A DNA stretch of 64,000 bases, taken from Cytophaga aurantiaca DSM 3654. Lineage in GTDB: Bacteria; Bacteroidota; Bacteroidia; Cytophagales; Cytophagaceae. The stretch covers positions 1 to 64,000 of the forward strand of contig NZ_KB903624.1 in the NCBI RefSeq assembly GCF_000379725.1. Reading direction: 5' to 3'. A program made the translations under genes and the position numbers. This document shows, piece by piece, positions 1 through 64,000 of the stretch (the stretch's first letter is position 1; each line of letters starts with the position of its first letter). The notes below the pieces were generated by a model. The model was given only the letters and a program-made list of their open reading frames with translations. It had not been told where the DNA came from and searched no databases.

Positions 1-228
1 TTCATTAGATTTAGGCATAACTGAGTCGCTTTTATTGGACATGTCAAAGTTACCATATTTTTTCAACCATGTTGCAACCGTGTGGCTACCTTGAATTCCA
101 TACTTGTCGTGGGCTTCTTTTACACTTATTAAACCCTGCTCAATTTCCTGAATTACAGCTAATTTAAAGCTATAGCTGTAGTCTTTTGAACTTCTTCTAA
201 CATACTGTTTCTCTGATTCTTCTTTCAT
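1..228 (-). CDS. IS3-type transposase OrfA (HTH), partial
   Basis: Reading leftwards from an ATG at 228, 76 codons stay open to the window edge. The protein starts MKEESEKQYVRRSSKDYSYS and continues with FKLAVIQEIEQG and a segment ending in TVATWLKKYG. This is the layout of the N-terminal helix-turn-helix of IS3/IS911-family OrfA transposases, with the conserved W of the recognition helix. The gene is cut by the window, so OrfB, the terminal inverted repeats and the integrity of the element cannot be judged. The hairpin at 275-317 separates it from the next gene. Confidence 0.75.
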   Translation of the reverse strand, partial: MKEESEKQYVRRSSKDYSYSFKLAVIQEIEQGLISVKEAHDKYGIQGSHTVATWLKKYGNFDMSNKSDSVMPKSNE

Positions 229-274
229 AACGTTACTTTTTATGTATCGCTATTTCAGGACGAGACACATGATT

Positions 275-317
275 AAAATAAAAGGCCTCCCTTAAATAAC
301 GGGAGGCCTTTTATTTT
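275..317. terminator. Hairpin terminator, 17-bp perfect stem
   Basis: Positions 275-291 and 301-317 are perfect reverse complements around a 9-nt loop. The stem has a GC core (GGCCTCCC/GGGAGGCC) and A-rich/T-rich outer ends, so it can work on both strands. It overlaps the stop codon of the leftward nitrilase-fusion gene and most likely terminates that transcript. Confidence 0.85.
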
Positions 318-1887
318 AATGACTTTCATCTTCATCCTTTTTGTGCAGCCAGCGCAATTCGTACAGATCGTTGCGTCGTGTTTCCATGTTACGTACCGAA
401 CCAAACTTACGTTGACGTTTTAACAGATCCAGATCAAGATCAGCAATCAATGTAGTTTCTGTATTCGCAGTTGCTTCAGCCAGTGTTGCATCATGCGGGA
501 ATATAAAATCAGATGGTGAATAAATACCCGATTGTGCATATTGAATATCCATATTCTCTACACCCGGCAAATTACCTACACTTCCGGAGATCGCAACATA
601 ACATTCGTTCTCTATCGCACGTGCCTGCGCACAACGTTGTACACGTATGAACGCAGATTTTGTATCGGTTAAGAACGGAACAAAAATAATGTTTACTCCT
701 TTATCTGCAAGTAAACGGGATAATTCAGGAAACTCAATATCGAAACAGATCAAGATCGCAATCTTTCCTGCATCTGTTTCAAACACCTTCAATTTATCTC
801 CGCCCTGTAAGCCCCAGTAATTGGCCTCATCCGGTGTTACGTGCAATTTATACTGATAATCCCAGGTACCATCTCTTCTGCATAAATACGAAACGTTATA
901 CAAACCATCGTCTTCATATTTAGGCATACTGCCTGCAATAATATTAATATTATACGATACAGCCAGTTCTGTCATTTTAGTCCGTATCTCTTCGGTATAG
1001 TCTGCTAAAGCCCTTACCGCATCAGATGCAGAGTTCTGATTAAACTTTGCCATCAACGGTGCATTAAAAAATTCAGGGAACACACAAAAGTCTGCTTTAT
1101 AGCCTGAAACCGTATCCACAAAGAACTCGATCATTTTATACAACTCATCAACAGAAGCCATGTTCCGCATCTTCCATTGTACAAGTCCAACGCGAACCAA
1201 TGTTTTATTTCCGCCAAACAAAATTTCATCGGCTTCATACAAGGCATTTTTCCATTCAAGTAACGCTGCATACGCTTTAGAATCCAGGTCATCCGGAAGA
1301 TAGCCCTGAACAATTTTGCGCAAGTGAAAATCATTTGCCAATTGAAACGTCAACACCGGATCAAAAATTTCTTTCTTTTTAACTTCATCAATGTATTGAC
1401 GTGGCGTTAATTTCTTTGCATATTTTTTATATCCCGGAATTCGTCCACCTACAATAATTGCACGAAGATTAAGCGTTTCGCATAACTCTTTACGTGCATC
1501 ATACAATCGTCGGCCTAAACGCATCCCTCTGAATTCGGGGTGTACAAAAACATCTATTCCATACAAGGTATCTCCTTCCGGATCGTGATTGGATAATAAA
1601 CCATCACCTGTGATCTGTTGATAGGTATGCTTGTCACCATAATTTGCATAGGTTACGATCAAACTGAAGGCAGCAGCAATTACCTTTCCATTGTCTTCTA
1701 TACAAATCTGACCTTCGGGAAAATAATTCAAATGTGATTTCAGTTCTTTTTTTGTCCATGAACCGCCAATATCTGCATACACAGATTCCATGATCTCACA
1801 GATATCATCGTAATCACTTAATTTAACATTCCGTATCTTTAATTTATGCTCTGAAGCATTCCCTTCAGCATCCTTACTCTTAGCCAT
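316..1887 (-). CDS. GNAT acetyltransferase-nitrilase fusion protein
   Basis: A 523-residue, two-domain protein. Residues ~15-210 are a GNAT N-acetyltransferase with the acetyl-CoA loop segment FRGMRLGRRLYDARKEL. Residues ~225-510 are a carbon-nitrogen hydrolase (nitrilase superfamily) with the expected catalytic triad: Glu in FPEFFNAP, Lys in YKLHVTPDE and Cys in ILICFDIEFPE. The family hydrolyses amides or nitriles, but the substrate cannot be read from sequence. The same fusion order is known in other Bacteroidetes and Proteobacteria. The protein is predicted cytosolic (no signal peptide). It is monocistronic, transcribed leftwards, and ends in a strong hairpin. Confidence 0.88.
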   Translation of the reverse strand: MAKSKDAEGNASEHKLKIRNVKLSDYDDICEIMESVYADIGGSWTKKELKSHLNYFPEGQICIEDNGKVIAAAFSLIVTYANYGDKHTYQQITGDGLLSNHDPEGDTLYGIDVFVHPEFRGMRLGRRLYDARKELCETLNLRAIIVGGRIPGYKKYAKKLTPRQYIDEVKKKEIFDPVLTFQLANDFHLRKIVQGYLPDDLDSKAYAALLEWKNALYEADEILFGGNKTLVRVGLVQWKMRNMASVDELYKMIEFFVDTVSGYKADFCVFPEFFNAPLMAKFNQNSASDAVRALADYTEEIRTKMTELAVSYNINIIAGSMPKYEDDGLYNVSYLCRRDGTWDYQYKLHVTPDEANYWGLQGGDKLKVFETDAGKIAILICFDIEFPELSRLLADKGVNIIFVPFLTDTKSAFIRVQRCAQARAIENECYVAISGSVGNLPGVENMDIQYAQSGIYSPSDFIFPHDATLAEATANTETTLIADLDLDLLKRQRKFGSVRNMETRRNDLYELRWLHKKDEDESH

Positions 1888-2152
1888 ATATCAAGTTTCC
1901 TTCTTCCAATTTGTACAATATCCTAAGTTACGTATCTTATAGTAGAGTAAAAATCGAAATGGGTTAAACTCTATATTAAATTATCTTACATACTCATATT
2001 CAATTTATTATATTATCGAAAGTATAACCAGTCCCTACGTCAATATTTACCGGAAATGAAGTTACTTTTTGATACTTTTAGACATAAACTGAAGTCTTAC
2101 TGAATAGTTAAAACTAGCAGTAGCCTTTTTACGTTTATGAAATAGATTAACT

Positions 2153-5100
2153 ATGAAAAACCGAACCGCATTTATACATCATTTTTTTCTGACGCTATGC
2201 ATGCTCCTCTTGAGCTGCAATAGTTTATTTGCTCAAAAGAAATCGTCGAATGCTGATTATGCGGAGAACATTTTATTGGTAAAATTAAAACCCCAATCCG
2301 TTTCTTTTTTTACAGATAAGACATCGATTGATCAAATTAAAAATACCATTGCACCTGCAGCACTTATTAACTACACCAGAACCTTTCCAAACATACAAGC
2401 CCCTACCATGGAAGGCCATGTAGACTTGAGTTTAGTTTATACACTTACCTTTTCAGAAATTTCAAAAGCCGATCTGCCTGCCTTAGCAGCAACCTTAATG
2501 ACGCTGGATGCATTTGAATATGTGGAATTGAAATACATACACAACCAGCAAGCAATCTTTTATCCGAACGATCCCTATGTTCCGCTCTTTCAACAGAAGT
2601 ATTTAGCACGCATGGGAGCCATTCAGGCATGGGCGATTGAACAGGGCGATCCCAATGTTATTATCGGCATCATTGATACAGGTTCGGATACATCTCACCA
2701 GGATCTGACAAACAACATCGCATACAATACGCTTGATCCGGTGAATGGTGTGGATGATGATAACGATGGATACATTGATAATTACAGTGGTTGGGATTTT
2801 GGAAACAACGACAACAACCCGACTGTAGGTGCCAATAATCATGGAGCAAAAGTTTCAGGCATTGCCGGAGCAACGGCTAATAACGGCATAGGCGGTGCAG
2901 GTATGGGATTCAATTCAAAAATATTACCTCTCAAAGCATCCACTGATGCGGGAGGCGGAGCTATCGTAGCTGGTTATGATGCCATCGTGTATGCTGCAGA
3001 ACATGGATGTAAAGTAATTAATTTATCGTGGGGCGGTACAGGCTCTTATTCTGCATTTGATCAGGATGTGATCAATTATGCAGCGATCAGTAAAGATGTG
3101 TTAATCGTTGCAGCCGCTGGTAATACAGATGAAGAAGCTGACTACTATCCTGCGGCGTATGATAATGTACTTTCTGTCATTGCGATGGATACCATTTATT
3201 CTGCCAGTGCAAATAAATACATTGATACACGTGCAGATTTTAAAAACTGGGCCTGCTGTTACAAAGCAACCTATGCCCGCTCTGTAGATATCGGTGCGCA
3301 AGGTATGGGACTTTTAGTAACCATTCCTACCAATACATATACGTTGCAGGATGGCTCCTCTGCTGCCTCTCCCTTAGTAGCAGGTGCTGCAGCTTTAGTA
3401 CGTTCACATTATCCCAATATCTCTGCATTGCAAGCAGCAGAACTCTTACGTGTTACAGCAGATGTTGTAGATACATTTCCTGAAAATGTTGCATACAAAG
3501 AAAAAATGGGCAAAGGCCGGATCAATATTTACAAGGCCTTAACAGACACTAAATCTCCATCCATCCGATTTAAAAATGTTGTAGCGAAAGCAAACAATAC
3601 ACTTTCTTTATTCAGTGGAGATACAGTTCTTATAACCGCAGATTTCTTTAACTACCTGCGACCAACAGCAGGATTAACAATTGACATATCCTCTCAATCC
3701 GGCGATATACTTGTGTTGAACAGCATATCTATGGGTGTCATTGATAGTCTTACATCAAAATCCAATGCAGCAAATCCGCTTAAGATTGTCATTAAAAATT
3801 CTGCAACCACAAATGAGGTCATTGAATTAAGAATCGGATATACGGATGTGGCAACAGGTTATTCCGATTACCAATATTTCACCATACAAGTGAATCCTCC
3901 GTATAGAACGTTGTACAATAATCATGTCAAAACAACCATTACATCAAACGGCCGCGTTGGTTATGAAGACGTAGGAAGTACCGTTGGTGTGGGTTTTGAA
4001 AGTAATGGTACAAATATAATGTATGAAGGCGGCTTAATGATCGGACAAAATTCTTCTACCGTTTCTGATTGTGTAAGAGGTAATCCGATGGGAAGTTCTG
4101 ATCTTGATTTTAAACCACTGAACATTCCGGAATTTGTAGAAAATTCAATCAAGTACAAAGAAACGTTTTCAACATTCAACGACTCTTCTTCTACCAATCC
4201 GCTACCACAGGGTATTGAATGTCTGCAACGCTCATACACTTTTAATACAACTGCTTTAAGTACAACTGTTTTTTTAGAGTATAAAATTATCAATCGTTCA
4301 AATGCAGATATTGATTCTATTTATGTGGGACACTTTGTGGATTGGGACATACAGAACTATGATAAAAATCGTGCAGGCTTCGATTACGACTCTCGTATGG
4401 GATACGCCTACGATATTACTGCCAACAATTTATATGCAGGTTTAAGTCTGTTAACCAATCAGGAAATGCATTACTATGCAATGGATAATTCTGCAGTTGG
4501 CGGAACAAACATCAACCCGAATGATGGATATACAGCAGCAGAAAAATTCAAATGTATTTCCAGCAAAACCGGAAGATACGTAGCCGGAGGGAATGCTGCA
4601 GGTAATGACATATCTATGTCGATGGCCGCACGCATCAACCATTTAAAAAAGGGTGACACCGTAGTTGTTGCCTTTGCATTACTGACTTCAAATACTACCT
4701 TGTTGGATTTAAAAATCCAATCCACTGCAGCCATACAAAAATTTATAGAAATACATACAGGCACCACTCCCCTGGCAGACTCTGTAAAATTATGTACAAA
4801 CTCCACACATGATTATACAATCAGTCCGTCACCGGGACGTTCATTTAATTTCTATACAGAAATTCCTACAACTGTTTCCATACCGGCCTTCCAAGGAAAA
4901 TCATTTACACTTACAAATGTTTCTGCAGCAGATACCATCTATGTAACCAATACCGATTCCTTGTATGAATCAACGTATTCCAGATTTGTTGTGTTAGAAA
5001 ATAAAGCGCCTCTTGCTTTATTCAGTTATACTGCTGATGTTGCCAATGCTGCATCGCTGTTCACAAACGAAAGTATCCGATACGAATCGCTGTTATGGAA

Positions 5101-5509
5101 TTTTGGAGATAATCAAACTTCCACACAAGATAATCCAACACATGTATATACAGTTCCGGGAAATTACATCGTAACGTTAAAAGCCAGTGACGACGAAACC
5201 TGTATCGATTCACTCAAACAAACCGTTACAATTGTATCCACTCCGCTGGCAATTAAAACATCCAATGCAAGTTCCATTAAATTATTTCCGATTCCTGCAA
5301 ACGAATTCATCACACTTGAGTTCGAACAATACGACAAGTCAAGCGTTGATCTGGTTGTATACAATTCCATCGGACAACAAGTCATACAAAAAGATCAGGT
5401 ACAGATCACCAACAACCGGATTCAATTATCTGTTGCAAGTCTGGAAACAGGTTTGTACTTTATACAGATAAAAAATACAACAGGCCAATTGCGGTTTGTT
5501 AAACAATAA
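2153..5509 (+). CDS. Secreted subtilisin-like (S8) protease with PKD and T9SS sorting domain
   Basis: A 1118-residue exported serine protease. It has a signal peptide (residues ~1-28, ending LFAQ) and an N-terminal propeptide-like stretch. The S8 domain carries the triad Asp175 (IGIIDTGSD), His230 (NNHGAKVSG) and Ser403 (GSSAASPLVAG), with the oxyanion Asn324 (AAAGN). A Ca-binding-like DDDNDGYID insert lies at ~201-209. After a long beta-rich region come a PKD domain (~1000-1075, LLWNFGDNQTS) and a C-terminal T9SS type A signal (IKLFPIPANEFITLEF ... GLYFIQIK). It is predicted to be secreted or attached to the cell surface. cinA starts 9 bases after its stop. Confidence 0.93.
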   Translation: MKNRTAFIHHFFLTLCMLLLSCNSLFAQKKSSNADYAENILLVKLKPQSVSFFTDKTSIDQIKNTIAPAALINYTRTFPNIQAPTMEGHVDLSLVYTLTFSEISKADLPALAATLMTLDAFEYVELKYIHNQQAIFYPNDPYVPLFQQKYLARMGAIQAWAIEQGDPNVIIGIIDTGSDTSHQDLTNNIAYNTLDPVNGVDDDNDGYIDNYSGWDFGNNDNNPTVGANNHGAKVSGIAGATANNGIGGAGMGFNSKILPLKASTDAGGGAIVAGYDAIVYAAEHGCKVINLSWGGTGSYSAFDQDVINYAAISKDVLIVAAAGNTDEEADYYPAAYDNVLSVIAMDTIYSASANKYIDTRADFKNWACCYKATYARSVDIGAQGMGLLVTIPTNTYTLQDGSSAASPLVAGAAALVRSHYPNISALQAAELLRVTADVVDTFPENVAYKEKMGKGRINIYKALTDTKSPSIRFKNVVAKANNTLSLFSGDTVLITADFFNYLRPTAGLTIDISSQSGDILVLNSISMGVIDSLTSKSNAANPLKIVIKNSATTNEVIELRIGYTDVATGYSDYQYFTIQVNPPYRTLYNNHVKTTITSNGRVGYEDVGSTVGVGFESNGTNIMYEGGLMIGQNSSTVSDCVRGNPMGSSDLDFKPLNIPEFVENSIKYKETFSTFNDSSSTNPLPQGIECLQRSYTFNTTALSTTVFLEYKIINRSNADIDSIYVGHFVDWDIQNYDKNRAGFDYDSRMGYAYDITANNLYAGLSLLTNQEMHYYAMDNSAVGGTNINPNDGYTAAEKFKCISSKTGRYVAGGNAAGNDISMSMAARINHLKKGDTVVVAFALLTSNTTLLDLKIQSTAAIQKFIEIHTGTTPLADSVKLCTNSTHDYTISPSPGRSFNFYTEIPTTVSIPAFQGKSFTLTNVSAADTIYVTNTDSLYESTYSRFVVLENKAPLALFSYTADVANAASLFTNESIRYESLLWNFGDNQTSTQDNPTHVYTVPGNYIVTLKASDDETCIDSLKQTVTIVSTPLAIKTSNASSIKLFPIPANEFITLEFEQYDKSSVDLVVYNSIGQQVIQKDQVQITNNRIQLSVASLETGLYFIQIKNTTGQLRFVKQ

Positions 5510-5518
5510 TCAAATTAT

Positions 5519-6769
5519 ATGAGCACTCAGATTTATGCCGACATCATTACCATTGGTGACGAAATTTTATACGGACAAATAACAGATACAAATTCTCAAT
5601 GGATAAGCGCAGAGCTTGATAAGCTTGGCATTAAGACTCGACAAAAATCTTCTGTCAGCGACAAGGCTGATGAAATTTTACGTATTTTGGACGAATCAAG
5701 CAAACGTGCAAGCCTTGTGATCATTACCGGAGGATTGGGTCCGACGAATGATGACATCACAAAAAAAACACTTTGTACTTTTTTTAATACAGAATTGGTT
5801 TGGAATGATGAGGTATTAAAACATTTACAAAATTTATTTTTTGTACGCGGAAGAGAGTTGAGTGAATTAAATAAACAACAAGCTCTTGTACCTGCAAATT
5901 GTGAAATACTTACCAACTCCAACGGAACTGCACCAGGCATGTGGATGGACGTAAACAATGTCGTTTACATTTCCTTACCGGGAGTCCCTTACGAAATGAA
6001 AGGTATATTGAGCGAATTCGGTTTTACTAAAATTAAAAATCGTTTTCAAACACCGGTGATCGTTCACCGTATGATCAAGACCATTGGCATTGGAGAATCT
6101 ACGCTTTCTGAAATTATTAAGGAATGGGAAAATGCATTACCCAAACATATTGGACTGGCGTACTTGCCTTCTGCAGGCGAAGTAAAACTTCGCCTCACAG
6201 GTGTCGGAGAAAATGAAGCGCAGATAAAAACTGAAATTCAGCAACAAATAAATGACGTACTTCCACTCATTCATACACACGTATATGGATATGATGAAGA
6301 TACGTTGCAAAAATCGGTAGGAGATTTATTGAAGTCAAAAAATAAAACCATTGCAACCGCTGAAAGCTGCACGGGCGGCTATCTTGCACACCTGCTCACT
6401 TCTGTACCTGGAGCATCGGCTTACTATTACGGTTCTATCATTGCCTATCAAAATATCATCAAAACTCAATTGCTGGATGTGCCAAGTGGAATTTTACAGC
6501 AGCATGGTGCAGTAAGTGAAAAGACCGTTGAAATTATGGCAAAAGAAGTGCGTTTGAAATTGGGTACTTCTATCGGTGTTGCAGCCAGTGGTATTGCAGG
6601 TCCGGATGGCGGAACAGCTGAAAAACCGGTAGGTACAATCTGGATCGCTTATGCCGATGAAGACAAAGTGGTGACAAAAAAATTACAGCTTTCAGCCCTT
6701 CGTGAAAACAATATCCGAATGACTGCCTTGGCTATATTGAATCTCATTCGACAGCAATTAACCACATAA
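5519..6769 (+). CDS. cinA: CinA family nicotinamide-nucleotide amidohydrolase
   Basis: 416 residues, the usual length for full CinA. The N-terminal half is a MoaB/MogA-like (COG1058) domain with the motifs TIGDEILYGQITDTNS and ITGGLGPTNDD. The C-terminal half is the PncC deamidase domain with AESCTGGYLAHLL and ASGIAGPDGGT. The family recycles pyridine nucleotides by deamidating NMN, and the N-terminal domain has ADP-ribose pyrophosphatase activity in characterised members. It follows the subtilase gene by 9 bases, so the two may be co-transcribed although the functions look unrelated. Confidence 0.95.
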   Translation: MSTQIYADIITIGDEILYGQITDTNSQWISAELDKLGIKTRQKSSVSDKADEILRILDESSKRASLVIITGGLGPTNDDITKKTLCTFFNTELVWNDEVLKHLQNLFFVRGRELSELNKQQALVPANCEILTNSNGTAPGMWMDVNNVVYISLPGVPYEMKGILSEFGFTKIKNRFQTPVIVHRMIKTIGIGESTLSEIIKEWENALPKHIGLAYLPSAGEVKLRLTGVGENEAQIKTEIQQQINDVLPLIHTHVYGYDEDTLQKSVGDLLKSKNKTIATAESCTGGYLAHLLTSVPGASAYYYGSIIAYQNIIKTQLLDVPSGILQQHGAVSEKTVEIMAKEVRLKLGTSIGVAASGIAGPDGGTAEKPVGTIWIAYADEDKVVTKKLQLSALRENNIRMTALAILNLIRQQLTT

Positions 6770-6858
6770 TTGGGTTTAAAATCCTAAAATACTCACTACA
6801 AGATTGTTATTCAAACCGAAGGATTGTATAAAAAGGGTGTGTCTTAATAAAAAAAGCG

Positions 6859-6866
6859 TATTTTTG
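6859..6866 (+). promoter_or_regulatory. Putative Bacteroidetes -7 element for the E2 gene
   Basis: TATTTTTG at 6859-6866 fits the TAnnTTTG consensus. It lies 32 bases before the ATG at 6898, after a 128-base gap from cinA. No good TTTG -33 element is visible at the expected spacing, so the call rests on the -7 box only. Confidence 0.4.
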
Positions 6867-6897
6867 TGTTTAGAAACAAAACAAAATTCCGTCAGTA

Positions 6898-8253
6898 ATG
6901 GCTTTGGTTGAATTGGTAATGCCCAAAATGGGTGAAAGTGTAATGGAAGGTACGATTTTAACCTGGCTGAAAAAGCCCGGCGATCGTATCCAACAAGATG
7001 AATCTGTATTGGAAGTAGCTACCGACAAAGTAGATACAGAAGTTCCTTCACCATTTAACGGGATTTTAAAAGAGATCCGTGCGAATCAGGGTGATGTTGT
7101 ACAAGTAGGTACAGCAATCGCAATCATAGAAACAGAAGTAAATCAACCAGCAGCAACGGGTACTCCTGTTGCCACTCCTACCGTTACCATCACTCCTGCT
7201 CAACCGGCAGCAGTTGAGCAAAAGCCCGTTGCGGCTGTTGCGCAAACACATACACACATCGAACACAACAACATCAAAGGCGGTAAATTCTATTCTCCTT
7301 TGGTTTTAAATATTGCCCGTCAGGAAAACATTTCATTGTCAGAAGTGGAACAGATCGCTGGTAGCGGAAAAGACGGACGTGTTACCAAACATGATCTGTT
7401 TGATTACATTCAGGCAAAAAAAGATGGAAAGATTGCGGCAGCAAAAACAGAAAACATTGTTCAACAAACACCTGTTGAAACAAAAGCTGCAAGTACTGAG
7501 CCTGCTTATGTAAGCAAACCTGCTTCGTCAAGCAATGGCAATGTTGAGATCGTACAGATGGATCGTATGCGTAAAATGATTGCAGACCGTATGGTTGAAT
7601 CGAAGCGCATCTCTCCGCACGTTACCTCCTTTGTTGAAGCAGACGTTACAAATATTGTTTACTGGAGAAACCGCTGGAAAAATGATTTCATGGAACGTGA
7701 AAATGTTGCATTGACATTCACTCCTATTTTCATTGAAGCGGTTGTGAAAGCCATCAAAGATTATCCGATGGTAAACATTTCTATCGAAGACGATAAGATT
7801 CTTGTAAAAAGAGATATCAATATTGGTATTGCAGTTGCTCTGCCTAATGGAAATTTAATTGTTCCTGTAATTAAACATGCAGATCAGTTAAATATCGTGG
7901 GCTTGACTAAAAAAGTAAACGATCTGGCAAAACGTGCACGTCAAAACAAACTGACTGCAGATGATTTATCAGGCGGAACATATACCGTTTCAAATGTTGG
8001 ATCATTTGGTAATTTAATGGGCACTCCGATCATTGTTCAGCCACAAGCTGCAATCTTAGCTTTGGGTGCGGTAATTAAAAAGCCTGCTGTAATTGAAACT
8101 CCTCAAGGTGATACCTTAGGCATACGTCACATGATGTTCTTATCACACTCCTACGATCACCGTGCGATTGATGGATCATTAGGCGGTATGTTTGTACGAA
8201 GAGTAGCCGATTATCTTGAGAAATTTGATGTAAACAGAAAAATATTCGTTTAA
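6898..8253 (+). CDS. 2-oxo acid dehydrogenase E2 (dihydrolipoamide acyltransferase)
   Basis: 451 residues with the canonical E2 order. A lipoyl domain spans ~1-78, with the lipoylated Lys44 in TDKVDTE. After an Ala/Pro/Thr-rich linker comes a peripheral-subunit-binding domain (~132-170, GSGKDGRVTKHDL). Another linker leads to the acyltransferase catalytic core, with SYDHRAIDGS holding the His...Asp-Gly active-site motif near the C terminus. It forms the core of a pyruvate, 2-oxoglutarate or branched-chain dehydrogenase complex. The E1 and E3 genes are not adjacent, so the substrate class stays open. Confidence 0.93.
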   Translation: MALVELVMPKMGESVMEGTILTWLKKPGDRIQQDESVLEVATDKVDTEVPSPFNGILKEIRANQGDVVQVGTAIAIIETEVNQPAATGTPVATPTVTITPAQPAAVEQKPVAAVAQTHTHIEHNNIKGGKFYSPLVLNIARQENISLSEVEQIAGSGKDGRVTKHDLFDYIQAKKDGKIAAAKTENIVQQTPVETKAASTEPAYVSKPASSSNGNVEIVQMDRMRKMIADRMVESKRISPHVTSFVEADVTNIVYWRNRWKNDFMERENVALTFTPIFIEAVVKAIKDYPMVNISIEDDKILVKRDINIGIAVALPNGNLIVPVIKHADQLNIVGLTKKVNDLAKRARQNKLTADDLSGGTYTVSNVGSFGNLMGTPIIVQPQAAILALGAVIKKPAVIETPQGDTLGIRHMMFLSHSYDHRAIDGSLGGMFVRRVADYLEKFDVNRKIFV

Positions 8254-8271
8254 CATAAAGTAAACAAAACA

Positions 8272-8312
8272 AAAAACGACTTCAAGTAATGTATTTATTT
8301 GAAGTCGTTTTT
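8272..8312 (+). terminator. Rho-independent terminator after E2 gene
   Basis: A 14-bp perfect stem (8272-8285 with 8299-8312), core CGACTTCAA/TTGAAGTCG, is followed by a T run. It starts 18 bases after the E2 stop. Confidence 0.88.
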
Positions 8313-8350
8313 GTAACAAGCCTTTTCATTATACATTTTATCTTTTCCGA

Positions 8351-9238
8351 ATGAAGAAATTTTTCAAAAGCATCTACAGAGCACTTCCTTTCAAAAAAGA
8401 AGCATTTACATTATTGAAATATGTATGGACTCCAAGTGAATCTATTTACCGTCATTTATATTTTAAAGATGTATTTACTGTAAAAATTGATTCATCAAAA
8501 AAATTCAAGATTAAACATTACGGCTTTCAGTTGGAAAATGCAATCTTCTGGAGCGGTCTAACAGAAGGCTGGGAGAAAGAATCGATCAAACTCTGGATAA
8601 AACTTTGCGAAGATTCGGATGTGATTGTTGACATAGGTGCAAACACAGGTGTGTACGCTCTGGTTGCAAAAACAGTAAATCCTTCTTCACGTGTGTATGC
8701 TTTTGAACCTGTTGCCCGTGTGTATCAGAAACTTCGTGAGAACATTGAGTTAAATGCGTTTGACATTCATGCATACGAACAGGCTGCTTCAAATTTCAAC
8801 GGCACAGCAACGATCTACGATACAGATTCAGAACACACCTATTCGGTTACCGTAAATAAAAATATGTTTTCAAGCGAAACAACGGTAGTTAGTACTACCA
8901 TTGAAACCATTACGCTGGATGCATTTATTAAAAATAGCAAAATCGAAAAAATAGATCTCATTAAGATCGACGTTGAAACGCACGAAGCTGAAGTACTTGA
9001 AGGTTATTCAGAATTTTTATCTGTACACAAACCTACGATGCTGATTGAAATTTTAACAGATGAAATTGGTGAAAAAGTAGAAGCTCTGGTAAAAGATCTG
9101 AATTACCTGTACTTCAACATCGATGAACTAGGCAGTGTACGTCATGTTACAAGCTTAAGCAAAAGCGATTATTATAATTATCTTTTTTGCAGTCCTGCAA
9201 CTGCAGACAAATTAAATTTGTCTTATACCCATTCTTAA
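8351..9238 (+). CDS. FkbM family SAM-dependent methyltransferase
   Basis: 295 residues. The SAM-binding motif I is VIVDIGANTGVYALVAK, followed by RVYAFEPVARVYQKL (acidic residue binding the ribose). The FkbM signature region IDLIKIDVETHEAEVLEG holds the DVE(T/G) motif. FkbM enzymes O-methylate polyketides, sugars or other small molecules and are often found with cell-surface polysaccharide genes. No such cluster is visible here, so the substrate is unknown. A short basic, amphipathic N terminus (MKKFFKSIYRALPFKKEAF) may be membrane-peripheral. It is a single gene between two terminators. Confidence 0.88.
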   Translation: MKKFFKSIYRALPFKKEAFTLLKYVWTPSESIYRHLYFKDVFTVKIDSSKKFKIKHYGFQLENAIFWSGLTEGWEKESIKLWIKLCEDSDVIVDIGANTGVYALVAKTVNPSSRVYAFEPVARVYQKLRENIELNAFDIHAYEQAASNFNGTATIYDTDSEHTYSVTVNKNMFSSETTVVSTTIETITLDAFIKNSKIEKIDLIKIDVETHEAEVLEGYSEFLSVHKPTMLIEILTDEIGEKVEALVKDLNYLYFNIDELGSVRHVTSLSKSDYYNYLFCSPATADKLNLSYTHS

Positions 9239-9255
9239 AATATCCCTTCAAAAAA

Positions 9256-9288
9256 ATAGCTCCCGTATTTATTGAATACGGGAGCTAT
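9256..9288. terminator. Bidirectional terminator between convergent genes
   Basis: A perfect 14-bp stem (9256-9269 with 9275-9288), core AGCTCCCGTATT, with a 5-nt loop. It sits between the FkbM gene and the leftward giant repeat gene and can serve both, with an A run on the left. Confidence 0.85.
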
Positions 9289-9302
9289 GTATACTGTATA
9301 TA

Positions 9303-12300
9303 TTAATTTCGATTGGCTAATATCTGCACCCAGCCTTTATACTCTTCGTTTCCACAGCCAGTCTTTAAGTAATAATAGTACATTCCGTCTGAGGTATCAT
9401 CTGCTTTCCAATTGCCTTCGTAATTGTTTGCTTCAAACACACGTGTTCCCCATCTGTTGTATACTTCTAAATACGATTGAGCCGGGAACATTTTTTTATT
9501 AAAATTATCTTTTTCTACAATTCTGAATTCATCATTTTTACCATCTTCGTTTGGTGTGATCAAATTTGGTATCATCAGCACCTGCTTACCTACAGCTGAA
9601 ATGGTAAGTGTATCCTGGAATGTTTTACATCCAAGCTTAGACAAGTCTTCAACGTAGACATAATAAGTTGTTTCTACGTTCGTAGGAACAATGTCCAGAT
9701 AATTTCCGGATGTCCGTGTAGTATCGTGACTGGAAGCCTGGATCCAATTGTATTTAAAGTTGCCCGTACCACCCGTTGCATGTACTTCTACCCTTCTTGA
9801 AACACCCACACACAAGGTATCATGCGGAGTTTCTACGGAAGCAATATCAAAATCGGGTAACCCTGCAATGATTGAAATCGTATCGCGCTGAGCCGGACCA
9901 CATGCACCAGAAACCGTGTAGATAAAGCTATACGTATTACCCGGAAGCAAACCTTCTGCACGCACTTTGATCGAATCCGCTTTTGATAAAAACGCAAGCG
10001 TTGAATTGTTATAGATCGACCATACACCGTTTCCGTAAGATGAAGCAGCAGCACTCAAATCAATGTATGTATTACATGTTATGATATCAATGCCTAAAGA
10101 AACCGGAGAATTTAATGGCAATACATCGATTGAAAATTGAGCAACCTGATTGGATGTACAACCTGCCTCCGAAGTAAATTTAACACTATAGTCGCCTGCA
10201 TCATATACATCGATACTTGCTAAACTGCTTAATGAATTGTTTCCTTTAAACCATTCCAGAGCACCTGTAAAGCCTGCAGATTCTGCACGCAAGGTTACAA
10301 AGTCACCCGGGCAGAATGATAACGGTCCGGAAGCAAGCAGTGCAGGGTTTTGCGGAATCGGATTTACAAGTACATCTACCGATTCAGAAACCGGTGCTGT
10401 ACAATTTGATGCTGATTTATACGTAACGCTAAACGTTCCGCTTGCTGTTACTACCAAAGGGTTTGTAGACGATCCGTTCGACCACGTATACGTACCACCT
10501 GTAAATCCTGCCGTTGCCGCTGTTAAGGATACCGAGCCACCATCGCAGAAGGTTAACGGACCATTCGCTTCAATAGTAGGTTGCGGTGGAATTGGATTTA
10601 CGATTACTGTTGTAGATGCAGAAACAGGTGCTGTACAATTATCAGCCGAAGTAAACGTAACCGTAAATGTTCCGCTTGTGGATACCACCAACGGATTATC
10701 AGTAGAGCTATTCGACCAGGTATAGCTACCACCTGTAAAGCCTACTGTTGCTGCTGTTAAAGATACAGAACCGCCATCGCAGAATGTAAGCGGGCCGCCT
10801 GCTGTAACAACCGGTTGTGGTGGAATCGGATTTACAAGTACCGTTGTTGCAGCGGAAACAGGCGCAGTACAATTGTCGGCCGATTTATACGTAACGGTAA
10901 ATGTTCCGCTTGTTGTTACTACTAATGGATTAGAAGTTGAGCCATTCGACCACGTATACGTACCACCTGTAAACCCTGTTGATTCAGCAGCTAATGAAAC
11001 AGATCCTCCATCACAGAAGGTAAGCGGGCCAGCTGCTGTAACAACAGGTTGTGGTGGAATCGGATTTACAAGTACTGTTGTTGCAACAGAAACAGGCGCT
11101 GTACAACTTGATGCGGATGTATAGGTAACAGTAAACGTTCCGCTTGCTGTTACTACCAATGGATTTGATGTTGAGCCGTTCGACCATGTATATGTACCAC
11201 CTGTAAAACCTGCTGTTGCTGCTGTTAAAGATACCGAACCACCATCACAAAACGTTAACGGACCACCTGCTGTTATAGAAGGCTGTGGTGGAATCGGATT
11301 TACGATTACCGTTGTTGATGCCGAAACCGGTGCTGTACAATTATCAGCAGATTTATAAGTTACTGTATAATTACCTGAAGTTGTTACAACTAAAGGATTG
11401 GAAGTCGAACCATTCGACCATGTGTAGGTACCACCTGTAAAGCCTGCTGTTGCTGCTGTTAAAGAAACTGAACCACCGTCACAGAACGTTAACGGGCCAC
11501 CTGCTGTAACAACAGGTTTCGGAGGAATTGGATTTACCAATACAGCTACCGACTCGGAAACAGGTGCTGTACAATTCGATGCTGATTTATAGGTAACAGT
11601 AAATGTTCCACTTGTTGTTACTACTAATGGATTGGATGTTGATCCGTTCGACCATGTATAAGTACCTCCTGTAAAGCCTGCTGTTGCTGCTGTTAAGCTA
11701 ACAGAACCGCCGTTACAGAATGTCAATGGGCCACCTGCTGTAATAACAGGTTGTGGAGGAATTGGATTAACGATTACTGTTTTGGATGCTGAAACCGGTG
11801 CTGTACAATTGTCTGCTGATTTATACGTAACCGTAAACGTTCCACTTGTTGTTACTACCAATGGATTGGATGTTGAACCATTCGACCACGTATAAGTACC
11901 ACCTGTGAAGCCGGCTGTTGTTGCTGCTAAAGAAACTGAACCACCATCACAGAATGTTAAAGGACCACCTGCAGTAATTACAGGTTTTGGAGGAATTGGA
12001 TTTACTAGCACAGCTACCGATTCGGAAACAGGTGCTGTACAATTCGATGCTGATTTATACGTAACCGTAAATGTTCCTGAAGTTGTTACTACTAATGGAT
12101 TAGAAGTTGAACCGTTCGACCATGTATAAGTACCACCAGTAAAACCTGCTGTTGCTGCTGTTAAACTAACAGAACCACCATTACAGAATGTTAATGGTCC
12201 TCCTGCTGTTATCGTTGGTTGTGGCGGAATTGGATTAACGATTACGGTTGTCGACGCCGAAACCGGTGCCGTACAATTGTCGGCCGATTTATAGGTAACC

Positions 12301-15300
12301 GTAAATGTTCCGCTTGTTGTTACTACTAAGGGATTTGAAGTGGAACCGTTCGACCACGTATATGTACCACCTGTAAAACCCGCTGTTGCTGCTGTTAAAG
12401 AAATCGAACCGCCATCACAGAAGGTAAGCGGTCCGCCTGCTGTTATAACTGGTTTCGGAGGAATCGGATTTACTAGTACTGTTGTCGATGCTGAAACCGG
12501 TGCTGTACAATTGTCGGCCGATTTATAAGTTACAGTAAACGTTCCTGAAGTTGTTACTACCAATGGATTGGATGTTGAACCGTTCGACCATGTATAAGTA
12601 CCACCAGTAAAACCTGCTGTTGATGCTGTTAAACTAACAGAACCGCCGTTACAGAATGTTAATGGCCCACTTGCTACAACTGTTGGCTGCGGAGGAATCG
12701 GATTTACAAGTACCGTTACGGAAGCTGATATTGGTGCTGTACAATTGTCTGCTGATTTATAGGTAACCGTATAGGTTCCTGAAGTTGTTACAACCAATGG
12801 ATTGGATGTTGAACCATTCGACCACGTATATGTACCACCTGTAAAGCCTGCTGATGCTGCAGTTAAAGATACCGAACCACCATCACAGAAGGTAAGCGGT
12901 CCGCCTGCTGTTATAACTGGTTTTGGAGGAATGGGATTTACTAGTACTCTTGTTGAAGCTGATACCGGAGCTGTACAATTGTCTGCTGATTTATAGGTAA
13001 CAGTATAGGTTCCTGAAGTTGTTACTACCAATGGATTGGATGTTGATCCATTTGACCATGTATATGTTCCACCTGTGAAGCCGGCTGTTGATGCTGTTAA
13101 GGAAACAGAACCGCCATCACAGAATGTAAGCGGTCCGCCTGCTGCAACCGTTGGCTGCGGTGGAATCGGATTTACAAGTACCGTTACGGAAGCTGAAACC
13201 GGTGCTGTACAATTGTTTGCTGATTTATAGGTAACAGTAAATGTTCCTGAAGTTGTTACTACCAATGGATTGGATGTGGAACCGTTCGACCAGGTATAGG
13301 TACCACCAGTAAAGCCTGCCGTTGCTGCTGTTAAACTAACTGAACCGCCGTTACAGAATGTTAACGGTCCGCCTGCTGCAACCGTTGGCTGCGGCGGGAT
13401 TGGATTTACTACTACCGTTGTTGATGCTGAAACAGGCGCTGTACAATTATCTGCTGATTTATAGGTAACGGTATATGTTCCGCCTGTTGTTACAACCAAT
13501 GGATTGGAAGTCGAACCGTTCGACCAAGTATATGTTCCTCCTGTAAAGCCGGCTGTTGCTGCTGTTAAACTTACTGATCCGCCGTTACAGAATGTTAATG
13601 GACCACCTGCTGCAACTGTTGGTTTCGGTGGAATCGGATTTACTACTACCGTTGTAGATGCTGAAACCGGTGCCGTACAATTGTTTGCTGATTTATAGGT
13701 AACAGTATATGTTCCTGAAGTTGTTACTACCAATGGATTTGATGTGGAACCGTTCGACCAGGTATAGGTACCTCCTGTAAAACCTGCTGTTGCTGCTGTT
13801 AAAGATACTGATCCACCATTACAGAATGTTAGCGGGCCGCCTGCTGCAACCGTTGGCTGCGGTGGGATTGGATTTACTACTACCGTTGTAGATGCTGAAA
13901 CCGGTGCCGTACAATTATCTGCTGATTTATAGGTAACAGTATATGTTCCGCCTGTTGTCACTACCAATGGATTTGTAGTTGAACCGTTCGACCAGGTATA
14001 TGTTCCGCCTGTGAAGCCTGCTGTTGCTGCTGTTAAACTAACAGATCCACCATTACAGAATGTTAATGGACCACTTGCTGCAACTGTTGGTTTCGGTGGG
14101 ATTGGATTCACCGTTACCGTTGTAGATGCGGAGACAGGTGCCGTACAATTCGATGCAGATTTATATGTTACCGTGTAAGTCCCTCCTGTTGTTACTACCA
14201 ATGGATTGGATGTAGATCCGTTCGACCACGTATACGTACCGCCAGTAAATCCTGCTGTTGCTGCTGTTAAAGATACCGAACTACCATTACAGAATGTTAG
14301 CGGGCCGCCTGCTGCAACCGTTGGCTGCGGCGGGATTGGATTTACTACTACCGTTGTAGAAGCAGAAACCGGTGCCGTACAATTCGATGCAGATTTATAT
14401 GTAACGGTAAATGTTCCGCTTGCTGATACTACCAAGGGATTTGCAGTTGAACCGTCCGACCACGTATATGTTCCGCCTGTGAAGCCTGCTGTTGCTGCTG
14501 TCAAAGATACAGAACCACCATTACAGAATGTAAGCGGACCACCTGCTGCAACCGTTGGCTGCGGCGGGATTGGATTTACCGTTACCGTTGTAGATGCTGA
14601 AACCGGTGCCGTACAATTGTCGGCTGATTTATATGTTACCGTGTAAGTCCCGCTTGCTGATACTACCAAGGGATTTGCAGTTGAACCGTCCGACCACGTA
14701 TATGTTCCGCCTGTGAAGCCTGCTGTTGCTGCTGTCAAAGATACAGAACCACCGTTACAGAATGTAAGCGGACCACCTGCTGTGATACTAGGCTGCGGTG
14801 GAATTGGATTCACCGTAAATACAAATCCTGCAGTATTTTGTGTTGAACAATCTGCTGGCTTAATAGTATTTGCTACTACAACAAAATAGGTTCCGGAAGT
14901 GGATACCGTTAAGGTAGTTACATTCGTATTCGTTACAACTAAATTTGCCGCTAATACGCTCGTCTTATACCAGCTGTATGTATAGGTATCTCCTGCTTTT
15001 AATCCGGTTGCATTTGCTGTTAATATGGTTGATCCGCCCGCACATACATTGTTTACAGGCGCAGTGATTGTTACAGCTGTTGGTGCTGTACACAAAGGCA
15101 CGCACAATTTTGGTTCACTCAAACAATTACAGTCTGCAAGTGCTTGTCCCAATTGAGCAGACGTAGCCGTAGGTCCGCAGTATTTGACTTGCGACGAATT
15201 TGAAAGCGGTGCGTTCCATGATCCGAATGCGGCAACTTTAAACAAGGCACATTCTCCCGCTTTAATACTATCTCCACGGATGAAATTGATTGTATTGGTT

Positions 15301-16124
15301 GTTTCTAAACTTGAAGTTGCAATAATTTGTGAACCCTCATTTGGATATACAGGTCCGGCATTGGCATTCACAACAATTGTTGCAGCCTTCACAATACCTG
15401 CATTGTATAAGATACCGCTGTTAATGATCAACTTCCCGCTGATCGTAATGGTAGATTCTCCACAAAAATTGGTGATTGCGTTCCCACCATTTTGCACGGT
15501 AAAATCTCCGGTCGTAGTGATTGCTCCGTTGTTTAAGATAAATCCATCGTTCTGTAAGATTACGGTTCCGGTTGTGTTCAATTTTGCACTCTTCCCTACT
15601 GTTATAATACCACCCTGATTGGAAGTAATGGCAGCTGTATTAACCGTTGAATTATCTTCCGCAATAATGAATATCTTTTTACCTGGATTTAAATTCGGAG
15701 TAATGGTTAACGTAGCACCTGCAGTAGTTCTGAATCTGGACATTCCATTGATCGTTGCACTCGTTAAAGAAGCACCTGTATTATGCGCAATAAATGAGAA
15801 CGTATCTGCTTCGGTAACCAACGAATTGATATTTGTATTATCTCCGAAACTTTCAATTGTATTGCTCAATGCAGTAGCTCCAAGCTGTACATTCGTCAAT
15901 TGAACATTGGGAGCACAGATTTTAACCGTTACATTTTTATAATTTGAAATAACCGTAAAAAAAGAACCACCTGTTATACAAATAGTTTGGTTATCGGCAG
16001 TGGCAACAATAGCCGAATTACTTGTGTAAGTATTCGTACAATTATTACATTGAGAATAGGCGTGTTCAAAAACAAAGAATGTTGTAGATAACAGTAATAT
16101 TCTATTTAACAGTGACATAGTCAT
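9303..16124 (-). CDS. Giant T9SS surface protein with 19 tandem Ig-like/SprB-like repeats and gliding-type C-terminal domain
   Basis: 2273 residues. A signal peptide ends at FEHAYSQ. Residues ~26-330 form a beta-rich N-terminal region with many short hydrophobic strands. After a divergent Ig-like domain come 19 near-identical 78-residue repeats (NPIPPQP...GGPLTFCNGGSVSLTA...TYTWSNGSTSNPLVV...NCTAPVSAS) and one degenerate copy. Each repeat has two Cys, probably a disulfide. The C terminus carries PNLITPNEDGKNDEF and YNRWGTRVFE, the gliding-motility-associated (CHU_C, T9SS type B) sorting domain. It is predicted to be a long fibrous cell-surface adhesin comparable to SprB-type proteins. A second in-frame ATG lies two codons after the first. 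It is not near other gliding genes. Confidence 0.92.
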   Translation of the reverse strand: MTMSLLNRILLLSTTFFVFEHAYSQCNNCTNTYTSNSAIVATADNQTICITGGSFFTVISNYKNVTVKICAPNVQLTNVQLGATALSNTIESFGDNTNINSLVTEADTFSFIAHNTGASLTSATINGMSRFRTTAGATLTITPNLNPGKKIFIIAEDNSTVNTAAITSNQGGIITVGKSAKLNTTGTVILQNDGFILNNGAITTTGDFTVQNGGNAITNFCGESTITISGKLIINSGILYNAGIVKAATIVVNANAGPVYPNEGSQIIATSSLETTNTINFIRGDSIKAGECALFKVAAFGSWNAPLSNSSQVKYCGPTATSAQLGQALADCNCLSEPKLCVPLCTAPTAVTITAPVNNVCAGGSTILTANATGLKAGDTYTYSWYKTSVLAANLVVTNTNVTTLTVSTSGTYFVVVANTIKPADCSTQNTAGFVFTVNPIPPQPSITAGGPLTFCNGGSVSLTAATAGFTGGTYTWSDGSTANPLVVSASGTYTVTYKSADNCTAPVSASTTVTVNPIPPQPTVAAGGPLTFCNGGSVSLTAATAGFTGGTYTWSDGSTANPLVVSASGTFTVTYKSASNCTAPVSASTTVVVNPIPPQPTVAAGGPLTFCNGSSVSLTAATAGFTGGTYTWSNGSTSNPLVVTTGGTYTVTYKSASNCTAPVSASTTVTVNPIPPKPTVAASGPLTFCNGGSVSLTAATAGFTGGTYTWSNGSTTNPLVVTTGGTYTVTYKSADNCTAPVSASTTVVVNPIPPQPTVAAGGPLTFCNGGSVSLTAATAGFTGGTYTWSNGSTSNPLVVTTSGTYTVTYKSANNCTAPVSASTTVVVNPIPPKPTVAAGGPLTFCNGGSVSLTAATAGFTGGTYTWSNGSTSNPLVVTTGGTYTVTYKSADNCTAPVSASTTVVVNPIPPQPTVAAGGPLTFCNGGSVSLTAATAGFTGGTYTWSNGSTSNPLVVTTSGTFTVTYKSANNCTAPVSASVTVLVNPIPPQPTVAAGGPLTFCDGGSVSLTASTAGFTGGTYTWSNGSTSNPLVVTTSGTYTVTYKSADNCTAPVSASTRVLVNPIPPKPVITAGGPLTFCDGGSVSLTAASAGFTGGTYTWSNGSTSNPLVVTTSGTYTVTYKSADNCTAPISASVTVLVNPIPPQPTVVASGPLTFCNGGSVSLTASTAGFTGGTYTWSNGSTSNPLVVTTSGTFTVTYKSADNCTAPVSASTTVLVNPIPPKPVITAGGPLTFCDGGSISLTAATAGFTGGTYTWSNGSTSNPLVVTTSGTFTVTYKSADNCTAPVSASTTVIVNPIPPQPTITAGGPLTFCNGGSVSLTAATAGFTGGTYTWSNGSTSNPLVVTTSGTFTVTYKSASNCTAPVSESVAVLVNPIPPKPVITAGGPLTFCDGGSVSLAATTAGFTGGTYTWSNGSTSNPLVVTTSGTFTVTYKSADNCTAPVSASKTVIVNPIPPQPVITAGGPLTFCNGGSVSLTAATAGFTGGTYTWSNGSTSNPLVVTTSGTFTVTYKSASNCTAPVSESVAVLVNPIPPKPVVTAGGPLTFCDGGSVSLTAATAGFTGGTYTWSNGSTSNPLVVTTSGNYTVTYKSADNCTAPVSASTTVIVNPIPPQPSITAGGPLTFCDGGSVSLTAATAGFTGGTYTWSNGSTSNPLVVTASGTFTVTYTSASSCTAPVSVATTVLVNPIPPQPVVTAAGPLTFCDGGSVSLAAESTGFTGGTYTWSNGSTSNPLVVTTSGTFTVTYKSADNCTAPVSAATTVLVNPIPPQPVVTAGGPLTFCDGGSVSLTAATVGFTGGSYTWSNSSTDNPLVVSTSGTFTVTFTSADNCTAPVSASTTVIVNPIPPQPTIEANGPLTFCDGGSVSLTAATAGFTGGTYTWSNGSSTNPLVVTASGTFSVTYKSASNCTAPVSESVDVLVNPIPQNPALLASGPLSFCPGDFVTLRAESAGFTGALEWFKGNNSLSSLASIDVYDAGDYSVKFTSEAGCTSNQVAQFSIDVLPLNSPVSLGIDIITCNTYIDLSAAASSYGNGVWSIYNNSTLAFLSKADSIKVRAEGLLPGNTYSFIYTVSGACGPAQRDTISIIAGLPDFDIASVETPHDTLCVGVSRRVEVHATGGTGNFKYNWIQASSHDTTRTSGNYLDIVPTNVETTYYVYVEDLSKLGCKTFQDTLTISAVGKQVLMIPNLITPNEDGKNDEFRIVEKDNFNKKMFPAQSYLEVYNRWGTRVFEANNYEGNWKADDTSDGMYYYYLKTGCGNEEYKGWVQILANRN
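10365..14810 (-). repeat. Coding tandem repeat, exactly 19 x 234 bp
   Basis: The segment between the first Asn codon of repeat 1 (14810) and the last codon of repeat 19 (10365) is 4446 bp, exactly 19 units of 234 bp with no indels. The copies differ by scattered, mostly synonymous changes. Repeats 8-15 alternate in two diagnostic features (PKP versus PQP, and FCD versus FCN), showing a two-unit (468-bp) higher-order period. Long open frames on the opposite strand here are by-products of the repeat composition. Confidence 0.95.
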
Positions 16125-16526
16125 TCATTTAAAAAGTACAAATTCATACCTTATATATAAAACAAAAATAGCTAATATATAAGCATTTACAAAAAATAAC
16201 GTATTTAAATAATTGTACTATACATATGAATTTTAATACAAAACAAAGAATCAAATAATGAATAAATGCAATAAAATTCATGAATATTGTAACTGAAATC
16301 TTACATAACAAAATACTCCAATCTAATCTTTGTTCTGTTTAATTAAAATTCATTTTTTTATAAAAAATGTCGGATTTTGAATCAAATTTTAAAAGAACAG
16401 ACTCATAAGTTAAACCTAAGCTCCAATAATAATTCTTTAAAAATCTTAGCAAACTGCTACACTTAAGTTTAAGATGATGGTAGTTCTTCAAAAAAAATTT
16501 AACTTAAATCATTAATCAACTGCTTT
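16125..16526. other. AT-rich divergent intergenic region (402 bp)
   Basis: This separates the divergently transcribed giant surface protein gene and the 233-residue exported protein gene. It is very AT-rich, with A/T runs. No reading frame, RNA motif or convincing full promoter was recognised. It must hold both promoters. TAATCTTTG near 16324 is one base longer than the TAnnTTTG consensus and is not called. Confidence 0.6.
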
Positions 16527-17228
16527 ATGAAACGTTACTTTTCATTGATTTTATTTTCTATTACTCTAAATACAACTCTTTTTGCCCAACGAATTGAATG
16601 TATTGCAGCTGTTAATTACAATCACTTTTATACTAAAATAGGCTCTAATACCGACCCAAATACAACTGAAGATTATAAAAATGGTTATGGTTATACATTC
16701 AGCATAGGCATTGATGACATTAAAATTGACGACCTGCCTTTAAAATTCACGTTGAAATACGACCACTATACAGGCGGAGTCAGCTATAACTCCTCGAGTA
16801 TGGGAGGTGGCAATGCTTATAACATTCATACTCAAAAAGACATGTTGGGTTTGGGCATATATCCTCTCAATGCAACTTTCTTTCATAAATTAAAGTTGAG
16901 TATCGGAACTGAATTTAATTTTTTGATCCATTCGCAACAAAGCGGCAACCAGTCTTCATGGTATTATACACCTAACGGTCCAAATCCATCTACCAGTTCA
17001 AGCTCAACCATCGATAATAATTCAAAAAAAGTCAATCAGATTTTCAATTTTGGCATCAATACAAGCCTACGTTACGAATTTCCTTTATCGGATAGTTGGC
17101 TGGTGGCACCTCAAGCAATGCTTTATCTTTCAATGACAAACGAATTTAATTCTTCCTTCAACAATACAAAATCCATCCGTCCCTACCTTGGATTGGCATT
17201 TATTAAAAATTTAAAGGGCTCAAATTAA
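16527..17228 (+). CDS. Predicted outer-membrane beta-barrel protein (hypothetical)
   Basis: 233 residues with a clear signal peptide (residues ~1-21, MKRYFSLILF ... LFAQ). The mature part is rich in alternating aromatic/polar strands (e.g. YGYTFSIGIDD, LKFTLKYDHYTGG, YLGLAFIKNL) separated by Ser/Asn-rich loops, which suggests a small outer-membrane barrel of about 8-10 strands. No specific family was recognised. The stop is 56 bases before the SRP RNA. Confidence 0.6.
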   Translation: MKRYFSLILFSITLNTTLFAQRIECIAAVNYNHFYTKIGSNTDPNTTEDYKNGYGYTFSIGIDDIKIDDLPLKFTLKYDHYTGGVSYNSSSMGGGNAYNIHTQKDMLGLGIYPLNATFFHKLKLSIGTEFNFLIHSQQSGNQSSWYYTPNGPNPSTSSSSTIDNNSKKVNQIFNFGINTSLRYEFPLSDSWLVAPQAMLYLSMTNEFNSSFNNTKSIRPYLGLAFIKNLKGSN

Positions 17229-17249
17229 TTTTACGGGTATATTTTAAAT

Positions 17250-17280
17250 TTTGCATCCTAAGTTAATTTGCTTACATTTG
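17250..17280 (+). promoter_or_regulatory. Bacteroidetes-type promoter of the SRP RNA gene
   Basis: TTTG at 17250-17253, 19 bases, then TACATTTG at 17273-17280: an exact match to the TTTG-N19-21-TAnnTTTG consensus of Bacteroidetes primary-sigma promoters. The RNA 5' end inferred from the SRP fold (17285) falls 5 bases after the -7 box, as expected for the start of transcription. Confidence 0.8.
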
Positions 17281-17284
17281 TAAC

Positions 17285-17375
17285 GGCAGACTGGTACGAC
17301 CAGCTCCTGTGAACCTCCCCAGGTCCGGAAGGAAGCAAGGATAAGTGGTTGTAGCGGTGCGATATTCAGTTTGCC
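17285..17375 (+). ncRNA. ffs: Signal recognition particle RNA, small bacterial (4.5S-like) type
   Basis: The conserved SRP domain IV core, with asymmetric loop and GGAA tetraloop, is present as CCAGGTCCGGAAGGAAGCA. The ends GGCAGACTGG and CAGTTTGCC pair as the terminal helix, which sets the limits to 17285-17375 (~91 nt). A T-rich tract follows. This RNA binds Ffh and targets nascent membrane proteins to FtsY and the Sec/YidC machinery. It has its own promoter. Confidence 0.95.
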
Positions 17376-17557
17376 TTTTTATTTTTCTCTCTTCTTTAAG
17401 TCAATTTCTGTTCTTATCTTACCAATCAAATTATTTATTATCTTCCGTATAACTTTGATCTTAGCATGTATTACTATGTCTAAAATCAGTAGTTTTGAAA
17501 ATAGTGTAACATTTTATCCGCATTAACCGAATACATTTAAAACAATCGTTATTACAT

Positions 17558-18214
17558 ATGAAATTCTTTATTGACACAGCCAATCTTAATGAAATCAGAG
17601 AAGCGCAGGAACTTGGCATTTTAGATGGTGTTACAACAAATCCTTCTTTAATGGCCAAAGAAGGTATCTCAGGAAAAAACAATGTATACAAACATTATAA
17701 AGCGATCTGCGACATTGTAGATGGTGATGTAAGTGCAGAAGTTATTGCAACGGATTTTAAAGGCATGATCGAAGAAGGTGAAGAACTGATCACGATCGAC
17801 CCGAAAATTGTTGTTAAAATACCGATGATCAAAGATGGCATCAAAGCCATTAAATATTTTTCTCAAAAAGGTATCCGTACGAACTGTACATTGGTATTCT
17901 CTGCCGGACAAGCATTGCTTGCTGCCAAAGCAGGTGCAACCTATGTATCTCCGTTCATCGGTCGTTTGGATGATATCTCTCAGGACGGTATGGAATTGAT
18001 CGCGCAGATCGTGGGCATCTATAGAAATTACGATTATCAAACAGAAGTATTAGCTGCTTCCGTTCGTCATACGATGCACCTGATCAGTTGTGCAGAAGTA
18101 GGTGCGGATGTTGTGACTTGTCCGTTGAATGTGATCACTGCTTTATTGAACCACCCGCTTACTGATAGCGGTTTGGCGAAGTTCTTAGCAGATCACAAAA
18201 AAGTGAACGGTTAA
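17558..18214 (+). CDS. tal: Transaldolase (small TalC/FSA type)
   Basis: 218 residues, the length of the short transaldolase/fructose-6-phosphate aldolase subfamily. It begins [20 protein letters not shown] and has the motif [15 protein letters not shown]. The Schiff-base lysine lies in [17 protein letters not shown], and [20 protein letters not shown] and [11 protein letters not shown] follow. It links the pentose phosphate pathway and glycolysis by transferring a dihydroxyacetone unit. Whether it acts as transaldolase or as F6P aldolase cannot be settled from motifs alone. The next gene starts 78 bases downstream. Confidence 0.93.
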
Positions 18215-18291
18215 TTTCATCTAACAACTATTGTTAATGGTGTTTCTATGAAGTAACTTCGTGGGAACACCATTCTTTTGAATACACACTC

Positions 18292-18540
18292 ATGGAAGAA
18301 GATATATTCGTACAAACAACGCCGGGCTCTGATATGTTTATTATCAAAGTAAAAGGCAAAGCGAAGATTCCGGATTACATTCAATTAAGAGATGAGAAGA
18401 TGGTATTGGTAGCGTATTTCAGAGCAGACCGTCCATTAAAAATATTAAAGAAATTGGGACTCGAAGGCAAAGAAGAATCCTTTCTTCAACTGATTGCTGA
18501 TCTGCCTTTCGGAAAACTACAAAAATTCACCCTTGCCTAA
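18292..18540 (+). CDS. Small conserved hypothetical protein upstream of ftsE
   Basis: 82 residues, no signal peptide or membrane segment. The sequence is mixed charged and hydrophobic (e.g. DMFIIKVKGKAKIPDYIQLR, VLVAYFRADRPLKILKKLGL) with a predicted beta-beta-alpha pattern. No family was recognised. The ftsE start lies 7 bases after its stop, so it is probably the first gene of the ftsE-glycosyltransferase operon. Confidence 0.75.
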   Translation: MEEDIFVQTTPGSDMFIIKVKGKAKIPDYIQLRDEKMVLVAYFRADRPLKILKKLGLEGKEESFLQLIADLPFGKLQKFTLA

Positions 18541-18547
18541 CAGATCT

Positions 18548-19240
18548 ATGTCTATCCTATCTGATGAACCTGTATTAGAATTAGTAAACGCTGATATTTT
18601 TCAAGAAGACGAATTGGTATTAGACAATGTTTCATTCAAAATGAACAAAGGTGAATTTGTGTATTTGATAGGTAGAACGGGCTGCGGCAAATCTTCCCTA
18701 TTGAAAACATTGTATGCCGATCTTGCTCAACCGAAAGGCAAGGTTACTGTAGCGGGCTTTTCAGTAGAAACGATCAAACGCAAAAAAATTCCTTATCTAC
18801 GAAGAAAGATCGGGATCATCTTTCAGGACTTTCAATTACTGAACGATCGTACGGTAGCAGATAATCTCATCTTTGTCATGAAAGCAACGGGATGGAAAGA
18901 TTCTGCAAAAATAAAAAACAGATTGAACGATGTATTGATGCGTGTTGGACTTACCAGTTCCATGAATAAAATGCCGCATCAGCTATCCGGAGGTGAGCAG
19001 CAGCGTGTTGTTATTGCACGTGCCTTGTTGAACGAACCGGTTGTATTATTAGCAGATGAGCCTACAGGAAACTTAGATCCGGAAGTTGCCGAAGAAATTT
19101 TAAATTTATTTTTTGAGATCAATCGAAGTGGAACAGCTGTATTGATGGCAACACACAATCACCAGTTCTTATTAAAATATCCGGCACGTACCTTACGCGT
19201 TGCCGATAAAAAAGTGATCGAGCACGGAACACATGCGTAA
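18548..19240 (+). CDS. ftsE: FtsE-type ABC transporter ATP-binding protein
   Basis: 230 residues from the ATG at 18548. A longer in-frame extension would overlap the previous gene, and conserved sequence begins only after this ATG. It has Walker A GRTGCGKSSL, Q-loop FQDFQL, signature LSGGEQQRVVIARAL, Walker B VVLLADEPTGNLDPE and the switch His in ATHNH. FtsE pairs with the membrane protein FtsX to control septal peptidoglycan hydrolases, but no ftsX is adjacent here. The stop overlaps the next start (TAATG), so it is translationally coupled to the glycosyltransferase. Confidence 0.88.
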   Translation: MSILSDEPVLELVNADIFQEDELVLDNVSFKMNKGEFVYLIGRTGCGKSSLLKTLYADLAQPKGKVTVAGFSVETIKRKKIPYLRRKIGIIFQDFQLLNDRTVADNLIFVMKATGWKDSAKIKNRLNDVLMRVGLTSSMNKMPHQLSGGEQQRVVIARALLNEPVVLLADEPTGNLDPEVAEEILNLFFEINRSGTAVLMATHNHQFLLKYPARTLRVADKKVIEHGTHA

Positions 19241-20136
19241 TGAAAGGCCTGTCGATCTTAATTCCTGTTCACGAATATAATCCTACAACCTTAGTAACAA
19301 CGTTGCACAAACAATGTGCTTCATTAGGCATTCCCTTTGAGATCATTGTCTTTGATGACGCCAGCAGTTTCGAAAGTTACAGCAGCTGGAAACCTTCTGC
19401 AGAGCAGATCGCCAATCTTCATATTTATCGCGTAGATAACAATATAGGTCGTGCTGGCATTCGCAACGAACTGATCAAAAAAGCTTCGTACGAATGGCTG
19501 CTTTTTTTAGATGTAGATACTATTCCCTGTGAAGAGAATTATTTACAAACATACCTCCCTTTCCTTACAACGGTTAACACTTGTATTTGCGGAGGAACAG
19601 CATATAAGAAAAACATTCCTGCTCCCGATAAACATTTGCGTTGGGCATACGGGATTGCACGCGAAGAACTTTCTGCAGCAACAAGAAATCAAAATCCCTT
19701 TGATACGTTTACGTTAAATAATTTACTGATCCGCAAAGAAGTCTTGTACAAATTCCCATTAGATGATAGCATACAAAAGTATGGACATGAAGATACGTTG
19801 TTGGGAATGACATTGGCTGCAAGCGGCATAAACATTGTACATATCGACAATTTTGTGTACCACGAAGGACTTGACACCAACGAAGTTTTTTTAGCAAAAA
19901 TAAAACAGTCGATCGAAACCCTGGTTGATCTGTACAAACAAAACAAACTTCCTGCTAAAACAAAATTAATTAAATTGCACAGCAGATTAGCGAAATTAAA
20001 ACTAAACGGCCTGGCAACTTCGTGCATCAATCCATGGATTCCCACTATTGAAAAAAATCTGCTGAGTTCCACTCCTTCTATGTTCTATATGGATTTGCTG
20101 AAGTTGTGGTATTTTGAAGTGTGTCTGAACCGCTGA
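19240..20136 (+). CDS. Glycosyltransferase family 2
   Basis: 298 residues. It starts LSILIPVHEYNP, followed by the nucleotide-sugar motif IIVFDDASS and the DXD-type LFLDVDTIP, as in GT-A fold inverting glycosyltransferases. A later GHEDTLLGMTLAASG matches the (E)D catalytic-base region. It probably transfers a sugar to a lipid or surface polysaccharide. The start overlaps the ftsE stop by one base. The last four codons and stop (CLNR, TGA) lie at or inside a copy of the GTCTGAAC repeat (20123-20156), so the native C terminus may have been replaced. Confidence 0.85.
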   Translation: MKGLSILIPVHEYNPTTLVTTLHKQCASLGIPFEIIVFDDASSFESYSSWKPSAEQIANLHIYRVDNNIGRAGIRNELIKKASYEWLLFLDVDTIPCEENYLQTYLPFLTTVNTCICGGTAYKKNIPAPDKHLRWAYGIAREELSAATRNQNPFDTFTLNNLLIRKEVLYKFPLDDSIQKYGHEDTLLGMTLAASGINIVHIDNFVYHEGLDTNEVFLAKIKQSIETLVDLYKQNKLPAKTKLIKLHSRLAKLKLNGLATSCINPWIPTIEKNLLSSTPSMFYMDLLKLWYFEVCLNR

Positions 20137-20156
20137 TTTATATGATTACGCTGATG
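20123..20156. repeat. GTCTGAAC-type end repeat (single copy)
   Basis: GTCTGAACCGCTGATTTATA at 20123-20142, continuing TGATTACGCTGATG. It closely matches the arms at 24428-24512 and 24649-24683. Its TGA serves as the stop codon of the glycosyltransferase gene. No opposite arm was seen before the next gene. Confidence 0.75.
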
Positions 20157-20234
20157 CGTCTACTATTTTTTAATTATACGAACACAAATACTATGAATAA
20201 AAAATCATTCTCCAACTAAAAGAGAAGAGACTAA

Positions 20235-20837
20235 TTAAAACACCATTTTTACATACAAACCCGGCATTGCTGGATTAGGCAAAATTGTTAACTGAGGTTT
20301 TCCACTCAGAAACTTGTTGGTAAGTCGATTATTCAATCCGTACATAATCCCATCAAATAAAAACAAACATGCCCCATTATACATAACACCTTTGCCTAAG
20401 CCATTCCATAATGCCGGGTCATCTGAGCGGTAAGAACGCTCTGTCATGTACAAACCTGCTACGACATAAGCTATATCAAGTCCGCAATTGAACAAAAAGG
20501 TTTTTTGTTTGCTCATATGTTTTTTCAAACCAAATTCAGAAGATTCTATAAGACCGATTCTTTTTGTAAAAATTCCACCGATACCCAAACCTAAATCAAA
20601 CACGTTCCAGGCAAGATTCATGGAATGAAAATGATGCGCCTCAGTATTTGATTCGGTAACGAATAAACCAATCCCGCTGCCAATAATGTTTGCAGACGCA
20701 AAGGTAGTCAAAGCGATCATACCTTTTTTATTCATCTTATCACTGGCTTCAGCAAAGGATTTATAATCCATCGTTTGCTGTCCGAAAGCAGAAGCGATAA
20801 AAAGGATACTGAATATAGTGGATAGAATATTTTTCAT
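20235..20837 (-). CDS. Hypothetical exported membrane protein
   Basis: 200 residues with a signal peptide (MKNILSTIFSILFIASAFGQ) and two or three further hydrophobic stretches (e.g. MIALTTFASANIIGSGIGLF, FDLGLGIGGIF, MYNGACLFLFDGIMYGL). It resembles small Bacteroidetes membrane proteins of unknown function. It is probably in the outer or inner membrane, monocistronic and leftward. No function is proposed. Confidence 0.6.
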   Translation of the reverse strand: MKNILSTIFSILFIASAFGQQTMDYKSFAEASDKMNKKGMIALTTFASANIIGSGIGLFVTESNTEAHHFHSMNLAWNVFDLGLGIGGIFTKRIGLIESSEFGLKKHMSKQKTFLFNCGLDIAYVVAGLYMTERSYRSDDPALWNGLGKGVMYNGACLFLFDGIMYGLNNRLTNKFLSGKPQLTILPNPAMPGLYVKMVF

Positions 20838-20953
20838 AAACTGATTTTTGTGTTAACATCTAAGTAAACAAACGAGATCAAAGAAAGTTTAAATTCCATT
20901 AGATTGAAAAGAACCTATTAAAAGATACGTATATTATACCAAATTTTACGAAT

Positions 20954-21343
20954 ATGTTAGGTCTAAAACACGTCCACCACATTGCCATCATCTGCTCCGA
21001 TTACGAACGCAGCAAAACCTTCTATACAGAAGTATTGGGTTGTACGATTGTAAAAGAAACACTACGAGCCGAACGGAATTCCTATAAATTAGATTTAGCT
21101 ATAAACGGAACGTATATCATTGAACTGTTTTCATTCCCGAATCCACCTGCACGTCCAAGCGGACCAGAGGCCTGCGGTTTAAGACACCTCGCCTTTTCCG
21201 TAGACAATATTGAAAAATCAATTGAACATTTAACAAGCAAAGGTGTAGTCTGCGAACCAATTCGTGTAGATACCTTAACCAATAAACGTTTTACATTCTT
21301 CGCAGATCCGGATGGATTGCCGTTGGAGTTGTATGAAGTATAA
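20954..21343 (+). CDS. VOC-family (glyoxalase I-like, YaeR/GloA2-type) protein
   Basis: 129 residues forming one vicinal-oxygen-chelate domain: VHHIAIICSDYERSKTFYTE (metal-ligand His and the beta-alpha-beta start), ERNSYKLDLAINGTYIIELF, ACGLRHLAFSVDN and FFADPDGLPLELYEV (the C-terminal Glu ligand). It is closest in style to YaeR, a metal-binding glyoxalase-like protein of uncertain substrate. The stop codon TAA coincides with the start of a dispersed intergenic repeat. Confidence 0.85.
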   Translation: MLGLKHVHHIAIICSDYERSKTFYTEVLGCTIVKETLRAERNSYKLDLAINGTYIIELFSFPNPPARPSGPEACGLRHLAFSVDNIEKSIEHLTSKGVVCEPIRVDTLTNKRFTFFADPDGLPLELYEV

Positions 21344-21416
21344 GTTTTAAGTAATACGTTTTACGTTTTAAGAAATTCTAACGATCTTCATTCTTAGAAC
21401 ATATTACATCTTTAAG
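21341..21416 (+). repeat. Intergenic AAGTTTTAAGTAATA repeat, copy 1
   Basis: It begins at the TAA stop of the VOC gene and runs almost to the next start. The copy reads TAAGTTTTAAGTAATACG, then a degenerate AT-rich body with CATTCTTAGAACATATTAC. It is related to the copies at 21613, 22224 and 22855. Confidence 0.75.
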
Positions 21417-21429
21417 AAAAAAAAGAACT

Positions 21430-21615
21430 ATGAGCTACATCGATATTTTTATTCCACTTGCTGCAGGAATCATATTCCTTGCTTTTCCCGACATTCTGAT
21501 TCAAAAGCAGGATGCCTCCTACCACAAGAAAAAATCTTTGTTTAAAAAAGGCGGTTTGATATTACTCGGTGTTTCTATTATCTATACAATCGTTGTATTC
21601 TTCGGCCCTAAGTAA
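21430..21615 (+). CDS. Small two-helix membrane protein (hypothetical)
   Basis: 61 residues with two predicted membrane helices (IFIPLAAGIIFLAFPDIL and GLILLGVSIIYTIVVFF) joined by a basic loop (SYHKKKSLFKKGG). The codon use resembles its neighbours. No family was recognised. Dispersed repeats lie on both sides. Confidence 0.6.
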   Translation: MSYIDIFIPLAAGIIFLAFPDILIQKQDASYHKKKSLFKKGGLILLGVSIIYTIVVFFGPK

Positions 21616-21704
21616 GAAGTCTTAAGTAATAGGTTTTAAGTTTTAAGAAACACTAACGATTATCATTCTTAAAACATATTACTTATAACATATTACAATT
21701 TTGC
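21613..21704 (+). repeat. Intergenic AAGTTTTAAG repeat, copy 2
   Basis: TAAGAAGTCTTAAGTAATAG followed by GTTTTAAGTTTTAAGAAACA and CATTCTTAAAACATATTAC. It starts at the stop codon of the 61-residue protein. Same family as copies 1, 3 and 4. Confidence 0.75.
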
Positions 21705-21720
21705 TACATCAAATATAATT

Positions 21721-22230
21721 ATGAAAAAACTACTTCCATTAATACTCATCGCCATCGTTTCATGCACGAAAAAAAATGAAACAGAAATTGAAACATATTC
21801 ACTGTTGTCTGAAAATACGGTTGCTTTAAATAAAGAGAACACGGATAATGAAAATTATATTTACAGAAATTTTTGCAACCAACATAAAGAAGAATCATTT
21901 TGTGTTGAACTAACTTCCTTGCGCAATGCCGGCAAAGATTTTTTATCGGCTACGGATTCGATCAATCTGGCGAAAGATGATTTCGATGCCTTATTAAAAA
22001 TGTATGCAACTAACATGGAGGTCATCCGATCTATTCACGACAAATATGCAGATACGGGTACAACAAAAATCAATGTTCTAAGCATGGAACATCTAAAGGA
22101 AGACAAAGAGCGCGCCATCATTCTAATGCGCTCAAGCGTAATACTCAGCAAACATAAAGCCTTCGGAGTACTGGCAAGCCAGATATCAATTTGTCCACCT
22201 CTTGCAGAAAATAAAAAATGTTCTAAGTAA
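21721..22230 (+). CDS. Hypothetical lipoprotein
   Basis: 169 residues. The N terminus MKKLLPLILIAIVSC is a lipoprotein signal with lipobox IVSC (Cys15), so the mature protein is predicted to be lipid-anchored. The rest is charged and mostly helical, with four further Cys. No domain was recognised. The stop TAA lies in the first bases of repeat copy 3 (TTCTAAGTAATAGG), which also supplies the last codons. Confidence 0.65.
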   Translation: MKKLLPLILIAIVSCTKKNETEIETYSLLSENTVALNKENTDNENYIYRNFCNQHKEESFCVELTSLRNAGKDFLSATDSINLAKDDFDALLKMYATNMEVIRSIHDKYADTGTTKINVLSMEHLKEDKERAIILMRSSVILSKHKAFGVLASQISICPPLAENKKCSK

Positions 22231-22322
22231 TAGGTTTTAAGTTTTAAGAAATGCTAACGGTCACCATTCTTAGAACTTAGAACGTAAAACATATTACCCG
22301 ACTGACCACTGTATACTGACCA
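22224..22322 (+). repeat. Intergenic AAGTTTTAAG repeat, copy 3
   Basis: TTCTAAGTAATAGGTTTTAA then GTTTTAAGAAATGC, CATTCTTAGAACTTAGAAC, and a tail with CCCGACTGACCACTG and GACCACTTG. It fills the whole gap between the lipoprotein and the GNAT gene. Confidence 0.8.
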
Positions 22323-22329
22323 CTTGCTC

Positions 22330-22860
22330 ATGTTTCCAACCTTACATACCGACCGTTTAGATCTGATTGAAATCACGCAAAATCACTTGTCGGATTTATT
22401 TACTTTATTTGGTGATGCACAAGTTGTACGTTTTTATAACTTACTGCCTTTCCAAAACGAATCCGAAGGACAGCGCCTGATTGATTTATTTCAAACACGT
22501 TTTACAAATCAAACAGGAATTCGTTGGGGGATTGCTTTAAAAGGAACAAACAATATTATTGGAACGATAGGATATAATTCTTATACAACCAATCACAAAG
22601 CAACTATCGGCTACGATCTTCAAACACTGCATTGGAACAAAGGCTATGCGACTGAAGCATTACAAAAAGTTATTGAATTTGGCTTTGAACAATTGCAGGT
22701 AAATAGAATTGAAGCAGAAGTAATGCAAGGAAATATTGGTTCAGAAAAAGTACTTAACAAACTGAATTTTAAAAACGAAGGTATTCTAAGAGATTGGATG
22801 TATTGGAACGAGAAGCATTATGATATGACAATGTTTTCATTATTAAAAAGCGAGTTCTAA
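22330..22860 (+). CDS. GNAT N-acetyltransferase (RimJ/RimL type)
   Basis: 176 residues from the ATG at 22330; an upstream TTG two codons earlier is less likely. It opens TLHTDRLDLIEITQNHLSDL. Later it has ATIGYDLQTLHWNKGYATEA, the acetyl-CoA binding loop typical of the RimJ/RimL group, then VNRIEAEVMQGNIGSEKVLN. Such enzymes acetylate N termini or small molecules. The substrate is unknown. It is flanked by repeat copies 3 and 4. Confidence 0.88.
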   Translation: MFPTLHTDRLDLIEITQNHLSDLFTLFGDAQVVRFYNLLPFQNESEGQRLIDLFQTRFTNQTGIRWGIALKGTNNIIGTIGYNSYTTNHKATIGYDLQTLHWNKGYATEALQKVIEFGFEQLQVNRIEAEVMQGNIGSEKVLNKLNFKNEGILRDWMYWNEKHYDMTMFSLLKSEF

Positions 22861-22953
22861 GTAATATGTTTTAAGTTTTAAAAAATGCTATCGGTCACCA
22901 TTCTTAAAACTTAGAACTTAAAACGTATTACCCGACTGACCACTGACCACTTA
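22855..22953 (+). repeat. Intergenic AAGTTTTAAG repeat, copy 4
   Basis: Nearly identical to copy 3: TTCTAAGTAATATGTTTTAA, CATTCTTAAAACTTAGAACT, CCCGACTGACCACTGACCAC. It spans exactly from the GNAT stop codon to the stop codon of the convergent cca gene. Confidence 0.8.
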
Positions 22954-24384
22954 CTCAGGTTTCACCAGCCCATACTTGGTTTGAGCCAGCTCTACCATAA
23001 ACGGAAACAACGTCTCATACTCATTCTGCACATCGCCTTCTAAGATCGCTTCGATCAAATCGGCTTTGATATCACCTATTACTTTGCTCGGCTTGAGATC
23101 GAAGGTCTTCATGATCTCTTCTCCGCCCACTACCGGCTGGAACATCCGCTGCTGATCTTTCTCTTCTACTTCAACAACCTTACGTTCTACCTTATCAAAA
23201 TTCTCTAAGTAACGTTTTACTTTGTTGTTATTTTTTGAAGTCACATCGGCGCGACATAAAATCATCAGATCAGAAAAATGTTCGCCAGCTTCAAACATCA
23301 AACGGCGCACTGCCGAATCTGTCACCTCATCTTTCACCAATGAGATCGGACGTAAATGCAAACGCACCAGTTTCGCAACCATATCCATTTTTTCATTTAA
23401 AGGCAAACGCAGCTTTCTGAAAATACCCGGCACCATACGTGCACCTCTGTCTTCATGACCGTGAAAGGTCCACCCGATCTTATCTACAAAACGTTTGGTT
23501 GCAGGTTTTGCAATATCATGCAGAATGGCAGCCCAACGCAGCCACAGATCGTCCGATACTTTTGCAACGTTATCCAATACCTGTAAGGTGTGATAGAAAT
23601 TATCTTTGTGTGATTTATTATCGATGGATTCTACGCCTTGCAAGGCAACAAATTCCGGGAAAATATCTTTTAATACACCCGATATGTATAACAACTTAAA
23701 GCCATAAGAAGGCGTTTTCGCTGCAATGATCTTATTTAATTCCTGAGACACACGCTCCATCGAAACAATGCTCAAACGATCTTTATTCGTCGTGATTGCC
23801 TGAAAGGTCGCCCCATCAATATCAAAATTTAATTGCGTGGCAAAACGGATCGCACGGATCATACGCAACGGATCGTCAGAGAAGGTCAATAAGGCATCCT
23901 GCGGCGTTTTAATAATTTTACGCTTAATATCACCTACGCCGTCAAAGGGATCAACCAGCTCGCCGAAACGGTCCTTATTCAAACAGATAGCCAAGGCGTT
24001 GATCGTAAAATCTCTTCTTAACTGATCGTCCTGCAGTGTACCGCTCTCTACCGTAGGTTTGCGCGAATTGAAATCGTAGGACTCCTTACGGGCACCCACA
24101 AATTCCAGTTCCGTATCGGCCGCATTGATCATGGCCGTACCAAAGGTTTTAAAAATATGCACGGGCGTATCCTTGCCCATACCCGCTGCCACCTTTTTTG
24201 CCAGATCAATTCCGCTGCCCAGACAAACAAAATCAATGTCCTTATTTTCGCGCCCCATGATCAGATCACGCACGTACCCACCTACAATATATGTCTCAAG
24301 ACCAAGTTCATCGGCAGCCGCGGCCACCGCACATATATGAACATTATTCTCAATCGACGCTTTCAGATTCATACTGCAAAACAC
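22951..24384 (-). CDS. tRNA nucleotidyltransferase / poly(A) polymerase family (CCA-adding type) with HD domain
   Basis: 477 residues. The N-terminal polymerase-beta fold has YIVGGYVRDLIMGRENKDID, with the GG motif and the DxD metal ligands. RRDFTINALAIC and LVDPFDGVGDIKRK follow, and DDPLRMIRAIRFATQL is the class II signature. A C-terminal HD phosphohydrolase segment contains RWAAILHDIAKPATK. It most likely adds or repairs the 3' CCA of tRNAs. The class II family also includes poly(A) polymerases, which motifs alone cannot exclude. Two ATGs lie within the first five codons; the second would be 12 bases downstream. Confidence 0.92.
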   Translation of the reverse strand: MFCSMNLKASIENNVHICAVAAAADELGLETYIVGGYVRDLIMGRENKDIDFVCLGSGIDLAKKVAAGMGKDTPVHIFKTFGTAMINAADTELEFVGARKESYDFNSRKPTVESGTLQDDQLRRDFTINALAICLNKDRFGELVDPFDGVGDIKRKIIKTPQDALLTFSDDPLRMIRAIRFATQLNFDIDGATFQAITTNKDRLSIVSMERVSQELNKIIAAKTPSYGFKLLYISGVLKDIFPEFVALQGVESIDNKSHKDNFYHTLQVLDNVAKVSDDLWLRWAAILHDIAKPATKRFVDKIGWTFHGHEDRGARMVPGIFRKLRLPLNEKMDMVAKLVRLHLRPISLVKDEVTDSAVRRLMFEAGEHFSDLMILCRADVTSKNNNKVKRYLENFDKVERKVVEVEEKDQQRMFQPVVGGEEIMKTFDLKPSKVIGDIKADLIEAILEGDVQNEYETLFPFMVELAQTKYGLVKPE

Positions 24385-24427
24385 GTTATATAAATTGCAA
24401 ATTCCAACTTAGATTAGCATCCTCATT

Positions 24428-24693
24428 GTCTGAACCACTGATTAACCTGATTTATATGATGAAAAATTGTCTGAACCGCTGATTAAGCTGATGTAAATGA
24501 TTTAACATGATAGTGAATATCAATTCCTTTAATCTCTATTTTAACATTCCTGGATAAATCTATAAATCCTTTATTTTTTATGACTCCTTTATTCTTAATG
24601 AATTATAAAAATTGAATCGAAAATAGGCTATTCCGTCCAAAATCAAATAAATCATTTACATCAGCTTAATCAGCGGTTCAGACATGTTCAGAC
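24428..24693. repeat. GTCTGAAC inverted-repeat element without a gene
   Basis: Two tandem left arms begin GTCTGAACCACTGATTAACC (24428) and GTCTGAACCGCTGATTAAGC (24469). The second (24469-24503) is a perfect 35-bp inverted repeat of 24649-24683, followed by an extra TTCAGAC at 24687-24693. The arms carry GATT-type units every ~10 bases, like those around the GxxExxY pseudogene at 55532-56135. This looks like an emptied or non-coding version of such an element. Confidence 0.85.
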
Positions 24694-24733
24694 AATTCTT
24701 ATCCCCACCACTAGAAAAATACCCAGTTTTAGT

Positions 24734-24741
24734 TAACTTTG
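24734..24741 (+). promoter_or_regulatory. Putative -7 element of pyrG promoter
   Basis: TAACTTTG fits TAnnTTTG and lies 25 bases before the pyrG ATG. No TTTG is seen at the -33 position, where the sequence is C-rich. Confidence 0.5.
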
Positions 24742-24766
24742 TATCCCGTAAGTCAAAAACGGGATT

Positions 24767-26386
24767 ATGTCTGCAACTAAATATATTTTCGTAACCGGCG
24801 GGGTTACTTCATCACTCGGAAAAGGCATTGTAGCCGCTTCTCTCGCCAAACTTCTTCAAGCAAGAGGTTTTTCTGTCACCATCCAAAAATTTGATCCATA
24901 CCTGAACATCGACCCGGGTACATTGAATCCATACGAACATGGCGAATGCTATGTCACGGACGATGGTGCAGAAACCGATCTGGATCTTGGACATTACGAG
25001 CGTTTCTTGAGCACGCCTACATCCCAGGCAAACAACGTTACCACAGGTAGAATTTACAATACCGTTATTACCAAAGAGCGTCAAGGCGCATTCTTAGGCA
25101 AGACGGTACAGATTGTGCCGCACATTACCGACGAGATCAAACGCAACATTCAATTGCTGGGCGAATCCGGCAAATACGATATTGTAATTACTGAGATCGG
25201 TGGTTGTGTAGGTGATATCGAATCCCTTCCTTTCTTAGAAGCCGTTCGTCAGTTCCGTTGGGAAATGGGTCCGACTGAAACGTTGGTGATCCACTTAACA
25301 CTGGTGCCGTATTTGAATGCAGCCAAAGAATTAAAAACAAAACCTACTCAGCACTCCGTTAAACAATTATCGGAAACAGGAATTCACCCGGATATTCTTG
25401 TTTGTAGAACCGAGCATCCGTTGCCGCCTGAGTTGCGTAAAAAAATAGCTTTATTCTGTAATGTAAACATCAATTCTGTGATCGAATCCATCGATGCAGA
25501 AACGATCTACGATGTGCCGTTGCTGATGAAAAAAGAAAAGCTCGACGAACGTGTATTGGCGAAATTGAAGTTGCCGAACAAAAGCGAACCCGATCTTGAA
25601 ACATGGAAAGTATTTTTAGGTAAACTGAAGAATCCATTATCGGAAATAAACATCGCCCTTGTAGGGAAATATGTAGAACTTCCGGATGCATATAAATCCA
25701 TTTCAGAAGCCTTCATTCATGCAGGCGCTATGAACGAATGCAAAGTGAAGATCCGTTGGATCTCTTCCGAGCAATTACAGAAAGATAGTGTACAGCAGTT
25801 CCTTGGGTTTGCAGACGGTATCCTGGTAGCACCGGGTTTCGGCGAGCGCGGACTGGAAGGTAAAATTGCTGCCGTACAATTTGCACGTGAGAACAACATT
25901 CCGTTCTTCGGGATCTGTTTGGGTATGCAATGTGCAGTGATCGAATTTGCACGCAATGTATTGGGCTATAAAGATGCAAGCTCTACGGAGATGAATAAAG
26001 AAACTTCGCATCCGGTGATCAACATGATGGAGTCTCAGAAAGATGTTACCATGAAAGGTGGTACCATGCGTTTGGGCGCGTATCCATGTGAGTTGGTAAA
26101 AGGCTCGAAGGCACATGCGATCTATGGCAAGTCTAAGATTATGGAGCGTCACCGTCACCGTTATGAATTCAACAACAAATATTTGAAGCAGTACGAAAAA
26201 GAAGGTATGCTTGCAACAGGTATCAACCCGGAAACAAAGCTGGTTGAGATCGTTGAATTAAGAGACCATCCGTTCTTTATCGGAAGCCAGTTCCACCCGG
26301 AATTAAAAAGTACGGTAGAGAACCCACACCCGATCTTTGTGAAGTTTGTAAAAGCTGCAAACGATTTCGCTAAAGGGAAAAAGTAA
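24767..26386 (+). CDS. pyrG: CTP synthase
   Basis: 539 residues, full length. The N-terminal amidoligase domain starts [17 protein letters not shown] (P-loop) and has [19 protein letters not shown]. The C-terminal class I glutaminase domain has the nucleophile Cys in [10 protein letters not shown] and the His/Glu pair in GSQFHPEL. It makes CTP from UTP, ATP and glutamine. In many Bacteroidetes pyrG is followed by yidC. Here ~20.5 kb separates them. Confidence 0.98.
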
Positions 26387-26397
26387 GAACACACGCC

Positions 26398-26464
26398 TTG
26401 GTTGGTGTTTAGCGAGGCAGAATAATGAAATAAGATTGTACCTCACCCGAGCGTCACCAACCAA
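26398..26464. repeat. Inverted repeat just after pyrG
   Basis: TTGGTTGGTG at 26398-26407 pairs perfectly with CACCAACCAA at 26455-26464. It begins 12 bases after the pyrG stop. It could be a 3'-UTR structure or the scar or end of an inserted element, because the accessory block begins right here. Confidence 0.6.
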
Positions 26465-26476
26465 TATAGAATTAAT

Positions 26477-26506
26477 AAAGACCCATGCTGGAAAGTATGG
26501 GTCTTT
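26477..26506 (+). terminator. Terminator downstream of pyrG
   Basis: A 10-bp stem AAAGACCCAT/ATGGGTCTTT (26477-26486 with 26497-26506) is followed by CTTTTATATA. It is a good intrinsic terminator that insulates pyrG from the reverse-transcriptase module. Confidence 0.85.
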
Positions 26507-26654
26507 CTTTTATATATCATTTGTTTTCAGGATTAAAAGAATTAATATTAAGTGCTGGGGATTTTAAACACCTTTCATTTTTAATTCAAAGGCAGTATAT
26601 AATATTAGACTTAGATATAAAATTTGTGCCATTCTAAAAGCAAAAAAAGTTAAA

Positions 26655-27671
26655 ATGAGATATACAAATAGCATACTTGAAAGAAAAACCTCATTTCAAC
26701 TTAATGCCTTTTCTCCAATTTCAAAGCATTTAACAATCGAAGAAATTTTACGCTTAATAAAAAGCAATTATATACAAAATGAAGTAAATAAACTTAGACA
26801 ACTTTACTTGTGCGAAAACAAAGAAAATTATAGTGCTGAAAAATTACAACTGCCGGCTATTACATTTTGTGGTTCATTTGACGTTGAAAGAAAGAAAGAC
26901 AAATTGCTAACTTACAATAGCCTAGTTGTAATTGATATAGACAAATTATCAAGCGAGCAAATTTCAGAATATGAGGAAAAACTATCAAAAGATAAATATG
27001 TTTTTTCATACTGGCGATCTCCGTCAAATTTTGGAATCAAAGGCCTTGTAAACTTAAACTATAATTTTGAAATCAAAGATATTGATCATGCTCATAAAAG
27101 TGCGTTTTACAAATTGTACAATTACTTTGAAGTTACTCATAATATAGAACTTGATAAAAGCGGTAATGATACTACAAGACTATGTTTTTTATCTTATGAT
27201 CTCAATCTAGTTATAAAAGATCAGTTTGATGATTTTCAAATTGAAGAGGCAGATTTAAAAGAAAACAAGTTAGTTTCAACTAAAATTGCAGTTAAAACTA
27301 AACTTTATGATAAATCTAAAAATAATGCCTTATACAATCCTTCTAAAAGAAACAGTGGAATTGATAAAAGAGAAATGAAAGACATAATTAATTACTTAAC
27401 AAAAAGTAAAACTGTAATCACAGGCGACTACGATACTAGGTACAAAATTGCTTATTCTATTTCAAATACATTTACATTTGAAATAGGCAAGCTATTTTTT
27501 TTAAGTTTATGTCAGATAGAACAAGATAAGTATAATGAAAATAAAGAATTAAAACTATTAGAGTATTGCTATGAAAATAATGCTGGATTTATAAAATTCG
27601 ATTTCATAAAAAATTTAGTTAAAGAAAAATATAATTACAAACAAAAAACATTAGAAAAACGCGTTCAGTAA
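26655..27671 (+). CDS. BT4734-like / VirE N-terminal domain (primase-like) protein
   Basis: 338 residues, very Lys/Asn/Ile-rich and encoded in DNA much more AT-rich than pyrG. Residues ~65-185 match the BT4734-like (VirE-N) domain: ITFCGSFDVERKKDKLL, NSLVVIDIDKL with the Asp94-x-Asp96 pair, then YWRSPSNFGIKGLV. This family is regarded as related to archaeo-eukaryotic primases and is usually fused to a helicase; here no helicase is attached. Residues ~230-320 (RYKIAYSISNTF ... YNENKELKLLEYCYEN) resemble a PriCT-like helical tail. It lies directly upstream of a structured RNA and a reverse transcriptase. The 5' arm of the RNA's closing stem overlaps its last codons. Confidence 0.75.
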   Translation: MRYTNSILERKTSFQLNAFSPISKHLTIEEILRLIKSNYIQNEVNKLRQLYLCENKENYSAEKLQLPAITFCGSFDVERKKDKLLTYNSLVVIDIDKLSSEQISEYEEKLSKDKYVFSYWRSPSNFGIKGLVNLNYNFEIKDIDHAHKSAFYKLYNYFEVTHNIELDKSGNDTTRLCFLSYDLNLVIKDQFDDFQIEEADLKENKLVSTKIAVKTKLYDKSKNNALYNPSKRNSGIDKREMKDIINYLTKSKTVITGDYDTRYKIAYSISNTFTFEIGKLFFLSLCQIEQDKYNENKELKLLEYCYENNAGFIKFDFIKNLVKEKYNYKQKTLEKRVQ

Positions 27672-27822
27672 TGGGACTAAAAAATAAAACGTTCCTCCTT
27701 TCGGCAAGTAGAACAACCTTAATGGCTGTACTTGACTATAGCACATCATTTTGTATTATGGCACGATTTGTTGGGTACATCAAGGGGCAATCCTTGGTGT
27801 ATCACTTGAACGCGTTTTCTAA
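27651..27822 (+). ncRNA. Predicted structured RNA associated with the downstream reverse transcriptase
   Basis: 27651-27667 (TTAGAAAAACGCGTTCA) pairs with 27807-27822 (TGAACGCGTTTTCTAA): 16 base pairs with one bulged A. This closes a ~139-nt interior. Inside are a hairpin at 27725-27742 (GCTGTA/TATAGC, 6-nt loop, one G-U) and one at 27776-27801 (TACATCAAGG/CCTTGGTGTA, 6-nt loop, one G-U). A weaker GTTC/GAAC pairing lies near 27690-27713. The 3' arm ends 7 bases before the reverse-transcriptase ATG. No open frame of useful length is present. It is likely a template or cofactor RNA, as in retrons and some defence RTs. No promoter was seen, and the ends are approximate. Confidence 0.6.
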
Positions 27823-27829
27823 TTAATTT

Positions 27830-29806
27830 ATGGAATTCAAAGAATATTATAGTAGAGAAAGTATCATTAAATACTTATGCAAAATTCGAATTTCATATTC
27901 AAGTAAAAGACATAAAAAACAGCTTTTGAACAACCTTGTTCATAAAGATAATCATTTGAAAAAATCAAATGATTATTATGACGAAGAAATCATTAAACAA
28001 CTTAACCTACTATTACCAAGTAGAAGACAATGGCTAACACATAATAGCAAAACACATATTAAATGTAAAAACATTGTAACAGGTAAAGATGAATTAAAAA
28101 AAATAAATACAGATGATAAGAATAAGCAGATTTTATTTCATACGATAAAAAGACATGAAAAAAATAAATCAAAGTACAAGTATCAATTAGAGCTAGACAA
28201 ATTCATATCAGAAATTGAAAACGGAATTGATAACTGTAGTTACAAAATAACCACTCCTAATATCATACCTGAAGTTAAAGAAACTAGCAAATCAAAAATT
28301 AAATATAATATTCAAAAAAATAAAAAAATTGAATGTAGACCTATTTCAAGATTTTTATTAATGGACAGAATAGTAATAAGTTTATCTAATAAATTTTTAA
28401 CAAATTTATTAGATAATTATTTTGAAGATAGTGCACTTGCTTTTAGAGCAAAAAAAAATGAAGAAGAAAAAAACCATCACCTAGCAATTAATAAAATAAT
28501 AGATTTCAAACTTAAAAATTCTTCTGTTGATTTATTTGTAGCTGAATGTGATATAAAAAAATTTTATGATACAGTTAATCATGATTTATGTTTTAATCTA
28601 TTTGAAAATTTACTTGAAAAATCACAAAGCAATTGTAACAGTACTAGTATAAAAAATGCTAAGTATATTTTTAAAGAGTATTTAAATAGCTATAATTTTA
28701 AAGATGTAGTTAAATCAAAAGAATCTGAAAAATCATATTGGGAGCAGCATCTTCACCCAAATAAAAAACCTATAAATGGAAAATTTCCTTGGATTGAAAA
28801 AGAGATTTCACAAAACGATTTTTATAAAAAAAATATTAATCAAAATATTGGAGTGCCGCAAGGAGGTGCATTATCTGGACTAATTGCCAATATTATGCTT
28901 GATAAAGCGGACAAAAAATTAAAATTAATTTCCAATCTCTTCTACGTAAGATATTGTGATGATATGATTTTAATGCACACTGATGAAAATTCTTGTAAGG
29001 AGGCAATAAATATTTATAAAGCAATCTTAAATGATTTACTATTATTCAGCCATCCTTTTGAATCTTCTTTTTATACACTGAATAAAAATTACTCATCAAA
29101 AATAAACCTTATTCCAATTTTCATAATTAATTGGTTTAAAAACCATTCATTCTTAAATCAATTAAATTTAAAATTCGACAAATTAATTAAAAATATTTTT
29201 CCAAATTATAGAATTAGAAAAAAAAAGAGCTATAATTTAACTTTCAAACACTCATTAAAAAAATTTTGGAACTGCAAAAGCAAAGGTCCCTATAGATGGG
29301 GCAAATTAAATATTGAAAATAATACATTTCCTTGGATTGGCTTTGTTGGCTATGAAATAGATTATAACGGGAATATAAGAATTAGAAAGCGTTCATTAAA
29401 AAAAGAAATAGATAAACAAAAAAGAGTTATTACTAATATTTTAATAAGAATTTCTAAAGAAAATTTTCGGCATAAAACAAGTAGAAACAATGCAATCTAT
29501 CGATCTGCTCTTGAAAAATTGAATGGTATGTCTGTTGGAAGAGTAAGGCCTTACAATTACAAACTAATTGAGAACAAAATTTGTTGGGTAGATGGATTTA
29601 GAAGTTTAAATTTTAATAAATATTCAAAAATACAGCTTAAAAAATTAGATCGACACAAATACAAATTTTTAAATACCCTAAGACATAAAATTGGAGTAGA
29701 AAAAGTTGAAGGTACAGAAGCCGAATTCGATACTAAGAATATTTACAAACTTGGGAAAATGTTCAGCTATTTCTTCCATGCAGCAGAAAAAAAACATAAT
29801 GTATAG
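27830..29806 (+). CDS. Reverse transcriptase of unassigned class (retron/DRT-like candidate)
   Basis: 658 residues, strongly Lys/Asn/Ile-rich. The RT palm motifs are all present: RPISRFLLMDRI (~170-181), motif A AECDIKKFYD (Asp241), motif B GVPQGGALSG (341-350), motif C YVRYCDDMIL with the catalytic Asp377-Asp378, and a later WIGFVGYEIDYNG (502-514). It has ~160 residues before the palm and a Lys-rich stretch of ~95 residues (405-500) between the palm and that motif. There is no visible maturase/HNH domain and no group II intron domain V nearby, so a mobile intron is unlikely. The upstream structured RNA and the primase-like gene suggest a defence or retron-like system. Confidence 0.88.
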   Translation: MEFKEYYSRESIIKYLCKIRISYSSKRHKKQLLNNLVHKDNHLKKSNDYYDEEIIKQLNLLLPSRRQWLTHNSKTHIKCKNIVTGKDELKKINTDDKNKQILFHTIKRHEKNKSKYKYQLELDKFISEIENGIDNCSYKITTPNIIPEVKETSKSKIKYNIQKNKKIECRPISRFLLMDRIVISLSNKFLTNLLDNYFEDSALAFRAKKNEEEKNHHLAINKIIDFKLKNSSVDLFVAECDIKKFYDTVNHDLCFNLFENLLEKSQSNCNSTSIKNAKYIFKEYLNSYNFKDVVKSKESEKSYWEQHLHPNKKPINGKFPWIEKEISQNDFYKKNINQNIGVPQGGALSGLIANIMLDKADKKLKLISNLFYVRYCDDMILMHTDENSCKEAINIYKAILNDLLLFSHPFESSFYTLNKNYSSKINLIPIFIINWFKNHSFLNQLNLKFDKLIKNIFPNYRIRKKKSYNLTFKHSLKKFWNCKSKGPYRWGKLNIENNTFPWIGFVGYEIDYNGNIRIRKRSLKKEIDKQKRVITNILIRISKENFRHKTSRNNAIYRSALEKLNGMSVGRVRPYNYKLIENKICWVDGFRSLNFNKYSKIQLKKLDRHKYKFLNTLRHKIGVEKVEGTEAEFDTKNIYKLGKMFSYFFHAAEKKHNV

Positions 29807-29881
29807 CTTTTCAAATTTACAATCCGCTCTTCTGAATTTATAATCAAGAAGCCCGACAAAAAGCACTTCTAATCTCAACAA

Positions 29882-30523
29882 ATGACCAAATACTCCAAAT
29901 ACCTCAATACCTTTTTCTTTGGTATAGCAGCGCTTGCGGTCATTGATTTCATGACACGGGATGGCATAGATTCTGCGGCAAGGTATCTGTACAAAGATTT
30001 TGAATTTGGAATTACCTATAGAACTATAGACGACTGGCTTTTATTAACATCCTTATTTTATTTATTGCTCCAGGAATGGAGTACCACACCAAACAAACGC
30101 CTATCAGCCATTGCATCGATTGTGTATACAGGTGTTATTATGATCGATATACATATATGGCTTTGGTGGACGCAATGGAGCTGGCTTTACTACTACATAA
30201 CCATCATTCATACAATACCCATACTCATTGCTTTTTCAAAATTAAAAATTGATATCAAACCCAAACAACTATTATTTATTGGGCTGGCCATCATATTCAT
30301 TGGTTTCTTATTTGATGTGATCTTTATCAATATCCCCTACCCGGATATGACAGATGAGATATTTGACAGAAATATAATCGTTGAAAAGACACGTAATATG
30401 ATTTATTACGTAGGTTTCGTAAGCATTGCATTCGGAATGATTACGTTGGTAAAGAAAAACAATACCAATAAACAACTACCCTCACCGTGGTCTGTGGCAC
30501 ACAGAGCACCCAAGGCAAACTGA
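29882..30523 (+). CDS. Multi-pass membrane protein (hypothetical)
   Basis: 213 residues with about six predicted transmembrane helices (e.g. FFFGIAALAVIDFM, LSAIASIVYTGVIMIDIHIW, LLFIGLAIIFIGFLFDVIF, IYYVGFVSIAFGMITLV). It is aromatic-rich around the WLWWTQWSWLYYY segment. No family was recognised. Base composition returns to the genome-like range compared with the preceding RT gene. The 75-base gap to the RT gene shows no terminator, so read-through is possible, but a functional link is not supported. Confidence 0.7.
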   Translation: MTKYSKYLNTFFFGIAALAVIDFMTRDGIDSAARYLYKDFEFGITYRTIDDWLLLTSLFYLLLQEWSTTPNKRLSAIASIVYTGVIMIDIHIWLWWTQWSWLYYYITIIHTIPILIAFSKLKIDIKPKQLLFIGLAIIFIGFLFDVIFINIPYPDMTDEIFDRNIIVEKTRNMIYYVGFVSIAFGMITLVKKNNTNKQLPSPWSVAHRAPKAN

Positions 30524-30574
30524 GTTAAGGAAGAATTTATAATACAAATGATTTCAATATAACATCTTGTTAAA

Positions 30575-30994
30575 ATGACATACAAATACTCCATCTGTTA
30601 TCCAAACAAGAAAAATATAGAATACAGAAATAGTGCGCTCACTGGAAATGTGATCTTAGATATTGCTAAAAAATATCCTTGGATCGAACAAGTTGAACTT
30701 GCTGATTCAATGCATCAAAACGAATTGTGTTACAGTCCATCTTTGGATTTTACCTGCATTGAAGATGGAAGAAGCTTTTGTTTAACGGCTATTTATAATA
30801 CTAAAAAAGAACTCGAATTCTCATTGTGGTATTATAGACCTAAAAAAGTCAATATTCTATTTGGTCTATTAGGAAAAAAGGAAAAAATGGTAGTCGATGA
30901 TTTTTGGTCATGCGATCTGGATAAAGCAATAAAATATCTTGAACATTTTGTAAATAAAGAGTATCAAATCATTGAGGACTTATATAAAAAATAA
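30575..30994 (+). CDS. Hypothetical cytosolic protein
   Basis: 139 residues, no signal or membrane segment. It is mixed alpha/beta with WSCDLDKAIKYLEHFVNKEY near the end and WIEQVELADSMHQNELCY near the start. It is not recognised as a named family. It looks like a small soluble protein and has normal codon use for the window. It lies between two membrane-protein genes on the same strand. Confidence 0.6.
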   Translation: MTYKYSICYPNKKNIEYRNSALTGNVILDIAKKYPWIEQVELADSMHQNELCYSPSLDFTCIEDGRSFCLTAIYNTKKELEFSLWYYRPKKVNILFGLLGKKEKMVVDDFWSCDLDKAIKYLEHFVNKEYQIIEDLYKK

Positions 30995-31027
30995 CCGTGT
31001 ACAAAACACATAAATAAACACAATCCT

Positions 31028-31495
31028 ATGAGCACATTAGACGGCATAGGCACCCGATTCAACGGCGTATCACAACCGGACGAACAGGGCCATGTACATG
31101 CGACCTCCTGGTTTACCTTTCTGTACCTTCCGCTTGTACCGCTTTGGAGAGCAGAAATAAAAAGAGAAATAACACTTCCTCTAAAAACGTTTAACTATCA
31201 GGTCATTCAAAAACTTCCCTTAGATAAGAGTGAAATTTTGAAAACCTATTTATACGGATGGATCTTGATTCCATTATTGTTATTGGGCCCTGCTCTGTTC
31301 CTGATACCTGAGATTCATCAGCAACTTGGTATTGCTTCACCTCCACCCAGAAATCTCATTAAGGGAGATTCTTTAAACTGGCACGACTGGTTTTTCATTG
31401 CTTACATTATATATCTGGTTGTACTATCGGTTAAATTATACAGCAGTGATATAAAAAGAGGATTACCAAAAGATTATAAAAGATTCTTGTCTTAA
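31028..31495 (+). CDS. Small membrane protein (hypothetical)
   Basis: 155 residues. The N-terminal motif STLDGIGTRFNGVSQPDEQG and TSWFTFLYLPLVPLWR are typical of a group of bacterial membrane proteins whose family name I cannot give. Two strong helices follow (YLYGWILIPLLLLGPALFLI and WFFIAYIIYLVVLSVKLY). The function is unknown. It starts 33 bases after the previous gene. Confidence 0.65.
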   Translation: MSTLDGIGTRFNGVSQPDEQGHVHATSWFTFLYLPLVPLWRAEIKREITLPLKTFNYQVIQKLPLDKSEILKTYLYGWILIPLLLLGPALFLIPEIHQQLGIASPPPRNLIKGDSLNWHDWFFIAYIIYLVVLSVKLYSSDIKRGLPKDYKRFLS

Positions 31496-31546
31496 CCGTC
31501 GTTTAAGAATAAACTCAAATTTTGTTCAATCTATTCCCCTACTCCT

Positions 31547-32239
31547 ATGAAAAATATTTTATGTATACTTTTTTTAAGCATCGCTGGTTTTTCCTTTGCA
31601 CAGACTAAAAACTTCATCGATCAGCCATATCTGGAAACCGTTGTAACAGTAGATACATTCGTTACTCCGGATAGAATTTATCTGAGCATTTTAATTACAG
31701 AAAAAGATACCAAAGGAAAAATCTCTGTAGAAGAATTAGAAAATCAAATGATCGAAAAATTTAAATCCATCGGCATCGATATTGAAAAGCAATTGTTCTT
31801 ATCCGATGTATCCAGTAATTTCAAAAAATACTTTATAAAAAGTCAGGATATATTAAAAAGCAAATCATACTACCTGATCGTAAGTAATGCGCAAACGGCC
31901 GGTATGGCACTTATTGAGCTGGAAAATTTAGGTATCTCCAATGTTGATTTAGCTAAAGTCGAATATTCAAAAATAGAAGAGTTAAAAGTTGAACTTAAAT
32001 CTAAAGCTGTATTCAAAGCACGGAAATTAGGTGAAGCAATGACGAAGCCGCTGAACCAAAAATTAGGTGCAGCCATTTATATATCCGATAGCTATAAAGA
32101 TTATACCGTGAATTCAGTCTCAGCGATGCAAGTACGCAAATCATCATCATCACACTACGCTACCAGTCCTAAAGTTGAGATCCAATTTGAAAAGATCAAA
32201 GTTGAAGTGGAGGTGAGCGTTAAGTTTAAGATTGAGTAA
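31547..32239 (+). CDS. SIMPL-domain (DUF541, YggE-like) exported protein
   Basis: 230 residues with a signal peptide (MKNILCILFLSIAGFSFAQ). The mature part matches the SIMPL/DUF541 family: an ETVVTVDTFVTPDRIYLSIL beta-strand start, the dimer/oligomer helix region KFKSIGIDIEKQLFL, and KARKLGEAMTKPLNQKLGAA near the C terminus. Family members are periplasmic or outer-membrane proteins linked to oxidative stress or of unknown role. It is probably periplasmic. It ends just before a repeat-rich gap. Confidence 0.85.
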   Translation: MKNILCILFLSIAGFSFAQTKNFIDQPYLETVVTVDTFVTPDRIYLSILITEKDTKGKISVEELENQMIEKFKSIGIDIEKQLFLSDVSSNFKKYFIKSQDILKSKSYYLIVSNAQTAGMALIELENLGISNVDLAKVEYSKIEELKVELKSKAVFKARKLGEAMTKPLNQKLGAAIYISDSYKDYTVNSVSAMQVRKSSSSHYATSPKVEIQFEKIKVEVEVSVKFKIE

Positions 32240-32277
32240 ATGATACCAGCGTTGATATTTTCATCTTTATCCTAATC

Positions 32278-32316
32278 ACGACTCAACCCGTTGTTGTGCC
32301 AACGGCCAACAACCCT
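32278..32316. repeat. Partial copy of the CAACCCGTTGTTG palindromic repeat
   Basis: Contains CTCAACCCGTTGTTGTGCCA then ACGGCCAACAACCC. This is the left half of the element seen complete at 46608-46740, and it runs into a second repeat class at 32321. Confidence 0.75.
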
Positions 32317-32320
32317 GTAA

Positions 32321-32491
32321 AATAAAGCCCCAGCGGGGCGATATATCTGTAGAAAAAATACAGTTGAGAAACATTACGCACGGAGCTCCGTCAAGGAGCG
32401 ACTAACGTCAAACAACATAGCGTCCCGATGGGACTTGTGCGTTTGTTCTCTCTTTTTATTTTTTTCTACCTATATTTCATCCCTACGGGAT
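32321..32491. repeat. Cluster of short GC-rich palindromes
   Basis: Four small hairpins lie in 171 bases: GCCCC-agc-GGGGC (32327-32339), GCTCC-gtcaa-GGAGC (32385-32399), GTCCC-gat-GGGAC (32422-32434) and ATCCC-tac-GGGAT (32479-32491). All share the pattern NNCCC-3/5 nt-GGGNN. This is REP-like intergenic DNA common in Bacteroidetes. Part of it recurs at 34405-34430. Confidence 0.7.
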
Positions 32492-32534
32492 TATATGTAC
32501 AATAAATTAGAGTTATCGGAAACACCAACAACAC

Positions 32535-33542
32535 ATGAAAAAACACATATCCATTGTATCGCTTATATTATTCCTATTTACGATATGGAGCTGCAATAAC
32601 AGAGAGTTCGCAGAAGTCAAAAAATTATCTGAATATAAAAAGACTTCCTTTTTACCTACACTTGAACATTCAATCAACAGCGATACCAATGCGGTTTATT
32701 GTGTGACACTTTTATACGCCTGGGACGAAGTACGCAAACTAATCAATCATCCTTTCATCATCAATCCGGATTTTTATGATCTGCAAACATTGAACAATTC
32801 AAAGTCATTTCTGAATGTGCTGCAAAACAATGAATATGAAGCGAGCGGTGAGGTAGATGGTTTCTCAATCAAAACACGAGCAGAATTCACCAAATCCTTA
32901 CCCTTTGAATTCAAATTACAAAGCTTTACAAACAAGCTTATTTTTAATAAACAAAAAGTTGCGTCCTTCGGAATGATCGGTAATAATGAAGATCTTACCC
33001 CCATCATTAAAATTGTATACTATAAAAACGATGCTAATTTCATTATCAAGCTGCTTCCCAAAGACAAAGAACATGAGATCCTGTTGTTTCAATCGGATAA
33101 AAAGTTTCATTCACTTAAGGAGATGCATGCAGAAATACAACGTCTCACAGTTCTTGGAAATAAAGAACGATTATCTAATAAAACACAGTGGAAATATTAT
33201 TTTTCAGAGGAAGATGAACTTATCATTCCGAAGTTTAATTTCAACATAGAGACAAATTACAAAACACTAGAAGGTAAGTCCTTTCAAGCAAGTACACAAA
33301 CCTACTCGATCGACAAAGTATGGCAACGAACAGCTTTTATGTTAGATGAGGCAGGTGCAGAGATCGAAAGTGAAGCAGTAATTGAAGTAGCAGCAGATGG
33401 TCCTGATGAAAATACTGAAAAACCCAAACCCAAAAAGATGATCTTTAATAGATCATTTTTAACGCTTTTAAAAAGAACAGATGCACCATACCCTTACTTC
33501 GCACTCTGGACAACAAATGCAGAGTTGATGGTAAAGGAATAA
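32535..33542 (+). CDS. Hypothetical lipoprotein (335 aa)
   Basis: The N terminus MKKHISIVSLILFLFTIWSC is a lipoprotein signal (Cys20). The mature part has a serpin-like general layout (YAWDEVRKLINHPF, SFLNVLQNNEYEASGEVDGF, ending ILFNRSFLTLLKRTDAPYPY-like), but I cannot support membership of the serpin or any named family. It is possibly an enzyme inhibitor or binding protein on the cell envelope. It is followed after 17 bases by another lipoprotein gene, probably the same operon. Confidence 0.6.
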   Translation: MKKHISIVSLILFLFTIWSCNNREFAEVKKLSEYKKTSFLPTLEHSINSDTNAVYCVTLLYAWDEVRKLINHPFIINPDFYDLQTLNNSKSFLNVLQNNEYEASGEVDGFSIKTRAEFTKSLPFEFKLQSFTNKLIFNKQKVASFGMIGNNEDLTPIIKIVYYKNDANFIIKLLPKDKEHEILLFQSDKKFHSLKEMHAEIQRLTVLGNKERLSNKTQWKYYFSEEDELIIPKFNFNIETNYKTLEGKSFQASTQTYSIDKVWQRTAFMLDEAGAEIESEAVIEVAADGPDENTEKPKPKKMIFNRSFLTLLKRTDAPYPYFALWTTNAELMVKE

Positions 33543-33559
33543 GTTGATAAAAACATTAA

Positions 33560-34396
33560 ATGATGAAAAACCTCCTTACCCTCCTACTCTCCTTCACATT
33601 TTTAAGTTGCCAATCTCAGACAACAGAAAAAATTAATACGTCTGTATCAACAAACAGCAGCGCTCTACCAAAGAACATCACCCAGTTCGATACCACATCC
33701 AAGACTATACATATTTTTGTTGCGTTGTGTGATAATAAATATCAAGGTATTGTTCCCGTACCAGCAAAGATTGGTAACGGACAGGATGCACATAACAATT
33801 TGTACTGGGGCTGTGGCTTTGGTATTCGTACCTATTTTAAGAACAGCACAGAATGGAAATTGGTTAAGACACAAAAGATCGATTCGCTGCTATTCGAACG
33901 CATCATTTTTAAACATGCTACGAAAAACTATTACCTGATCGCAGATGCATACAACGGAAAATACATCAAACACTGTACAGAAGAATTCCTTCGCAGCAGT
34001 TCCGGTCAATTGAAAGATACACTACATGTAAATAATAAAGTGATAGGCATCGCAGGCAATTCAAAACTCATAGCCTATATCGGTCACGATGGCTTGATGG
34101 ATTTCAAGCTGACAGAAACCTTTCAAAATACCGACAAGCAAAAACGCGATGTGATCATTCTTGCCTGCTACAGCAAATCTTATTTTACAACGCATTTAAA
34201 AGCAGCCAATGTAAATCCGCTTGTCTGGACTACAGGACTGATGTGTCCTGAAGCATATACCATTCATGATGCCATCACAGGTTATGTAAACAAGGAAACA
34301 AACGAAGCTATCCGAACACGTGCTGCACTTGCCTATTCCAAATATCAAAAGTGCAGTGTGCAGGCAGCACGTAATTTACTGGTGACGGGCTGGTAA
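33560..34396 (+). CDS. Hypothetical lipoprotein with a caspase-like His/Cys pair
   Basis: 278 residues. The signal MMKNLLTLLLSFTFLSC has its lipobox Cys at 17. The mature part has HIFVALCDNKYQGI (51-64), then IAYIGHDGLMDF with His176 and VIILACYSKSYF with Cys203. This strand-His-Gly ... strand-x-Cys order is that of clan CD (caspase-fold) peptidases, with a plausible GNGQD loop earlier. The assignment is an inference from motif order only. It probably sits in an operon with the preceding lipoprotein. Confidence 0.55.
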   Translation: MMKNLLTLLLSFTFLSCQSQTTEKINTSVSTNSSALPKNITQFDTTSKTIHIFVALCDNKYQGIVPVPAKIGNGQDAHNNLYWGCGFGIRTYFKNSTEWKLVKTQKIDSLLFERIIFKHATKNYYLIADAYNGKYIKHCTEEFLRSSSGQLKDTLHVNNKVIGIAGNSKLIAYIGHDGLMDFKLTETFQNTDKQKRDVIILACYSKSYFTTHLKAANVNPLVWTTGLMCPEAYTIHDAITGYVNKETNEAIRTRAALAYSKYQKCSVQAARNLLVTGW

Positions 34397-34404
34397 ATAC
34401 CTTG

Positions 34405-34430
34405 TAAATAAAGCCCCAGCGGGACGGCAT
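34405..34430. repeat. AAATAAAGCCCCAGCGGGAC repeat fragment
   Basis: Shares AAATAAAGCCCCAGCGGG with the palindrome cluster at 32321. It lies in the 44 bases between two convergent genes and may act as a bidirectional stop. Confidence 0.55.
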
Positions 34431-34440
34431 AGCATGATGT

Positions 34441-34860
34441 TCAGGCAGCAAGTTCCTCTTTCAAACGACTGGAAATTTCTTTTAAAAGCGTTTCTCTATT
34501 CTTCTTCACCTGAGTTACAAATTTCTTTTCAACGGTACTATCCGGATCGTACTTCGCGCTCCACATAATGAGTTCAACCAAAACAGGCAATAGGTCAATC
34601 CCCTTTTGACTAAGCTTGTAAATGTATTTAGAACCGTGTGCAGGATCCGGTAGTTTGATCACGACTTCAGCCTCTTCAAGCAATGCCAACCTGTCCGCTA
34701 AAATATTTGTTGCAATTTTTTCTTCAGATTTTAAAAACTCCCCATAAGAATGTTTTCCCTTAAGCATCATATCGCGGACAATTAGCAAGGTCCATCGATC
34801 TCCAAACAATTCTAATGCATAATTTATCGGACAATCCGATTTTCTTTTTTGAGCTCCCAT
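34441..34860 (-). CDS. HxlR-family winged-helix transcriptional regulator
   Basis: 139 residues. The family core is clear: CPINYALELFGDRWTLLIVR, the recognition region YGEFLKSEEKIATNILADRL, and the wing GSKYIYKLSQKGIDLLPVL. HxlR proteins are dimeric regulators that often control a divergent gene. Here it is divergent from a GNAT gene, with two palindromes in between. Its promoter (TACTTTTG at 34865-34872 on the minus strand) places transcription start at or next to the A of the ATG, suggesting a leaderless mRNA. Confidence 0.9.
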   Translation of the reverse strand: MGAQKRKSDCPINYALELFGDRWTLLIVRDMMLKGKHSYGEFLKSEEKIATNILADRLALLEEAEVVIKLPDPAHGSKYIYKLSQKGIDLLPVLVELIMWSAKYDPDSTVEKKFVTQVKKNRETLLKEISSRLKEELAA

Positions 34861-34864
34861 ACTA

Positions 34865-34938
34865 CAAAAGTAAAATATTTTAAAATCACTTGCAATTTAC
34901 AAGTAGATATATTTATCTTTGTGCTTGCATATTGCAAG
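34865..34938. promoter_or_regulatory. Divergent HxlR/GNAT control region with two operators
   Basis: Operator 1 is ACTTG-7 nt-CAAGT (34888-34904). Operator 2 is CTTGCA-TAT-TGCAAG (34924-34938). Centres are 35 bp apart. The rightward promoter is TTG (34890-34892), 21 nt, TATCTTTG (34914-34921). The leftward one is TTG (34895-34893), 20 nt, TACTTTTG (34872-34865). The two -33 boxes are back to back in TTGCAA inside operator 1, so binding there would affect both genes. Confidence 0.75.
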
Positions 34939-34958
34939 TAGTTACAATTAAAAGAATA

Positions 34959-35402
34959 ATGGAAATAAAACCATATGAGCAAACATACAGAGAACAAATG
35001 ATCTCCGTTTGGGAACGGTCTGTTCGGGCAACCCATCATTTTGTCAGTTCTGCAGAAGTGAACCGCTTGAAAGAACTCGTAAAACAAATTGACTTTTATT
35101 CCTATTCGGTATACTGTCTGATTTCAGAAAATAAGGTACTCGGATTTTTGGGTGTTGAAGACCGGGTTATAGAAACCTTGTTTCTGGATCCGGATTATAT
35201 CGGGCAAAAATTGGGAACAAAGCTTATGCACTTTGCTTTGGAAGAATTACACGCAAACAAAGTCAATGTAAATGAGCAAAACGCAGATGCAATTAAATTT
35301 TATTCTAAATTCGGATTCATTACCTATGACAGATCAGAGAAAGATGCAGAAGGAAATGATTATCCGATTTTAAAAATGAAATTACAGGAACACGAAAAAT
35401 AA
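34959..35402 (+). CDS. GNAT N-acetyltransferase (YjaB-like)
   Basis: 147 residues from the ATG at 34959. An upstream extension would run through the operators and promoter, so this start is preferred. The protein begins MEIKPYEQTYREQMISVWER, has RATHHFVSSAEV typical of YjaB-like acetyltransferases, GFLGVEDRVIETLFLDPDY, and an acetyl-CoA loop region GQKLGTKLMHFA. It is divergent from the HxlR regulator and is probably its target. Another GNAT gene follows after 6 bases (operon). Confidence 0.85.
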   Translation: MEIKPYEQTYREQMISVWERSVRATHHFVSSAEVNRLKELVKQIDFYSYSVYCLISENKVLGFLGVEDRVIETLFLDPDYIGQKLGTKLMHFALEELHANKVNVNEQNADAIKFYSKFGFITYDRSEKDAEGNDYPILKMKLQEHEK

Positions 35403-35408
35403 ACGCAG

Positions 35409-35864
35409 ATGTTATTCCGACTTTTAACGAAAGAAGATGTTATCCCCTATGAATTGCTTTTAGATGCAGATCCTTCTAAGAAGCTTGTTGACTTATATAT
35501 GTCTAAAGGCGACACGTATATTGCAGTTCAGGATAATACAACTATAGGTGTATGTGTGCTTGTAGCAATTAATACGGATACCACTGAAATAAAAAATCTT
35601 GCTGTCGCCGAAGCTCTCCAGGGAAAAGGAATTGGCACAAAAATTATACAGCATGTTTTTGAACTTGCAAACAACAAGGGATACAAAACCATACTTGTTG
35701 CCACTTCTACACCCAACATAGGTCCGCTTTATCTGTATCAAAAAATGGGTTTTGAATTTGATTACATCATTAAGCATTTTGTTGACACGCATTACGACGA
35801 ACCTTTATATGATAATGGAATCAGATGCAATCACATGATCGTACTTTCAAAAAAGGTTGTTTGA
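35409..35864 (+). CDS. GNAT N-acetyltransferase
   Basis: 151 residues. Motif A is clear: EIKNLAVAEALQGKGIGTKI, with the acetyl-CoA pyrophosphate loop QGKGIG. VATSTPNIGPLYLYQKMGF is motif B. It starts 6 bases after the previous GNAT gene, so it is co-transcribed and under the same HxlR control. The two adjacent acetyltransferases are different in sequence, not a recent duplication. Confidence 0.88.
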   Translation: MLFRLLTKEDVIPYELLLDADPSKKLVDLYMSKGDTYIAVQDNTTIGVCVLVAINTDTTEIKNLAVAEALQGKGIGTKIIQHVFELANNKGYKTILVATSTPNIGPLYLYQKMGFEFDYIIKHFVDTHYDEPLYDNGIRCNHMIVLSKKVV

Positions 35865-36003
35865 TGCAAAATTTGTTATACCATTATATCTAATTTTATA
35901 TATTTAGACCACAGAATATTAGGTTAACGATCAGATCCGATGCGGTGGAGGCACACAACGCTAAAAATTTATCAAGAAAGTCGTACATTGTGCTTTTAAC
36001 AAC

Positions 36004-37566
36004 ATGAACATGTTTTTCAAAAGAATATATATACTTCTTTTATTTCTTTTTATTCTTTTTCAAGCAAGGAGTCAAAACCTTGTTCCGAATCCAAGTTTTG
36101 AAAATGCAACTGGCGATCCTCCTTGTGATATTATTCAGACTAAGGAACAATTTAGTAATAACATGCAAAATTGGATAATGCCTACTGATGGAACAAGCGA
36201 TATATATACGAGTAGTTGTCCTTATCTTGGACTAGGTCCTCAAGCCCCCAGAACTGGAAATGTCATGTGTGCAATTATTCCCTATACAGCATACCCAAGT
36301 CCTTCTTACGGTTACAGAGAATACCTTCAGGTAAAATTAACACACCCACTTATTATAGGAAAAAAATATTATGCAGAAATGTACGTCTCTGCTGCAGATT
36401 TCGCTACATATGGATGCAACAATATAGGCATGGCTTTTTCGGATACACAAATCAGCACATTCGATTATGGAGTTATACCATTTACGCCACAAATAAAAAG
36501 TAATAATGTTATTACTGATATAGATAATTGGGTTAAAATATCCGGAACATTTACTGCTACTACTGCCGCACGATATTTAACCATTGGTAATTTCAACGAT
36601 GATGTAAGCACTTCTTCAACACTTCTAGCTATCGTCCCTATTATAGCCGGTTCCTATTATTACATTGATGATGTTTTGGTAGAATATGGCTGTAACCCCA
36701 AAGATAGTTCAACCAGTATCTGTAAAGGGAATTCCATCACTATTAACTACGATAAATATATTGATAGCTGGTCATTGGCAAGCGATCCCAATACCATCCT
36801 TTCAAATACATCCACATTGATCGCATCTCCTCAAATTACGACAAGCTACATAGCACATTATACCTGCGGTGAAACATCTACCTTTGAAGTCATCGTAGAT
36901 ACCTTACCTACACTTACGCTTGGAAAAGACACAACAATCTGCAAAGGCGAAACGATTTTCTTTGACGCAACAACTCAACATGCCCGTTATCTATGGCAAG
37001 ACGGTTCAACAAATCCTACCTATACCATTGATAAAACCGGAAAGTACTCCATAGAAATTTCAAATGGCTGCGGTAATTTTTATGACACGCTGCTCGTCAC
37101 AGTAAACAAACCTGCTGCATTTAGCTTCGGAACTGATACAACGATCTGCTCAGGAGAAATTATGACATTTAATGCTACAACAGATGGTGCAAGTTATTTG
37201 TGGCAGGATGGTTCAACAAATTCGGTATACACAATCAATGATCCGGGATATTATGCTGTTATTATTAAAAATGTTTGTGGAACAACAAATGAAAATATTA
37301 CACTAAACGTATGTTGCGCCGGTGCGAAAATACCTAATCTAATAACACCCAATGGAGATGCTATGAATGAAACGTTCAACATTGATTGTTATGGCCACGG
37401 TGATTATGAGTTGGCTATTTATAACACCTGGGGATCGCTCATATATCATAACACTGCTTACCTGAATAACTGGAATGGTAATGATGTGTCGGATGGAATA
37501 TATTATTATGTAATAAAATTCAAAAACACATCCATTAATAACGGTTGGGTTCAGATAATACGATAA
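36004..37566 (+). CDS. T9SS surface protein with SprB-like repeats and gliding-type C-terminal domain
   Basis: 520 residues. A signal peptide is present (to ~24, LFQARSQ). Residues ~25-230 start NLVPNPSFENATGDPP and end IIAGSYYYIDDVLVEYGC, the layout of a carbohydrate-binding (CenC-like) beta-sandwich. Two ~75-residue repeats follow (LTLGKDTTICKGETIFFDAT and FSFGTDTTICSGEIMTFNAT, each with YLWQDGSTN). The C terminus has PNLITPNGDAMNETFNI and YNTWGSLIY, the type B T9SS sorting domain shared with the giant protein at 9303-16124. It is predicted to be exported and surface-bound, possibly to polysaccharide. Confidence 0.9.
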   Translation: MNMFFKRIYILLLFLFILFQARSQNLVPNPSFENATGDPPCDIIQTKEQFSNNMQNWIMPTDGTSDIYTSSCPYLGLGPQAPRTGNVMCAIIPYTAYPSPSYGYREYLQVKLTHPLIIGKKYYAEMYVSAADFATYGCNNIGMAFSDTQISTFDYGVIPFTPQIKSNNVITDIDNWVKISGTFTATTAARYLTIGNFNDDVSTSSTLLAIVPIIAGSYYYIDDVLVEYGCNPKDSSTSICKGNSITINYDKYIDSWSLASDPNTILSNTSTLIASPQITTSYIAHYTCGETSTFEVIVDTLPTLTLGKDTTICKGETIFFDATTQHARYLWQDGSTNPTYTIDKTGKYSIEISNGCGNFYDTLLVTVNKPAAFSFGTDTTICSGEIMTFNATTDGASYLWQDGSTNSVYTINDPGYYAVIIKNVCGTTNENITLNVCCAGAKIPNLITPNGDAMNETFNIDCYGHGDYELAIYNTWGSLIYHNTAYLNNWNGNDVSDGIYYYVIKFKNTSINNGWVQIIR

Positions 37567-37588
37567 GAATAAGATTTTATTTACATTT

Positions 37589-38173
37589 CTATCGATGCAG
37601 ATGCGTGCGTGACATACGTCCGATATTAATCAAGCCACCATTCTCAGGCCGTGGCAATCCATAACGTAGATACAAACCAAACATATTATGTGAAGCATCT
37701 GTTGTATTTCCGCTAAAGTCATAAAATCCGGTAATAATTCCGATCCCCCATTTATCCCAAAACTGTCCGTAGATGGTATAAGAAATTTCAAGCATTAAAT
37801 AATTTTTTGAATTGAATACACCTCCGGCACCGATCGTCATTTCATTTGAAAAAATACCGTACTGACAAACATCCATAGTAACTTTCGCTTCGAGGTAATG
37901 TGTACCGTTTCCGGAAGTATCCTTTATTGCTGTTTTCCCATATACCACTCCGGCATCGATCATTCCAAATGATTTTCCGATTTCAATATTTTGTGTAATT
38001 CTGTTTACCGGATATCCTGCACCTGTATAGATCCCCAAAGGCATAAACCTCGCATACATTGTTTTTGTAAAAGGTTCTTTGATGCTGTCTTTTTTAACCG
38101 GAGTCTGAGCATGTAGCTGCGCTGTCGTTGCTATATAAAAAAATACAATCAGGAAGAAAAGTATGCGATGCAT
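37589..38173 (-). CDS. Hypothetical outer-membrane protein
   Basis: 194 residues with a signal peptide (MHRILFFLIVFFYIATTAQL). The mature part has regular amphipathic strands (FGMIDAGVVYGKTAI, LMLEISYTIYGQF, WGIGIITGFYDF, MFGLYLRYGLPRP), consistent with a small outer-membrane barrel. No named family was recognised. It is convergent with the T9SS protein gene, 22 bases apart. Confidence 0.65.
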   Translation of the reverse strand: MHRILFFLIVFFYIATTAQLHAQTPVKKDSIKEPFTKTMYARFMPLGIYTGAGYPVNRITQNIEIGKSFGMIDAGVVYGKTAIKDTSGNGTHYLEAKVTMDVCQYGIFSNEMTIGAGGVFNSKNYLMLEISYTIYGQFWDKWGIGIITGFYDFSGNTTDASHNMFGLYLRYGLPRPENGGLINIGRMSRTHLHR

Positions 38174-38314
38174 AAACAGTTTAATTAAAGATAAAGAATG
38201 ATGTTACGAATGACACCCAAAAGTGTCACTATCAAATACAAAAACGATTCTGTATCTATTCTGTTTATTTTATTAATAAGGTTTCTTCCACCTTCTTCAC
38301 ACTTCTATAAAAAA

Positions 38315-38346
38315 AAAGAGCGCTCTTAAAAATAAGAGCGCTCTTT
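38315..38346 (-). terminator. Hairpin terminator after outer-membrane protein gene
   Basis: A perfect 13-bp stem (38315-38327 with 38334-38346), core GAGCGCTC, with a 6-nt loop. An A run on its left becomes a T run for leftward transcripts, so it terminates the leftward barrel gene ending at 38374. Confidence 0.88.
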
Positions 38347-38373
38347 CCCTGAATCGAATAAACTACCTAAAAC

Positions 38374-39102
38374 CTATTCATCGTCTGTATCACCGAAGAA
38401 ATACGTTAGTCCGATTGTGAAACCATAATTTTTTGAAGTGATATCACCTCTGTGTGATTCCCAGTTAGAGTCTTGATAATGCGGTTGTGTATTCGTCAAA
38501 CCCATGTGGTATTGACCTGTAAACAACAATCCACCTACCTGATAACCTAGACCATAATTGATACCCCAGCTCATCTGATTAAAATATCTTGTATCTCCAG
38601 TGTGATTGGATGGTGTTTCGCCAGGTTGCAAAGAACCATTTTGCTTATACTGTGTAGCAATAAATATTCCGGAAGAATCGGATGTTTGTGAATACTTACC
38701 ATTTAAGCCAAGACTGAATTGAGGAGCTATGAATACATTAAATTTACCCGGACCTGCAGGAAATGTAGCAACAAAATTCAACGGAATAGATAAATAATTG
38801 TAGGTATTTTTGATTGTGTTTGTATTACCATCATTATCACCAAACTTCGTTTCTCCACCCATTATATTATATAGTACTTCCGGACGAATGGAAAAATAAT
38901 CTGATGTTTTAAAATTGATGGCCACACCAGCCTGGTAGCCAACTTTCGCTGTATGCGATTTAACATCGGTACCGGCAAAATCACCTGAGAATTTTAAACT
39001 TTCATAATTCACATTCAATCCTATTTTTGGACCAATGGTTACCTGTGCCTGTAATGCAGAAGCTGCCAGTAAAAGACAAAAACTTGCGTAAACTTTTTTC
39101 AT
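38374..39102 (-). CDS. Porin-family outer-membrane beta-barrel protein
   Basis: 242 residues. Signal peptide MKKVYASFCLLLAASALQAQ. It then follows the outer-membrane beta-barrel pattern common in Bacteroidetes: VTIGPKIGLNVNYESLKF, YQAGVAINFKTSDYFSIRPE, LSIPLNFVATF, and a C-terminal strand YGFTIGLTYFF. It is probably an 8-stranded barrel of unknown ligand. Monocistronic, leftward, with its own terminator. Confidence 0.82.
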   Translation of the reverse strand: MKKVYASFCLLLAASALQAQVTIGPKIGLNVNYESLKFSGDFAGTDVKSHTAKVGYQAGVAINFKTSDYFSIRPEVLYNIMGGETKFGDNDGNTNTIKNTYNYLSIPLNFVATFPAGPGKFNVFIAPQFSLGLNGKYSQTSDSSGIFIATQYKQNGSLQPGETPSNHTGDTRYFNQMSWGINYGLGYQVGGLLFTGQYHMGLTNTQPHYQDSNWESHRGDITSKNYGFTIGLTYFFGDTDDE

Positions 39103-39457
39103 AATTGTTATAGTTAGTTAGTTGAAAACATTTTATACAATAGTGATCCCGCCATAGCTACGGTCTTGCTCGCTGTTTGTATATATCATCACTTCAACAC
39201 GTGCTGTGATAATAACATGTCAAAGGTAAAAATACTGTAACCGGACTTGTTGCATCTTTTTTGAAAATCGTTGTATGTTTCTGGAGTGGGCAAAAAAACA
39301 TAAAGCATTTGTAAATACATTACAATTGTTTCCTAACCACAGCTCAACCCGTTGTTAGGTATGCCTATTAACACCAACTCCTTTATACAAATACATGTAT
39401 AAAGGAGTTGGTGATGGATAATTTATTTTATCGAAAATGCGAATTGATAAATCGATA
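39103..39457. other. Intergenic region with repeat fragment and long hairpin (355 bp)
   Basis: It has no gene. It contains a fragment of the CAACCCGTTGTT repeat (39341-39358) and a perfect 17-bp hairpin CACCAACTCCTTTATAC/GTATAAAGGAGTTGGTG (39372-39388 with 39397-39413). That hairpin is 44 bases downstream of the leftward gene's stop and probably ends or stabilises its transcript, although it lacks a clean T run on that strand. Confidence 0.65.
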
Positions 39458-40633
39458 TCAATGCTTTTTATCTACTTCAAACCATGGAATATCAAATAAC
39501 CCTTTTCTTAAATAAACCAAAGCGATATCCCCTTTTTCAAATTGTTCATACAGATCAGATGAAATGCTGACTTCTTCTGCTTCTTTCTGTTCGCCCCATG
39601 CTGCGAGTTCAACATAATAGGAAGTATGTTTCCCGGAGCTTTCCCGTTTACTTAACACCTGTGCAGGAAAGATCTGTTCAGCACTCTGATCGTAGTAACA
39701 GTTCAAAAAGATCAGTCCGCCATAACTTGCGCAGAAAATAAATACTGCTATGCCTATAGTACTCAAATAACCACTTACTTTTTCAGCACTAAATTCTTTA
39801 TTTCCAACATAGCCAATCGCGCTCAAAAAAATTGCTGTAAGTATAGCAGGAAGAAAGGTGTTTGAATAATCAAGCAGATTATAATCGAGCAAAGAACGGA
39901 AGAGCAACATAAAGCCTGGTATAGCAATGCTTAGCATTACACTTGGATAGGCACTATCTTTTTTATCTTCCAAACGGATAAGTCCGTTCGATGTTTTCAC
40001 AAGAAGTATCGCAATTAACGGAAATGCCACTAAAGCAGTCATTACGATGCCATATGGATACGGCCAGATAAAAGCCCATAGTCCAACTACAATAGATGCA
40101 ATGGTCAGGACCATACAGATTTTCCGAGCCTTAAGTAACCTACTTTCGCGCTCTTCCACACTCCTGCCGAATTCCACATCCTGCAGAATAACTTTTTCTT
40201 CTGCCAAAATATTCACGATTGCCAGATCATCATAATGTTGGTATAGCCAGTCTTTAATCTCATCACACTTGCCATAATACGTGCTGATCTTAATGCGCTT
40301 CTTATTTTTTACAGCCGACTCCACAAAGATGTATTTATCTTCCACACGAAACCCTTTGATCTCGTTAAACAACAACATGCGCTTGTTAAAAACATTGGTT
40401 GTATAGATCCGGTCGGTATCAATAACAAATTTCCCTTTAATGGTATCGATTAATCCTAGAACCACCACTGTGATCATGGTAAGAGATATAGGCACCGAAA
40501 ACCACAATACTTCTAAGCCCATACTTTCGTCCAATAAAGGCAGGAATAAAAACCACCCAAAAAGTGCGATTATTACAGGCGACATGATGTACATAAAAAT
40601 TGTCCAGCCCTTTGCGATCCTATATTCTTTCAT
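39458..40633 (-). CDS. Multi-pass membrane protein (hypothetical, 391 aa)
   Basis: Two N-terminal helices (IFMYIMSPVIIALFGWFLFL, VPISLTMITVVVLGLI), then a soluble PH-like stretch (FVIDTDRIYTTNVFNKRMLL, ...KISTYYGKCDEIKDWL), then about six more helices (e.g. ICMVLTIASIVVGLWAFIW, YGIVMTALVAFPLIAILL). A C-terminal soluble tail contains SSGKHTSYYVELAAWG. No named family could be assigned. It probably lies in the inner membrane. Confidence 0.65.
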   Translation of the reverse strand: MKEYRIAKGWTIFMYIMSPVIIALFGWFLFLPLLDESMGLEVLWFSVPISLTMITVVVLGLIDTIKGKFVIDTDRIYTTNVFNKRMLLFNEIKGFRVEDKYIFVESAVKNKKRIKISTYYGKCDEIKDWLYQHYDDLAIVNILAEEKVILQDVEFGRSVEERESRLLKARKICMVLTIASIVVGLWAFIWPYPYGIVMTALVAFPLIAILLVKTSNGLIRLEDKKDSAYPSVMLSIAIPGFMLLFRSLLDYNLLDYSNTFLPAILTAIFLSAIGYVGNKEFSAEKVSGYLSTIGIAVFIFCASYGGLIFLNCYYDQSAEQIFPAQVLSKRESSGKHTSYYVELAAWGEQKEAEEVSISSDLYEQFEKGDIALVYLRKGLFDIPWFEVDKKH

Positions 40634-40680
40634 AAATGTTTGCTAATAATTTATACGGAGATAAATATACAGTTATTCCT

Positions 40681-40810
40681 GTAATAATCTGTTGTTGTAT
40701 CAACGGCCAACAACAGATTATGCATGATGTTCAATCTGTAACATATAACACCATAGTGTGCTGGGTTGTTGGTCAGAAAAGACACAACAACGGGTTGAGT
40801 CGTGGTTAGG
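40681..40810. repeat. CAACGGCCAACAAC palindromic repeat, long copy
   Basis: GGCCAACAAC (40705-40714) is answered by GGGTTGTTGGTC in GGGTTGTTGGTCAGAAAAGA (40763-40782), then CACAACAACGGGTTGAGTCG and TGGTTAGGTAC. It has the same orientation and right half as 46608-46740, while the outer left arm differs. It lies between divergent genes. Confidence 0.8.
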
Positions 40811-40896
40811 TACACGCTGCGACAACGGGGAAATTAGTAAATGCATTAGGGAAAAATTTAAAATAACCGTAACTTGATTCGGATAAAACAACACCT

Positions 40897-41220
40897 ATGT
40901 TCAAAAACCCATTTTCTATTACCGGCCGCATCCGAAGAGCTGAATACTTTATCAGTGTAGTCATGTTGATTTTTTTAATTGGCTGGATCTATATGACACT
41001 CATTCTGTTCGGTGCTATTCCTGGATCGATCTTAGCGTTGGGATTAATTCCTATGGTTTGGTTTGTTATTGTACAAGGCGTGAAACGCTGCCATGATCTG
41101 GGCAAGAGCGGATTTTTCCAACTGATTCCGTTCTATCGTATTTGGATGCTTTTTGCAGATGGCCAAATCGGGAACAATGTATATGGGCCAAATCCCAAAG
41201 GCATCACAGGCAACGAATAA
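40897..41220 (+). CDS. DUF805 family membrane protein
   Basis: 107 residues. It shows the DUF805 pattern: NPFSITGRIRRAEYFISVVM at the start, helices (VVMLIFLIGWIYMTLILFGA, LALGLIPMVWFVIVQGVKR), the family motif KRCHDLGKSGFFQLIP, and the tail GQIGNNVYGPNPKG. Inner membrane, function unknown. Compared with longer members it has a short helix set. The methyltransferase gene follows after 42 bases. Confidence 0.88.
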   Translation: MFKNPFSITGRIRRAEYFISVVMLIFLIGWIYMTLILFGAIPGSILALGLIPMVWFVIVQGVKRCHDLGKSGFFQLIPFYRIWMLFADGQIGNNVYGPNPKGITGNE

Positions 41221-41262
41221 CAACTAGTTGCATTTGTACATTCGCTGCATTGAACCACACCA

Positions 41263-42198
41263 ATGAAAATTACAACGGCCAACCTAACAACTTATCTGAA
41301 GAAGCTCAACAGCATTCGATCTTTTGATTCGATATTGAATGAAACGTTTACATCTTCTGCCGTATCATCTTACTATAAAAAAATCGGTTACGTATACAGA
41401 AGGTATCACTCGCCGGAAGGCGCCATGCACCTTCCCATCAAACTAACAGACACCGAACGTCACACCTATAAATTACTTTTCCAGGCCCGTGCCGTAGAAG
41501 AACTGATCCGTACACACAATTACAAAACGATTGTTGAACTGGGCTGCGGTTCCGGATTTAATTCCATTTACCTGGCAGAAATTTTTCCTGATGTTCAATT
41601 TACAGCAATGGACATTACCGATGCGAACTTAGAAGTAGGTAAACAAAGAGCAGAAACTAAAGGATTGAAGAATCTCAGTTTTCAGAAATTCAACTTCAAT
41701 GAAGATGTACATGCGTATCGCGCGGATGTGATCTTTGGTATCGAAACGTTTTGTTATGCTTCAGATCTGAAATCCTTGTTTAAAAATTTATCTGCAAGTT
41801 TAAATCCAAACGGACGAATCGTGCTCTTTGATGGTTATGAAAAAAGCCCTTCTGAATATGGTGTCCTGAATCCGGATGAACAGCTGGCATACCGACTTGC
41901 GTGCTGGGGATTTGCATTAGACAAATTTCAAGAAGTACAGGAAGTCTATGATGCTGTAAAAACAAATGATATCACACTTGAGTTTGAAAAAGATTATTCA
42001 AACGCAGTACTACCAAGTTATACCGTTTTTCAAAAAGCTTCGCTGCGCTTATTAAAATTTCCGTGGTTGACGAAACTTCTTCTTGCATTAAAGATCATTC
42101 CTTATGAATTGTATATGCAGGTCCCTTCAGGAATTTTTGGTGCATATTTTTTAGAACGAAAGTTCTTTGGTTATTATCAATTTATAGTAAAAAAATAA
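41263..42198 (+). CDS. Class I SAM-dependent methyltransferase
   Basis: 311 residues. Motif I is TIVELGCGSGFNSIYLAEIF, motif II/acidic loop VQFTAMDITDANLEVGKQRA, then ADVIFGIETFCYASDLKSL and LNPNGRIVLFDGYEKSP. This is a generic small-molecule or lipid methyltransferase fold; the substrate is unknown. A ~75-residue N-terminal extension precedes the fold. It ends in a terminator shared with the convergent gene. Confidence 0.85.
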   Translation: MKITTANLTTYLKKLNSIRSFDSILNETFTSSAVSSYYKKIGYVYRRYHSPEGAMHLPIKLTDTERHTYKLLFQARAVEELIRTHNYKTIVELGCGSGFNSIYLAEIFPDVQFTAMDITDANLEVGKQRAETKGLKNLSFQKFNFNEDVHAYRADVIFGIETFCYASDLKSLFKNLSASLNPNGRIVLFDGYEKSPSEYGVLNPDEQLAYRLACWGFALDKFQEVQEVYDAVKTNDITLEFEKDYSNAVLPSYTVFQKASLRLLKFPWLTKLLLALKIIPYELYMQVPSGIFGAYFLERKFFGYYQFIVKK

Positions 42199-42230
42199 AG
42201 GCCTTGCTTCGTATAAGAAACAAGGCCTTT
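42197..42230. terminator. Bidirectional terminator
   Basis: Stem AAAGGCCTTG/CAAGGCCTTT (42197-42206 with 42221-42230), loop 14 nt, with A and T runs on the two sides. It lies between the convergent methyltransferase and outer-membrane barrel genes and overlaps the former's stop. Confidence 0.85.
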
Positions 42231-42245
42231 ATTAAATACATTCGC

Positions 42246-42998
42246 TTAGAATAGGAATGTAAGTCCTGCGTAACCGCCGTATGTTTTTCTTGAAGCACTT
42301 ACAACTACATTATACGTTCCCTGATCGTTTGTAGTAGCATCCATATCTACCAACCCAAAGAAGCCTCTGTAACCTACATCCAGTCTGATATTGTGGTTCT
42401 TGCTCAACGCAAATTCCAGACCTGCTCCATACGCAAAACCTATATCACCTTTTTTCAATGCTACTGTTGCTCTTGCTGTATCAGAACTTTCATTTCCTGA
42501 ACTTGAAAATTTAGATCCTACGTTCAATCCAAACTGCGGACCGGCAACAATATTCAAATTCACCATCGCTGCTTTGTTTGTATTCAAAGAAAGCAACAAC
42601 GGAATATTCACATAATTAACCGTTACATCGTTCGTAAAATTTCTGTCTTTGTATTGCTGATTCGCCTGGTAATAATTTATTTCACCTTGCACCCCAATAT
42701 TTTTTGTAAAATTCAACCCTACCATAACTCCAAATCCCTGGCTCATTGTTACAGTTCCCTCTACAACTCCATTGTCATAAGTATTAAAATCCATGGATGA
42801 AAATGTAGGCATGTAGCGCACACCAAACTCAACATGCTTCAGATCCGCATCATCCTTCTGTGCCCGAAGTGATCTATAGTTGCCAATGCCGTATCGTGAT
42901 GCAGGAGCCGCAAAAGAAGAAGTATCCTGCTCTCCTGCAAATGAAGTACTTGCAGATAAAAGGAAAATAATGAATGGGAATTGTTTTAACATGTTCAT
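42246..42998 (-). CDS. Porin-family outer-membrane beta-barrel protein
   Basis: 250 residues. An ATG ten codons further upstream (43028) is in frame, but the start at 42998 puts the signal peptide (MNMLKQFPFIIFLLSASTSF) at the N terminus and is preferred. The mature part has barrel strands such as VEFGVRYMPTFSSMDF, GVMVGLNFTKNIGVQGEINY, VNYVNIPLLLSLN, VNLNIVAGPQFGLNVG and a final TYGGYAGLTFLF. It is the same general family as 38374-39102 but divergent in sequence. Confidence 0.82.
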   Translation of the reverse strand: MNMLKQFPFIIFLLSASTSFAGEQDTSSFAAPASRYGIGNYRSLRAQKDDADLKHVEFGVRYMPTFSSMDFNTYDNGVVEGTVTMSQGFGVMVGLNFTKNIGVQGEINYYQANQQYKDRNFTNDVTVNYVNIPLLLSLNTNKAAMVNLNIVAGPQFGLNVGSKFSSSGNESSDTARATVALKKGDIGFAYGAGLEFALSKNHNIRLDVGYRGFFGLVDMDATTNDQGTYNVVVSASRKTYGGYAGLTFLF

Positions 42999-43160
42999 AA
43001 TCGTATATTTTAGCTGTGAAAGATTCATAATCTATATTTCAAAGTTGAGTTTAAAAAGTAAAGAAACGATTACACGTTTATGATTTTGAATTACATGTTT
43101 TTCACATTTAATTATCCAATATATTTTATACTTTACGTTTAATGTAACAACACAACACAG

Positions 43161-43553
43161 ATGATCAAATTTGCTTATACCATATTATACGTTCAGGACG
43201 TAGTAAAAACAATTCAGTTTTACACAAGTGCTTTTGGTTTTGAACAACGATTTATAGCGCCCGATAACAGCTATGGAGAGATCGTTACAGGAGACACCAC
43301 CCTATCTTTTGCTGCAATAAGTCTGGCTAAAACAAATCTCAAAGATGGATTCATAGAGAGTAGCAGAACACAAAAACCATTTGCCATTGAGATCGGTTTT
43401 ACAACAGACAATGTGGAAGCAACAATAGAGTCTGCAGTAGATGCAGGTGCAACATTGATTGAAAAACCTAAGACAAAACCCTGGGGACAAGTAGTAGCCT
43501 ATGTAAGAGATCCTGATGGTTTTTTAATTGAGATCTGCACACCGATGGGATAA
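43161..43553 (+). CDS. VOC-family (glyoxalase/bleomycin-resistance-like) protein
   Basis: 130 residues: one VOC domain, [60 protein letters not shown] and a C-terminal [17 protein letters not shown] (Glu metal ligand). The N-terminal metal His is replaced by Tyr in this copy (KFAYTILY), which argues against a classical glyoxalase I. It is more likely a binding protein or a metal-altered enzyme. Confidence 0.83.
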
Positions 43554-43572
43554 CAGATTTAAGAAAAAATCA

Positions 43573-43917
43573 ATGAACTCAACAATCTTAACAGGAATTC
43601 TCATATCCGGAACAATTATTTATTTGATAGCACTCTTGATCGTAGCTCAAAGTAAATATTCGCTGATCTATGATTACGCAAAAAAAACAAAAGAAAATTT
43701 CAAAGAAGATTTAGGTGGCTTATGGCTTGGAAATAAAGGAGGCAATTGGATGGCTGGAAAATACATGTTCAGAACACCCTTACCTATTTCTGTCAGAACA
43801 AAGAATGCAGGTTTGAATCAACTGATCGACTCACATAATAAAACCATAAAATTATTCTGGCTGTCTGCGCTGATACTCTTACCTGTTGTAATTATAATTT
43901 TAAATCTGATTAACTAA
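43573..43917 (+). CDS. Small two-helix membrane protein (hypothetical)
   Basis: 114 residues from the ATG at 43573; the longer frame would overlap the VOC gene. It has helix 1 TILTGILISGTIIYLIALLI and helix 2 LFWLSALILLPVVIIILNLI, joined by a ~60-residue soluble loop (YDYAKKTKENFKEDLGGLWL). No family was recognised. The start is 19 bases after the VOC stop, so co-transcription is likely. Confidence 0.65.
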   Translation: MNSTILTGILISGTIIYLIALLIVAQSKYSLIYDYAKKTKENFKEDLGGLWLGNKGGNWMAGKYMFRTPLPISVRTKNAGLNQLIDSHNKTIKLFWLSALILLPVVIIILNLIN

Positions 43918-43993
43918 AATCAAATCGACAGTCTCCAGAGCAATTCCTTTCGAATTTGACATATAGGGAACGTTCGGTCAAAGTAAAAATCTA

Positions 43994-44425
43994 TTACTTA
44001 CCCTCAACATATTTTTTCATCCCCTCAAGCATCGTTTTCCAGTTCTTTTCTGAATGTTCCTTTTCTTTCTCCGACGTATTATTGTCTTGTATAAGTACTA
44101 CTTCCACACCTGTTTCTAATTCAGCAAGATGAATGGTAACGGCATGATAATTTTCCGGAAGATCAGGTGCTCCGGTAAGCGGACTGTAATGCGAATATTG
44201 CAATGTTGTTGGCCATTCGTATTTTAAAATGGTTCCTTTATCTTCATACGATTTTCCTTGCCATTCTCCTTTCCATACAATCGGACTGCCTTCTTTCCAA
44301 TCTGTAACAACGGTTGTTCCGAACATATATTCTTTTATATCTTCCGGATCTGTTAGTGCGTTCCATACCTTTTGGACCGAAGCCTCAATCAATATTTCTG
44401 CACGCGCAATCAATTTCATTTCCAT
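43994..44425 (-). CDS. SRPBCC / AHSA1-like protein
   Basis: 143 residues with the START-like ligand-binding fold of the activator-of-Hsp90-ATPase-1-like group: ARAEILIEASVQKVWNALTD, DIKEYMFGTTVVTDWKEGSP, KGTILKYEWPTTLQYSHYSP, and a C-terminal helix EKNWKTMLEGMKKYVEG. These bind hydrophobic ligands; many are of unknown role. Single gene, leftward. Two further members of the family lie at 45294 and 45732. Confidence 0.85.
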   Translation of the reverse strand: MEMKLIARAEILIEASVQKVWNALTDPEDIKEYMFGTTVVTDWKEGSPIVWKGEWQGKSYEDKGTILKYEWPTTLQYSHYSPLTGAPDLPENYHAVTIHLAELETGVEVVLIQDNNTSEKEKEHSEKNWKTMLEGMKKYVEGK

Positions 44426-44562
44426 AATTAGCTATTTTTTGATACTTGAACTTAATGAAAAATAATTCTGTCGAAATACATTTCTGAAAGAGAATGTTAC
44501 ATGATTCCCATGTTCCGTAATTGTATATTAATTAAAATACCTTTTATATATTGTAGGCATAA

Positions 44563-45204
44563 ATGACTAAAGACAATCTCTCGATGACAGCTCAACAACG
44601 GAAACAGCAAACGGAAACTTTTTTGAAAAGTCTTGGCATACCTGTGTATGATGGACTCCCTGCAATTGAAGAAGAAAACGTGATCAAAGTAAGAACTGTA
44701 CAGGAAATCACTGCGCGCATTATGATCCTGACGTATCTGAACTGCATTGCAACGCAACACGCACTGCAGCCGGAGATCTTAGAATATTTAAAAACAGAAG
44801 GTTTATGGGTAAAAACATCCCCCTCTGAAAAAATACTATTTGAAAAACCTGCATTAACAGAAGATGATATAAATCTTATTTCCTGGCGCGCCGAATCGAT
44901 CTGGTTGTTGTTATGGTCGATTCATAAAGTTGAACACTTAACCATGCCTATTGAAGAGGTTGATATTGATGCACTCTTCCTTCTTTTGCCTCCATTCATG
45001 GGAGATCCGACAGAGTATATCGCAGATGTGCAAACACGTTCCGTATCAGATCTGTTAAATGAAGCAGACTTTCTTTTCCGGTTGAATTGGGCTATAAGTA
45101 AAAATGAACTGGAAGGTTTGAACGGACGCATTGCGTTTGAACGTTATTATACCATAAACTGGATCACATCAACGCGCAAAGAATGGGACGATCATGTAAA
45201 TTGA
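44563..45204 (+). CDS. DUF4272 domain protein
   Basis: 213 residues. The family pattern is visible in RTVQEITARIMILTYLNCIA, then LTEDDINLISWRAESIWLLL and LNWAISKNELEGLNGRIAFE. It is a soluble, mostly helical protein; the family function is unknown. It lies alone on the plus strand between leftward AHSA1 genes. Confidence 0.83.
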   Translation: MTKDNLSMTAQQRKQQTETFLKSLGIPVYDGLPAIEEENVIKVRTVQEITARIMILTYLNCIATQHALQPEILEYLKTEGLWVKTSPSEKILFEKPALTEDDINLISWRAESIWLLLWSIHKVEHLTMPIEEVDIDALFLLLPPFMGDPTEYIADVQTRSVSDLLNEADFLFRLNWAISKNELEGLNGRIAFERYYTINWITSTRKEWDDHVN

Positions 45205-45217
45205 TTCTTGGCGAAAA

Positions 45218-45258
45218 CTACCGCAAATCAACACGTTGATGTGCCAACGGCCAACAAC
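45218..45258. repeat. Partial palindromic repeat (GTGCCAACGGCCAACAAC)
   Basis: ACGTTGATGTGCCAACGGCC AACAACTCTGTAA matches the left half of the 46608-46740 element. It sits between convergent genes. Confidence 0.65.
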
Positions 45259-45293
45259 TCTGTAATTGTACATGATCATCCATTGAATTCTTT

Positions 45294-45719
45294 TTAATTT
45301 TCCAGATACCCCTTCAACGACGTATTGATAATATGATCCCAGCCTGCAGCAAAATTAGTGCGTGCAAAGTCCGGATGTTTTGGAAATGTTTCAATACCAG
45401 TGTGCGTAAGTCGTAATAACGTTTCATTTCCTTTATCAAATAATTCAAATGTTACAAAGGAAATTCCTTCGTAACCTTCGTAGCGCCAACTATAAGTAAG
45501 TTTTTGTTCAACGATCACCTCGGTTACTTTACACACGTGTGTATATTGTATGCCATCCGGCGGTCCGCCCACAAACTCAAATGTAAAACCTATTTCAGCT
45601 TTAAATTCTTTCAGATCGAAATACCATTTTTTCATTTCGTCTTTATTCGTCAATGCGTTCCATATAACAGATACGGAAGCTTTAAAAGTACGCTCTACTA
45701 CTAATACAGTGTCCTCCAT
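45294..45719 (-). CDS. SRPBCC / AHSA1-like protein
   Basis: 141 residues: LVVERTFKASVSVIWNALTN, KDEMKKWYFDLKEFKAEIGF, FEFVGGPPDGIQYTHVCKVT, SWRYEGYEGISFVTFELFDK, and a C-terminal WDHIINTSLKGYLE helix. It is the third gene of a leftward operon with an ArsR regulator and another AHSA1 protein; the gap to the preceding gene is 12 bases. Confidence 0.87.
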   Translation of the reverse strand: MEDTVLVVERTFKASVSVIWNALTNKDEMKKWYFDLKEFKAEIGFTFEFVGGPPDGIQYTHVCKVTEVIVEQKLTYSWRYEGYEGISFVTFELFDKGNETLLRLTHTGIETFPKHPDFARTNFAAGWDHIINTSLKGYLEN

Positions 45720-45731
45720 CGTTATTGTTGT

Positions 45732-46199
45732 TTATTTTAATTGATCTGTTAAATAACTTTCCAGTTTAACAATATTTTGTTTTAGCCCTTCGTCTGCCTT
45801 AAACACTTTTACGACCTGTTCAAACTGTTCTTTTGTTTCAAACAACATATGCCAGTTCAGTAATGTTTTTTCGCCCTGCGCTTCAAATGTGATCGTTGCT
45901 GTAAACAAAGGTCCGCTTACATGTTCGAATACAATTTTAGTAGGCTTTTCAATTTCCTTATAGACACTTTTATTTTTATAATCGGTACCATCCGGACCAT
46001 GCATCACCAACTCCCAAAGACCTTCCGGCTTTACATCCATTGTAGAAATGGTATTGGTAAATCCGTTTGGCCCCCACCAGTTCTTAATGTGTTCAGGCGT
46101 AGTAAATACTTCCCATACCAGATCTATAGGTGCATTCAGCACACGTGAAATGCGCAGCTCACGATCGGCAGTATCTGAATTATTTTTTTCTCTTGACAT
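45732..46199 (-). CDS. SRPBCC / AHSA1-like protein
   Basis: 155 residues from the ATG at 46199 (MSREKNNSDTADRELRISRV). An ATG eight codons earlier would lengthen the overlap with the ArsR gene. Family features: VLNAPIDLVWEVFTTPEHIK, NWWGPNGFTNTISTMDVKPE, and WHMLFETKEQFEQVVKVFKA. Its start overlaps the end of the ArsR gene by 20 bases, indicating translational coupling. Known ArsR-AHSA1 pairs are common and of unclear ligand. Confidence 0.87.
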   Translation of the reverse strand: MSREKNNSDTADRELRISRVLNAPIDLVWEVFTTPEHIKNWWGPNGFTNTISTMDVKPEGLWELVMHGPDGTDYKNKSVYKEIEKPTKIVFEHVSGPLFTATITFEAQGEKTLLNWHMLFETKEQFEQVVKVFKADEGLKQNIVKLESYLTDQLK

Positions 46200-46518
46200 T
46201 TTTTTTATTTTTTTGAAGTTCATTTAAATACATTTCCAGACTATCCAGTTTTGCTTCCCAGAATTGACGGTATTGTTCTACCCATTCTGAAATTTCATTC
46301 AGCTTATCCAATGTTGCAGAACAATAGCGTTCCCGCCCTTCCTGCTCCACCGTTATCAATCCGCATTCCGTTAATATTTTAATATGTTTTGAAATAGCGG
46401 GCCGACTGATATCAAAATTATCTGCAACGGCATTTAGATTTAATCGCTTATGCGCAACCAGATTAATAATCTGCCTTCTGGTAGGGTCTGCTATTGCCTG
46501 AAAAACATCTCTTCTCAT
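46180..46518 (-). CDS. ArsR-family transcriptional regulator
   Basis: 112 residues. Winged-helix ArsR/SmtB fold: MRRDVFQAIADPTRRQIINL, recognition helix region FDISRPAISKHIKILTECGL, wing VEQEGRERYCSATLDKL. The classical metal-binding Cys pair of ArsR is absent (the only Cys are isolated), so it is probably not metal-sensing but of the SdpR-like kind found with AHSA1 genes. It heads the operon ArsR-AHSA1-AHSA1. The operator is at 46534-46577. Confidence 0.92.
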   Translation of the reverse strand: MRRDVFQAIADPTRRQIINLVAHKRLNLNAVADNFDISRPAISKHIKILTECGLITVEQEGRERYCSATLDKLNEISEWVEQYRQFWEAKLDSLEMYLNELQKNKKNVKRKK

Positions 46519-46533
46519 ATTGGTTTGTATTCA

Positions 46534-46580
46534 TGTAACTGAATGGTTACAAATATATATGTAACCATTCAGTTACACAA
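46534..46580 (-). promoter_or_regulatory. ArsR operon promoter inside an 18-bp perfect inverted repeat
   Basis: TGTAACTGAATGGTTACA (46534-46551) and TGTAACCATTCAGTTACA (46560-46577) are perfect reverse complements 8 bases apart. Each arm is itself TGTAAC-6 nt-GTTACA, giving four half-sites. On the minus strand TTG (46580-46578), 20 nt, TATATTTG (46557-46550) forms a promoter whose -7 box overlaps the centre. A repressor bound here would block it, consistent with autoregulation. Confidence 0.82.
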
Positions 46581-46607
46581 GTAAAAAATGAAAAAAAATA
46601 CTTTACC

Positions 46608-46740
46608 AGAACTCAACCCGTTGTTGCGCCAACGGCCAACAACCCACTACAGAATGATGTTAAGGTAGGATAAAACATTATACAACACTGGGTTGTTGGT
46701 CAGAAAAGACACAACAACAGGTTGATTTGTGGTTAGGTTA
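46608..46740. repeat. Nested palindromic repeat, complete copy
   Basis: The outer arms CTCAACCCGTTGTTG (46612-46626) and CAACAACAGGTTGA (46712-46725) and the inner arms GGCCAACAACCC (46634-46645) and GGGTTGTTGGTC (46690-46701) form a nested structure. The tail GTGGTTAGGTT matches the copy at 40681. At least five full or partial copies lie at 32.3, 39.3, 40.7, 45.2 and 46.6 kb, all in intergenic DNA of the accessory block. Confidence 0.82.
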
Positions 46741-46896
46741 GAAAAAAGCGAAAGCATCAGTTGTACTTTACCCGTATGTTATTTTTAGGGACAAAACCCA
46801 TTCATTCTATAAGAAGTCTCATTTTTAAGTATTTACAAATCGCTTATCCCTCATCATTTTATCTGAAAGGAAATCCATAAATCATATATAAAATGG

Positions 46897-46904
46897 TATC
46901 TTTG
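46897..46904 (+). promoter_or_regulatory. Putative -7 element of yidC promoter
   Basis: TATCTTTG fits TAnnTTTG and lies 35 bases before the yidC ATG. No clear -33 TTTG is present. Confidence 0.5.
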
Positions 46905-46939
46905 CAGGGTTTTAAAAAAGATAACACTACAAATTACCA

Positions 46940-48799
46940 ATGGATAAGAATCAGATTATCGGTATTTCTTTGATTACCGTATTGATGTTGGGGTACTTCG
47001 GTTTCATGTCAACACAAACACCGGAAACACCCGCTGCCACTCCCCCTGCAATTACACAAACAGTAAAAGATACAGCAAAAGCTGTTGAAATATCTGTTGA
47101 CACTGCTGTTAAAGCACAGTTACAACGTGAATACGGTGATTTTGCTGCAGCTATGTCTGGAGAAGCAAAAGAATATAAACTTGAAAACAAAGATGTAGTT
47201 GTTACCCTTTCAACATTAGGCGGTACAATCAAATCGGTTCTTCTAAAAAATTATTCTACCTGGGATAAAAAACAATTGTTCTTATTCAATGAAGAAAACA
47301 ATCAGTTGTCGCTTATCATCAACACCAGCAAACGACCTGTAGATCTATATAAATTATACTATGCAGGTATTGAAAGCAAAGAAGGCAACAAGCAGGTAGT
47401 GACGTTCAAAACAGATGCCGGTAATGGCAAAACAATTGAGCACACATATTCTTTAGGTGCGGAAGGTTTCCTTGTTGATTACAATCTGAAAGCAAACGGT
47501 TTTGGATCTGAACTTCCAAACCTACCGTTAACACTGGATTGGAGAGAGCAGGTTGAACGCATTGAATACGATGCTGAACAGGCACGTGTAAAATCAACTG
47601 TTAATTTTATGGCTACTGAAGATGGTTTCGACTATTTAACAGAAGCCTCTAAAGACAAAGAAACTGAAACTGTTTCAAACGTTCAATGGATTTCTTTAAA
47701 ACAAAAATTCTTCAACAGCGGATTTATTGTTCGTGAAGGAAGTTCGATCCCTTCGGCAACTGTTACATCTTATCCAATGTACAGCAGCATACCAAATGCA
47801 CCTGTTAATTCAGAGAAATATATCAAGGCACTTGAAGCACAGCTACAACTTCCATTGGCAAGTGTACTTACAGGTAAAGCTTCTTATGCTTTCTACTTCG
47901 GACCAAATGATTTTAAGATCTGTAAAGCAGTACCTGTAGAAAATTATCACAAGAACGTAAACCTGGGCTGGCCATTGATCAGCTGGATCAACCGTTTTGT
48001 AGTAATCCCGGTATTCGATGGATTGAAAGGTGTATTCAGCAGCTTCGGTTTGATCATCGTTATTTTAGTATTACTGATTAAAGCGGTATTGCTTCCGTTA
48101 TCTTATAAGTCGTTTGTTTCAATGGCAAAGATGAAGGCGTTAAAACCTGAATTAGATGAATTGAAAGCAAAGCATGGCGACGATCAACAAGCAATGCAAA
48201 TGGAGCAGATGCAGGTGTACAAACAATTCGGCATTAATCCATTAAGCGGTTGTATTCCGGTATTGTTACAAATGCCGATCTTACTTGCGATGTTTAGTTT
48301 CTTCCCGAATGCAATTGACTTGCGTGGAGAATCTCTATGGTGGGCAACCGATCTGTCAAGTTACGATGAGTTTGCAAAACTTCCGTTCACAATTCCATTC
48401 TATGGTTCTCACGTAAGTATGTTTACGTTGTTGATGACTGTTTCAACACTTGTCTATACATGGGTAAATAATCAGGTAAGTACTGTAACAGGACCAATGA
48501 AATACATGTCGTATGCAATGCCGGTTATCTTCTTATTTGTATTGAACTCCTTCCCTGCAGGTTTGAGCTTCTACTATTTTGTTTCAAACTTAGTAACCAT
48601 TGCACAACAATTGATCATCCGCCGTTTTGTAGATGAAGGTCAGTTGCGTTTGCAATTAGAAGCTGCAAGAGATAAAAACTTAAGCGGTGATACTACTGGA
48701 GGTGCTCCTAAAAAGAACCGTTTCATGGCACGTATGGAAGATGCGATGAAACAAAGAGAGCAGCAACAACAGTACAATAAGAATACGAAGAAAAAATAA
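46940..48799 (+). CDS. yidC: Membrane protein insertase YidC
   Basis: 619 residues, the Gram-negative long form. N-terminal signal-anchor IIGISLITVLMLGYFGFM, a large periplasmic beta domain (~60-360), then the conserved five-helix insertase core: FGLIIVILVLLIKAVLLPLS, the hydrophilic-groove region, QFGINPLSGCIPVLLQMPIL, and SFPAGLSFYYFVSNLVTIAQ. The C terminus is basic (QQQQYNKNTKKK). It inserts membrane proteins alone or with Sec, downstream of SRP. It ends in a strong terminator. Confidence 0.97.
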   Translation: MDKNQIIGISLITVLMLGYFGFMSTQTPETPAATPPAITQTVKDTAKAVEISVDTAVKAQLQREYGDFAAAMSGEAKEYKLENKDVVVTLSTLGGTIKSVLLKNYSTWDKKQLFLFNEENNQLSLIINTSKRPVDLYKLYYAGIESKEGNKQVVTFKTDAGNGKTIEHTYSLGAEGFLVDYNLKANGFGSELPNLPLTLDWREQVERIEYDAEQARVKSTVNFMATEDGFDYLTEASKDKETETVSNVQWISLKQKFFNSGFIVREGSSIPSATVTSYPMYSSIPNAPVNSEKYIKALEAQLQLPLASVLTGKASYAFYFGPNDFKICKAVPVENYHKNVNLGWPLISWINRFVVIPVFDGLKGVFSSFGLIIVILVLLIKAVLLPLSYKSFVSMAKMKALKPELDELKAKHGDDQQAMQMEQMQVYKQFGINPLSGCIPVLLQMPILLAMFSFFPNAIDLRGESLWWATDLSSYDEFAKLPFTIPFYGSHVSMFTLLMTVSTLVYTWVNNQVSTVTGPMKYMSYAMPVIFLFVLNSFPAGLSFYYFVSNLVTIAQQLIIRRFVDEGQLRLQLEAARDKNLSGDTTGGAPKKNRFMARMEDAMKQREQQQQYNKNTKKK

Positions 48800-48817
48800 A
48801 CTATAGATAAATAATAT

Positions 48818-48864
48818 AAATAAAATGCCCTGCACTTGTTCAACGAGTGTAGGGCATTTTATTT
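48818..48864 (+). terminator. Terminator after yidC
   Basis: A 19-bp stem with one G-U pair (48818-48836 with 48846-48864), core ATGCCCTGCACT/AGTGTAGGGCAT, followed by T/A-rich sequence. Confidence 0.9.
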
Positions 48865-48946
48865 ATATTATATTAGAACGTTCTACTATGCGTTTATTTT
48901 TTTATATTTATAGACTAACATGTTTAATCTAACCAATTTTTAAAAA

Positions 48947-49444
48947 ATGAAAAAAATAATCTTTCCAATCGTATTCCTTTCAGGAGTATTATTTATTACC
49001 AGCTGCAAAAAAGATGATGCACCTGCTGCATCAAATTCAAATTCTAATACACCTTCAGCAAAAACTACTCTATTAATGGCTAATTCATGGACGTACACAG
49101 CCTCTACTGCTGACAAGTCTGTAGATGTTGATGGTGATGGAACTTCAAGCACCAATGTTTATGCGCAGGAAAGTATTTGCCAAACAGATGTTGATTATAC
49201 GTTCAAGGCCAACAAAGTTGGCACTGTATCCGGAGATTGTGGCGGAACAGTTGCACCAGGCGGATGGAATTTTTCATGGGTTTTCGATGCTTCTGAATCC
49301 ACCATTATTACTACCGTTGCCGGACAAGTAACCAATATGACCATTTTACAGCTTGATGCTACTACGTTAAAGGTTTCGTATCCGGATACAGACGATAATA
49401 ATCTTGCATTCACCAACACGACTACTTTTACTAAAAAACCATAG
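48947..49444 (+). CDS. Hypothetical lipoprotein, lipocalin-like layout
   Basis: 165 residues. Lipoprotein signal MKKIIFPIVFLSGVLFITSC (Cys20) followed by KKDDAPAASNSNSN, a typical lipidated Bacteroidetes linker. The rest is beta-rich: LLMANSWTYTASTADKSVDV, CQTDVDYTFKANKVGTVSGD, WNFSWVFDASESTIITTVAG, MTILQLDATTLKVSYP. This matches the lipocalin-like (DUF4923/DUF5004-type) pattern in general layout, but the exact family is not certain. Single gene with its own terminator. Confidence 0.7.
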   Translation: MKKIIFPIVFLSGVLFITSCKKDDAPAASNSNSNTPSAKTTLLMANSWTYTASTADKSVDVDGDGTSSTNVYAQESICQTDVDYTFKANKVGTVSGDCGGTVAPGGWNFSWVFDASESTIITTVAGQVTNMTILQLDATTLKVSYPDTDDNNLAFTNTTTFTKKP

Positions 49445-49477
49445 TACATCGCTATATTTATAATAGTAACAAAAAAC

Positions 49478-49514
49478 AAAGTCAGAGGATGCATTACAAT
49501 GTACCTCTGACTTT
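49478..49514 (+). terminator. Terminator after lipoprotein gene
   Basis: An 11-bp stem AAAGTCAGAGG/CCTCTGACTTT (49478-49488 with 49504-49514) followed by TATTTTT. Confidence 0.85.
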
Positions 49515-49650
49515 TATTTTTAATACTAAACTTAACAGTATTAATTCCACGCACGGAATCAAACTCGATTTTTAGACGTTATACTTCCAATGTTGGTATG
49601 TTGGATAAGTAATTCAGTTAACCACTTAGTTTCTTGTTTATTAGGTTATA

Positions 49651-49670
49651 TCATCCACATGTTATCCACA
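49651..49670 (+). promoter_or_regulatory. Two adjacent DnaA-box-like sites
   Basis: TCATCCACA (one mismatch) and TTATCCACA (perfect to the TTATNCACA consensus) lie 2 bases apart in the same orientation ~130 bases upstream of parA. Only two sites are visible, fewer than in most oriC regions. Confidence 0.45.
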
Positions 49671-49734
49671 ATTATTCTTGATAACAATAGGGTAACTTCG
49701 AAGTTCTACCACCACCCGCTATCCAATAAGATGT

Positions 49735-49742
49735 TATCTTTG
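49735..49742 (+). promoter_or_regulatory. Putative -7 element of the parAB operon
   Basis: TATCTTTG, 58 bases before the parA ATG, fits TAnnTTTG. No clear -33 box. Confidence 0.45.
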
Positions 49743-49800
49743 TATAATCTGAAATAATCTAAAAGGTCATTTCGTTTCAATTTTAAACAGTTTCAAAAAT

Positions 49801-50577
49801 ATGGGTAAGATCATTGCGATTGCGAATCAGAAAGGTGGAGTTGGAAAAACGACAACCGCTATCAATTTAGCTGCAAGTTTAGCTGCATTAGAGCATAAAA
49901 CGCTTTTAGTGGATGCAGATCCACAGGCAAACTCTTCTTCCGGTTTAAGTGTAAATCCGAGAGATGTTGAACGCGGTATTTATGACTGTATGATTGAAGG
50001 TTTTGATCCTGCTGAATTGATTATACAAACAGAGATCAATCATTTGGATCTATTGCCTTCTCACATTGATTTGGCCGGTGCCGAAATTGAATTGATCAAT
50101 CTGGAAGAACGTGAATTCAGAATGAAAAAAACCTTAGCTAAAATTAAGGATCAATATGAATTCATCATCTTAGACTGCTCTCCTTCTCTTGGTTTAATTA
50201 CTGTGAATGCCTTAACAGCTGCAGACTCTGTATTGATCCCGGTTCAATGCGAATATTTCGCCCTTGAAGGTATCGGTAAATTATTATCTACGATTGAAAT
50301 TATTCAGGAGCATTTGAATCCGGAGTTGAATATTGAAGGTGTATTGATGACGATGTACGATTCACGTATGCGTTTATCCAATCAGGTTGTAGACGAAGTA
50401 AAAAAACACTTTGAAGAATTGATCTTCGATACACTTATTCCAAGAAATATCCGTTTAAGCGAAGCGCCATCATTTGGTATTCCGGTAATTGCTCACGATG
50501 CGGAAAGCAAAGGCGCGCAAAGCTACATGAGCCTGGCACAGGAAGTATTGGTACGAAATGGCATTGTAGTTGCATAA
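49801..50577 (+). CDS. parA: Chromosome partitioning ATPase ParA (Soj)
   Basis: 258 residues. Deviant Walker A KIIAIANQKGGVGKTTTAIN, Walker A' FIILDCSPSLGLITVNALTA, Walker B-like VLIPVQCEYFALEGIGKLLS. It is a small chromosomal Soj-type ParA with no N-terminal HTH. It dimerises on DNA with ATP and is stimulated by ParB to move origins. First gene of parA-parB-DUF5683-dapB-lepB. Confidence 0.97.
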   Translation: MGKIIAIANQKGGVGKTTTAINLAASLAALEHKTLLVDADPQANSSSGLSVNPRDVERGIYDCMIEGFDPAELIIQTEINHLDLLPSHIDLAGAEIELINLEEREFRMKKTLAKIKDQYEFIILDCSPSLGLITVNALTAADSVLIPVQCEYFALEGIGKLLSTIEIIQEHLNPELNIEGVLMTMYDSRMRLSNQVVDEVKKHFEELIFDTLIPRNIRLSEAPSFGIPVIAHDAESKGAQSYMSLAQEVLVRNGIVVA

Positions 50578-50605
50578 GGTATTTTATTAAGAGGAAATTT
50601 GACTG

Positions 50606-51520
50606 ATGAGTAACAATAATAATATAAAGAGAAATGCGTTGGGTAGAGGTTTAGGTGCCTTGTTAAAAGATGCGGATTCAGTTAAAGGCAAAAATACCGC
50701 TGAAGCTGTCGCAGCTGTTACAAGTAATCTAAATGAAATACCTGTTGATCAGATTGAAGTAAACAATTATCAGCCGCGTTCTCATTTTAATGACGAAGCC
50801 TTAAAAGAATTATCTGAATCGATTAAGATCCAAGGTATCATTCAACCGATCACAGTTCGTCAATTAGCTCCCAACCAATTTCAATTGATCTCCGGAGAGC
50901 GCCGTTTGCGTGCCTCTAAACTTGCAGGTTTAACAAAGATTCCTGCATACATACGTACCGCGAACGATCAGCAAATGCTGGAGATGGCTTTGATCGAGAA
51001 CATTCAGCGTGAAAACCTGAATCCGATCGAGATTGCCATCAGTTATCAGCGTATGATCACGGAGTGTAATTTAAAACAGGAAGAATTGGGAGACCGCGTT
51101 GGTAAGAACCGTTCAACTGTAACAAATTATGTACGTTTACTGAAACTTCCACCGGATATTCAGGTTGCTTTACGTGATAACGACATCACAATGGGACATG
51201 CCCGTTCGATTGTTGGTTTAGAAAAGGTAGAACAGCAATTGTATGTTTTAAATAAAATTAAAAGCGAAGAATTATCTGTACGTGCCGTTGAAGAACTGGT
51301 ACGCAACATGCAGAACAAACCGACAGCAACCGATTCAAAAACGGAAACAAAACCGGCTTCTGCTGCGAATGCAGAAATTACAAGCTTACAGAATAAATTA
51401 ACATCTCATTTCGGCACTAAAATTCAGGTGAAAAGCGACAAACAATTTAAAGGTGAAATCAAGATTCCGTTTGTTTCTGCTGAAGATCTGAATCGCATTT
51501 TAGAGATATTGAATTTCTAA
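50606..51520 (+). CDS. parB: Chromosome partitioning protein ParB (Spo0J)
   Basis: 304 residues. N-terminal tail (NALGRGLGALLKDAD), CTPase/ParB-N domain with ISGERRLRASKLAGL (GxRRxRA-type motif) and MALIENIQRENLNPIEIA, an HTH region QEELGDRVGKNRSTVTNYVR, and a C-terminal dimerisation domain. It binds parS and loads SMC. Its stop overlaps the next start (TAATG). Confidence 0.97.
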   Translation: MSNNNNIKRNALGRGLGALLKDADSVKGKNTAEAVAAVTSNLNEIPVDQIEVNNYQPRSHFNDEALKELSESIKIQGIIQPITVRQLAPNQFQLISGERRLRASKLAGLTKIPAYIRTANDQQMLEMALIENIQRENLNPIEIAISYQRMITECNLKQEELGDRVGKNRSTVTNYVRLLKLPPDIQVALRDNDITMGHARSIVGLEKVEQQLYVLNKIKSEELSVRAVEELVRNMQNKPTATDSKTETKPASAANAEITSLQNKLTSHFGTKIQVKSDKQFKGEIKIPFVSAEDLNRILEILNF

Positions 51521-52149
51521 TGTTTCAAATGAAAGGCATTTCATTCTTATTCTTTTTATTGTGTGTAGTACTTGCTGAACCATGCCTGGCTCAGCAAGTA
51601 CCGCAACAAACACCACCTGTTGCATCGGATACCATTGATCCCCCGCCTACTGCACAAGAATTAGCTAATAAAAAAATTGAGAACCGCCGTCCAAACAGAG
51701 CTGCATTGATGTCGGCTGTGGTACCGGGCTCCGGACAGATCTACAACCGCAAATACTGGAAAGCACCGATCGTATGGATTGGATTGGGTGTAACAGCTTA
51801 TCTTGGGGTAAAGTATTATAAAGAAACAAACGAATACGGCCAAGCAGCACTGAATGCCGCACATGGAGCTGATTCATTAAACAAAACGAGCTACCATGGT
51901 TATAACTTACAGCATTTAACACACACACAATTAAGCACGCTTCAGGATGATTCCCGCAGGTACATGTATATGAACATTGCGATCTTCTCTGCTGTCTACG
52001 CACTCAATATTGTAGATGCGTATGTGGATGCCCATCTAAAAGAATTCGATGTAAATGACAACCTGAGCTTTAAGGTAAAACCACTTTTTTATACCACGAA
52101 TTATTCGCATCTTGCAACAGGTTTGACCCTTTCGTTAAGGTTCAAATAA
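51520..52149 (+). CDS. DUF5683 membrane-associated exported protein
   Basis: 209 residues. Signal peptide ISFLFFLLCVVLAEPCLAQQ, then a Pro/Gln-rich linker. RRPNRAALMSAVVPGSGQIY is the DUF5683 core (GSGQIYN), followed by YWKAPIVWIGLGVTAYLGVK and AIFSAVYALNIVDAYVDAHL. The family is conserved at this place next to parB and dapB in Bacteroidetes; its function is unknown. It overlaps parB by one base, so it is translationally coupled. Confidence 0.88.
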   Translation: MFQMKGISFLFFLLCVVLAEPCLAQQVPQQTPPVASDTIDPPPTAQELANKKIENRRPNRAALMSAVVPGSGQIYNRKYWKAPIVWIGLGVTAYLGVKYYKETNEYGQAALNAAHGADSLNKTSYHGYNLQHLTHTQLSTLQDDSRRYMYMNIAIFSAVYALNIVDAYVDAHLKEFDVNDNLSFKVKPLFYTTNYSHLATGLTLSLRFK

Positions 52150-52195
52150 CCTGAATTGTACCCGAGTTTTACTTAAAAAATACCACGCACTCCGT

Positions 52196-52915
52196 ATGAG
52201 AATTGCATTAATAGGCTATGGAAAAATGGGCAAAACGATTGAACGTATTGCCATCGAAAGAGGACACACCATTTCTGCTATCATTGATGTTCATAATAAA
52301 GAAGACATCAAAACATTGAATGGCTCAGTAGCCGATGTTGCAATTGAATTCTCTCAACCGGAAAGTGCATTCTTAAATATCAGTCACTGTATTGAAAACA
52401 ATTTACCGATCGTTTCAGGTACAACAGGCTGGTTAAAGAAAAAACCTGTATTGGATGAGATCTGCCGTCAAAACAACGGTTCATTTTTCTATGCTTCCAA
52501 CTACAGCATTGGTGTAAATATTTTCTTCCACTTAAATAAAGTATTAGCCGGACTGATGAAAAAATTTCCGGAGTACTCAATTGAAATGGAAGAGATTCAT
52601 CATACGGAAAAGAAAGACGCACCAAGCGGTACTGCAATCACGCTTGCAGAAGGTTTGATGAGTCAGAATCCATCTAAAACAAAATGGGTAAATGAGCCTA
52701 CAGAAAATGGTGATGAGTTAGAGATCGTTTCTAAACGCATCGATAACGTAGCGGGTACGCATTCCGTATTCTACAATTCACCAATCGATACAATAGAGAT
52801 CAAACATACTGCGCACAGCAGAGAAGGTTTTGCACAAGGTGCTGTAATGGCTGCCGAGTGGACTGCTAAAAACCGTGGCGTATTTGGTATGAATGATCTG
52901 TTAAAATTCAGTTAA
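52196..52915 (+). CDS. dapB: 4-hydroxy-tetrahydrodipicolinate reductase
   Basis: 239 residues. N-terminal nucleotide-binding RIALIGYGKMGKTIERIA, IEFSQPESAFLNI, SGTTGWL, and the active-site region EIHHTEKKDAPSGTA with the HH pair and the Lys. It reduces the dipicolinate precursor in lysine/DAP synthesis with NAD(P)H. It starts 46 bases after the DUF5683 gene and lepB follows 3 bases after its stop. Confidence 0.96.
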   Translation: MRIALIGYGKMGKTIERIAIERGHTISAIIDVHNKEDIKTLNGSVADVAIEFSQPESAFLNISHCIENNLPIVSGTTGWLKKKPVLDEICRQNNGSFFYASNYSIGVNIFFHLNKVLAGLMKKFPEYSIEMEEIHHTEKKDAPSGTAITLAEGLMSQNPSKTKWVNEPTENGDELEIVSKRIDNVAGTHSVFYNSPIDTIEIKHTAHSREGFAQGAVMAAEWTAKNRGVFGMNDLLKFS

Positions 52916-52918
52916 CAC

Positions 52919-54421
52919 ATGAAGAATCTTGTTTCGCCTTCTTTTTTTAGAAGAATACAATACAATACCATAGATCTTTTATTCTTAATTATTGTATTAA
53001 TTATTATTACCAATGCACTACCCTTCTTTTCTACAGTACCAACTGTTGTAAACTGGCTGCTATTTGGTTCTCTTGGTATTGTATACGATATCACATTCCA
53101 TAAATACATGCACTTTACACCGGGGCAGGATATTATGGGTATGTTTCTTAGAAAAGCAGATGAACGTGGTGCTAATCCTACAGCCAAACAATTGGCCATT
53201 CGTTTTTTAATCAAATATTATCTATGGCCTGTTGTGATCATCTCTATTCTTATAGATAAGGAAAGACGTGGCTTACACGACAAGATTGCAAATACGGTTT
53301 TATTAGAACTGGAACAACCTAAAGGAGAAAAAAGAGTGTATACGAACTCTTATCAGGAATGGGGTGATTCTATTTCATTTGCGATTGTTGTTGCAACCTT
53401 TGTACGTTGGATCTGGCTTGAGCCTTACACAATTCCTACCGGCTCAATGGAAAAAACATTATTGATCGGTGATTTCCTATTTGTAAATAAAATGTCGTAC
53501 GGTACACGTGCGCCGATTACTCCGTTACAGATTCCGCTTACACACCAGAAAGTTTGGGGAACAAATATGAAATCGTTCAGCGATGCAATTCGTCTTCCTT
53601 ATTTCCGTTTACCGGGTTTTACAAAAATTAAGAACAACGATATTGTTGTCTTTAATTATCCTGCAGAATACGAATACCCGATTGATTTAAAAACCAATTA
53701 CATCAAACGTTGTGTAGGTATTCCCGGAGACACCATCTCTGTACAAAACAAACAGTTGTTCATCAATGGAAAAGCAGCAGTGAATCCACCTGCTATGCAG
53801 CACAAATACAAATGCTACACCAATACAATATTAAAAGATCACATCCGCAAAAAATACAACATTCACATATCTGATATCTATGGTAATGATATTAAGTTGT
53901 TGGAGAATAATGGTAAAAATTTATATCTGATCGATTTATCAAATGAAGGTGTAAAAAAACTTCGTGCGACTAAAATATTTGATTCGATTGTTGATTTTAA
54001 ATTGGAAGAATTGGATCAGCATGGTTTGGTATTTCCGTATGCACACAAGTCGCAACACTGGACAGCCGACGATTACGGAAAGTTATGGATACCAAAGGCT
54101 GGCGTTACTATTAAGCTGGATTCGAATATGGTTGAGATCTACGAACAAACCATTGTTAAATACGAAGGCCACAAATCTGTTGAAGCAGTTGGCGATAAAT
54201 TTAAAATTGATGGCGAACTGGTTTCTGAATATACTTTCAAACAGGATTATTATTTCATGATGGGCGACAACAGACACAGTTCTGCTGATAGCCGCTTCTG
54301 GGGCTTCGTTCCGGAAGATCATATCGTAGGGAAAGCATGGATGATCTGGTTATCACTTGATTCCGAATCGTCCTTCCCTGAACGCATCCGCTGGAACCGT
54401 TCATTTAAAATGATTAAGTAG
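52919..54421 (+). CDS. lepB: Signal peptidase I with N-terminal RDD membrane domain
   Basis: 500 residues. Residues ~10-130 form an RDD-type domain: two helices with conserved Arg/Asp (RRIQYNTIDLLFLIIVLIII) then FTPGQDIMGMFLRKA and YYLWPVVIISILIDKERRGL with HDKIANTVLL. The signal peptidase I part follows: helix, catalytic Ser176 in YTIPTGSMEKTLLIGD, catalytic Lys263 in NYIKRCVGIPGD, and a C-terminal MGDNRHSSADSRFWGFV box. A large insert (~285-440) lies between the Lys box and the final box, as is usual in Bacteroidetes LepB. It cleaves signal peptides of secreted proteins. Last gene of the parA operon. Confidence 0.95.
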   Translation: MKNLVSPSFFRRIQYNTIDLLFLIIVLIIITNALPFFSTVPTVVNWLLFGSLGIVYDITFHKYMHFTPGQDIMGMFLRKADERGANPTAKQLAIRFLIKYYLWPVVIISILIDKERRGLHDKIANTVLLELEQPKGEKRVYTNSYQEWGDSISFAIVVATFVRWIWLEPYTIPTGSMEKTLLIGDFLFVNKMSYGTRAPITPLQIPLTHQKVWGTNMKSFSDAIRLPYFRLPGFTKIKNNDIVVFNYPAEYEYPIDLKTNYIKRCVGIPGDTISVQNKQLFINGKAAVNPPAMQHKYKCYTNTILKDHIRKKYNIHISDIYGNDIKLLENNGKNLYLIDLSNEGVKKLRATKIFDSIVDFKLEELDQHGLVFPYAHKSQHWTADDYGKLWIPKAGVTIKLDSNMVEIYEQTIVKYEGHKSVEAVGDKFKIDGELVSEYTFKQDYYFMMGDNRHSSADSRFWGFVPEDHIVGKAWMIWLSLDSESSFPERIRWNRSFKMIK

Positions 54422-54429
54422 TTGAATTA

Positions 54430-54454
54430 GTTACTAGGTACTAGTTGCTAGTTT
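54430..54454. repeat. TAGTTGCTAGTTTCTAG-type repeat, left copy
   Basis: Reads TTACTAGGTACTAGTTGCTA and continues GTTTCTAG. It follows the lepB stop. Its inverted relative lies at 54617-54646. Confidence 0.55.
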
Positions 54455-54540
54455 CTAGACCAAGGAAGTTACAGTATAGAGTTAAAGACGATTTATAATA
54501 ACATTCTTTGCTAACTATATAGTTAAATAAAGTCAATTGA

Positions 54541-54583
54541 AATAGGACAGTGTATTGATATAAACTCAACACGCTGTCCTATT
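54541..54583 (+). terminator. Terminator after lepB
   Basis: AATAGGACAG (54541-54550) pairs with CTGTCCTATT (54574-54583), and the stem extends inwards through ATTGA/TCAA-type pairs. ATTTTAAC follows. Confidence 0.75.
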
Positions 54584-54616
54584 ATTTTAACACACAATAC
54601 CGGACATTTTCTTGTC

Positions 54617-54646
54617 TGGTAACTAGCACCTAGAAACTCGCAACTA
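54617..54646. repeat. TAGTTGCTAGTTTCTAG-type repeat, right (inverted) copy
   Basis: CTGGTAACTAGCACCTAGAA followed by ACTCGCAACTA. This is the inverse of the 54430 copy. It ends right before the next ATG. Confidence 0.55.
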
Positions 54647-54648
54647 TC

Positions 54649-55251
54649 ATGAAATATCCTTCTATCCTACTCTTTCTTTTTATTGCAGTCCTTACCTGGT
54701 CAGGCATACAGCCAAAAGAAACCTTCACCTGGGTGCTCGAAGTTTTTCCTGCTGTGATCGGTGCTGTTGTATTGGTATTAACACGAAATTCATTTCCATT
54801 TACTCCACTCGTATATACATTCATTTTTATTCATGCATGTATACTCTGTATAGGCGGCCATTACACGTATGCTGAAGTACCCGCATTTGACTGGTTGAAA
54901 GAAATGTTCCATCATTCAAGAAACAATTATGACAAAGTCGGACACTTTGCACAAGGCTTTGTTCCTGCATTGATCATCCGTGAATTGTTTATTCGAAAAG
55001 AAGTTGTTGCAAAAAATGGCTGGCTCAATTTTATTGTAGTGTGTATTTGTATGGCGATCAGTGCAACGTATGAATTGCTTGAATGGTTTGTCTCGCTTTT
55101 TAGCGGCGAAGCAGGAGATGCATTCTTAGGCACACAAGGCTACGTGTGGGACACACAATCCGATATGCTCTACGCAACTATCGGTGCAATCACAGCATTG
55201 TTCCTTTTATCTTCTCTTCAGAATAAACAAATCAAAAAGTTATCTCATTAA
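54649..55251 (+). CDS. DUF2238 inner-membrane protein (YjdF-like)
   Basis: 200 residues with about six helices. The YjdF/DUF2238 features are visible: FTPLVYTFIFIHACILCIGG, NYDKVGHFAQGFVPALIIRE (conserved D-x-x-x-H and G) and ISATYELLEWFVSLFSGEAG with the Glu pair, then DTQSDMLYATIGAI. Function unknown; in this family the polar residues sit inside the membrane. A promoter is not visible. Confidence 0.9.
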   Translation: MKYPSILLFLFIAVLTWSGIQPKETFTWVLEVFPAVIGAVVLVLTRNSFPFTPLVYTFIFIHACILCIGGHYTYAEVPAFDWLKEMFHHSRNNYDKVGHFAQGFVPALIIRELFIRKEVVAKNGWLNFIVVCICMAISATYELLEWFVSLFSGEAGDAFLGTQGYVWDTQSDMLYATIGAITALFLLSSLQNKQIKKLSH

Positions 55252-55316
55252 TTAAATGCCAACAGATTCATTTCTTCGTTTGAAATTAGTCTTTTGTCAT
55301 TTGGAATTTCTCTAAC

Positions 55317-55532
55317 ATGCAGCCCAATCCACAACTCCTGCTCGAACTCGTTACAATGCCCATGCCCTTTGGAAAATACAAAGGTATTACCTTATGCAAT
55401 CTTCCGGTAAGCTATCTGGAATGGTTTCAGCGTAAGGGCTTCCCTACAGGCAAGCTGGGTGTGTTGTTAGAAACGATGTATGAAATAAAATTGAATGGCC
55501 TGGAAGATTTGCTGAAGCCGCTTAAGAAGTAG
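55317..55532 (+). CDS. DUF3820 family protein
   Basis: 71 residues. The DUF3820 core MPFGKYKGITLCNLPVSYLE and WFQRKGFPTGKLGVLLETMY is complete. The fold is related to a small nuclease-associated domain; the function is unknown. Its TAG stop ends on the first base of the GTCTGAATT arm of the element at 55532-56135. Confidence 0.85.
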   Translation: MQPNPQLLLELVTMPMPFGKYKGITLCNLPVSYLEWFQRKGFPTGKLGVLLETMYEIKLNGLEDLLKPLKK

Positions 55533-56135
55533 TCTGAATTTGGATTCTTTGGATTTGTTGGAAAATGGGATTGAGATAACTTTTGTTAATAAATTTCAGC
55601 AACGTTCTATTCAAACAATTAATTAAATAATTTTGAATTACTTTTAATTTTTAATCTATTCGAATTAGCTAATGATTTTTATAATATGAATAAGGAACAA
55701 ATTCATGATGATTTAACCTATAAAATTATAGGCTGTGCAATGAAGGTGCATACAGCTTTAGGTAATGGATTTCAAGAAATCATATATCAACGTGCATTAG
55801 CAATTGAAATGACGAAGGCTAATTTGAATTTCGTTCGAGAGTGTGAAATGAAAATATTTTATGATAATGAAGAAATTGGAACACGTCGAGTAGATTTTTA
55901 AGTAGACGATTCTATACTCATTGAACTAAAAGCATTAAAATGTATTGAAGATAATCATCTAGCCCAAGGTTTAAATTAACCGGTAGCTTATAAATTAGAT
56001 AAAGGGCTACTGATAAATTTAGGAGCGAAAAGTATTGAAGTGAAACGATTGAGACATCCCAATAACAAAATGCCCAATACCATACCTAGACTCTAATCCC
56101 ATTTTCCATTAAATCTGAAAAATCCAAATTCAGAC
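55532..56135. mobile_element. Putative inverted-repeat element carrying a GxxExxY nuclease gene
   Basis: Left arm 55532-55572 starts GTCTGAATTTGGATT and ends GGAAAATGGGATT. Right arm 56095-56135 is AATCCCATTTTCC ... AATCCAAATTCAGAC. The two 41-nt arms are mirror images with 15-bp and 13-bp perfect blocks at equal spacing. Between them is only the GxxExxY pseudogene. The outer ends coincide with the stop codons of the flanking DUF3820 and YjdI-like genes. The same GTCTGAA/GATT arm style occurs at 24428-24693 and 20123. The mobility mechanism is unknown. Confidence 0.65.
55686..56096 (+). pseudogene. GxxExxY protein (PD-(D/E)XK nuclease family), broken by two stops
   Basis: The frame reads MNKEQIHDDLTYKIIGCAMK, then ALGNGFQEIIYQRALA (the GxxExxY motif), EIGTRRVDF, stop (55899-55901), VDDSILIELKALKCIEDNHL, stop (TAA after GLN, near 55976), then LLINLGAKSIEVKRLR to a final TAA at 56096. 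The frame stays intact across 411 bases, so the damage is two single-base nonsense changes (Leu or similar to TAA, and Tyr to TAA). The first stop falls between the nuclease Asp and the ExK residues, so no active enzyme can form. Confidence 0.88.
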
Positions 56136-56363
56136 AATCTTCTTCCTCTCATAACTCAACGCCCCCGACGGACATCTCTCCACTCTCTCAATAATTTCTT
56201 CCGTTGTGCCGCCTTCCGGTTTGATCCAAGGGCGTTCCATCGGATTGAATACACTTTTCAAACCCGTCGCTCCTTTCCAGCATAAGGTTGAATGTGTACA
56301 CACAGATGGTTTCCAGATAATGGTTATATCGTCGTTAGAATAGTGTTTTGTGATATCTTTCAT
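56130..56363 (-). CDS. Small (4Fe-4S) mono-cluster protein, YjdI-like
   Basis: 77 residues from the ATG at 56363 (an ATG five codons upstream is less likely). It contains SNDDITIIWKPSVCTHSTLC and IIERVERCPSGALSYERKKI. Cysteines in VCTHSTLCW and RCPSG fit a single-cluster ferredoxin-like protein. YjdI proteins are of unknown role, often near GNAT genes. The end of the gene (GTC TGA) lies in the right arm of the inverted-repeat element. Confidence 0.85.
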   Translation of the reverse strand: MKDITKHYSNDDITIIWKPSVCTHSTLCWKGATGLKSVFNPMERPWIKPEGGTTEEIIERVERCPSGALSYERKKIV

Positions 56364-56568
56364 GATTTTCCCGATCAAGTTTCTTCACTAAAAATATGCA
56401 TTCTGAGCGAAAATACGAATACAGTACATGCTTTTAATTTCCTCCAACTTCGCTCAAATAGGTACAAGACACCAATTACTAGCGTATTATATTGTATCTT
56501 GTGTACTTATTTAATAATTGCAGGATCGAAATACATTGATATTTAAGATTCTGATTTCCACTTATATC

Positions 56569-57909
56569 ATGTTATTTCAAGATTTAAAACTGATAGACCC
56601 TATCCTGAAAGCACTTTCAGAAGAAGGCTACACAACTCCCACCCCCATACAAGCGCAATCAATCCCGCTTGTTTTAGAACGCAAAGATTTATTAGGATGC
56701 GCACAAACAGGTACCGGTAAAACAGCTGCCTTTTCCATTCCGATCTTACAAATACTTAGCGAGAAAAAAAGTACCGAACGTAAAAGAGCGATTCGCTGCT
56801 TAATTGTAACACCAACAAGAGAACTTGCTATACAAATCGGTGAAAGCTTACAGGCGTATGGCAAATACACTGGCTTAACTTCAACCGTTATCTTTGGCGG
56901 TGTAAACCAATCACGCCAAGTGACTGCATTACAACATGGCGTTGACATCCTTGTTGCTACACCAGGCCGCTTGATCGACTTAATGAATCAGCGTTACATT
57001 TCATTAAGCAATATTGAAATATTTGTATTGGACGAAGCAGATAGAATGCTTGATATGGGCTTTATACACGATGTAAAGCGTTTGTTGGTTTCTTTGCCAC
57101 CAAGAAGACAGTCCTTGTTCTTCTCTGCTACCATGCCTCCGGAAATTCTTCGTTTGGCTAGTACCATTTTACATGATCCATCTAAAGTTGAAGTTACTCC
57201 GGTTTCATCTACCGCAGAGACGATCAAACAGTTTATGTATTTTGTTGACCGCGGAAACAAAAACGATTTATTGGTTGATGTGCTGAAAGACCCAAAGATC
57301 AAGACCTGTCTTGTCTTTACACGTACGAAGCACGTTGCAGACAAAGTAGTAAAGATGCTTGCATTACACAACATCAAAGCTGAAGCCATTCACGGAAATA
57401 AAAGCCAGAATGCCCGTCAGTCTGCCTTAACCAATTTCAAAGCACAGACAACACGGATCCTTGTTGCTACCGATATTGCAGCACGCGGTATTGATGTGGA
57501 CAATTTAGAATACGTAATCAACTACGAAATACCAAACGTTCCTGAAACGTATGTACACCGTATTGGCCGTACAGGCAGAGCGGGTGCAAATGGTACGGCA
57601 TTTTCTTTTTGCGATGCAGAAGAAAAAGAATATTTGAAAGATATTGAAAAATTGATCTCAATAAAAATTCCTGTTATCGACGATCATGCATATCCATTGA
57701 TGGACCACAATCCACCGAAGACGATACAAGGCGGCAGACAACAACGCAGCAGCAGTCCAAGAGCAACATCTTCTGCCGGTTCAGGCAGATCAGGCGGAAG
57801 CTCTAACAAGCCAGCTGGAAGTGCTAGCCGTCGACCAAGCAGCGGTGGTTCATCATCCTCTTCTTCTTCAAGAAGCAGAAATGATGGTCCGCCTAAAAAG
57901 AGATGGTAG
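56569..57909 (+). CDS. DEAD-box ATP-dependent RNA helicase (RhlE-type)
   Basis: 446 residues from the ATG at 56569; a longer frame adds a non-conserved tail. The helicase motifs are all present: Q motif [26 protein letters not shown], Ia [52 protein letters not shown]. The C-terminal tail is Ser/Gly/Arg-rich ([20 protein letters not shown]) and basic, likely for RNA binding. It probably helps rRNA maturation or mRNA turnover at low temperature. Confidence 0.94.
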
Positions 57910-57961
57910 TTTAGTGGTCAGTGGTCAGTAAACAGTAGACAGTTCGATAATATTCATTCAT

Positions 57962-57996
57962 AAAAATGTCCCGTTGATAAACAGCGGGACATTTTT
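57962..57996. terminator. Bidirectional terminator
   Basis: AAAAATGTCCCG (57962-57973) pairs perfectly with CGGGACATTTTT (57985-57996) between convergent helicase and cytochrome genes. A and T runs flank it on both sides. A GGTCAGTGGTCAG repeat (57915-57927) precedes it, directly after the helicase stop. Confidence 0.88.
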
Positions 57997-58026
57997 ATAT
58001 TATTGTCAATTTGAACTTCAGCAATA

Positions 58027-59901
58027 CTACATCGCCCAAATACAGCCACAATCACAATCTTTCGGTGCCGTTTTTTTCGCCTCTTTGATCTTCTCTTCCA
58101 GCGCATCCAGATCGGAATCGATCTTACGGATCTTTGCAGCATTTTTTGAATCCTTCGCCTGCACCGACATGCTTTCGGTTTGCAACAGCTCTTTTATTTT
58201 CTTATTGAATATTTCTTTCGAAATTACAATTGGCTCTAAGCGTATGTTATTCAATGTATCGATCACAAACGTAGCTGCTGCATACAATAACTGTCTGTTC
58301 TTTTCACCAACTAAATACACATGTGCTGTTTTTCCTTGCGGCAAGTTTATATTACCATTGTCTTCATAGAAACCATACACATCTTTCTTATCTTTTAACA
58401 AACCTCCTGCACCGTATACTTTAGTATCGGGTAATATCAGATAGATCTGGAATTGTTTAGCGAACGAATCTGCAACATGAACAAAAAGTTTTGACGCTGC
58501 AACGCCCGGAATATTTTTTGTAAGCATATCAATATTATGCCAGCCAAAGGCACTGACCTCAACCTGATAATATTCGGCTTGCTTGGTAACAGAGTACACA
58601 TATGACTTACGATCATCATTGCTGATCCTTGCAGCATTGCTTGGCATCTGTAATACCTGCATCGATTGATTTACCACTTTCACAAACGGACCATTATCTA
58701 CAATTTTATCCGCACGTTTATTTTGCAATTTATATTTCTGTTCATACAATTTTGACATCAATGCTTTATACGTTTTACATTTTTGAAAATTGATATACAA
58801 TTCATCTTTGGGATACGGAAGTTTCAAACGTTTGCTTTCATCGTTACAATAATTAGCAAGTGCTTTAATTTCTTTCTCTGAAAGAGTTGGAAATGCTGTC
58901 ATTACAGCTTTACTATTAGCATTAAATAGGCATACTGCATATTCATCGTTGGAATAATCTACGCCAGATTCTTCAGCCGTTGCAGCTGCATAATCTTGAC
59001 CGGATTTTTGTTTGTATACAACGTTTGTTGAAATACTATCATATTCAACATATGCAACTTCTTCGCTTGTCCCCCCACACGCTTGTGCGATCATTAAAGA
59101 ACTGTTTCTAACATATCTTTTAAGCCAATCAAAATCCCTACGCTTTCCAATATAAGCCAGATCAGGACCAACAGATTCCTTACCAAGTGTATGACAGCTT
59201 TTACAATTTTCCTTAAACAAGATTTCTCCTCTCGAAACAATTTTAGCTGTATCTTTTTTCAATGCTACTGGCTCCTGCCAATCTATCTTGCCTAAAGGTG
59301 TTGTTCCACCTTTATATAATTTCATCTTCGAATCTACTTCATCTGTCGGAACATCTATAAATAAAGGTTTAGCGATCTTTACATGTGCGCTATCCTTTGC
59401 CTGTATATAAAACATACCGCCACTGCTTAATAATTCTTTACCCGACTTGGTAGTCAAGCCTGCACGGATCATATCTTCCATGTTATAGGCTTCTTTTACC
59501 AGCAGCACAACAGCTGCATTGGTCGACACCAACGAACCTGCAGCTATTTTTATAACCGCACCTTCCGCTGTTTCTAAAATCGTATCCCGATCGATCTGCA
59601 CAACAAACTCCTGCGTCTTCAATGAATCAATTGAGCCTATTTCTTTCGCAGTAGAGATCTGTGCATACCCATCATTTTCATGCGCTTTTGTTTCACGTAC
59701 TTTCTTCTCCAGCTGCGAAACCGTATACACAACAACGGTTGCAAACAGCATAACAAGAATACTGTTCAGAAAGATTTTTGTTTTATAAAATGGTTTGCTG
59801 TATGACATCACTTTTGCTAAAATGTTTTCAAAATTTCGCTTCGAATCAATTTCTTCTTTTGATACCTTCGCGCGATCGATATTTATTTTAATCTTTTTCA
59901 T
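58027..59901 (-). CDS. Membrane-anchored cytochrome c-domain protein, partner of an ECF sigma factor
   Basis: 624 residues. A cytosolic ~40-residue N terminus, one membrane helix (~43-62, TKIFLNSILVMLFATVVVYT), a beta-sandwich-like segment (~95-180, ILETAEGAVIKIAAGSLVST), then a cytochrome c domain with heme motif CKSCH (233-237) and a likely axial Met334 in AVMTAFPTLSEKEIKALANY. An unusual ~60-residue insert lies between them. The C-terminal ~250 residues are of unknown fold, ending in a Cys-rich DCDCGCIWAM. The sigma gene lies 4 bases upstream. The helix orientation fits an anti-sigma-like signal transducer with a periplasmic heme sensor (inference). Confidence 0.75.
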   Translation of the reverse strand: MKKIKINIDRAKVSKEEIDSKRNFENILAKVMSYSKPFYKTKIFLNSILVMLFATVVVYTVSQLEKKVRETKAHENDGYAQISTAKEIGSIDSLKTQEFVVQIDRDTILETAEGAVIKIAAGSLVSTNAAVVLLVKEAYNMEDMIRAGLTTKSGKELLSSGGMFYIQAKDSAHVKIAKPLFIDVPTDEVDSKMKLYKGGTTPLGKIDWQEPVALKKDTAKIVSRGEILFKENCKSCHTLGKESVGPDLAYIGKRRDFDWLKRYVRNSSLMIAQACGGTSEEVAYVEYDSISTNVVYKQKSGQDYAAATAEESGVDYSNDEYAVCLFNANSKAVMTAFPTLSEKEIKALANYCNDESKRLKLPYPKDELYINFQKCKTYKALMSKLYEQKYKLQNKRADKIVDNGPFVKVVNQSMQVLQMPSNAARISNDDRKSYVYSVTKQAEYYQVEVSAFGWHNIDMLTKNIPGVAASKLFVHVADSFAKQFQIYLILPDTKVYGAGGLLKDKKDVYGFYEDNGNINLPQGKTAHVYLVGEKNRQLLYAAATFVIDTLNNIRLEPIVISKEIFNKKIKELLQTESMSVQAKDSKNAAKIRKIDSDLDALEEKIKEAKKTAPKDCDCGCIWAM

Positions 59902-59905
59902 CTTC

Positions 59906-60481
59906 TTATCGAATGGATAAAATACATTTTTTCAACTTTTCCAGAATGCGGTATACTTTTACCTTCGCATTGTTCTCTGTCATTTCAAGTATTTGCCCCA
60001 TCTCTTTAAAGGCACGACTTTCAAAAAAGCGCATCTCGATCAGCTGTACATCTGCATCTGCCAATTGACTCATACAAATGGTTAAACTTTTTTCTTTTTG
60101 AATGGATGTTTCATCTGCTTCAGTTTCCTGCAGTAGTTCTTTCAATCCTTCCACATCCACATTTACGGTACGATGTACCTTATTTTTTTCGATGGCTTTG
60201 TATACTTCGCTTTTAGCAATACGATACAGCCAGGAAGAAAACGGTACTCCTTTAAATGTATAACGGGAAAGATTAATGAGTGCTTTTACAAACACCTGCT
60301 GTGCGATATCAAAGGCAGCCTCTTTATCGTCGCTGCGTTGGTAGATGTAGCGAAAAATAGGTTCATGGTATTTTTCATACAAGGGACGAAAAGCCGCTGG
60401 ATCTTTTTTAGAAGCTTCAATAACCAGAAGCTCCTGTTCCATGGTTTCCACAGATACATGATACGGGGACAAAGGAATCAT
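59906..60481 (-). CDS. ECF-type RNA polymerase sigma factor
   Basis: 191 residues with sigma-70 region 2 (YEKYHEPIFRYIYQRSDDKE, ...VFVKALINLSRYTFKGVPF) and region 4 (LTICMSQLADADVQLIEMRF, FKEMGQILEMTENNAKVKVY). No region 1.1 or 3, so group IV. The downstream gene (4 bases away) encodes a membrane heme protein, possibly its regulator. The target promoter is unknown. Confidence 0.9.
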   Translation of the reverse strand: MIPLSPYHVSVETMEQELLVIEASKKDPAAFRPLYEKYHEPIFRYIYQRSDDKEAAFDIAQQVFVKALINLSRYTFKGVPFSSWLYRIAKSEVYKAIEKNKVHRTVNVDVEGLKELLQETEADETSIQKEKSLTICMSQLADADVQLIEMRFFESRAFKEMGQILEMTENNAKVKVYRILEKLKKCILSIR

Positions 60482-60667
60482 AGTTTATTGCTTTATTCGT
60501 ACCTATAACCGGGAAGATTAAAAAAGATACACGCAAAGATGAACTATTTTAAAAAGATTTAAAAATGGGTTACAAAAATTCATTTAAGCACGAAAACTAT
60601 AAGAATTCGTACAAAATTTTATCGAATATATGAGTTAATAAATCCTTATAGGTTTAATCTAATAATA

Positions 60668-60759
60668 CCGTCCAATAAATTAATTGGACGGAAATGAAAG
60701 CCGAGCATATGTAAATATTATTTCCGCCTAGCTTTTATTGCCGTTGGCTTTAGCCAAGG
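60668..60759. repeat. Two short palindromes (CCGTCCAAT and TTGGCT)
   Basis: CCGTCCAAT-6 nt-ATTGGACGG (60668-60691) and, 50 bases further, TTGGCT-2 nt-AGCCAA (60744-60757) in GCCGTTGGCTTTAGCCAAGG. Such palindromes are common in Bacteroidetes intergenic DNA. They lie between the sigma and LytTR genes and may form a terminator for the latter (leftward). Confidence 0.55.
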
Positions 60760-60773
60760 GTCGTAAAGAATCC

Positions 60774-61511
60774 TTAGTCCAACGAATTACGCCCAACAAA
60801 ATCCTGAAATTTCTGTTTGAACTGATCCGCAACAGGAATATACTGTTTGTTGATGATTGCCTGACTGCGTTCAATCGCTTCTATTTTATCCAATGCAATA
60901 ATAAAGGAACGATGCACCCGCATAAATTTATTTACAGGAAGTTCTTCTTCCAGCTTTTTCAAACTACTATGCGTAAGTATAGGTCTGTCTTCTTTTACAA
61001 GCCAGATCTTCACATAATCTTTTAAGCCTTCGATGTACAAAATATCATTCAGCTTTATTTTTAACTGCTTGTAATCTGAGCGGATAAAAATGTAATCTAT
61101 TTCTTCTTTAGAAAAAGATGCTTGCGACGCATTCGCAACAAGATCAAACCATTCTTTTGCTTTTACTGCAGCATTATAAAATTCTTCAAAATTATAGGGC
61201 TTCAATAAATAATCTAAGGCATCCACTTTAAATCCTTCTAACGCATAATTATCAAATGCAGTAGTAAAAACAACACGTGTATTTTTTGAAAGGGTACGCG
61301 ATAACTCAACTCCATTAAGCTCCGGCATTTGAATATCCAGAAATACAACATCGATTTTTTCTTCGTGAATTTTTTCCAGAGCCTGAAACGCATTGCTGCA
61401 CTTTCCTTTCAATTCTAAAAAAGGAATTTTAGCTACATAATCTTCCATCAGACTCAAAGCCATAGGCTCATCGTCGACAATCAAACACGCAATTTTATTC
61501 GTTGCAGTCAT
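60774..61511 (-). CDS. LytTR-family response regulator
   Basis: 245 residues. Receiver domain with ACLIVDDEPMALSLMEDYVA, phosphoacceptor Asp in VVFLDIQMPELNGVELSR, and TTAFDNYALEGFKVDALDYL. The C-terminal LytTR DNA-binding domain has YIFIRSDYKQLKIKLNDILY, IEGLKDYVKIWL, HSSLKKLEEELP, and MRVHRSFIIALDKI. It pairs with the histidine kinase gene immediately upstream (transcribed leftward); a hairpin lies between them. Confidence 0.93.
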   Translation of the reverse strand: MTATNKIACLIVDDEPMALSLMEDYVAKIPFLELKGKCSNAFQALEKIHEEKIDVVFLDIQMPELNGVELSRTLSKNTRVVFTTAFDNYALEGFKVDALDYLLKPYNFEEFYNAAVKAKEWFDLVANASQASFSKEEIDYIFIRSDYKQLKIKLNDILYIEGLKDYVKIWLVKEDRPILTHSSLKKLEEELPVNKFMRVHRSFIIALDKIEAIERSQAIINKQYIPVADQFKQKFQDFVGRNSLD

Positions 61512-61541
61512 GGCTAAGCATATATTTGATTAAATAGTTTT

Positions 61542-61577
61542 CATTCGTCGGACCACAAAAAAGTGGTCTGACGAATG
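61542..61577. repeat. Hairpin repeat between kinase and regulator genes
   Basis: CATTCGTCGGACCAC (61542-61556) pairs with GTGGTCTGACGAATG (61563-61577) with one G-U. A near copy (ATTCGCCGGACCACAAAA) occurs at 62648-62679. Confidence 0.75.
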
Positions 61578-61588
61578 ACCGTAACATT

Positions 61589-62632
61589 TTAAACCTCTTC
61601 TTTTTTATATGCGATCCGTAAGGTAGCAACATAAACTCCATCAACAACGGATGAATAGAGCAGATAAGAACCCGGATAGATCAGATCCAATCGTTTTTTC
61701 AGATTAACCAGACCAATACCCGATCCGCTCCTATCTGTTGTATCTTTCGGAAGATGGATATTTTTTGTCGTAAATAATATCTGTCGCTCATCTATTACCA
61801 TATTAAAAGTAATTTCTGATTTTTGAGAAGCCGATACACCATGTTTAAATGCATTTTCGATCAATGATATAAACAGCAAAGGCGATACTTGAATCGTTTT
61901 ATCAGGGTCCGGGAAAGAAGCATGTATAACGGTATTGTCCGATGTACGCAACTGCATCAGTTCAATATATTTTTTCATAAAGTCGATCTCTTTGGATAAA
62001 GACACATGTTCTGCATTTGTTTCATACAACAAGTAACGCATCAATTTGCCCAGACTATGTACTACTTCTTTCGCTTTGTCCGGATAGCGGTCAATCAGCG
62101 AGTAAATATTATTCAGTGAATTGAAAAAGAAATGCGGCTGCAATTGATATTTCAAATGCTGAAGTTCAGAAATTAACTTTTCATTGATGGCTAAGCGATG
62201 CTTATCTTCTGAAAGTGCCCATCGCTCGTAAGTTCTTAGTCCTATTGAAAAAAGAATCGGTATAAGCATAGAAACCATATCCAGGTATACATGCAATCGC
62301 AGAGGAGATCTCTTCGATGTTATCGAAGGAGCCTCAAAGAAAAAATGTCTTACATTGAAATTCACATACACAAAGAAAACGATCATCAATAAATTACCGA
62401 TGATATAATATGCTTTATGATTCTTAAACCAGAAGCGATCGATCAGAAAAAAATAATTGATATAAAAAATAATGGTATAATAGATCAATGGAACGGTTGA
62501 GCATTTCAGCGTGCGCTCCAGATTAAAATCTGTACCCGCAGACAATACATAAGGCAAAGAAAACAAAACCAACCAAACCAATATGTGGGTTGCAATTGAA
62601 ATTCCTTTTTTATTATTTTTTTCTAAATCCAT
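61589..62632 (-). CDS. LytS-type sensor histidine kinase
   Basis: 347 residues. About four membrane helices (e.g. ISIATHILVWLVLFSLPYVL, STVPLIYYTIIFYINYFFLI, AYYIIGNLLMIVFFVYVNFN, DMVSMLIPILFSIGLRTYE), then the His_kinase box with phosphoacceptor His in LKYQLQPHFFFNSLNNIYSL. An ATPase (HATPase_c) C-terminal half contains SLIENAFKHGVSA and GSGIGLVNLKKRLDLIYPG. It senses an unknown envelope cue and phosphorylates the LytTR regulator at 60774-61511. Confidence 0.92.
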   Translation of the reverse strand: MDLEKNNKKGISIATHILVWLVLFSLPYVLSAGTDFNLERTLKCSTVPLIYYTIIFYINYFFLIDRFWFKNHKAYYIIGNLLMIVFFVYVNFNVRHFFFEAPSITSKRSPLRLHVYLDMVSMLIPILFSIGLRTYERWALSEDKHRLAINEKLISELQHLKYQLQPHFFFNSLNNIYSLIDRYPDKAKEVVHSLGKLMRYLLYETNAEHVSLSKEIDFMKKYIELMQLRTSDNTVIHASFPDPDKTIQVSPLLFISLIENAFKHGVSASQKSEITFNMVIDERQILFTTKNIHLPKDTTDRSGSGIGLVNLKKRLDLIYPGSYLLYSSVVDGVYVATLRIAYKKEEV

Positions 62633-62647
62633 AGGACGATTAACAAT

Positions 62648-62679
62648 ATTCGCCGGACCACAAAAGCGATCCGACGAAT
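62648..62679. repeat. Hairpin repeat upstream of kinase gene
   Basis: ATTCGCCGGA (62648-62657) pairs with TCCGACGAAT (62670-62679) with one mismatch. It shares TTCG(C/T)CGGACCACAAAA with 61542-61577, so the kinase gene is flanked on both sides by the same hairpin. Confidence 0.7.
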
Positions 62680-62880
62680 TTGATACTACTATATATTAAA
62701 TTAACTGTATTGAATTAAGTCAAAATAACACGGTTAAAAAAACACATTCTATTACGACCCTTAAATTATAGACCAAAACCATTATTTTATAGATGAATAA
62801 AATTGCTTATGCCCTACCTGATGGTTTTAAATATGTTCAAATAAAGCAGATTTGGCCATAAAAAACTTTTTCAAAATATA

Positions 62881-62923
62881 TTTGGAATATACATTTCAAT
62901 CCACTTACTTTGAATTACAAAGT
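62881..62923 (+). promoter_or_regulatory. Promoter with ACTTTG-N5-CAAAGT operator (site 1)
   Basis: TTTG (62881-62884), 20 nt, TTACTTTG (62905-62912) is a near-consensus Bacteroidetes promoter. The -7 box overlaps a palindrome ACTTTG-AATTA-CAAAGT (62907-62923). The same 17-bp palindrome occurs at 63881-63897. It is the likely operator of the HTH regulator encoded in this operon. Confidence 0.72.
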
Positions 62924-62929
62924 CCTTTA

Positions 62930-63568
62930 ATGATGACAGATATCGATAAACAACTTTCCGATTTGAAGCAGATCCGTCAATTGATGGAACGTTCTTCAAA
63001 ATTTATTTCATTGAGTGGCCTATCCGGCATTTCAGCAGGCGTGATCGCACTCATCGGAGCTGCTATAGCACGCTGGCGGATTAATGCTGTATTAGATGTG
63101 AACAATGTTGTGAGCTACAGAGCAATCCCCAGCTTCGATGCTTTATACAAGCTTATGTTCGAACTTTTTGCTTTAGGTGCACTAACCTTCCTACTGGCAG
63201 TTGCATTTGCGTATTTCTTTACAAACAGAAAAGCCAGAGCCGAAGGCCAGTCGCTTTTTGATGCCATCAGTATTCGCTTGTTGGTAAATTTAGCGATACC
63301 TCTTTTGACAGGCGGCGTATTCTGCTTGTATCTTGTGCAGGAAAATATTAGTTTAGTTGCACCGGCAATGCTTATCTTCTACGGATTGGCGCTTGTAAAT
63401 GGCAGTAAGTATACGGTAGATCATATACGCTATCTGGGTATAGCTGAAATTGTATTGGGCGTAATTGCCTGCCAGTTCCCAAGCAATGGCTTACTGCTTT
63501 GGGCAATGGGATTTGGTGTGTTCCATATTATTTACGGAGCAGTGATGTATTATAAATTAGAACGTTGA
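62930..63568 (+). CDS. Multi-pass membrane protein (hypothetical) in a regulator operon
   Basis: 212 residues from the ATG at 62930 (a second ATG follows directly). An upstream TTG start would run through the promoter and is rejected. The protein begins MMTDIDKQLSDLKQIRQLME, then has ~6 helices (LSGISAGVIALIGAAIARWR, LFALGALTFLLAVAFAYFFT, LLVNLAIPLLTGGVFCLYLV, LVAPAMLIFYGLALVNGSKY, IAEIVLGVIACQF, LLLWAMGFGVFHIIYGAVMY). It is recognisable as a Bacteroidetes membrane protein that occurs next to a small winged-helix regulator. Function unknown. The regulator gene overlaps its stop by 4 bases. Confidence 0.78.
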   Translation: MMTDIDKQLSDLKQIRQLMERSSKFISLSGLSGISAGVIALIGAAIARWRINAVLDVNNVVSYRAIPSFDALYKLMFELFALGALTFLLAVAFAYFFTNRKARAEGQSLFDAISIRLLVNLAIPLLTGGVFCLYLVQENISLVAPAMLIFYGLALVNGSKYTVDHIRYLGIAEIVLGVIACQFPSNGLLLWAMGFGVFHIIYGAVMYYKLER

Positions 63569-63864
63569 AAAACTACATAGCACATTTAAATAAAGCTTTT
63601 GAAAACCGCCTTCGCTTGGGGATCATGTCTGTATTGATCACAAATGACTGGGTGGAATTTAATACCCTGAAAGAACTTCTCGACGCAACCGATGGAAATC
63701 TGGCAAGTCACATTACTGCCCTTGAAAAAACAGGTTATCTGGAAGTACGAAAAGCATTTATTGGTAAAAAACCCAATACCTCTTTTCGCATCACCAAAGA
63801 AGGTAAAAAAGCGTTCAAAGAGCATATCGACGGGCTTGAACAGCTGATCAAAAAATCCATGTAA
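63565..63864 (+). CDS. Winged-helix (HTH_34-like) transcriptional regulator
   Basis: 99 residues starting at a TTG (63565) that overlaps the previous stop (TTGA). The next ATG is 20 codons in, inside the conserved part, so TTG is preferred. It has RLRLGIMSVLITNDWVEFNT, the recognition helix region DATDGNLASHITALEKTGYL, and the wing KKPNTSFRITKEGKKAFKEH. It is a DNA-binding domain alone, without a ligand domain. It is probably the regulator of the two ACTTTG-N5-CAAAGT operators in this operon and the next gene. Confidence 0.88.
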   Translation: MKNYIAHLNKAFENRLRLGIMSVLITNDWVEFNTLKELLDATDGNLASHITALEKTGYLEVRKAFIGKKPNTSFRITKEGKKAFKEHIDGLEQLIKKSM

Positions 63865-63878
63865 TTTTTTTTATATAT

Positions 63879-63897
63879 TAACTTTGAAATACAAAGT
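63879..63897 (+). promoter_or_regulatory. Operator/promoter site 2 ahead of the truncated gene
   Basis: TAACTTTG (63879-63886) is a perfect TAnnTTTG box and overlaps the palindrome ACTTTG-AAATA-CAAAGT (63881-63897). The palindrome is identical to site 1 in both arms and differs only in the spacer. The ATG follows at 63913. Confidence 0.72.
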
Positions 63898-63912
63898 ACT
63901 TTAACAATAACT

Positions 63913-64000
63913 ATGAAGAAAAACTTATTAATTGTCTCAATGGCATGTCTCCTGCTGGAGCTGGGCCGTATCGTTTACTCCGGTTCCTTTGGATATATTT
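63913..64000 (+). CDS. Membrane protein, partial (runs off the window)
   Basis: Only the first 29 residues are visible (MKKNLLIVSMACLLLELGRI, then VYSGSFGYI). They form a positively charged start followed by a hydrophobic helix (signal peptide or first membrane segment). It follows an operator copy and is probably regulated by the HTH protein encoded just upstream. Nothing more can be said. Confidence 0.55.
   Translation, partial: MKKNLLIVSMACLLLELGRIVYSGSFGYI

Follow-up and report, generated by a model that had tools for sequence, protein, structure and literature searches.

A UG39 reverse transcriptase of Cytophaga aurantiaca with a structured upstream RNA and a primase-like partner: likeness to DRT9 and DRT10

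The closest described counterparts of the locus analysed here are found among the defence-associated reverse transcriptases (DRTs). DRT9 (UG28) combines a reverse transcriptase (RT) with an ncRNA immediately upstream of it, a universally conserved poly-uridine template and an occasional SLATT partner. The C-terminal tyrosines of DRT9 and the C-terminal Ser/Tyr of DRT10 (UG17) are reported to be necessary for priming (PMC12489045, PMC12483538, PMC12632851), and the RNA of DRT10 is described as lying upstream of its SLATT gene. In DRT7/UG10 and CAPP-RT, the RT acts together with an AEP primase-polymerase within one fused protein. DRT3 sets a precedent in that its RNA-templated RT is reported to be accompanied by another enzyme that makes DNA (PMC13174585); this second enzyme is itself an RT (UG8) and not an AEP, and the DRT3 RNA is described as lying downstream. 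Finally, the clade UG28b of myRT was split from UG28 (DRT9) and has VirE_N neighbours in 45-46% of cases (PMC8934634), and the published passages on it give neither an RNA nor a mechanism.

The window, a stretch of 64,000 nucleotides from C. aurantiaca DSM 3654, contains two intact ORFs on the forward strand that we compare with these systems. The first (26655-27671) encodes a BT4734/VirE-N-type, AEP-like protein of 338 aa, in which the DxD motif that a sequence-only reading of this DNA had pointed out in VVIDIDKL is present as D94/D96; the second (27830-29806) encodes the 658-residue RT of that reading, with YCDD at residues 375-378 (28952-28963). By profile, both are members of an uncharacterised DRT class of PADLOC, RT_UG39 + RTasVirE-PriCT2. 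The upstream protein matches RTasVirE-PriCT2 (PDLC03818, the PriCT-2 part of the name being PADLOC's label) at E 4.8e-114, with residues 7-332 on 2-318 of 320, and reaches 88.6 bits against Pfam BT4734-like_N (PF08800; cut-off 22.4). The best PADLOC match of the RT is RT_UG39 (PDLC03778; E 5.4e-171, 568 bits). The sequence-only reading had taken the pairing for an unrecognised type, a view not supported in light of the models for both proteins and of the reported VirE_N-UG28b link (PMC8934634). This co-occurrence agrees with the UG39 module, and UG28b is very probably the same class. The PADLOC class consists of protein models only, and literature searches found neither a paper on the RNA of the RT_UG39 class nor a functional study of the UG39 RT/RTasVirE-PriCT2 pairing; while the proteins are already catalogued, the conserved RNA described below seems to be new. 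The A+T richness noted earlier holds as well, the module having a GC content of 0.21-0.28, while pyrG has 0.41-0.46 and the right-hand side about 0.31-0.38.

The RT matches Pfam RVT_1, and D377 and D378 of its YCDD motif are invariant in 19 aligned rows. Its next-best PADLOC model is Drt9 (E 1.9e-21), at 74 bits against the 568 for UG39; with Drt9 as the next-best DRT model, UG39 presumably belongs to Class 2 UG. The predicted fold, of middling confidence (pLDDT 78; linker 626-643 below 50), has DRT9 as its best Foldseek match (E 2e-13). In VIA-align, the model superposes on DRT9 with Z 20.9 over 422 residues (rmsd 4.3), a result with which DGR RTs and group IIC RTs tie. Among DRTs, the fold as modelled is closest to DRT9. 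Ranking of PDB sequences by profile places group II intron RTs (E 1e-24) ahead of DRT9 (5e-18) and DRT2 (7e-16). Membership in group II introns was rejected: positions 26380-30000 match no intron family of Rfam at E up to 10, the RT matches no Pfam maturase family, and TIGR04416 gives 78 bits vs 300. A group II maturase with intron RNA nearby, which the sequence-only reading had named as an outcome that would refute it, is thus not what was found.

The C-terminal tail may offer a second likeness to DRT9, and one to DRT10. Ser-Tyr is found in all 25 readable C-termini among 27 RTs (unreadable are L008, with a run of N, and L139, with an early stop; those of L026 and L035 were taken from the frame after a break), and [FY]SY in 16/16 primase-associated RTs, while L007 has ASY. 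In the window, the corresponding Phe-Ser-Tyr at residues 645-647 (29762-29770) provides candidate protein-priming residues. By analogy, this conserved Ser-Tyr resembles the priming tail of DRT9 and DRT10.

The partner protein, an AEP and not the occasional SLATT, sets the module apart from DRT9. Its AlphaFold2 model (pLDDT 86.6, pTM 0.60) retrieves nothing by Foldseek at E 0.001 or better, and its profile finds chance-level matches only among PDB sequences; in VIA-align, AEP PrimPols rank first. Motif I (D94-x-D96, 26934-26942) is invariant in 13/13 and 16/16 homologues of two alignments. Motif II is not conserved as sxH: the homologues share an invariant S122-P-S124..G127..K129 that holds no His, and an invariant H147 lies away from this position. 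Another, active AEP is reported to have its motif II His replaced (PMC5862659). A CRISPR-associated PrimPol of type B was considered and rejected (NCBIfam PrimPol_Db, 67 bits vs a cut-off of 200). Membership in DRT7/UG10 was likewise rejected, as RT and PrimPol are separate ORFs here; unlike these systems and CAPP-RT, UG39 has separate genes, an AEP of BT4734 type and an RNA in addition.

The AEP gene is present in 18/26 UG39 loci and missing from the remaining 8/26, being absent throughout one RT clade. Absence was scored from ORFs of at least 70 aa in the flanks, with just 1.4 kb of upstream sequence at L005, and the AEP ORF of L139 has 196 aa only. The RT tree (19 rows) is midpoint-rooted, and another root could turn the pattern into a gain of the AEP gene instead of a loss. 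With a whole clade lacking the gene, the core of the system consists of RT and RNA. Where both proteins occur, AEP protein and RT coevolve at the level of sequence, as shown by their correlated distances (Mantel r 0.92, 0/5000 permutations as high, 16 loci), an r that may include shared descent, species relatedness being uncontrolled.

The RNA is the third component. The earlier reading had reported a folding gap of 155 nt between the two genes; the gap does fold, and its length from stop to start is 158 nt (27672-27829). Region 27640-27840 has a folding energy of -57.2 kcal/mol (z -5.3, 0/200 shuffles). The structured RNA exceeds the gap: the 5' arm of a closing stem (27650-27668), which overlaps the final codons of the AEP gene, pairs with a 3' arm (27806-27823) that ends 6 nt short of the RT start codon, and pairing between the RNA's own regions was stronger than against every one of 20 other loci and in every one of 200 shuffles. 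Taking the stem ends, chosen by eye from the folds here as in the relatives, as bounds, the RNA of the window measures 174 nt (27650-27823). An RNA of 145-217 nt with a closing terminal stem immediately precedes the RT in 26/26 UG39 loci whose available sequence covered the 5' side of the RT, 18 with AEP (the window, W, and L023, L024, L025, L028-L035, L047, L135-L139) and 8 without (L002-L008, L026). Left out of this set were L140 (3' part of the RT only), L027 (same gene as L006) and less complete versions of loci already represented (L001, L009-L022, L046, L129-L134). Homologues bear out an RT that is accompanied by a conserved neighbouring RNA and by a partner of BT4734/VirE-N type; the other refuting outcome named in the sequence-only reading, homologues that never retain the upstream gene and the gap RNA, did not occur, as all 26 loci have the RNA and 18 the gene. 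Four loci have the AEP gene in divergent orientation, and in these the RNA keeps the strand of the RT. When pairing was restricted to fixed regions in 21 loci, 14 were surpassed by at most 10 of 200 shuffles, and seven (L002, L006, L023, L024, L026, L035, L047) by more than 10.

In retrons, complementary a1/a2 ends flank the RNA, and the long complementary ends beside the RT resemble such a pair. The terminal stem could accordingly be read as a1/a2, with a short branched msDNA as product and an AEP protein that serves either as effector or as polymerase. We consider this highly improbable: NCBIfam retron_St85 gives 28.9 bits vs a cut-off of 235 and the PADLOC retron RT_outgroup E 0.005, values on which retron membership was rejected, and Rfam yields no match. 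More precisely, matches in 26380-30000 all lie below the gathering score, and four relatives have none at that score.

A closed loop of template size could also suit an RT that circles it in the manner of DRT2, making a concatemer in which one reading frame never ends. One frame is indeed open across all 174 nt of the window RNA (58 codons), and 7/21 RNAs are open over their full length (W, L005, L007, L008, L030, L031, L035). The observed open length is reached by 71/200 shuffles on average, a mild excess only, which could be explained by the AEP gene or the RT frame running into the RNA. As 15/200 shuffles of the window RNA are equally open and other RNAs are closed (L023 at 31 codons, L025 at 32, L026 at 40), this explanation appears decidedly unlikely.

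A covariance model, R1, built from 5 loci, matches the later-fetched L139, L135 and L136 at E 7e-29, 1e-18 and 2e-17. Its 10 matches carry compensatory changes in 22/34 pairs, and covariation is 0.418 vs 0.193 in shuffled alignments (0/500 shuffles), in an alignment fitted to the model. Judged from these alignments, covariation is strong in part of the UG39 family only. At E 0.001, R1 misses 7/17 AEP-associated loci (L024, L025, L029, L033, L035, L137, L138), and it finds no RNA in the 6 AEP-less loci given to it. Among the AEP-less RNAs, pair types (8 vs 12.4) and doubly changed pairs (5 vs 4.0) are not above shuffles, and MAFFT with RNAalifold on 12 AEP-associated RNAs returns no consensus structure. 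Default R1 searches do not detect the window RNA (E up to 10; own genome); the model reaches it at the closing stem only, with 8.9 bits, under a reverse-strand match of 14.8 bits. The window's own RNA is divergent within the family.

Conserved motifs point to a possible template. UCAGUAU, lying 31-54 nt from the 3' end, occurs in 13/18 RNAs of AEP-associated loci (0.26 on average and at most 2 in shuffles), and CGAUUCGAUU takes up this position (34-44 nt) in 7/8 AEP-less RNAs. In most relatives, the last hairpin is immediately preceded by the conserved motif. The window RNA lacks the family motif; ahead of its last hairpin (27774-27803, 13 pairs), positions 27767-27773 stay unpaired in the minimum-energy fold, and by position 27757-27773 would be the candidate template. 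In RNAalifold on R1, UCAGUAU is partly paired within a 5-pair helix (helix 4) without compensatory change, and for this reason an open template at UCAGUAU is a guess. A repeat of the A-B-A' kind was sought in a fixed region (-80 to -25) of 20 of the 26 RNAs, with near-duplicates left out. The AEP-less clade is enriched (35 vs 25.3 shuffled, 1/300 shuffles) and its RNA holds a perfect period-5 repeat of this kind; the window's clade is not enriched (80 vs 76.9, 83/300 shuffles), and the window RNA has no such repeat beyond chance. Only the AEP-less clade passes over both whole RNAs and the fixed 3' region; of the two analyses, that of the fixed region is the more trustworthy, since the other used in part segments chosen by eye. 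The likeness to DRT10, which comprises a candidate template stretch after a stem as well as the C-terminal Ser/Tyr, is with respect to this repeat confined to the AEP-less clade. Unlike DRT9, the UG39 RNAs have no conserved poly-uridine run: outside the outer 15 nt, 8/26 RNAs lack a run of at least four U, and elsewhere such runs have no fixed position. The closing stem and the motifs are UG39's own in a comparison with DRT9 made on unaligned RNAs.

The partial pairing of the motif in R1 would also suit a different function, in which RT and AEP protein synthesise DNA independently of RNA, in the manner of DRT4 or DRT7, and the RNA is a cis-regulatory leader of the RT gene. It lies directly 5' of the RT start at every locus read, L033 and L034 have an in-frame RT start codon inside it, and DRT7, an RT with a primase-polymerase, is reported to be protein-templated (PMC13213688). 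A leader would have no obvious need for a terminal stem closing 145-217 nt together with an internal conserved motif, and the Class 2 UG systems studied to date are reported to template on a cis RNA (PMC13174585), an argument that depends on the presumed Class 2 placement of UG39. On balance, a leader seems unlikely.

We favour, at moderate confidence, a reading in which a DRT9/DRT10-like and probably protein-primed RT copies a short RNA stretch into repetitive DNA, a primase makes the second strand and the whole is of a defence type; this seems somewhat probable to us, the reserve being due to the partial pairing of the motif in R1 and to the lead of group II RTs by sequence. The three-part system would consist of the RT, a cis-encoded structured RNA and an AEP (primase-polymerase) protein. 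The RT would hold the RNA, its ends tied by the terminal stem, and would repeatedly copy a short stretch near the 3' end, just ahead of the last hairpin, with cDNA starting on a Ser or Tyr in the C-terminal tail of the RT itself. The complement of this cDNA, or a primer for its synthesis, would be made by the AEP protein, and repetitive DNA would accumulate, which may be toxic or act as a signal during phage infection. The template stretch, protein priming, the AEP role and the defence role are parts that we infer.

In a bolder and rather doubtful version, we speculate that UG39 is a primase-assisted, telomerase-like immune RT that uses a very small template within its RNA to add tandem repeats, primed on its C-terminal Ser/Tyr. 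In the AEP-less clade, (GAATC)n would be made from the conserved CGAUUCGAUU; in the remaining clades, converting the product into duplex DNA would be the task of a dedicated AEP primase-polymerase. If true, this pairing of RT and primase would parallel that of telomerase with polymerase alpha-primase. This uncharacterised class now has a defined RNA, covarying in part of the family, together with a putative template slot, putative priming residues and its own primase-like partner, which is lacking in one clade. It can be tested whether a DRT9/DRT10-type RT makes sequence-defined DNA here, whether the AEP protein makes the second strand, and what substitutes for it where it is absent.

The genomic setting bears on the defence role. 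Two same-genus genomes have pyrG (95 and 92% identity) and become collinear with the window again only from about 38.4 kb onwards, which places the module within a 12 kb variable stretch and agrees with the earlier suggestion of a block not shared with close relatives. An empty insertion site could not be placed in these two genomes, which leaves the module's own ends undefined, and the gene to its right (30575-30994) was not found in them. Such a variable segment, high in A+T, would fit a group II-derived domesticated or mobile retroelement with a replication primase for its own propagation and no part in defence; group II RTs are the best PDB sequence matches, and bacterial AEP genes are reported to be nearly always tied to mobile elements (PMC5862659). 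The lack of intron RNA and maturase domain, the RVT_1 match being the only one in the genome, and the neighbours of its relatives make this very unlikely. Some homologous loci adjoin type I restriction, BREX and OLD-like genes, in a scan of 20 flanking proteins picked by hand with no control set; there was no defence match at L002 (second protein), L008, L023 and L033, and L006 (first protein) and L034 gave nothing above threshold, only sub-threshold matches. Phage records gave no match, and viral contigs none to a single-protein query or to the hairpin pattern. A profile query of viral contigs returned 76 loci at E 2e-6 or weaker, covering part of the RT only. Among 10 flanking proteins compared with Pfam, a sub-threshold SLATT_6 match lies about 1.1 kb downstream in L034.

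The upstream protein and the reverse transcriptase (RT) of the window (26655-27671 and 27830-29806, forward strand) are encoded by uninterrupted frames in the same direction, and the RNA between them folds strongly (z -5.3), which confirms the arrangement described by the sequence-only reading. GC content falls from 0.41-0.46 in pyrG to 0.21-0.28 across the module. PADLOC places the upstream protein, archaeo-eukaryotic-primase-like (AEP), in RTasVirE-PriCT2 and the RT in RT_UG39 (UG39); their respective Pfam domains are BT4734-like_N and RVT_1, and the UG39 RT is the sole RVT_1 match in this genome (E 0.001). The pairing had been presented as an unrecognised type, yet class and pairing are both known, with PADLOC models existing for the two proteins. 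VirE_N neighbours are reported for 45-46% of the UG28b RTs, a group split off from UG28 (DRT9) (PMC8934634), and we infer that UG28b is very probably the same class as UG39. Searches of the open-licence PMC literature, judged by title and abstract opening, yielded no paper on the RNA or mechanism of this class; since they covered that literature only, the RNA may be described elsewhere. This analysis adds the conserved RNA and its motif slot, a Ser-Tyr near the RT C-terminus, and the distribution of the AEP-like gene among loci.

The expected co-occurrence of upstream gene and RT held in part: the AEP-like gene adjoins the RT in 18 of 26 RNA-bearing loci and is absent from the other eight. In 14 loci it runs in the direction of the RT; in four (L025, L032, L033 and L034) it is divergent, with the RNA on the strand of the RT. 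In an RT tree of 19 rows with a midpoint root, which leaves out L008, L035 and later-fetched loci, six AEP-less loci form their own group (100/100) and are joined with the four divergent loci (fork 95/94); AEP-less L007 has a long branch and an unsure placement. Given this root, the simplest reading would be loss of the AEP gene in the six-locus clade. Over 16 loci, RT distances track those of the AEP-like protein (correlation 0.92, reached by 0 of 5000 permutations), species kinship being uncontrolled. Given this correlation and the presence pattern, RT and RNA make up the constant core, with the AEP-like protein as a coevolving partner absent from some loci. L138 encodes one more AEP-like protein, a distant one of 428 aa (5804-7090, E 5e-15), about 0.5 kb beyond the 3' end of the RT.

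The closing stem of the window RNA pairs 27650-27668 with 27806-27823, its 5' arm overlapping the final codons of the AEP-like gene, its 3' arm stopping 6 nt before the RT start. The 240 nt 5' of the RT fold at z -2 or lower against 60 shuffles per locus in 15 of 20 loci, L025 being weakest (z -0.3). When pairing of each 5' region with its own 3' region was compared with pairing to the 3' regions of other loci, using fixed regions and none chosen by eye, the mean rank was 2.1 of 20 over 21 loci, with L035 as the exception (rank 11 of 20); seven of the 21 were indistinguishable from shuffles, and the window RNA ranked first, equalled by 0 of 200 shuffles. R1, an RNA model built on five loci, matched three later-fetched loci (E 7e-29 to 2e-17) and the more distant L032 and L034 (8e-6 and 2e-4); it misses seven of the 17 AEP-associated loci given to the search, all six AEP-less loci given to it, and the window RNA. 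In an alignment of its ten matches that is biased toward the model, 86.5% of cells are paired vs 72.2% shuffled, falling to 44-53% when partners are slid, and compensatory change is seen at 22 of 34 pairs (closing stem 11/15, first hairpin 6/9, central stem 5/5); a fourth helix of five pairs, within the motif, lacks it. For the AEP-less clade the paired share of cells is 93.8% vs 88.4 shuffled, with 12 double-change cells vs 5.0, while doubly changed pairs and pair types do not exceed shuffles. No Rfam family matched the window RNA region or the relatives' RNAs searched.

Near the 3' end of the RNA lies a motif slot, occupied by UCAGUAU in 13 of 18 AEP-associated RNAs (31-54 nt from the end) and by CGAUUCGAUU in seven of eight AEP-less RNAs (34-44 nt). 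The longer UAUGUCAGUAUCUUUG occurs exactly at five distinct places among 128 loci (L023, L028, L030, L034 and L047). Seven aligned AEP-less RNAs share a hairpin with a near-invariant loop immediately before their repeat; in DRT10, the A-B-A' template is described as sitting after a stable stem-loop (PMC12632851). The period-5 repeat of the AEP-less clade fits this pattern (35 vs 25.3 shuffled, 1/300), whereas the AEP-associated clade as a whole has no A-B-A' excess (80 vs 76.9), with an imperfect 12-nt repeat in L028, L030 and L136. The window RNA, which carries neither family motif nor an above-chance repeat, is with L025 among the least typical members of the family. In the divergent-type L033 (8120) and L034 (7875), RNA and RT frame may overlap, since the conserved RNA motif (ATGTCAG...) contains an in-frame start codon of the RT.

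For the predicted RT structure (pLDDT 78), the top Foldseek match is DRT9 (E 2e-13). By VIA-align the model ties between DGR (Z 21.6, 317 residues, rmsd 3.0), DRT9 (Z 20.9, 422 residues, rmsd 4.3) and group IIC RTs (Z 20.6, 366 residues, rmsd 4.2), with the widest coverage for DRT9; telomerases reach about Z 13. Sequence profiles rank group II RTs first (E 1e-24), then DRT9 (5e-18) and DRT2 (7e-16). UG39 RTs have a conserved Ser-Tyr among their last residues, behind a variable, low-confidence linker, and because priming is reported from tyrosines at the C-terminus of DRT9 and from a serine or tyrosine at that of DRT10, S646/Y647 are candidate priming residues in the window RT. By analogy, we lean slightly towards reading the UG39 mechanism after DRT9, DRT10 and DRT3. 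The AEP model (pLDDT 86.6) finds no Foldseek match at E 0.001. VIA-align, in which middling Z can arise by chance, puts ASFV PrimPol at the top (Z 10.9 over 227 residues, albeit with rmsd 13.4), followed by S-2L PrimPol (Z 7.6, 145 residues, rmsd 4.5), with CAPP at Z 5.8; across homologues DxD is invariant and sxH is not. The putative AEP assignment therefore draws its main support from the Pfam and PADLOC profiles.

In overlapping genome samples, UG39 matches 5 of 395 genomes across the phylum and 8 of 390 in the order (this genome counted in both), and 2/397, 3/245, 3/222, 1/170 and 7/168 in single families. One plasmid record, from Thiospirochaeta perfilievii, matches, and no phage record does. 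L005, a 3.6 kb contig from an Oceanicaulis MAG, has a UG39 RT whose sister is the Hydrotalea one; this probably reflects mis-binning, not a transfer into Pseudomonadota. Three relatives (L026, L035 and L139) have interrupted RT frames, possibly from decay or from errors in the sequence.

The module lies inside a variable stretch (26387-38374, 12 kb, right of pyrG) with no collinear match in two same-genus genomes, which hold 4.6-4.8 kb at this position and one 68-nt match elsewhere. This variable hot spot exceeds the RT module in size. In a survey of hand-picked proteins with no control set, relatives L028, L031, L032 and L047 have type I methylase or specificity genes as neighbours; beside L026 lie BREX PglZ/BrxL, beside L002 an OLD-like protein, and beside L025 and L030 AAA ATPases in the AbiEii-type Pfam family. 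Such neighbours, together with the RT class, make an anti-phage role likely. In L031, the gene downstream of the RT is bracketed by two minus-strand ORFs (9717-9977 and 11718-11981) with identical first 50 residues, as if this gene had come in by insertion or duplication along with a repeat. A 26-nt element close to where the membrane-protein gene ends (30485-30510; one exact copy in the window) belongs to a small dispersed repeat, the short sequence containing it recurring at three further places in this genome and tens of times in G825, a same-genus genome.
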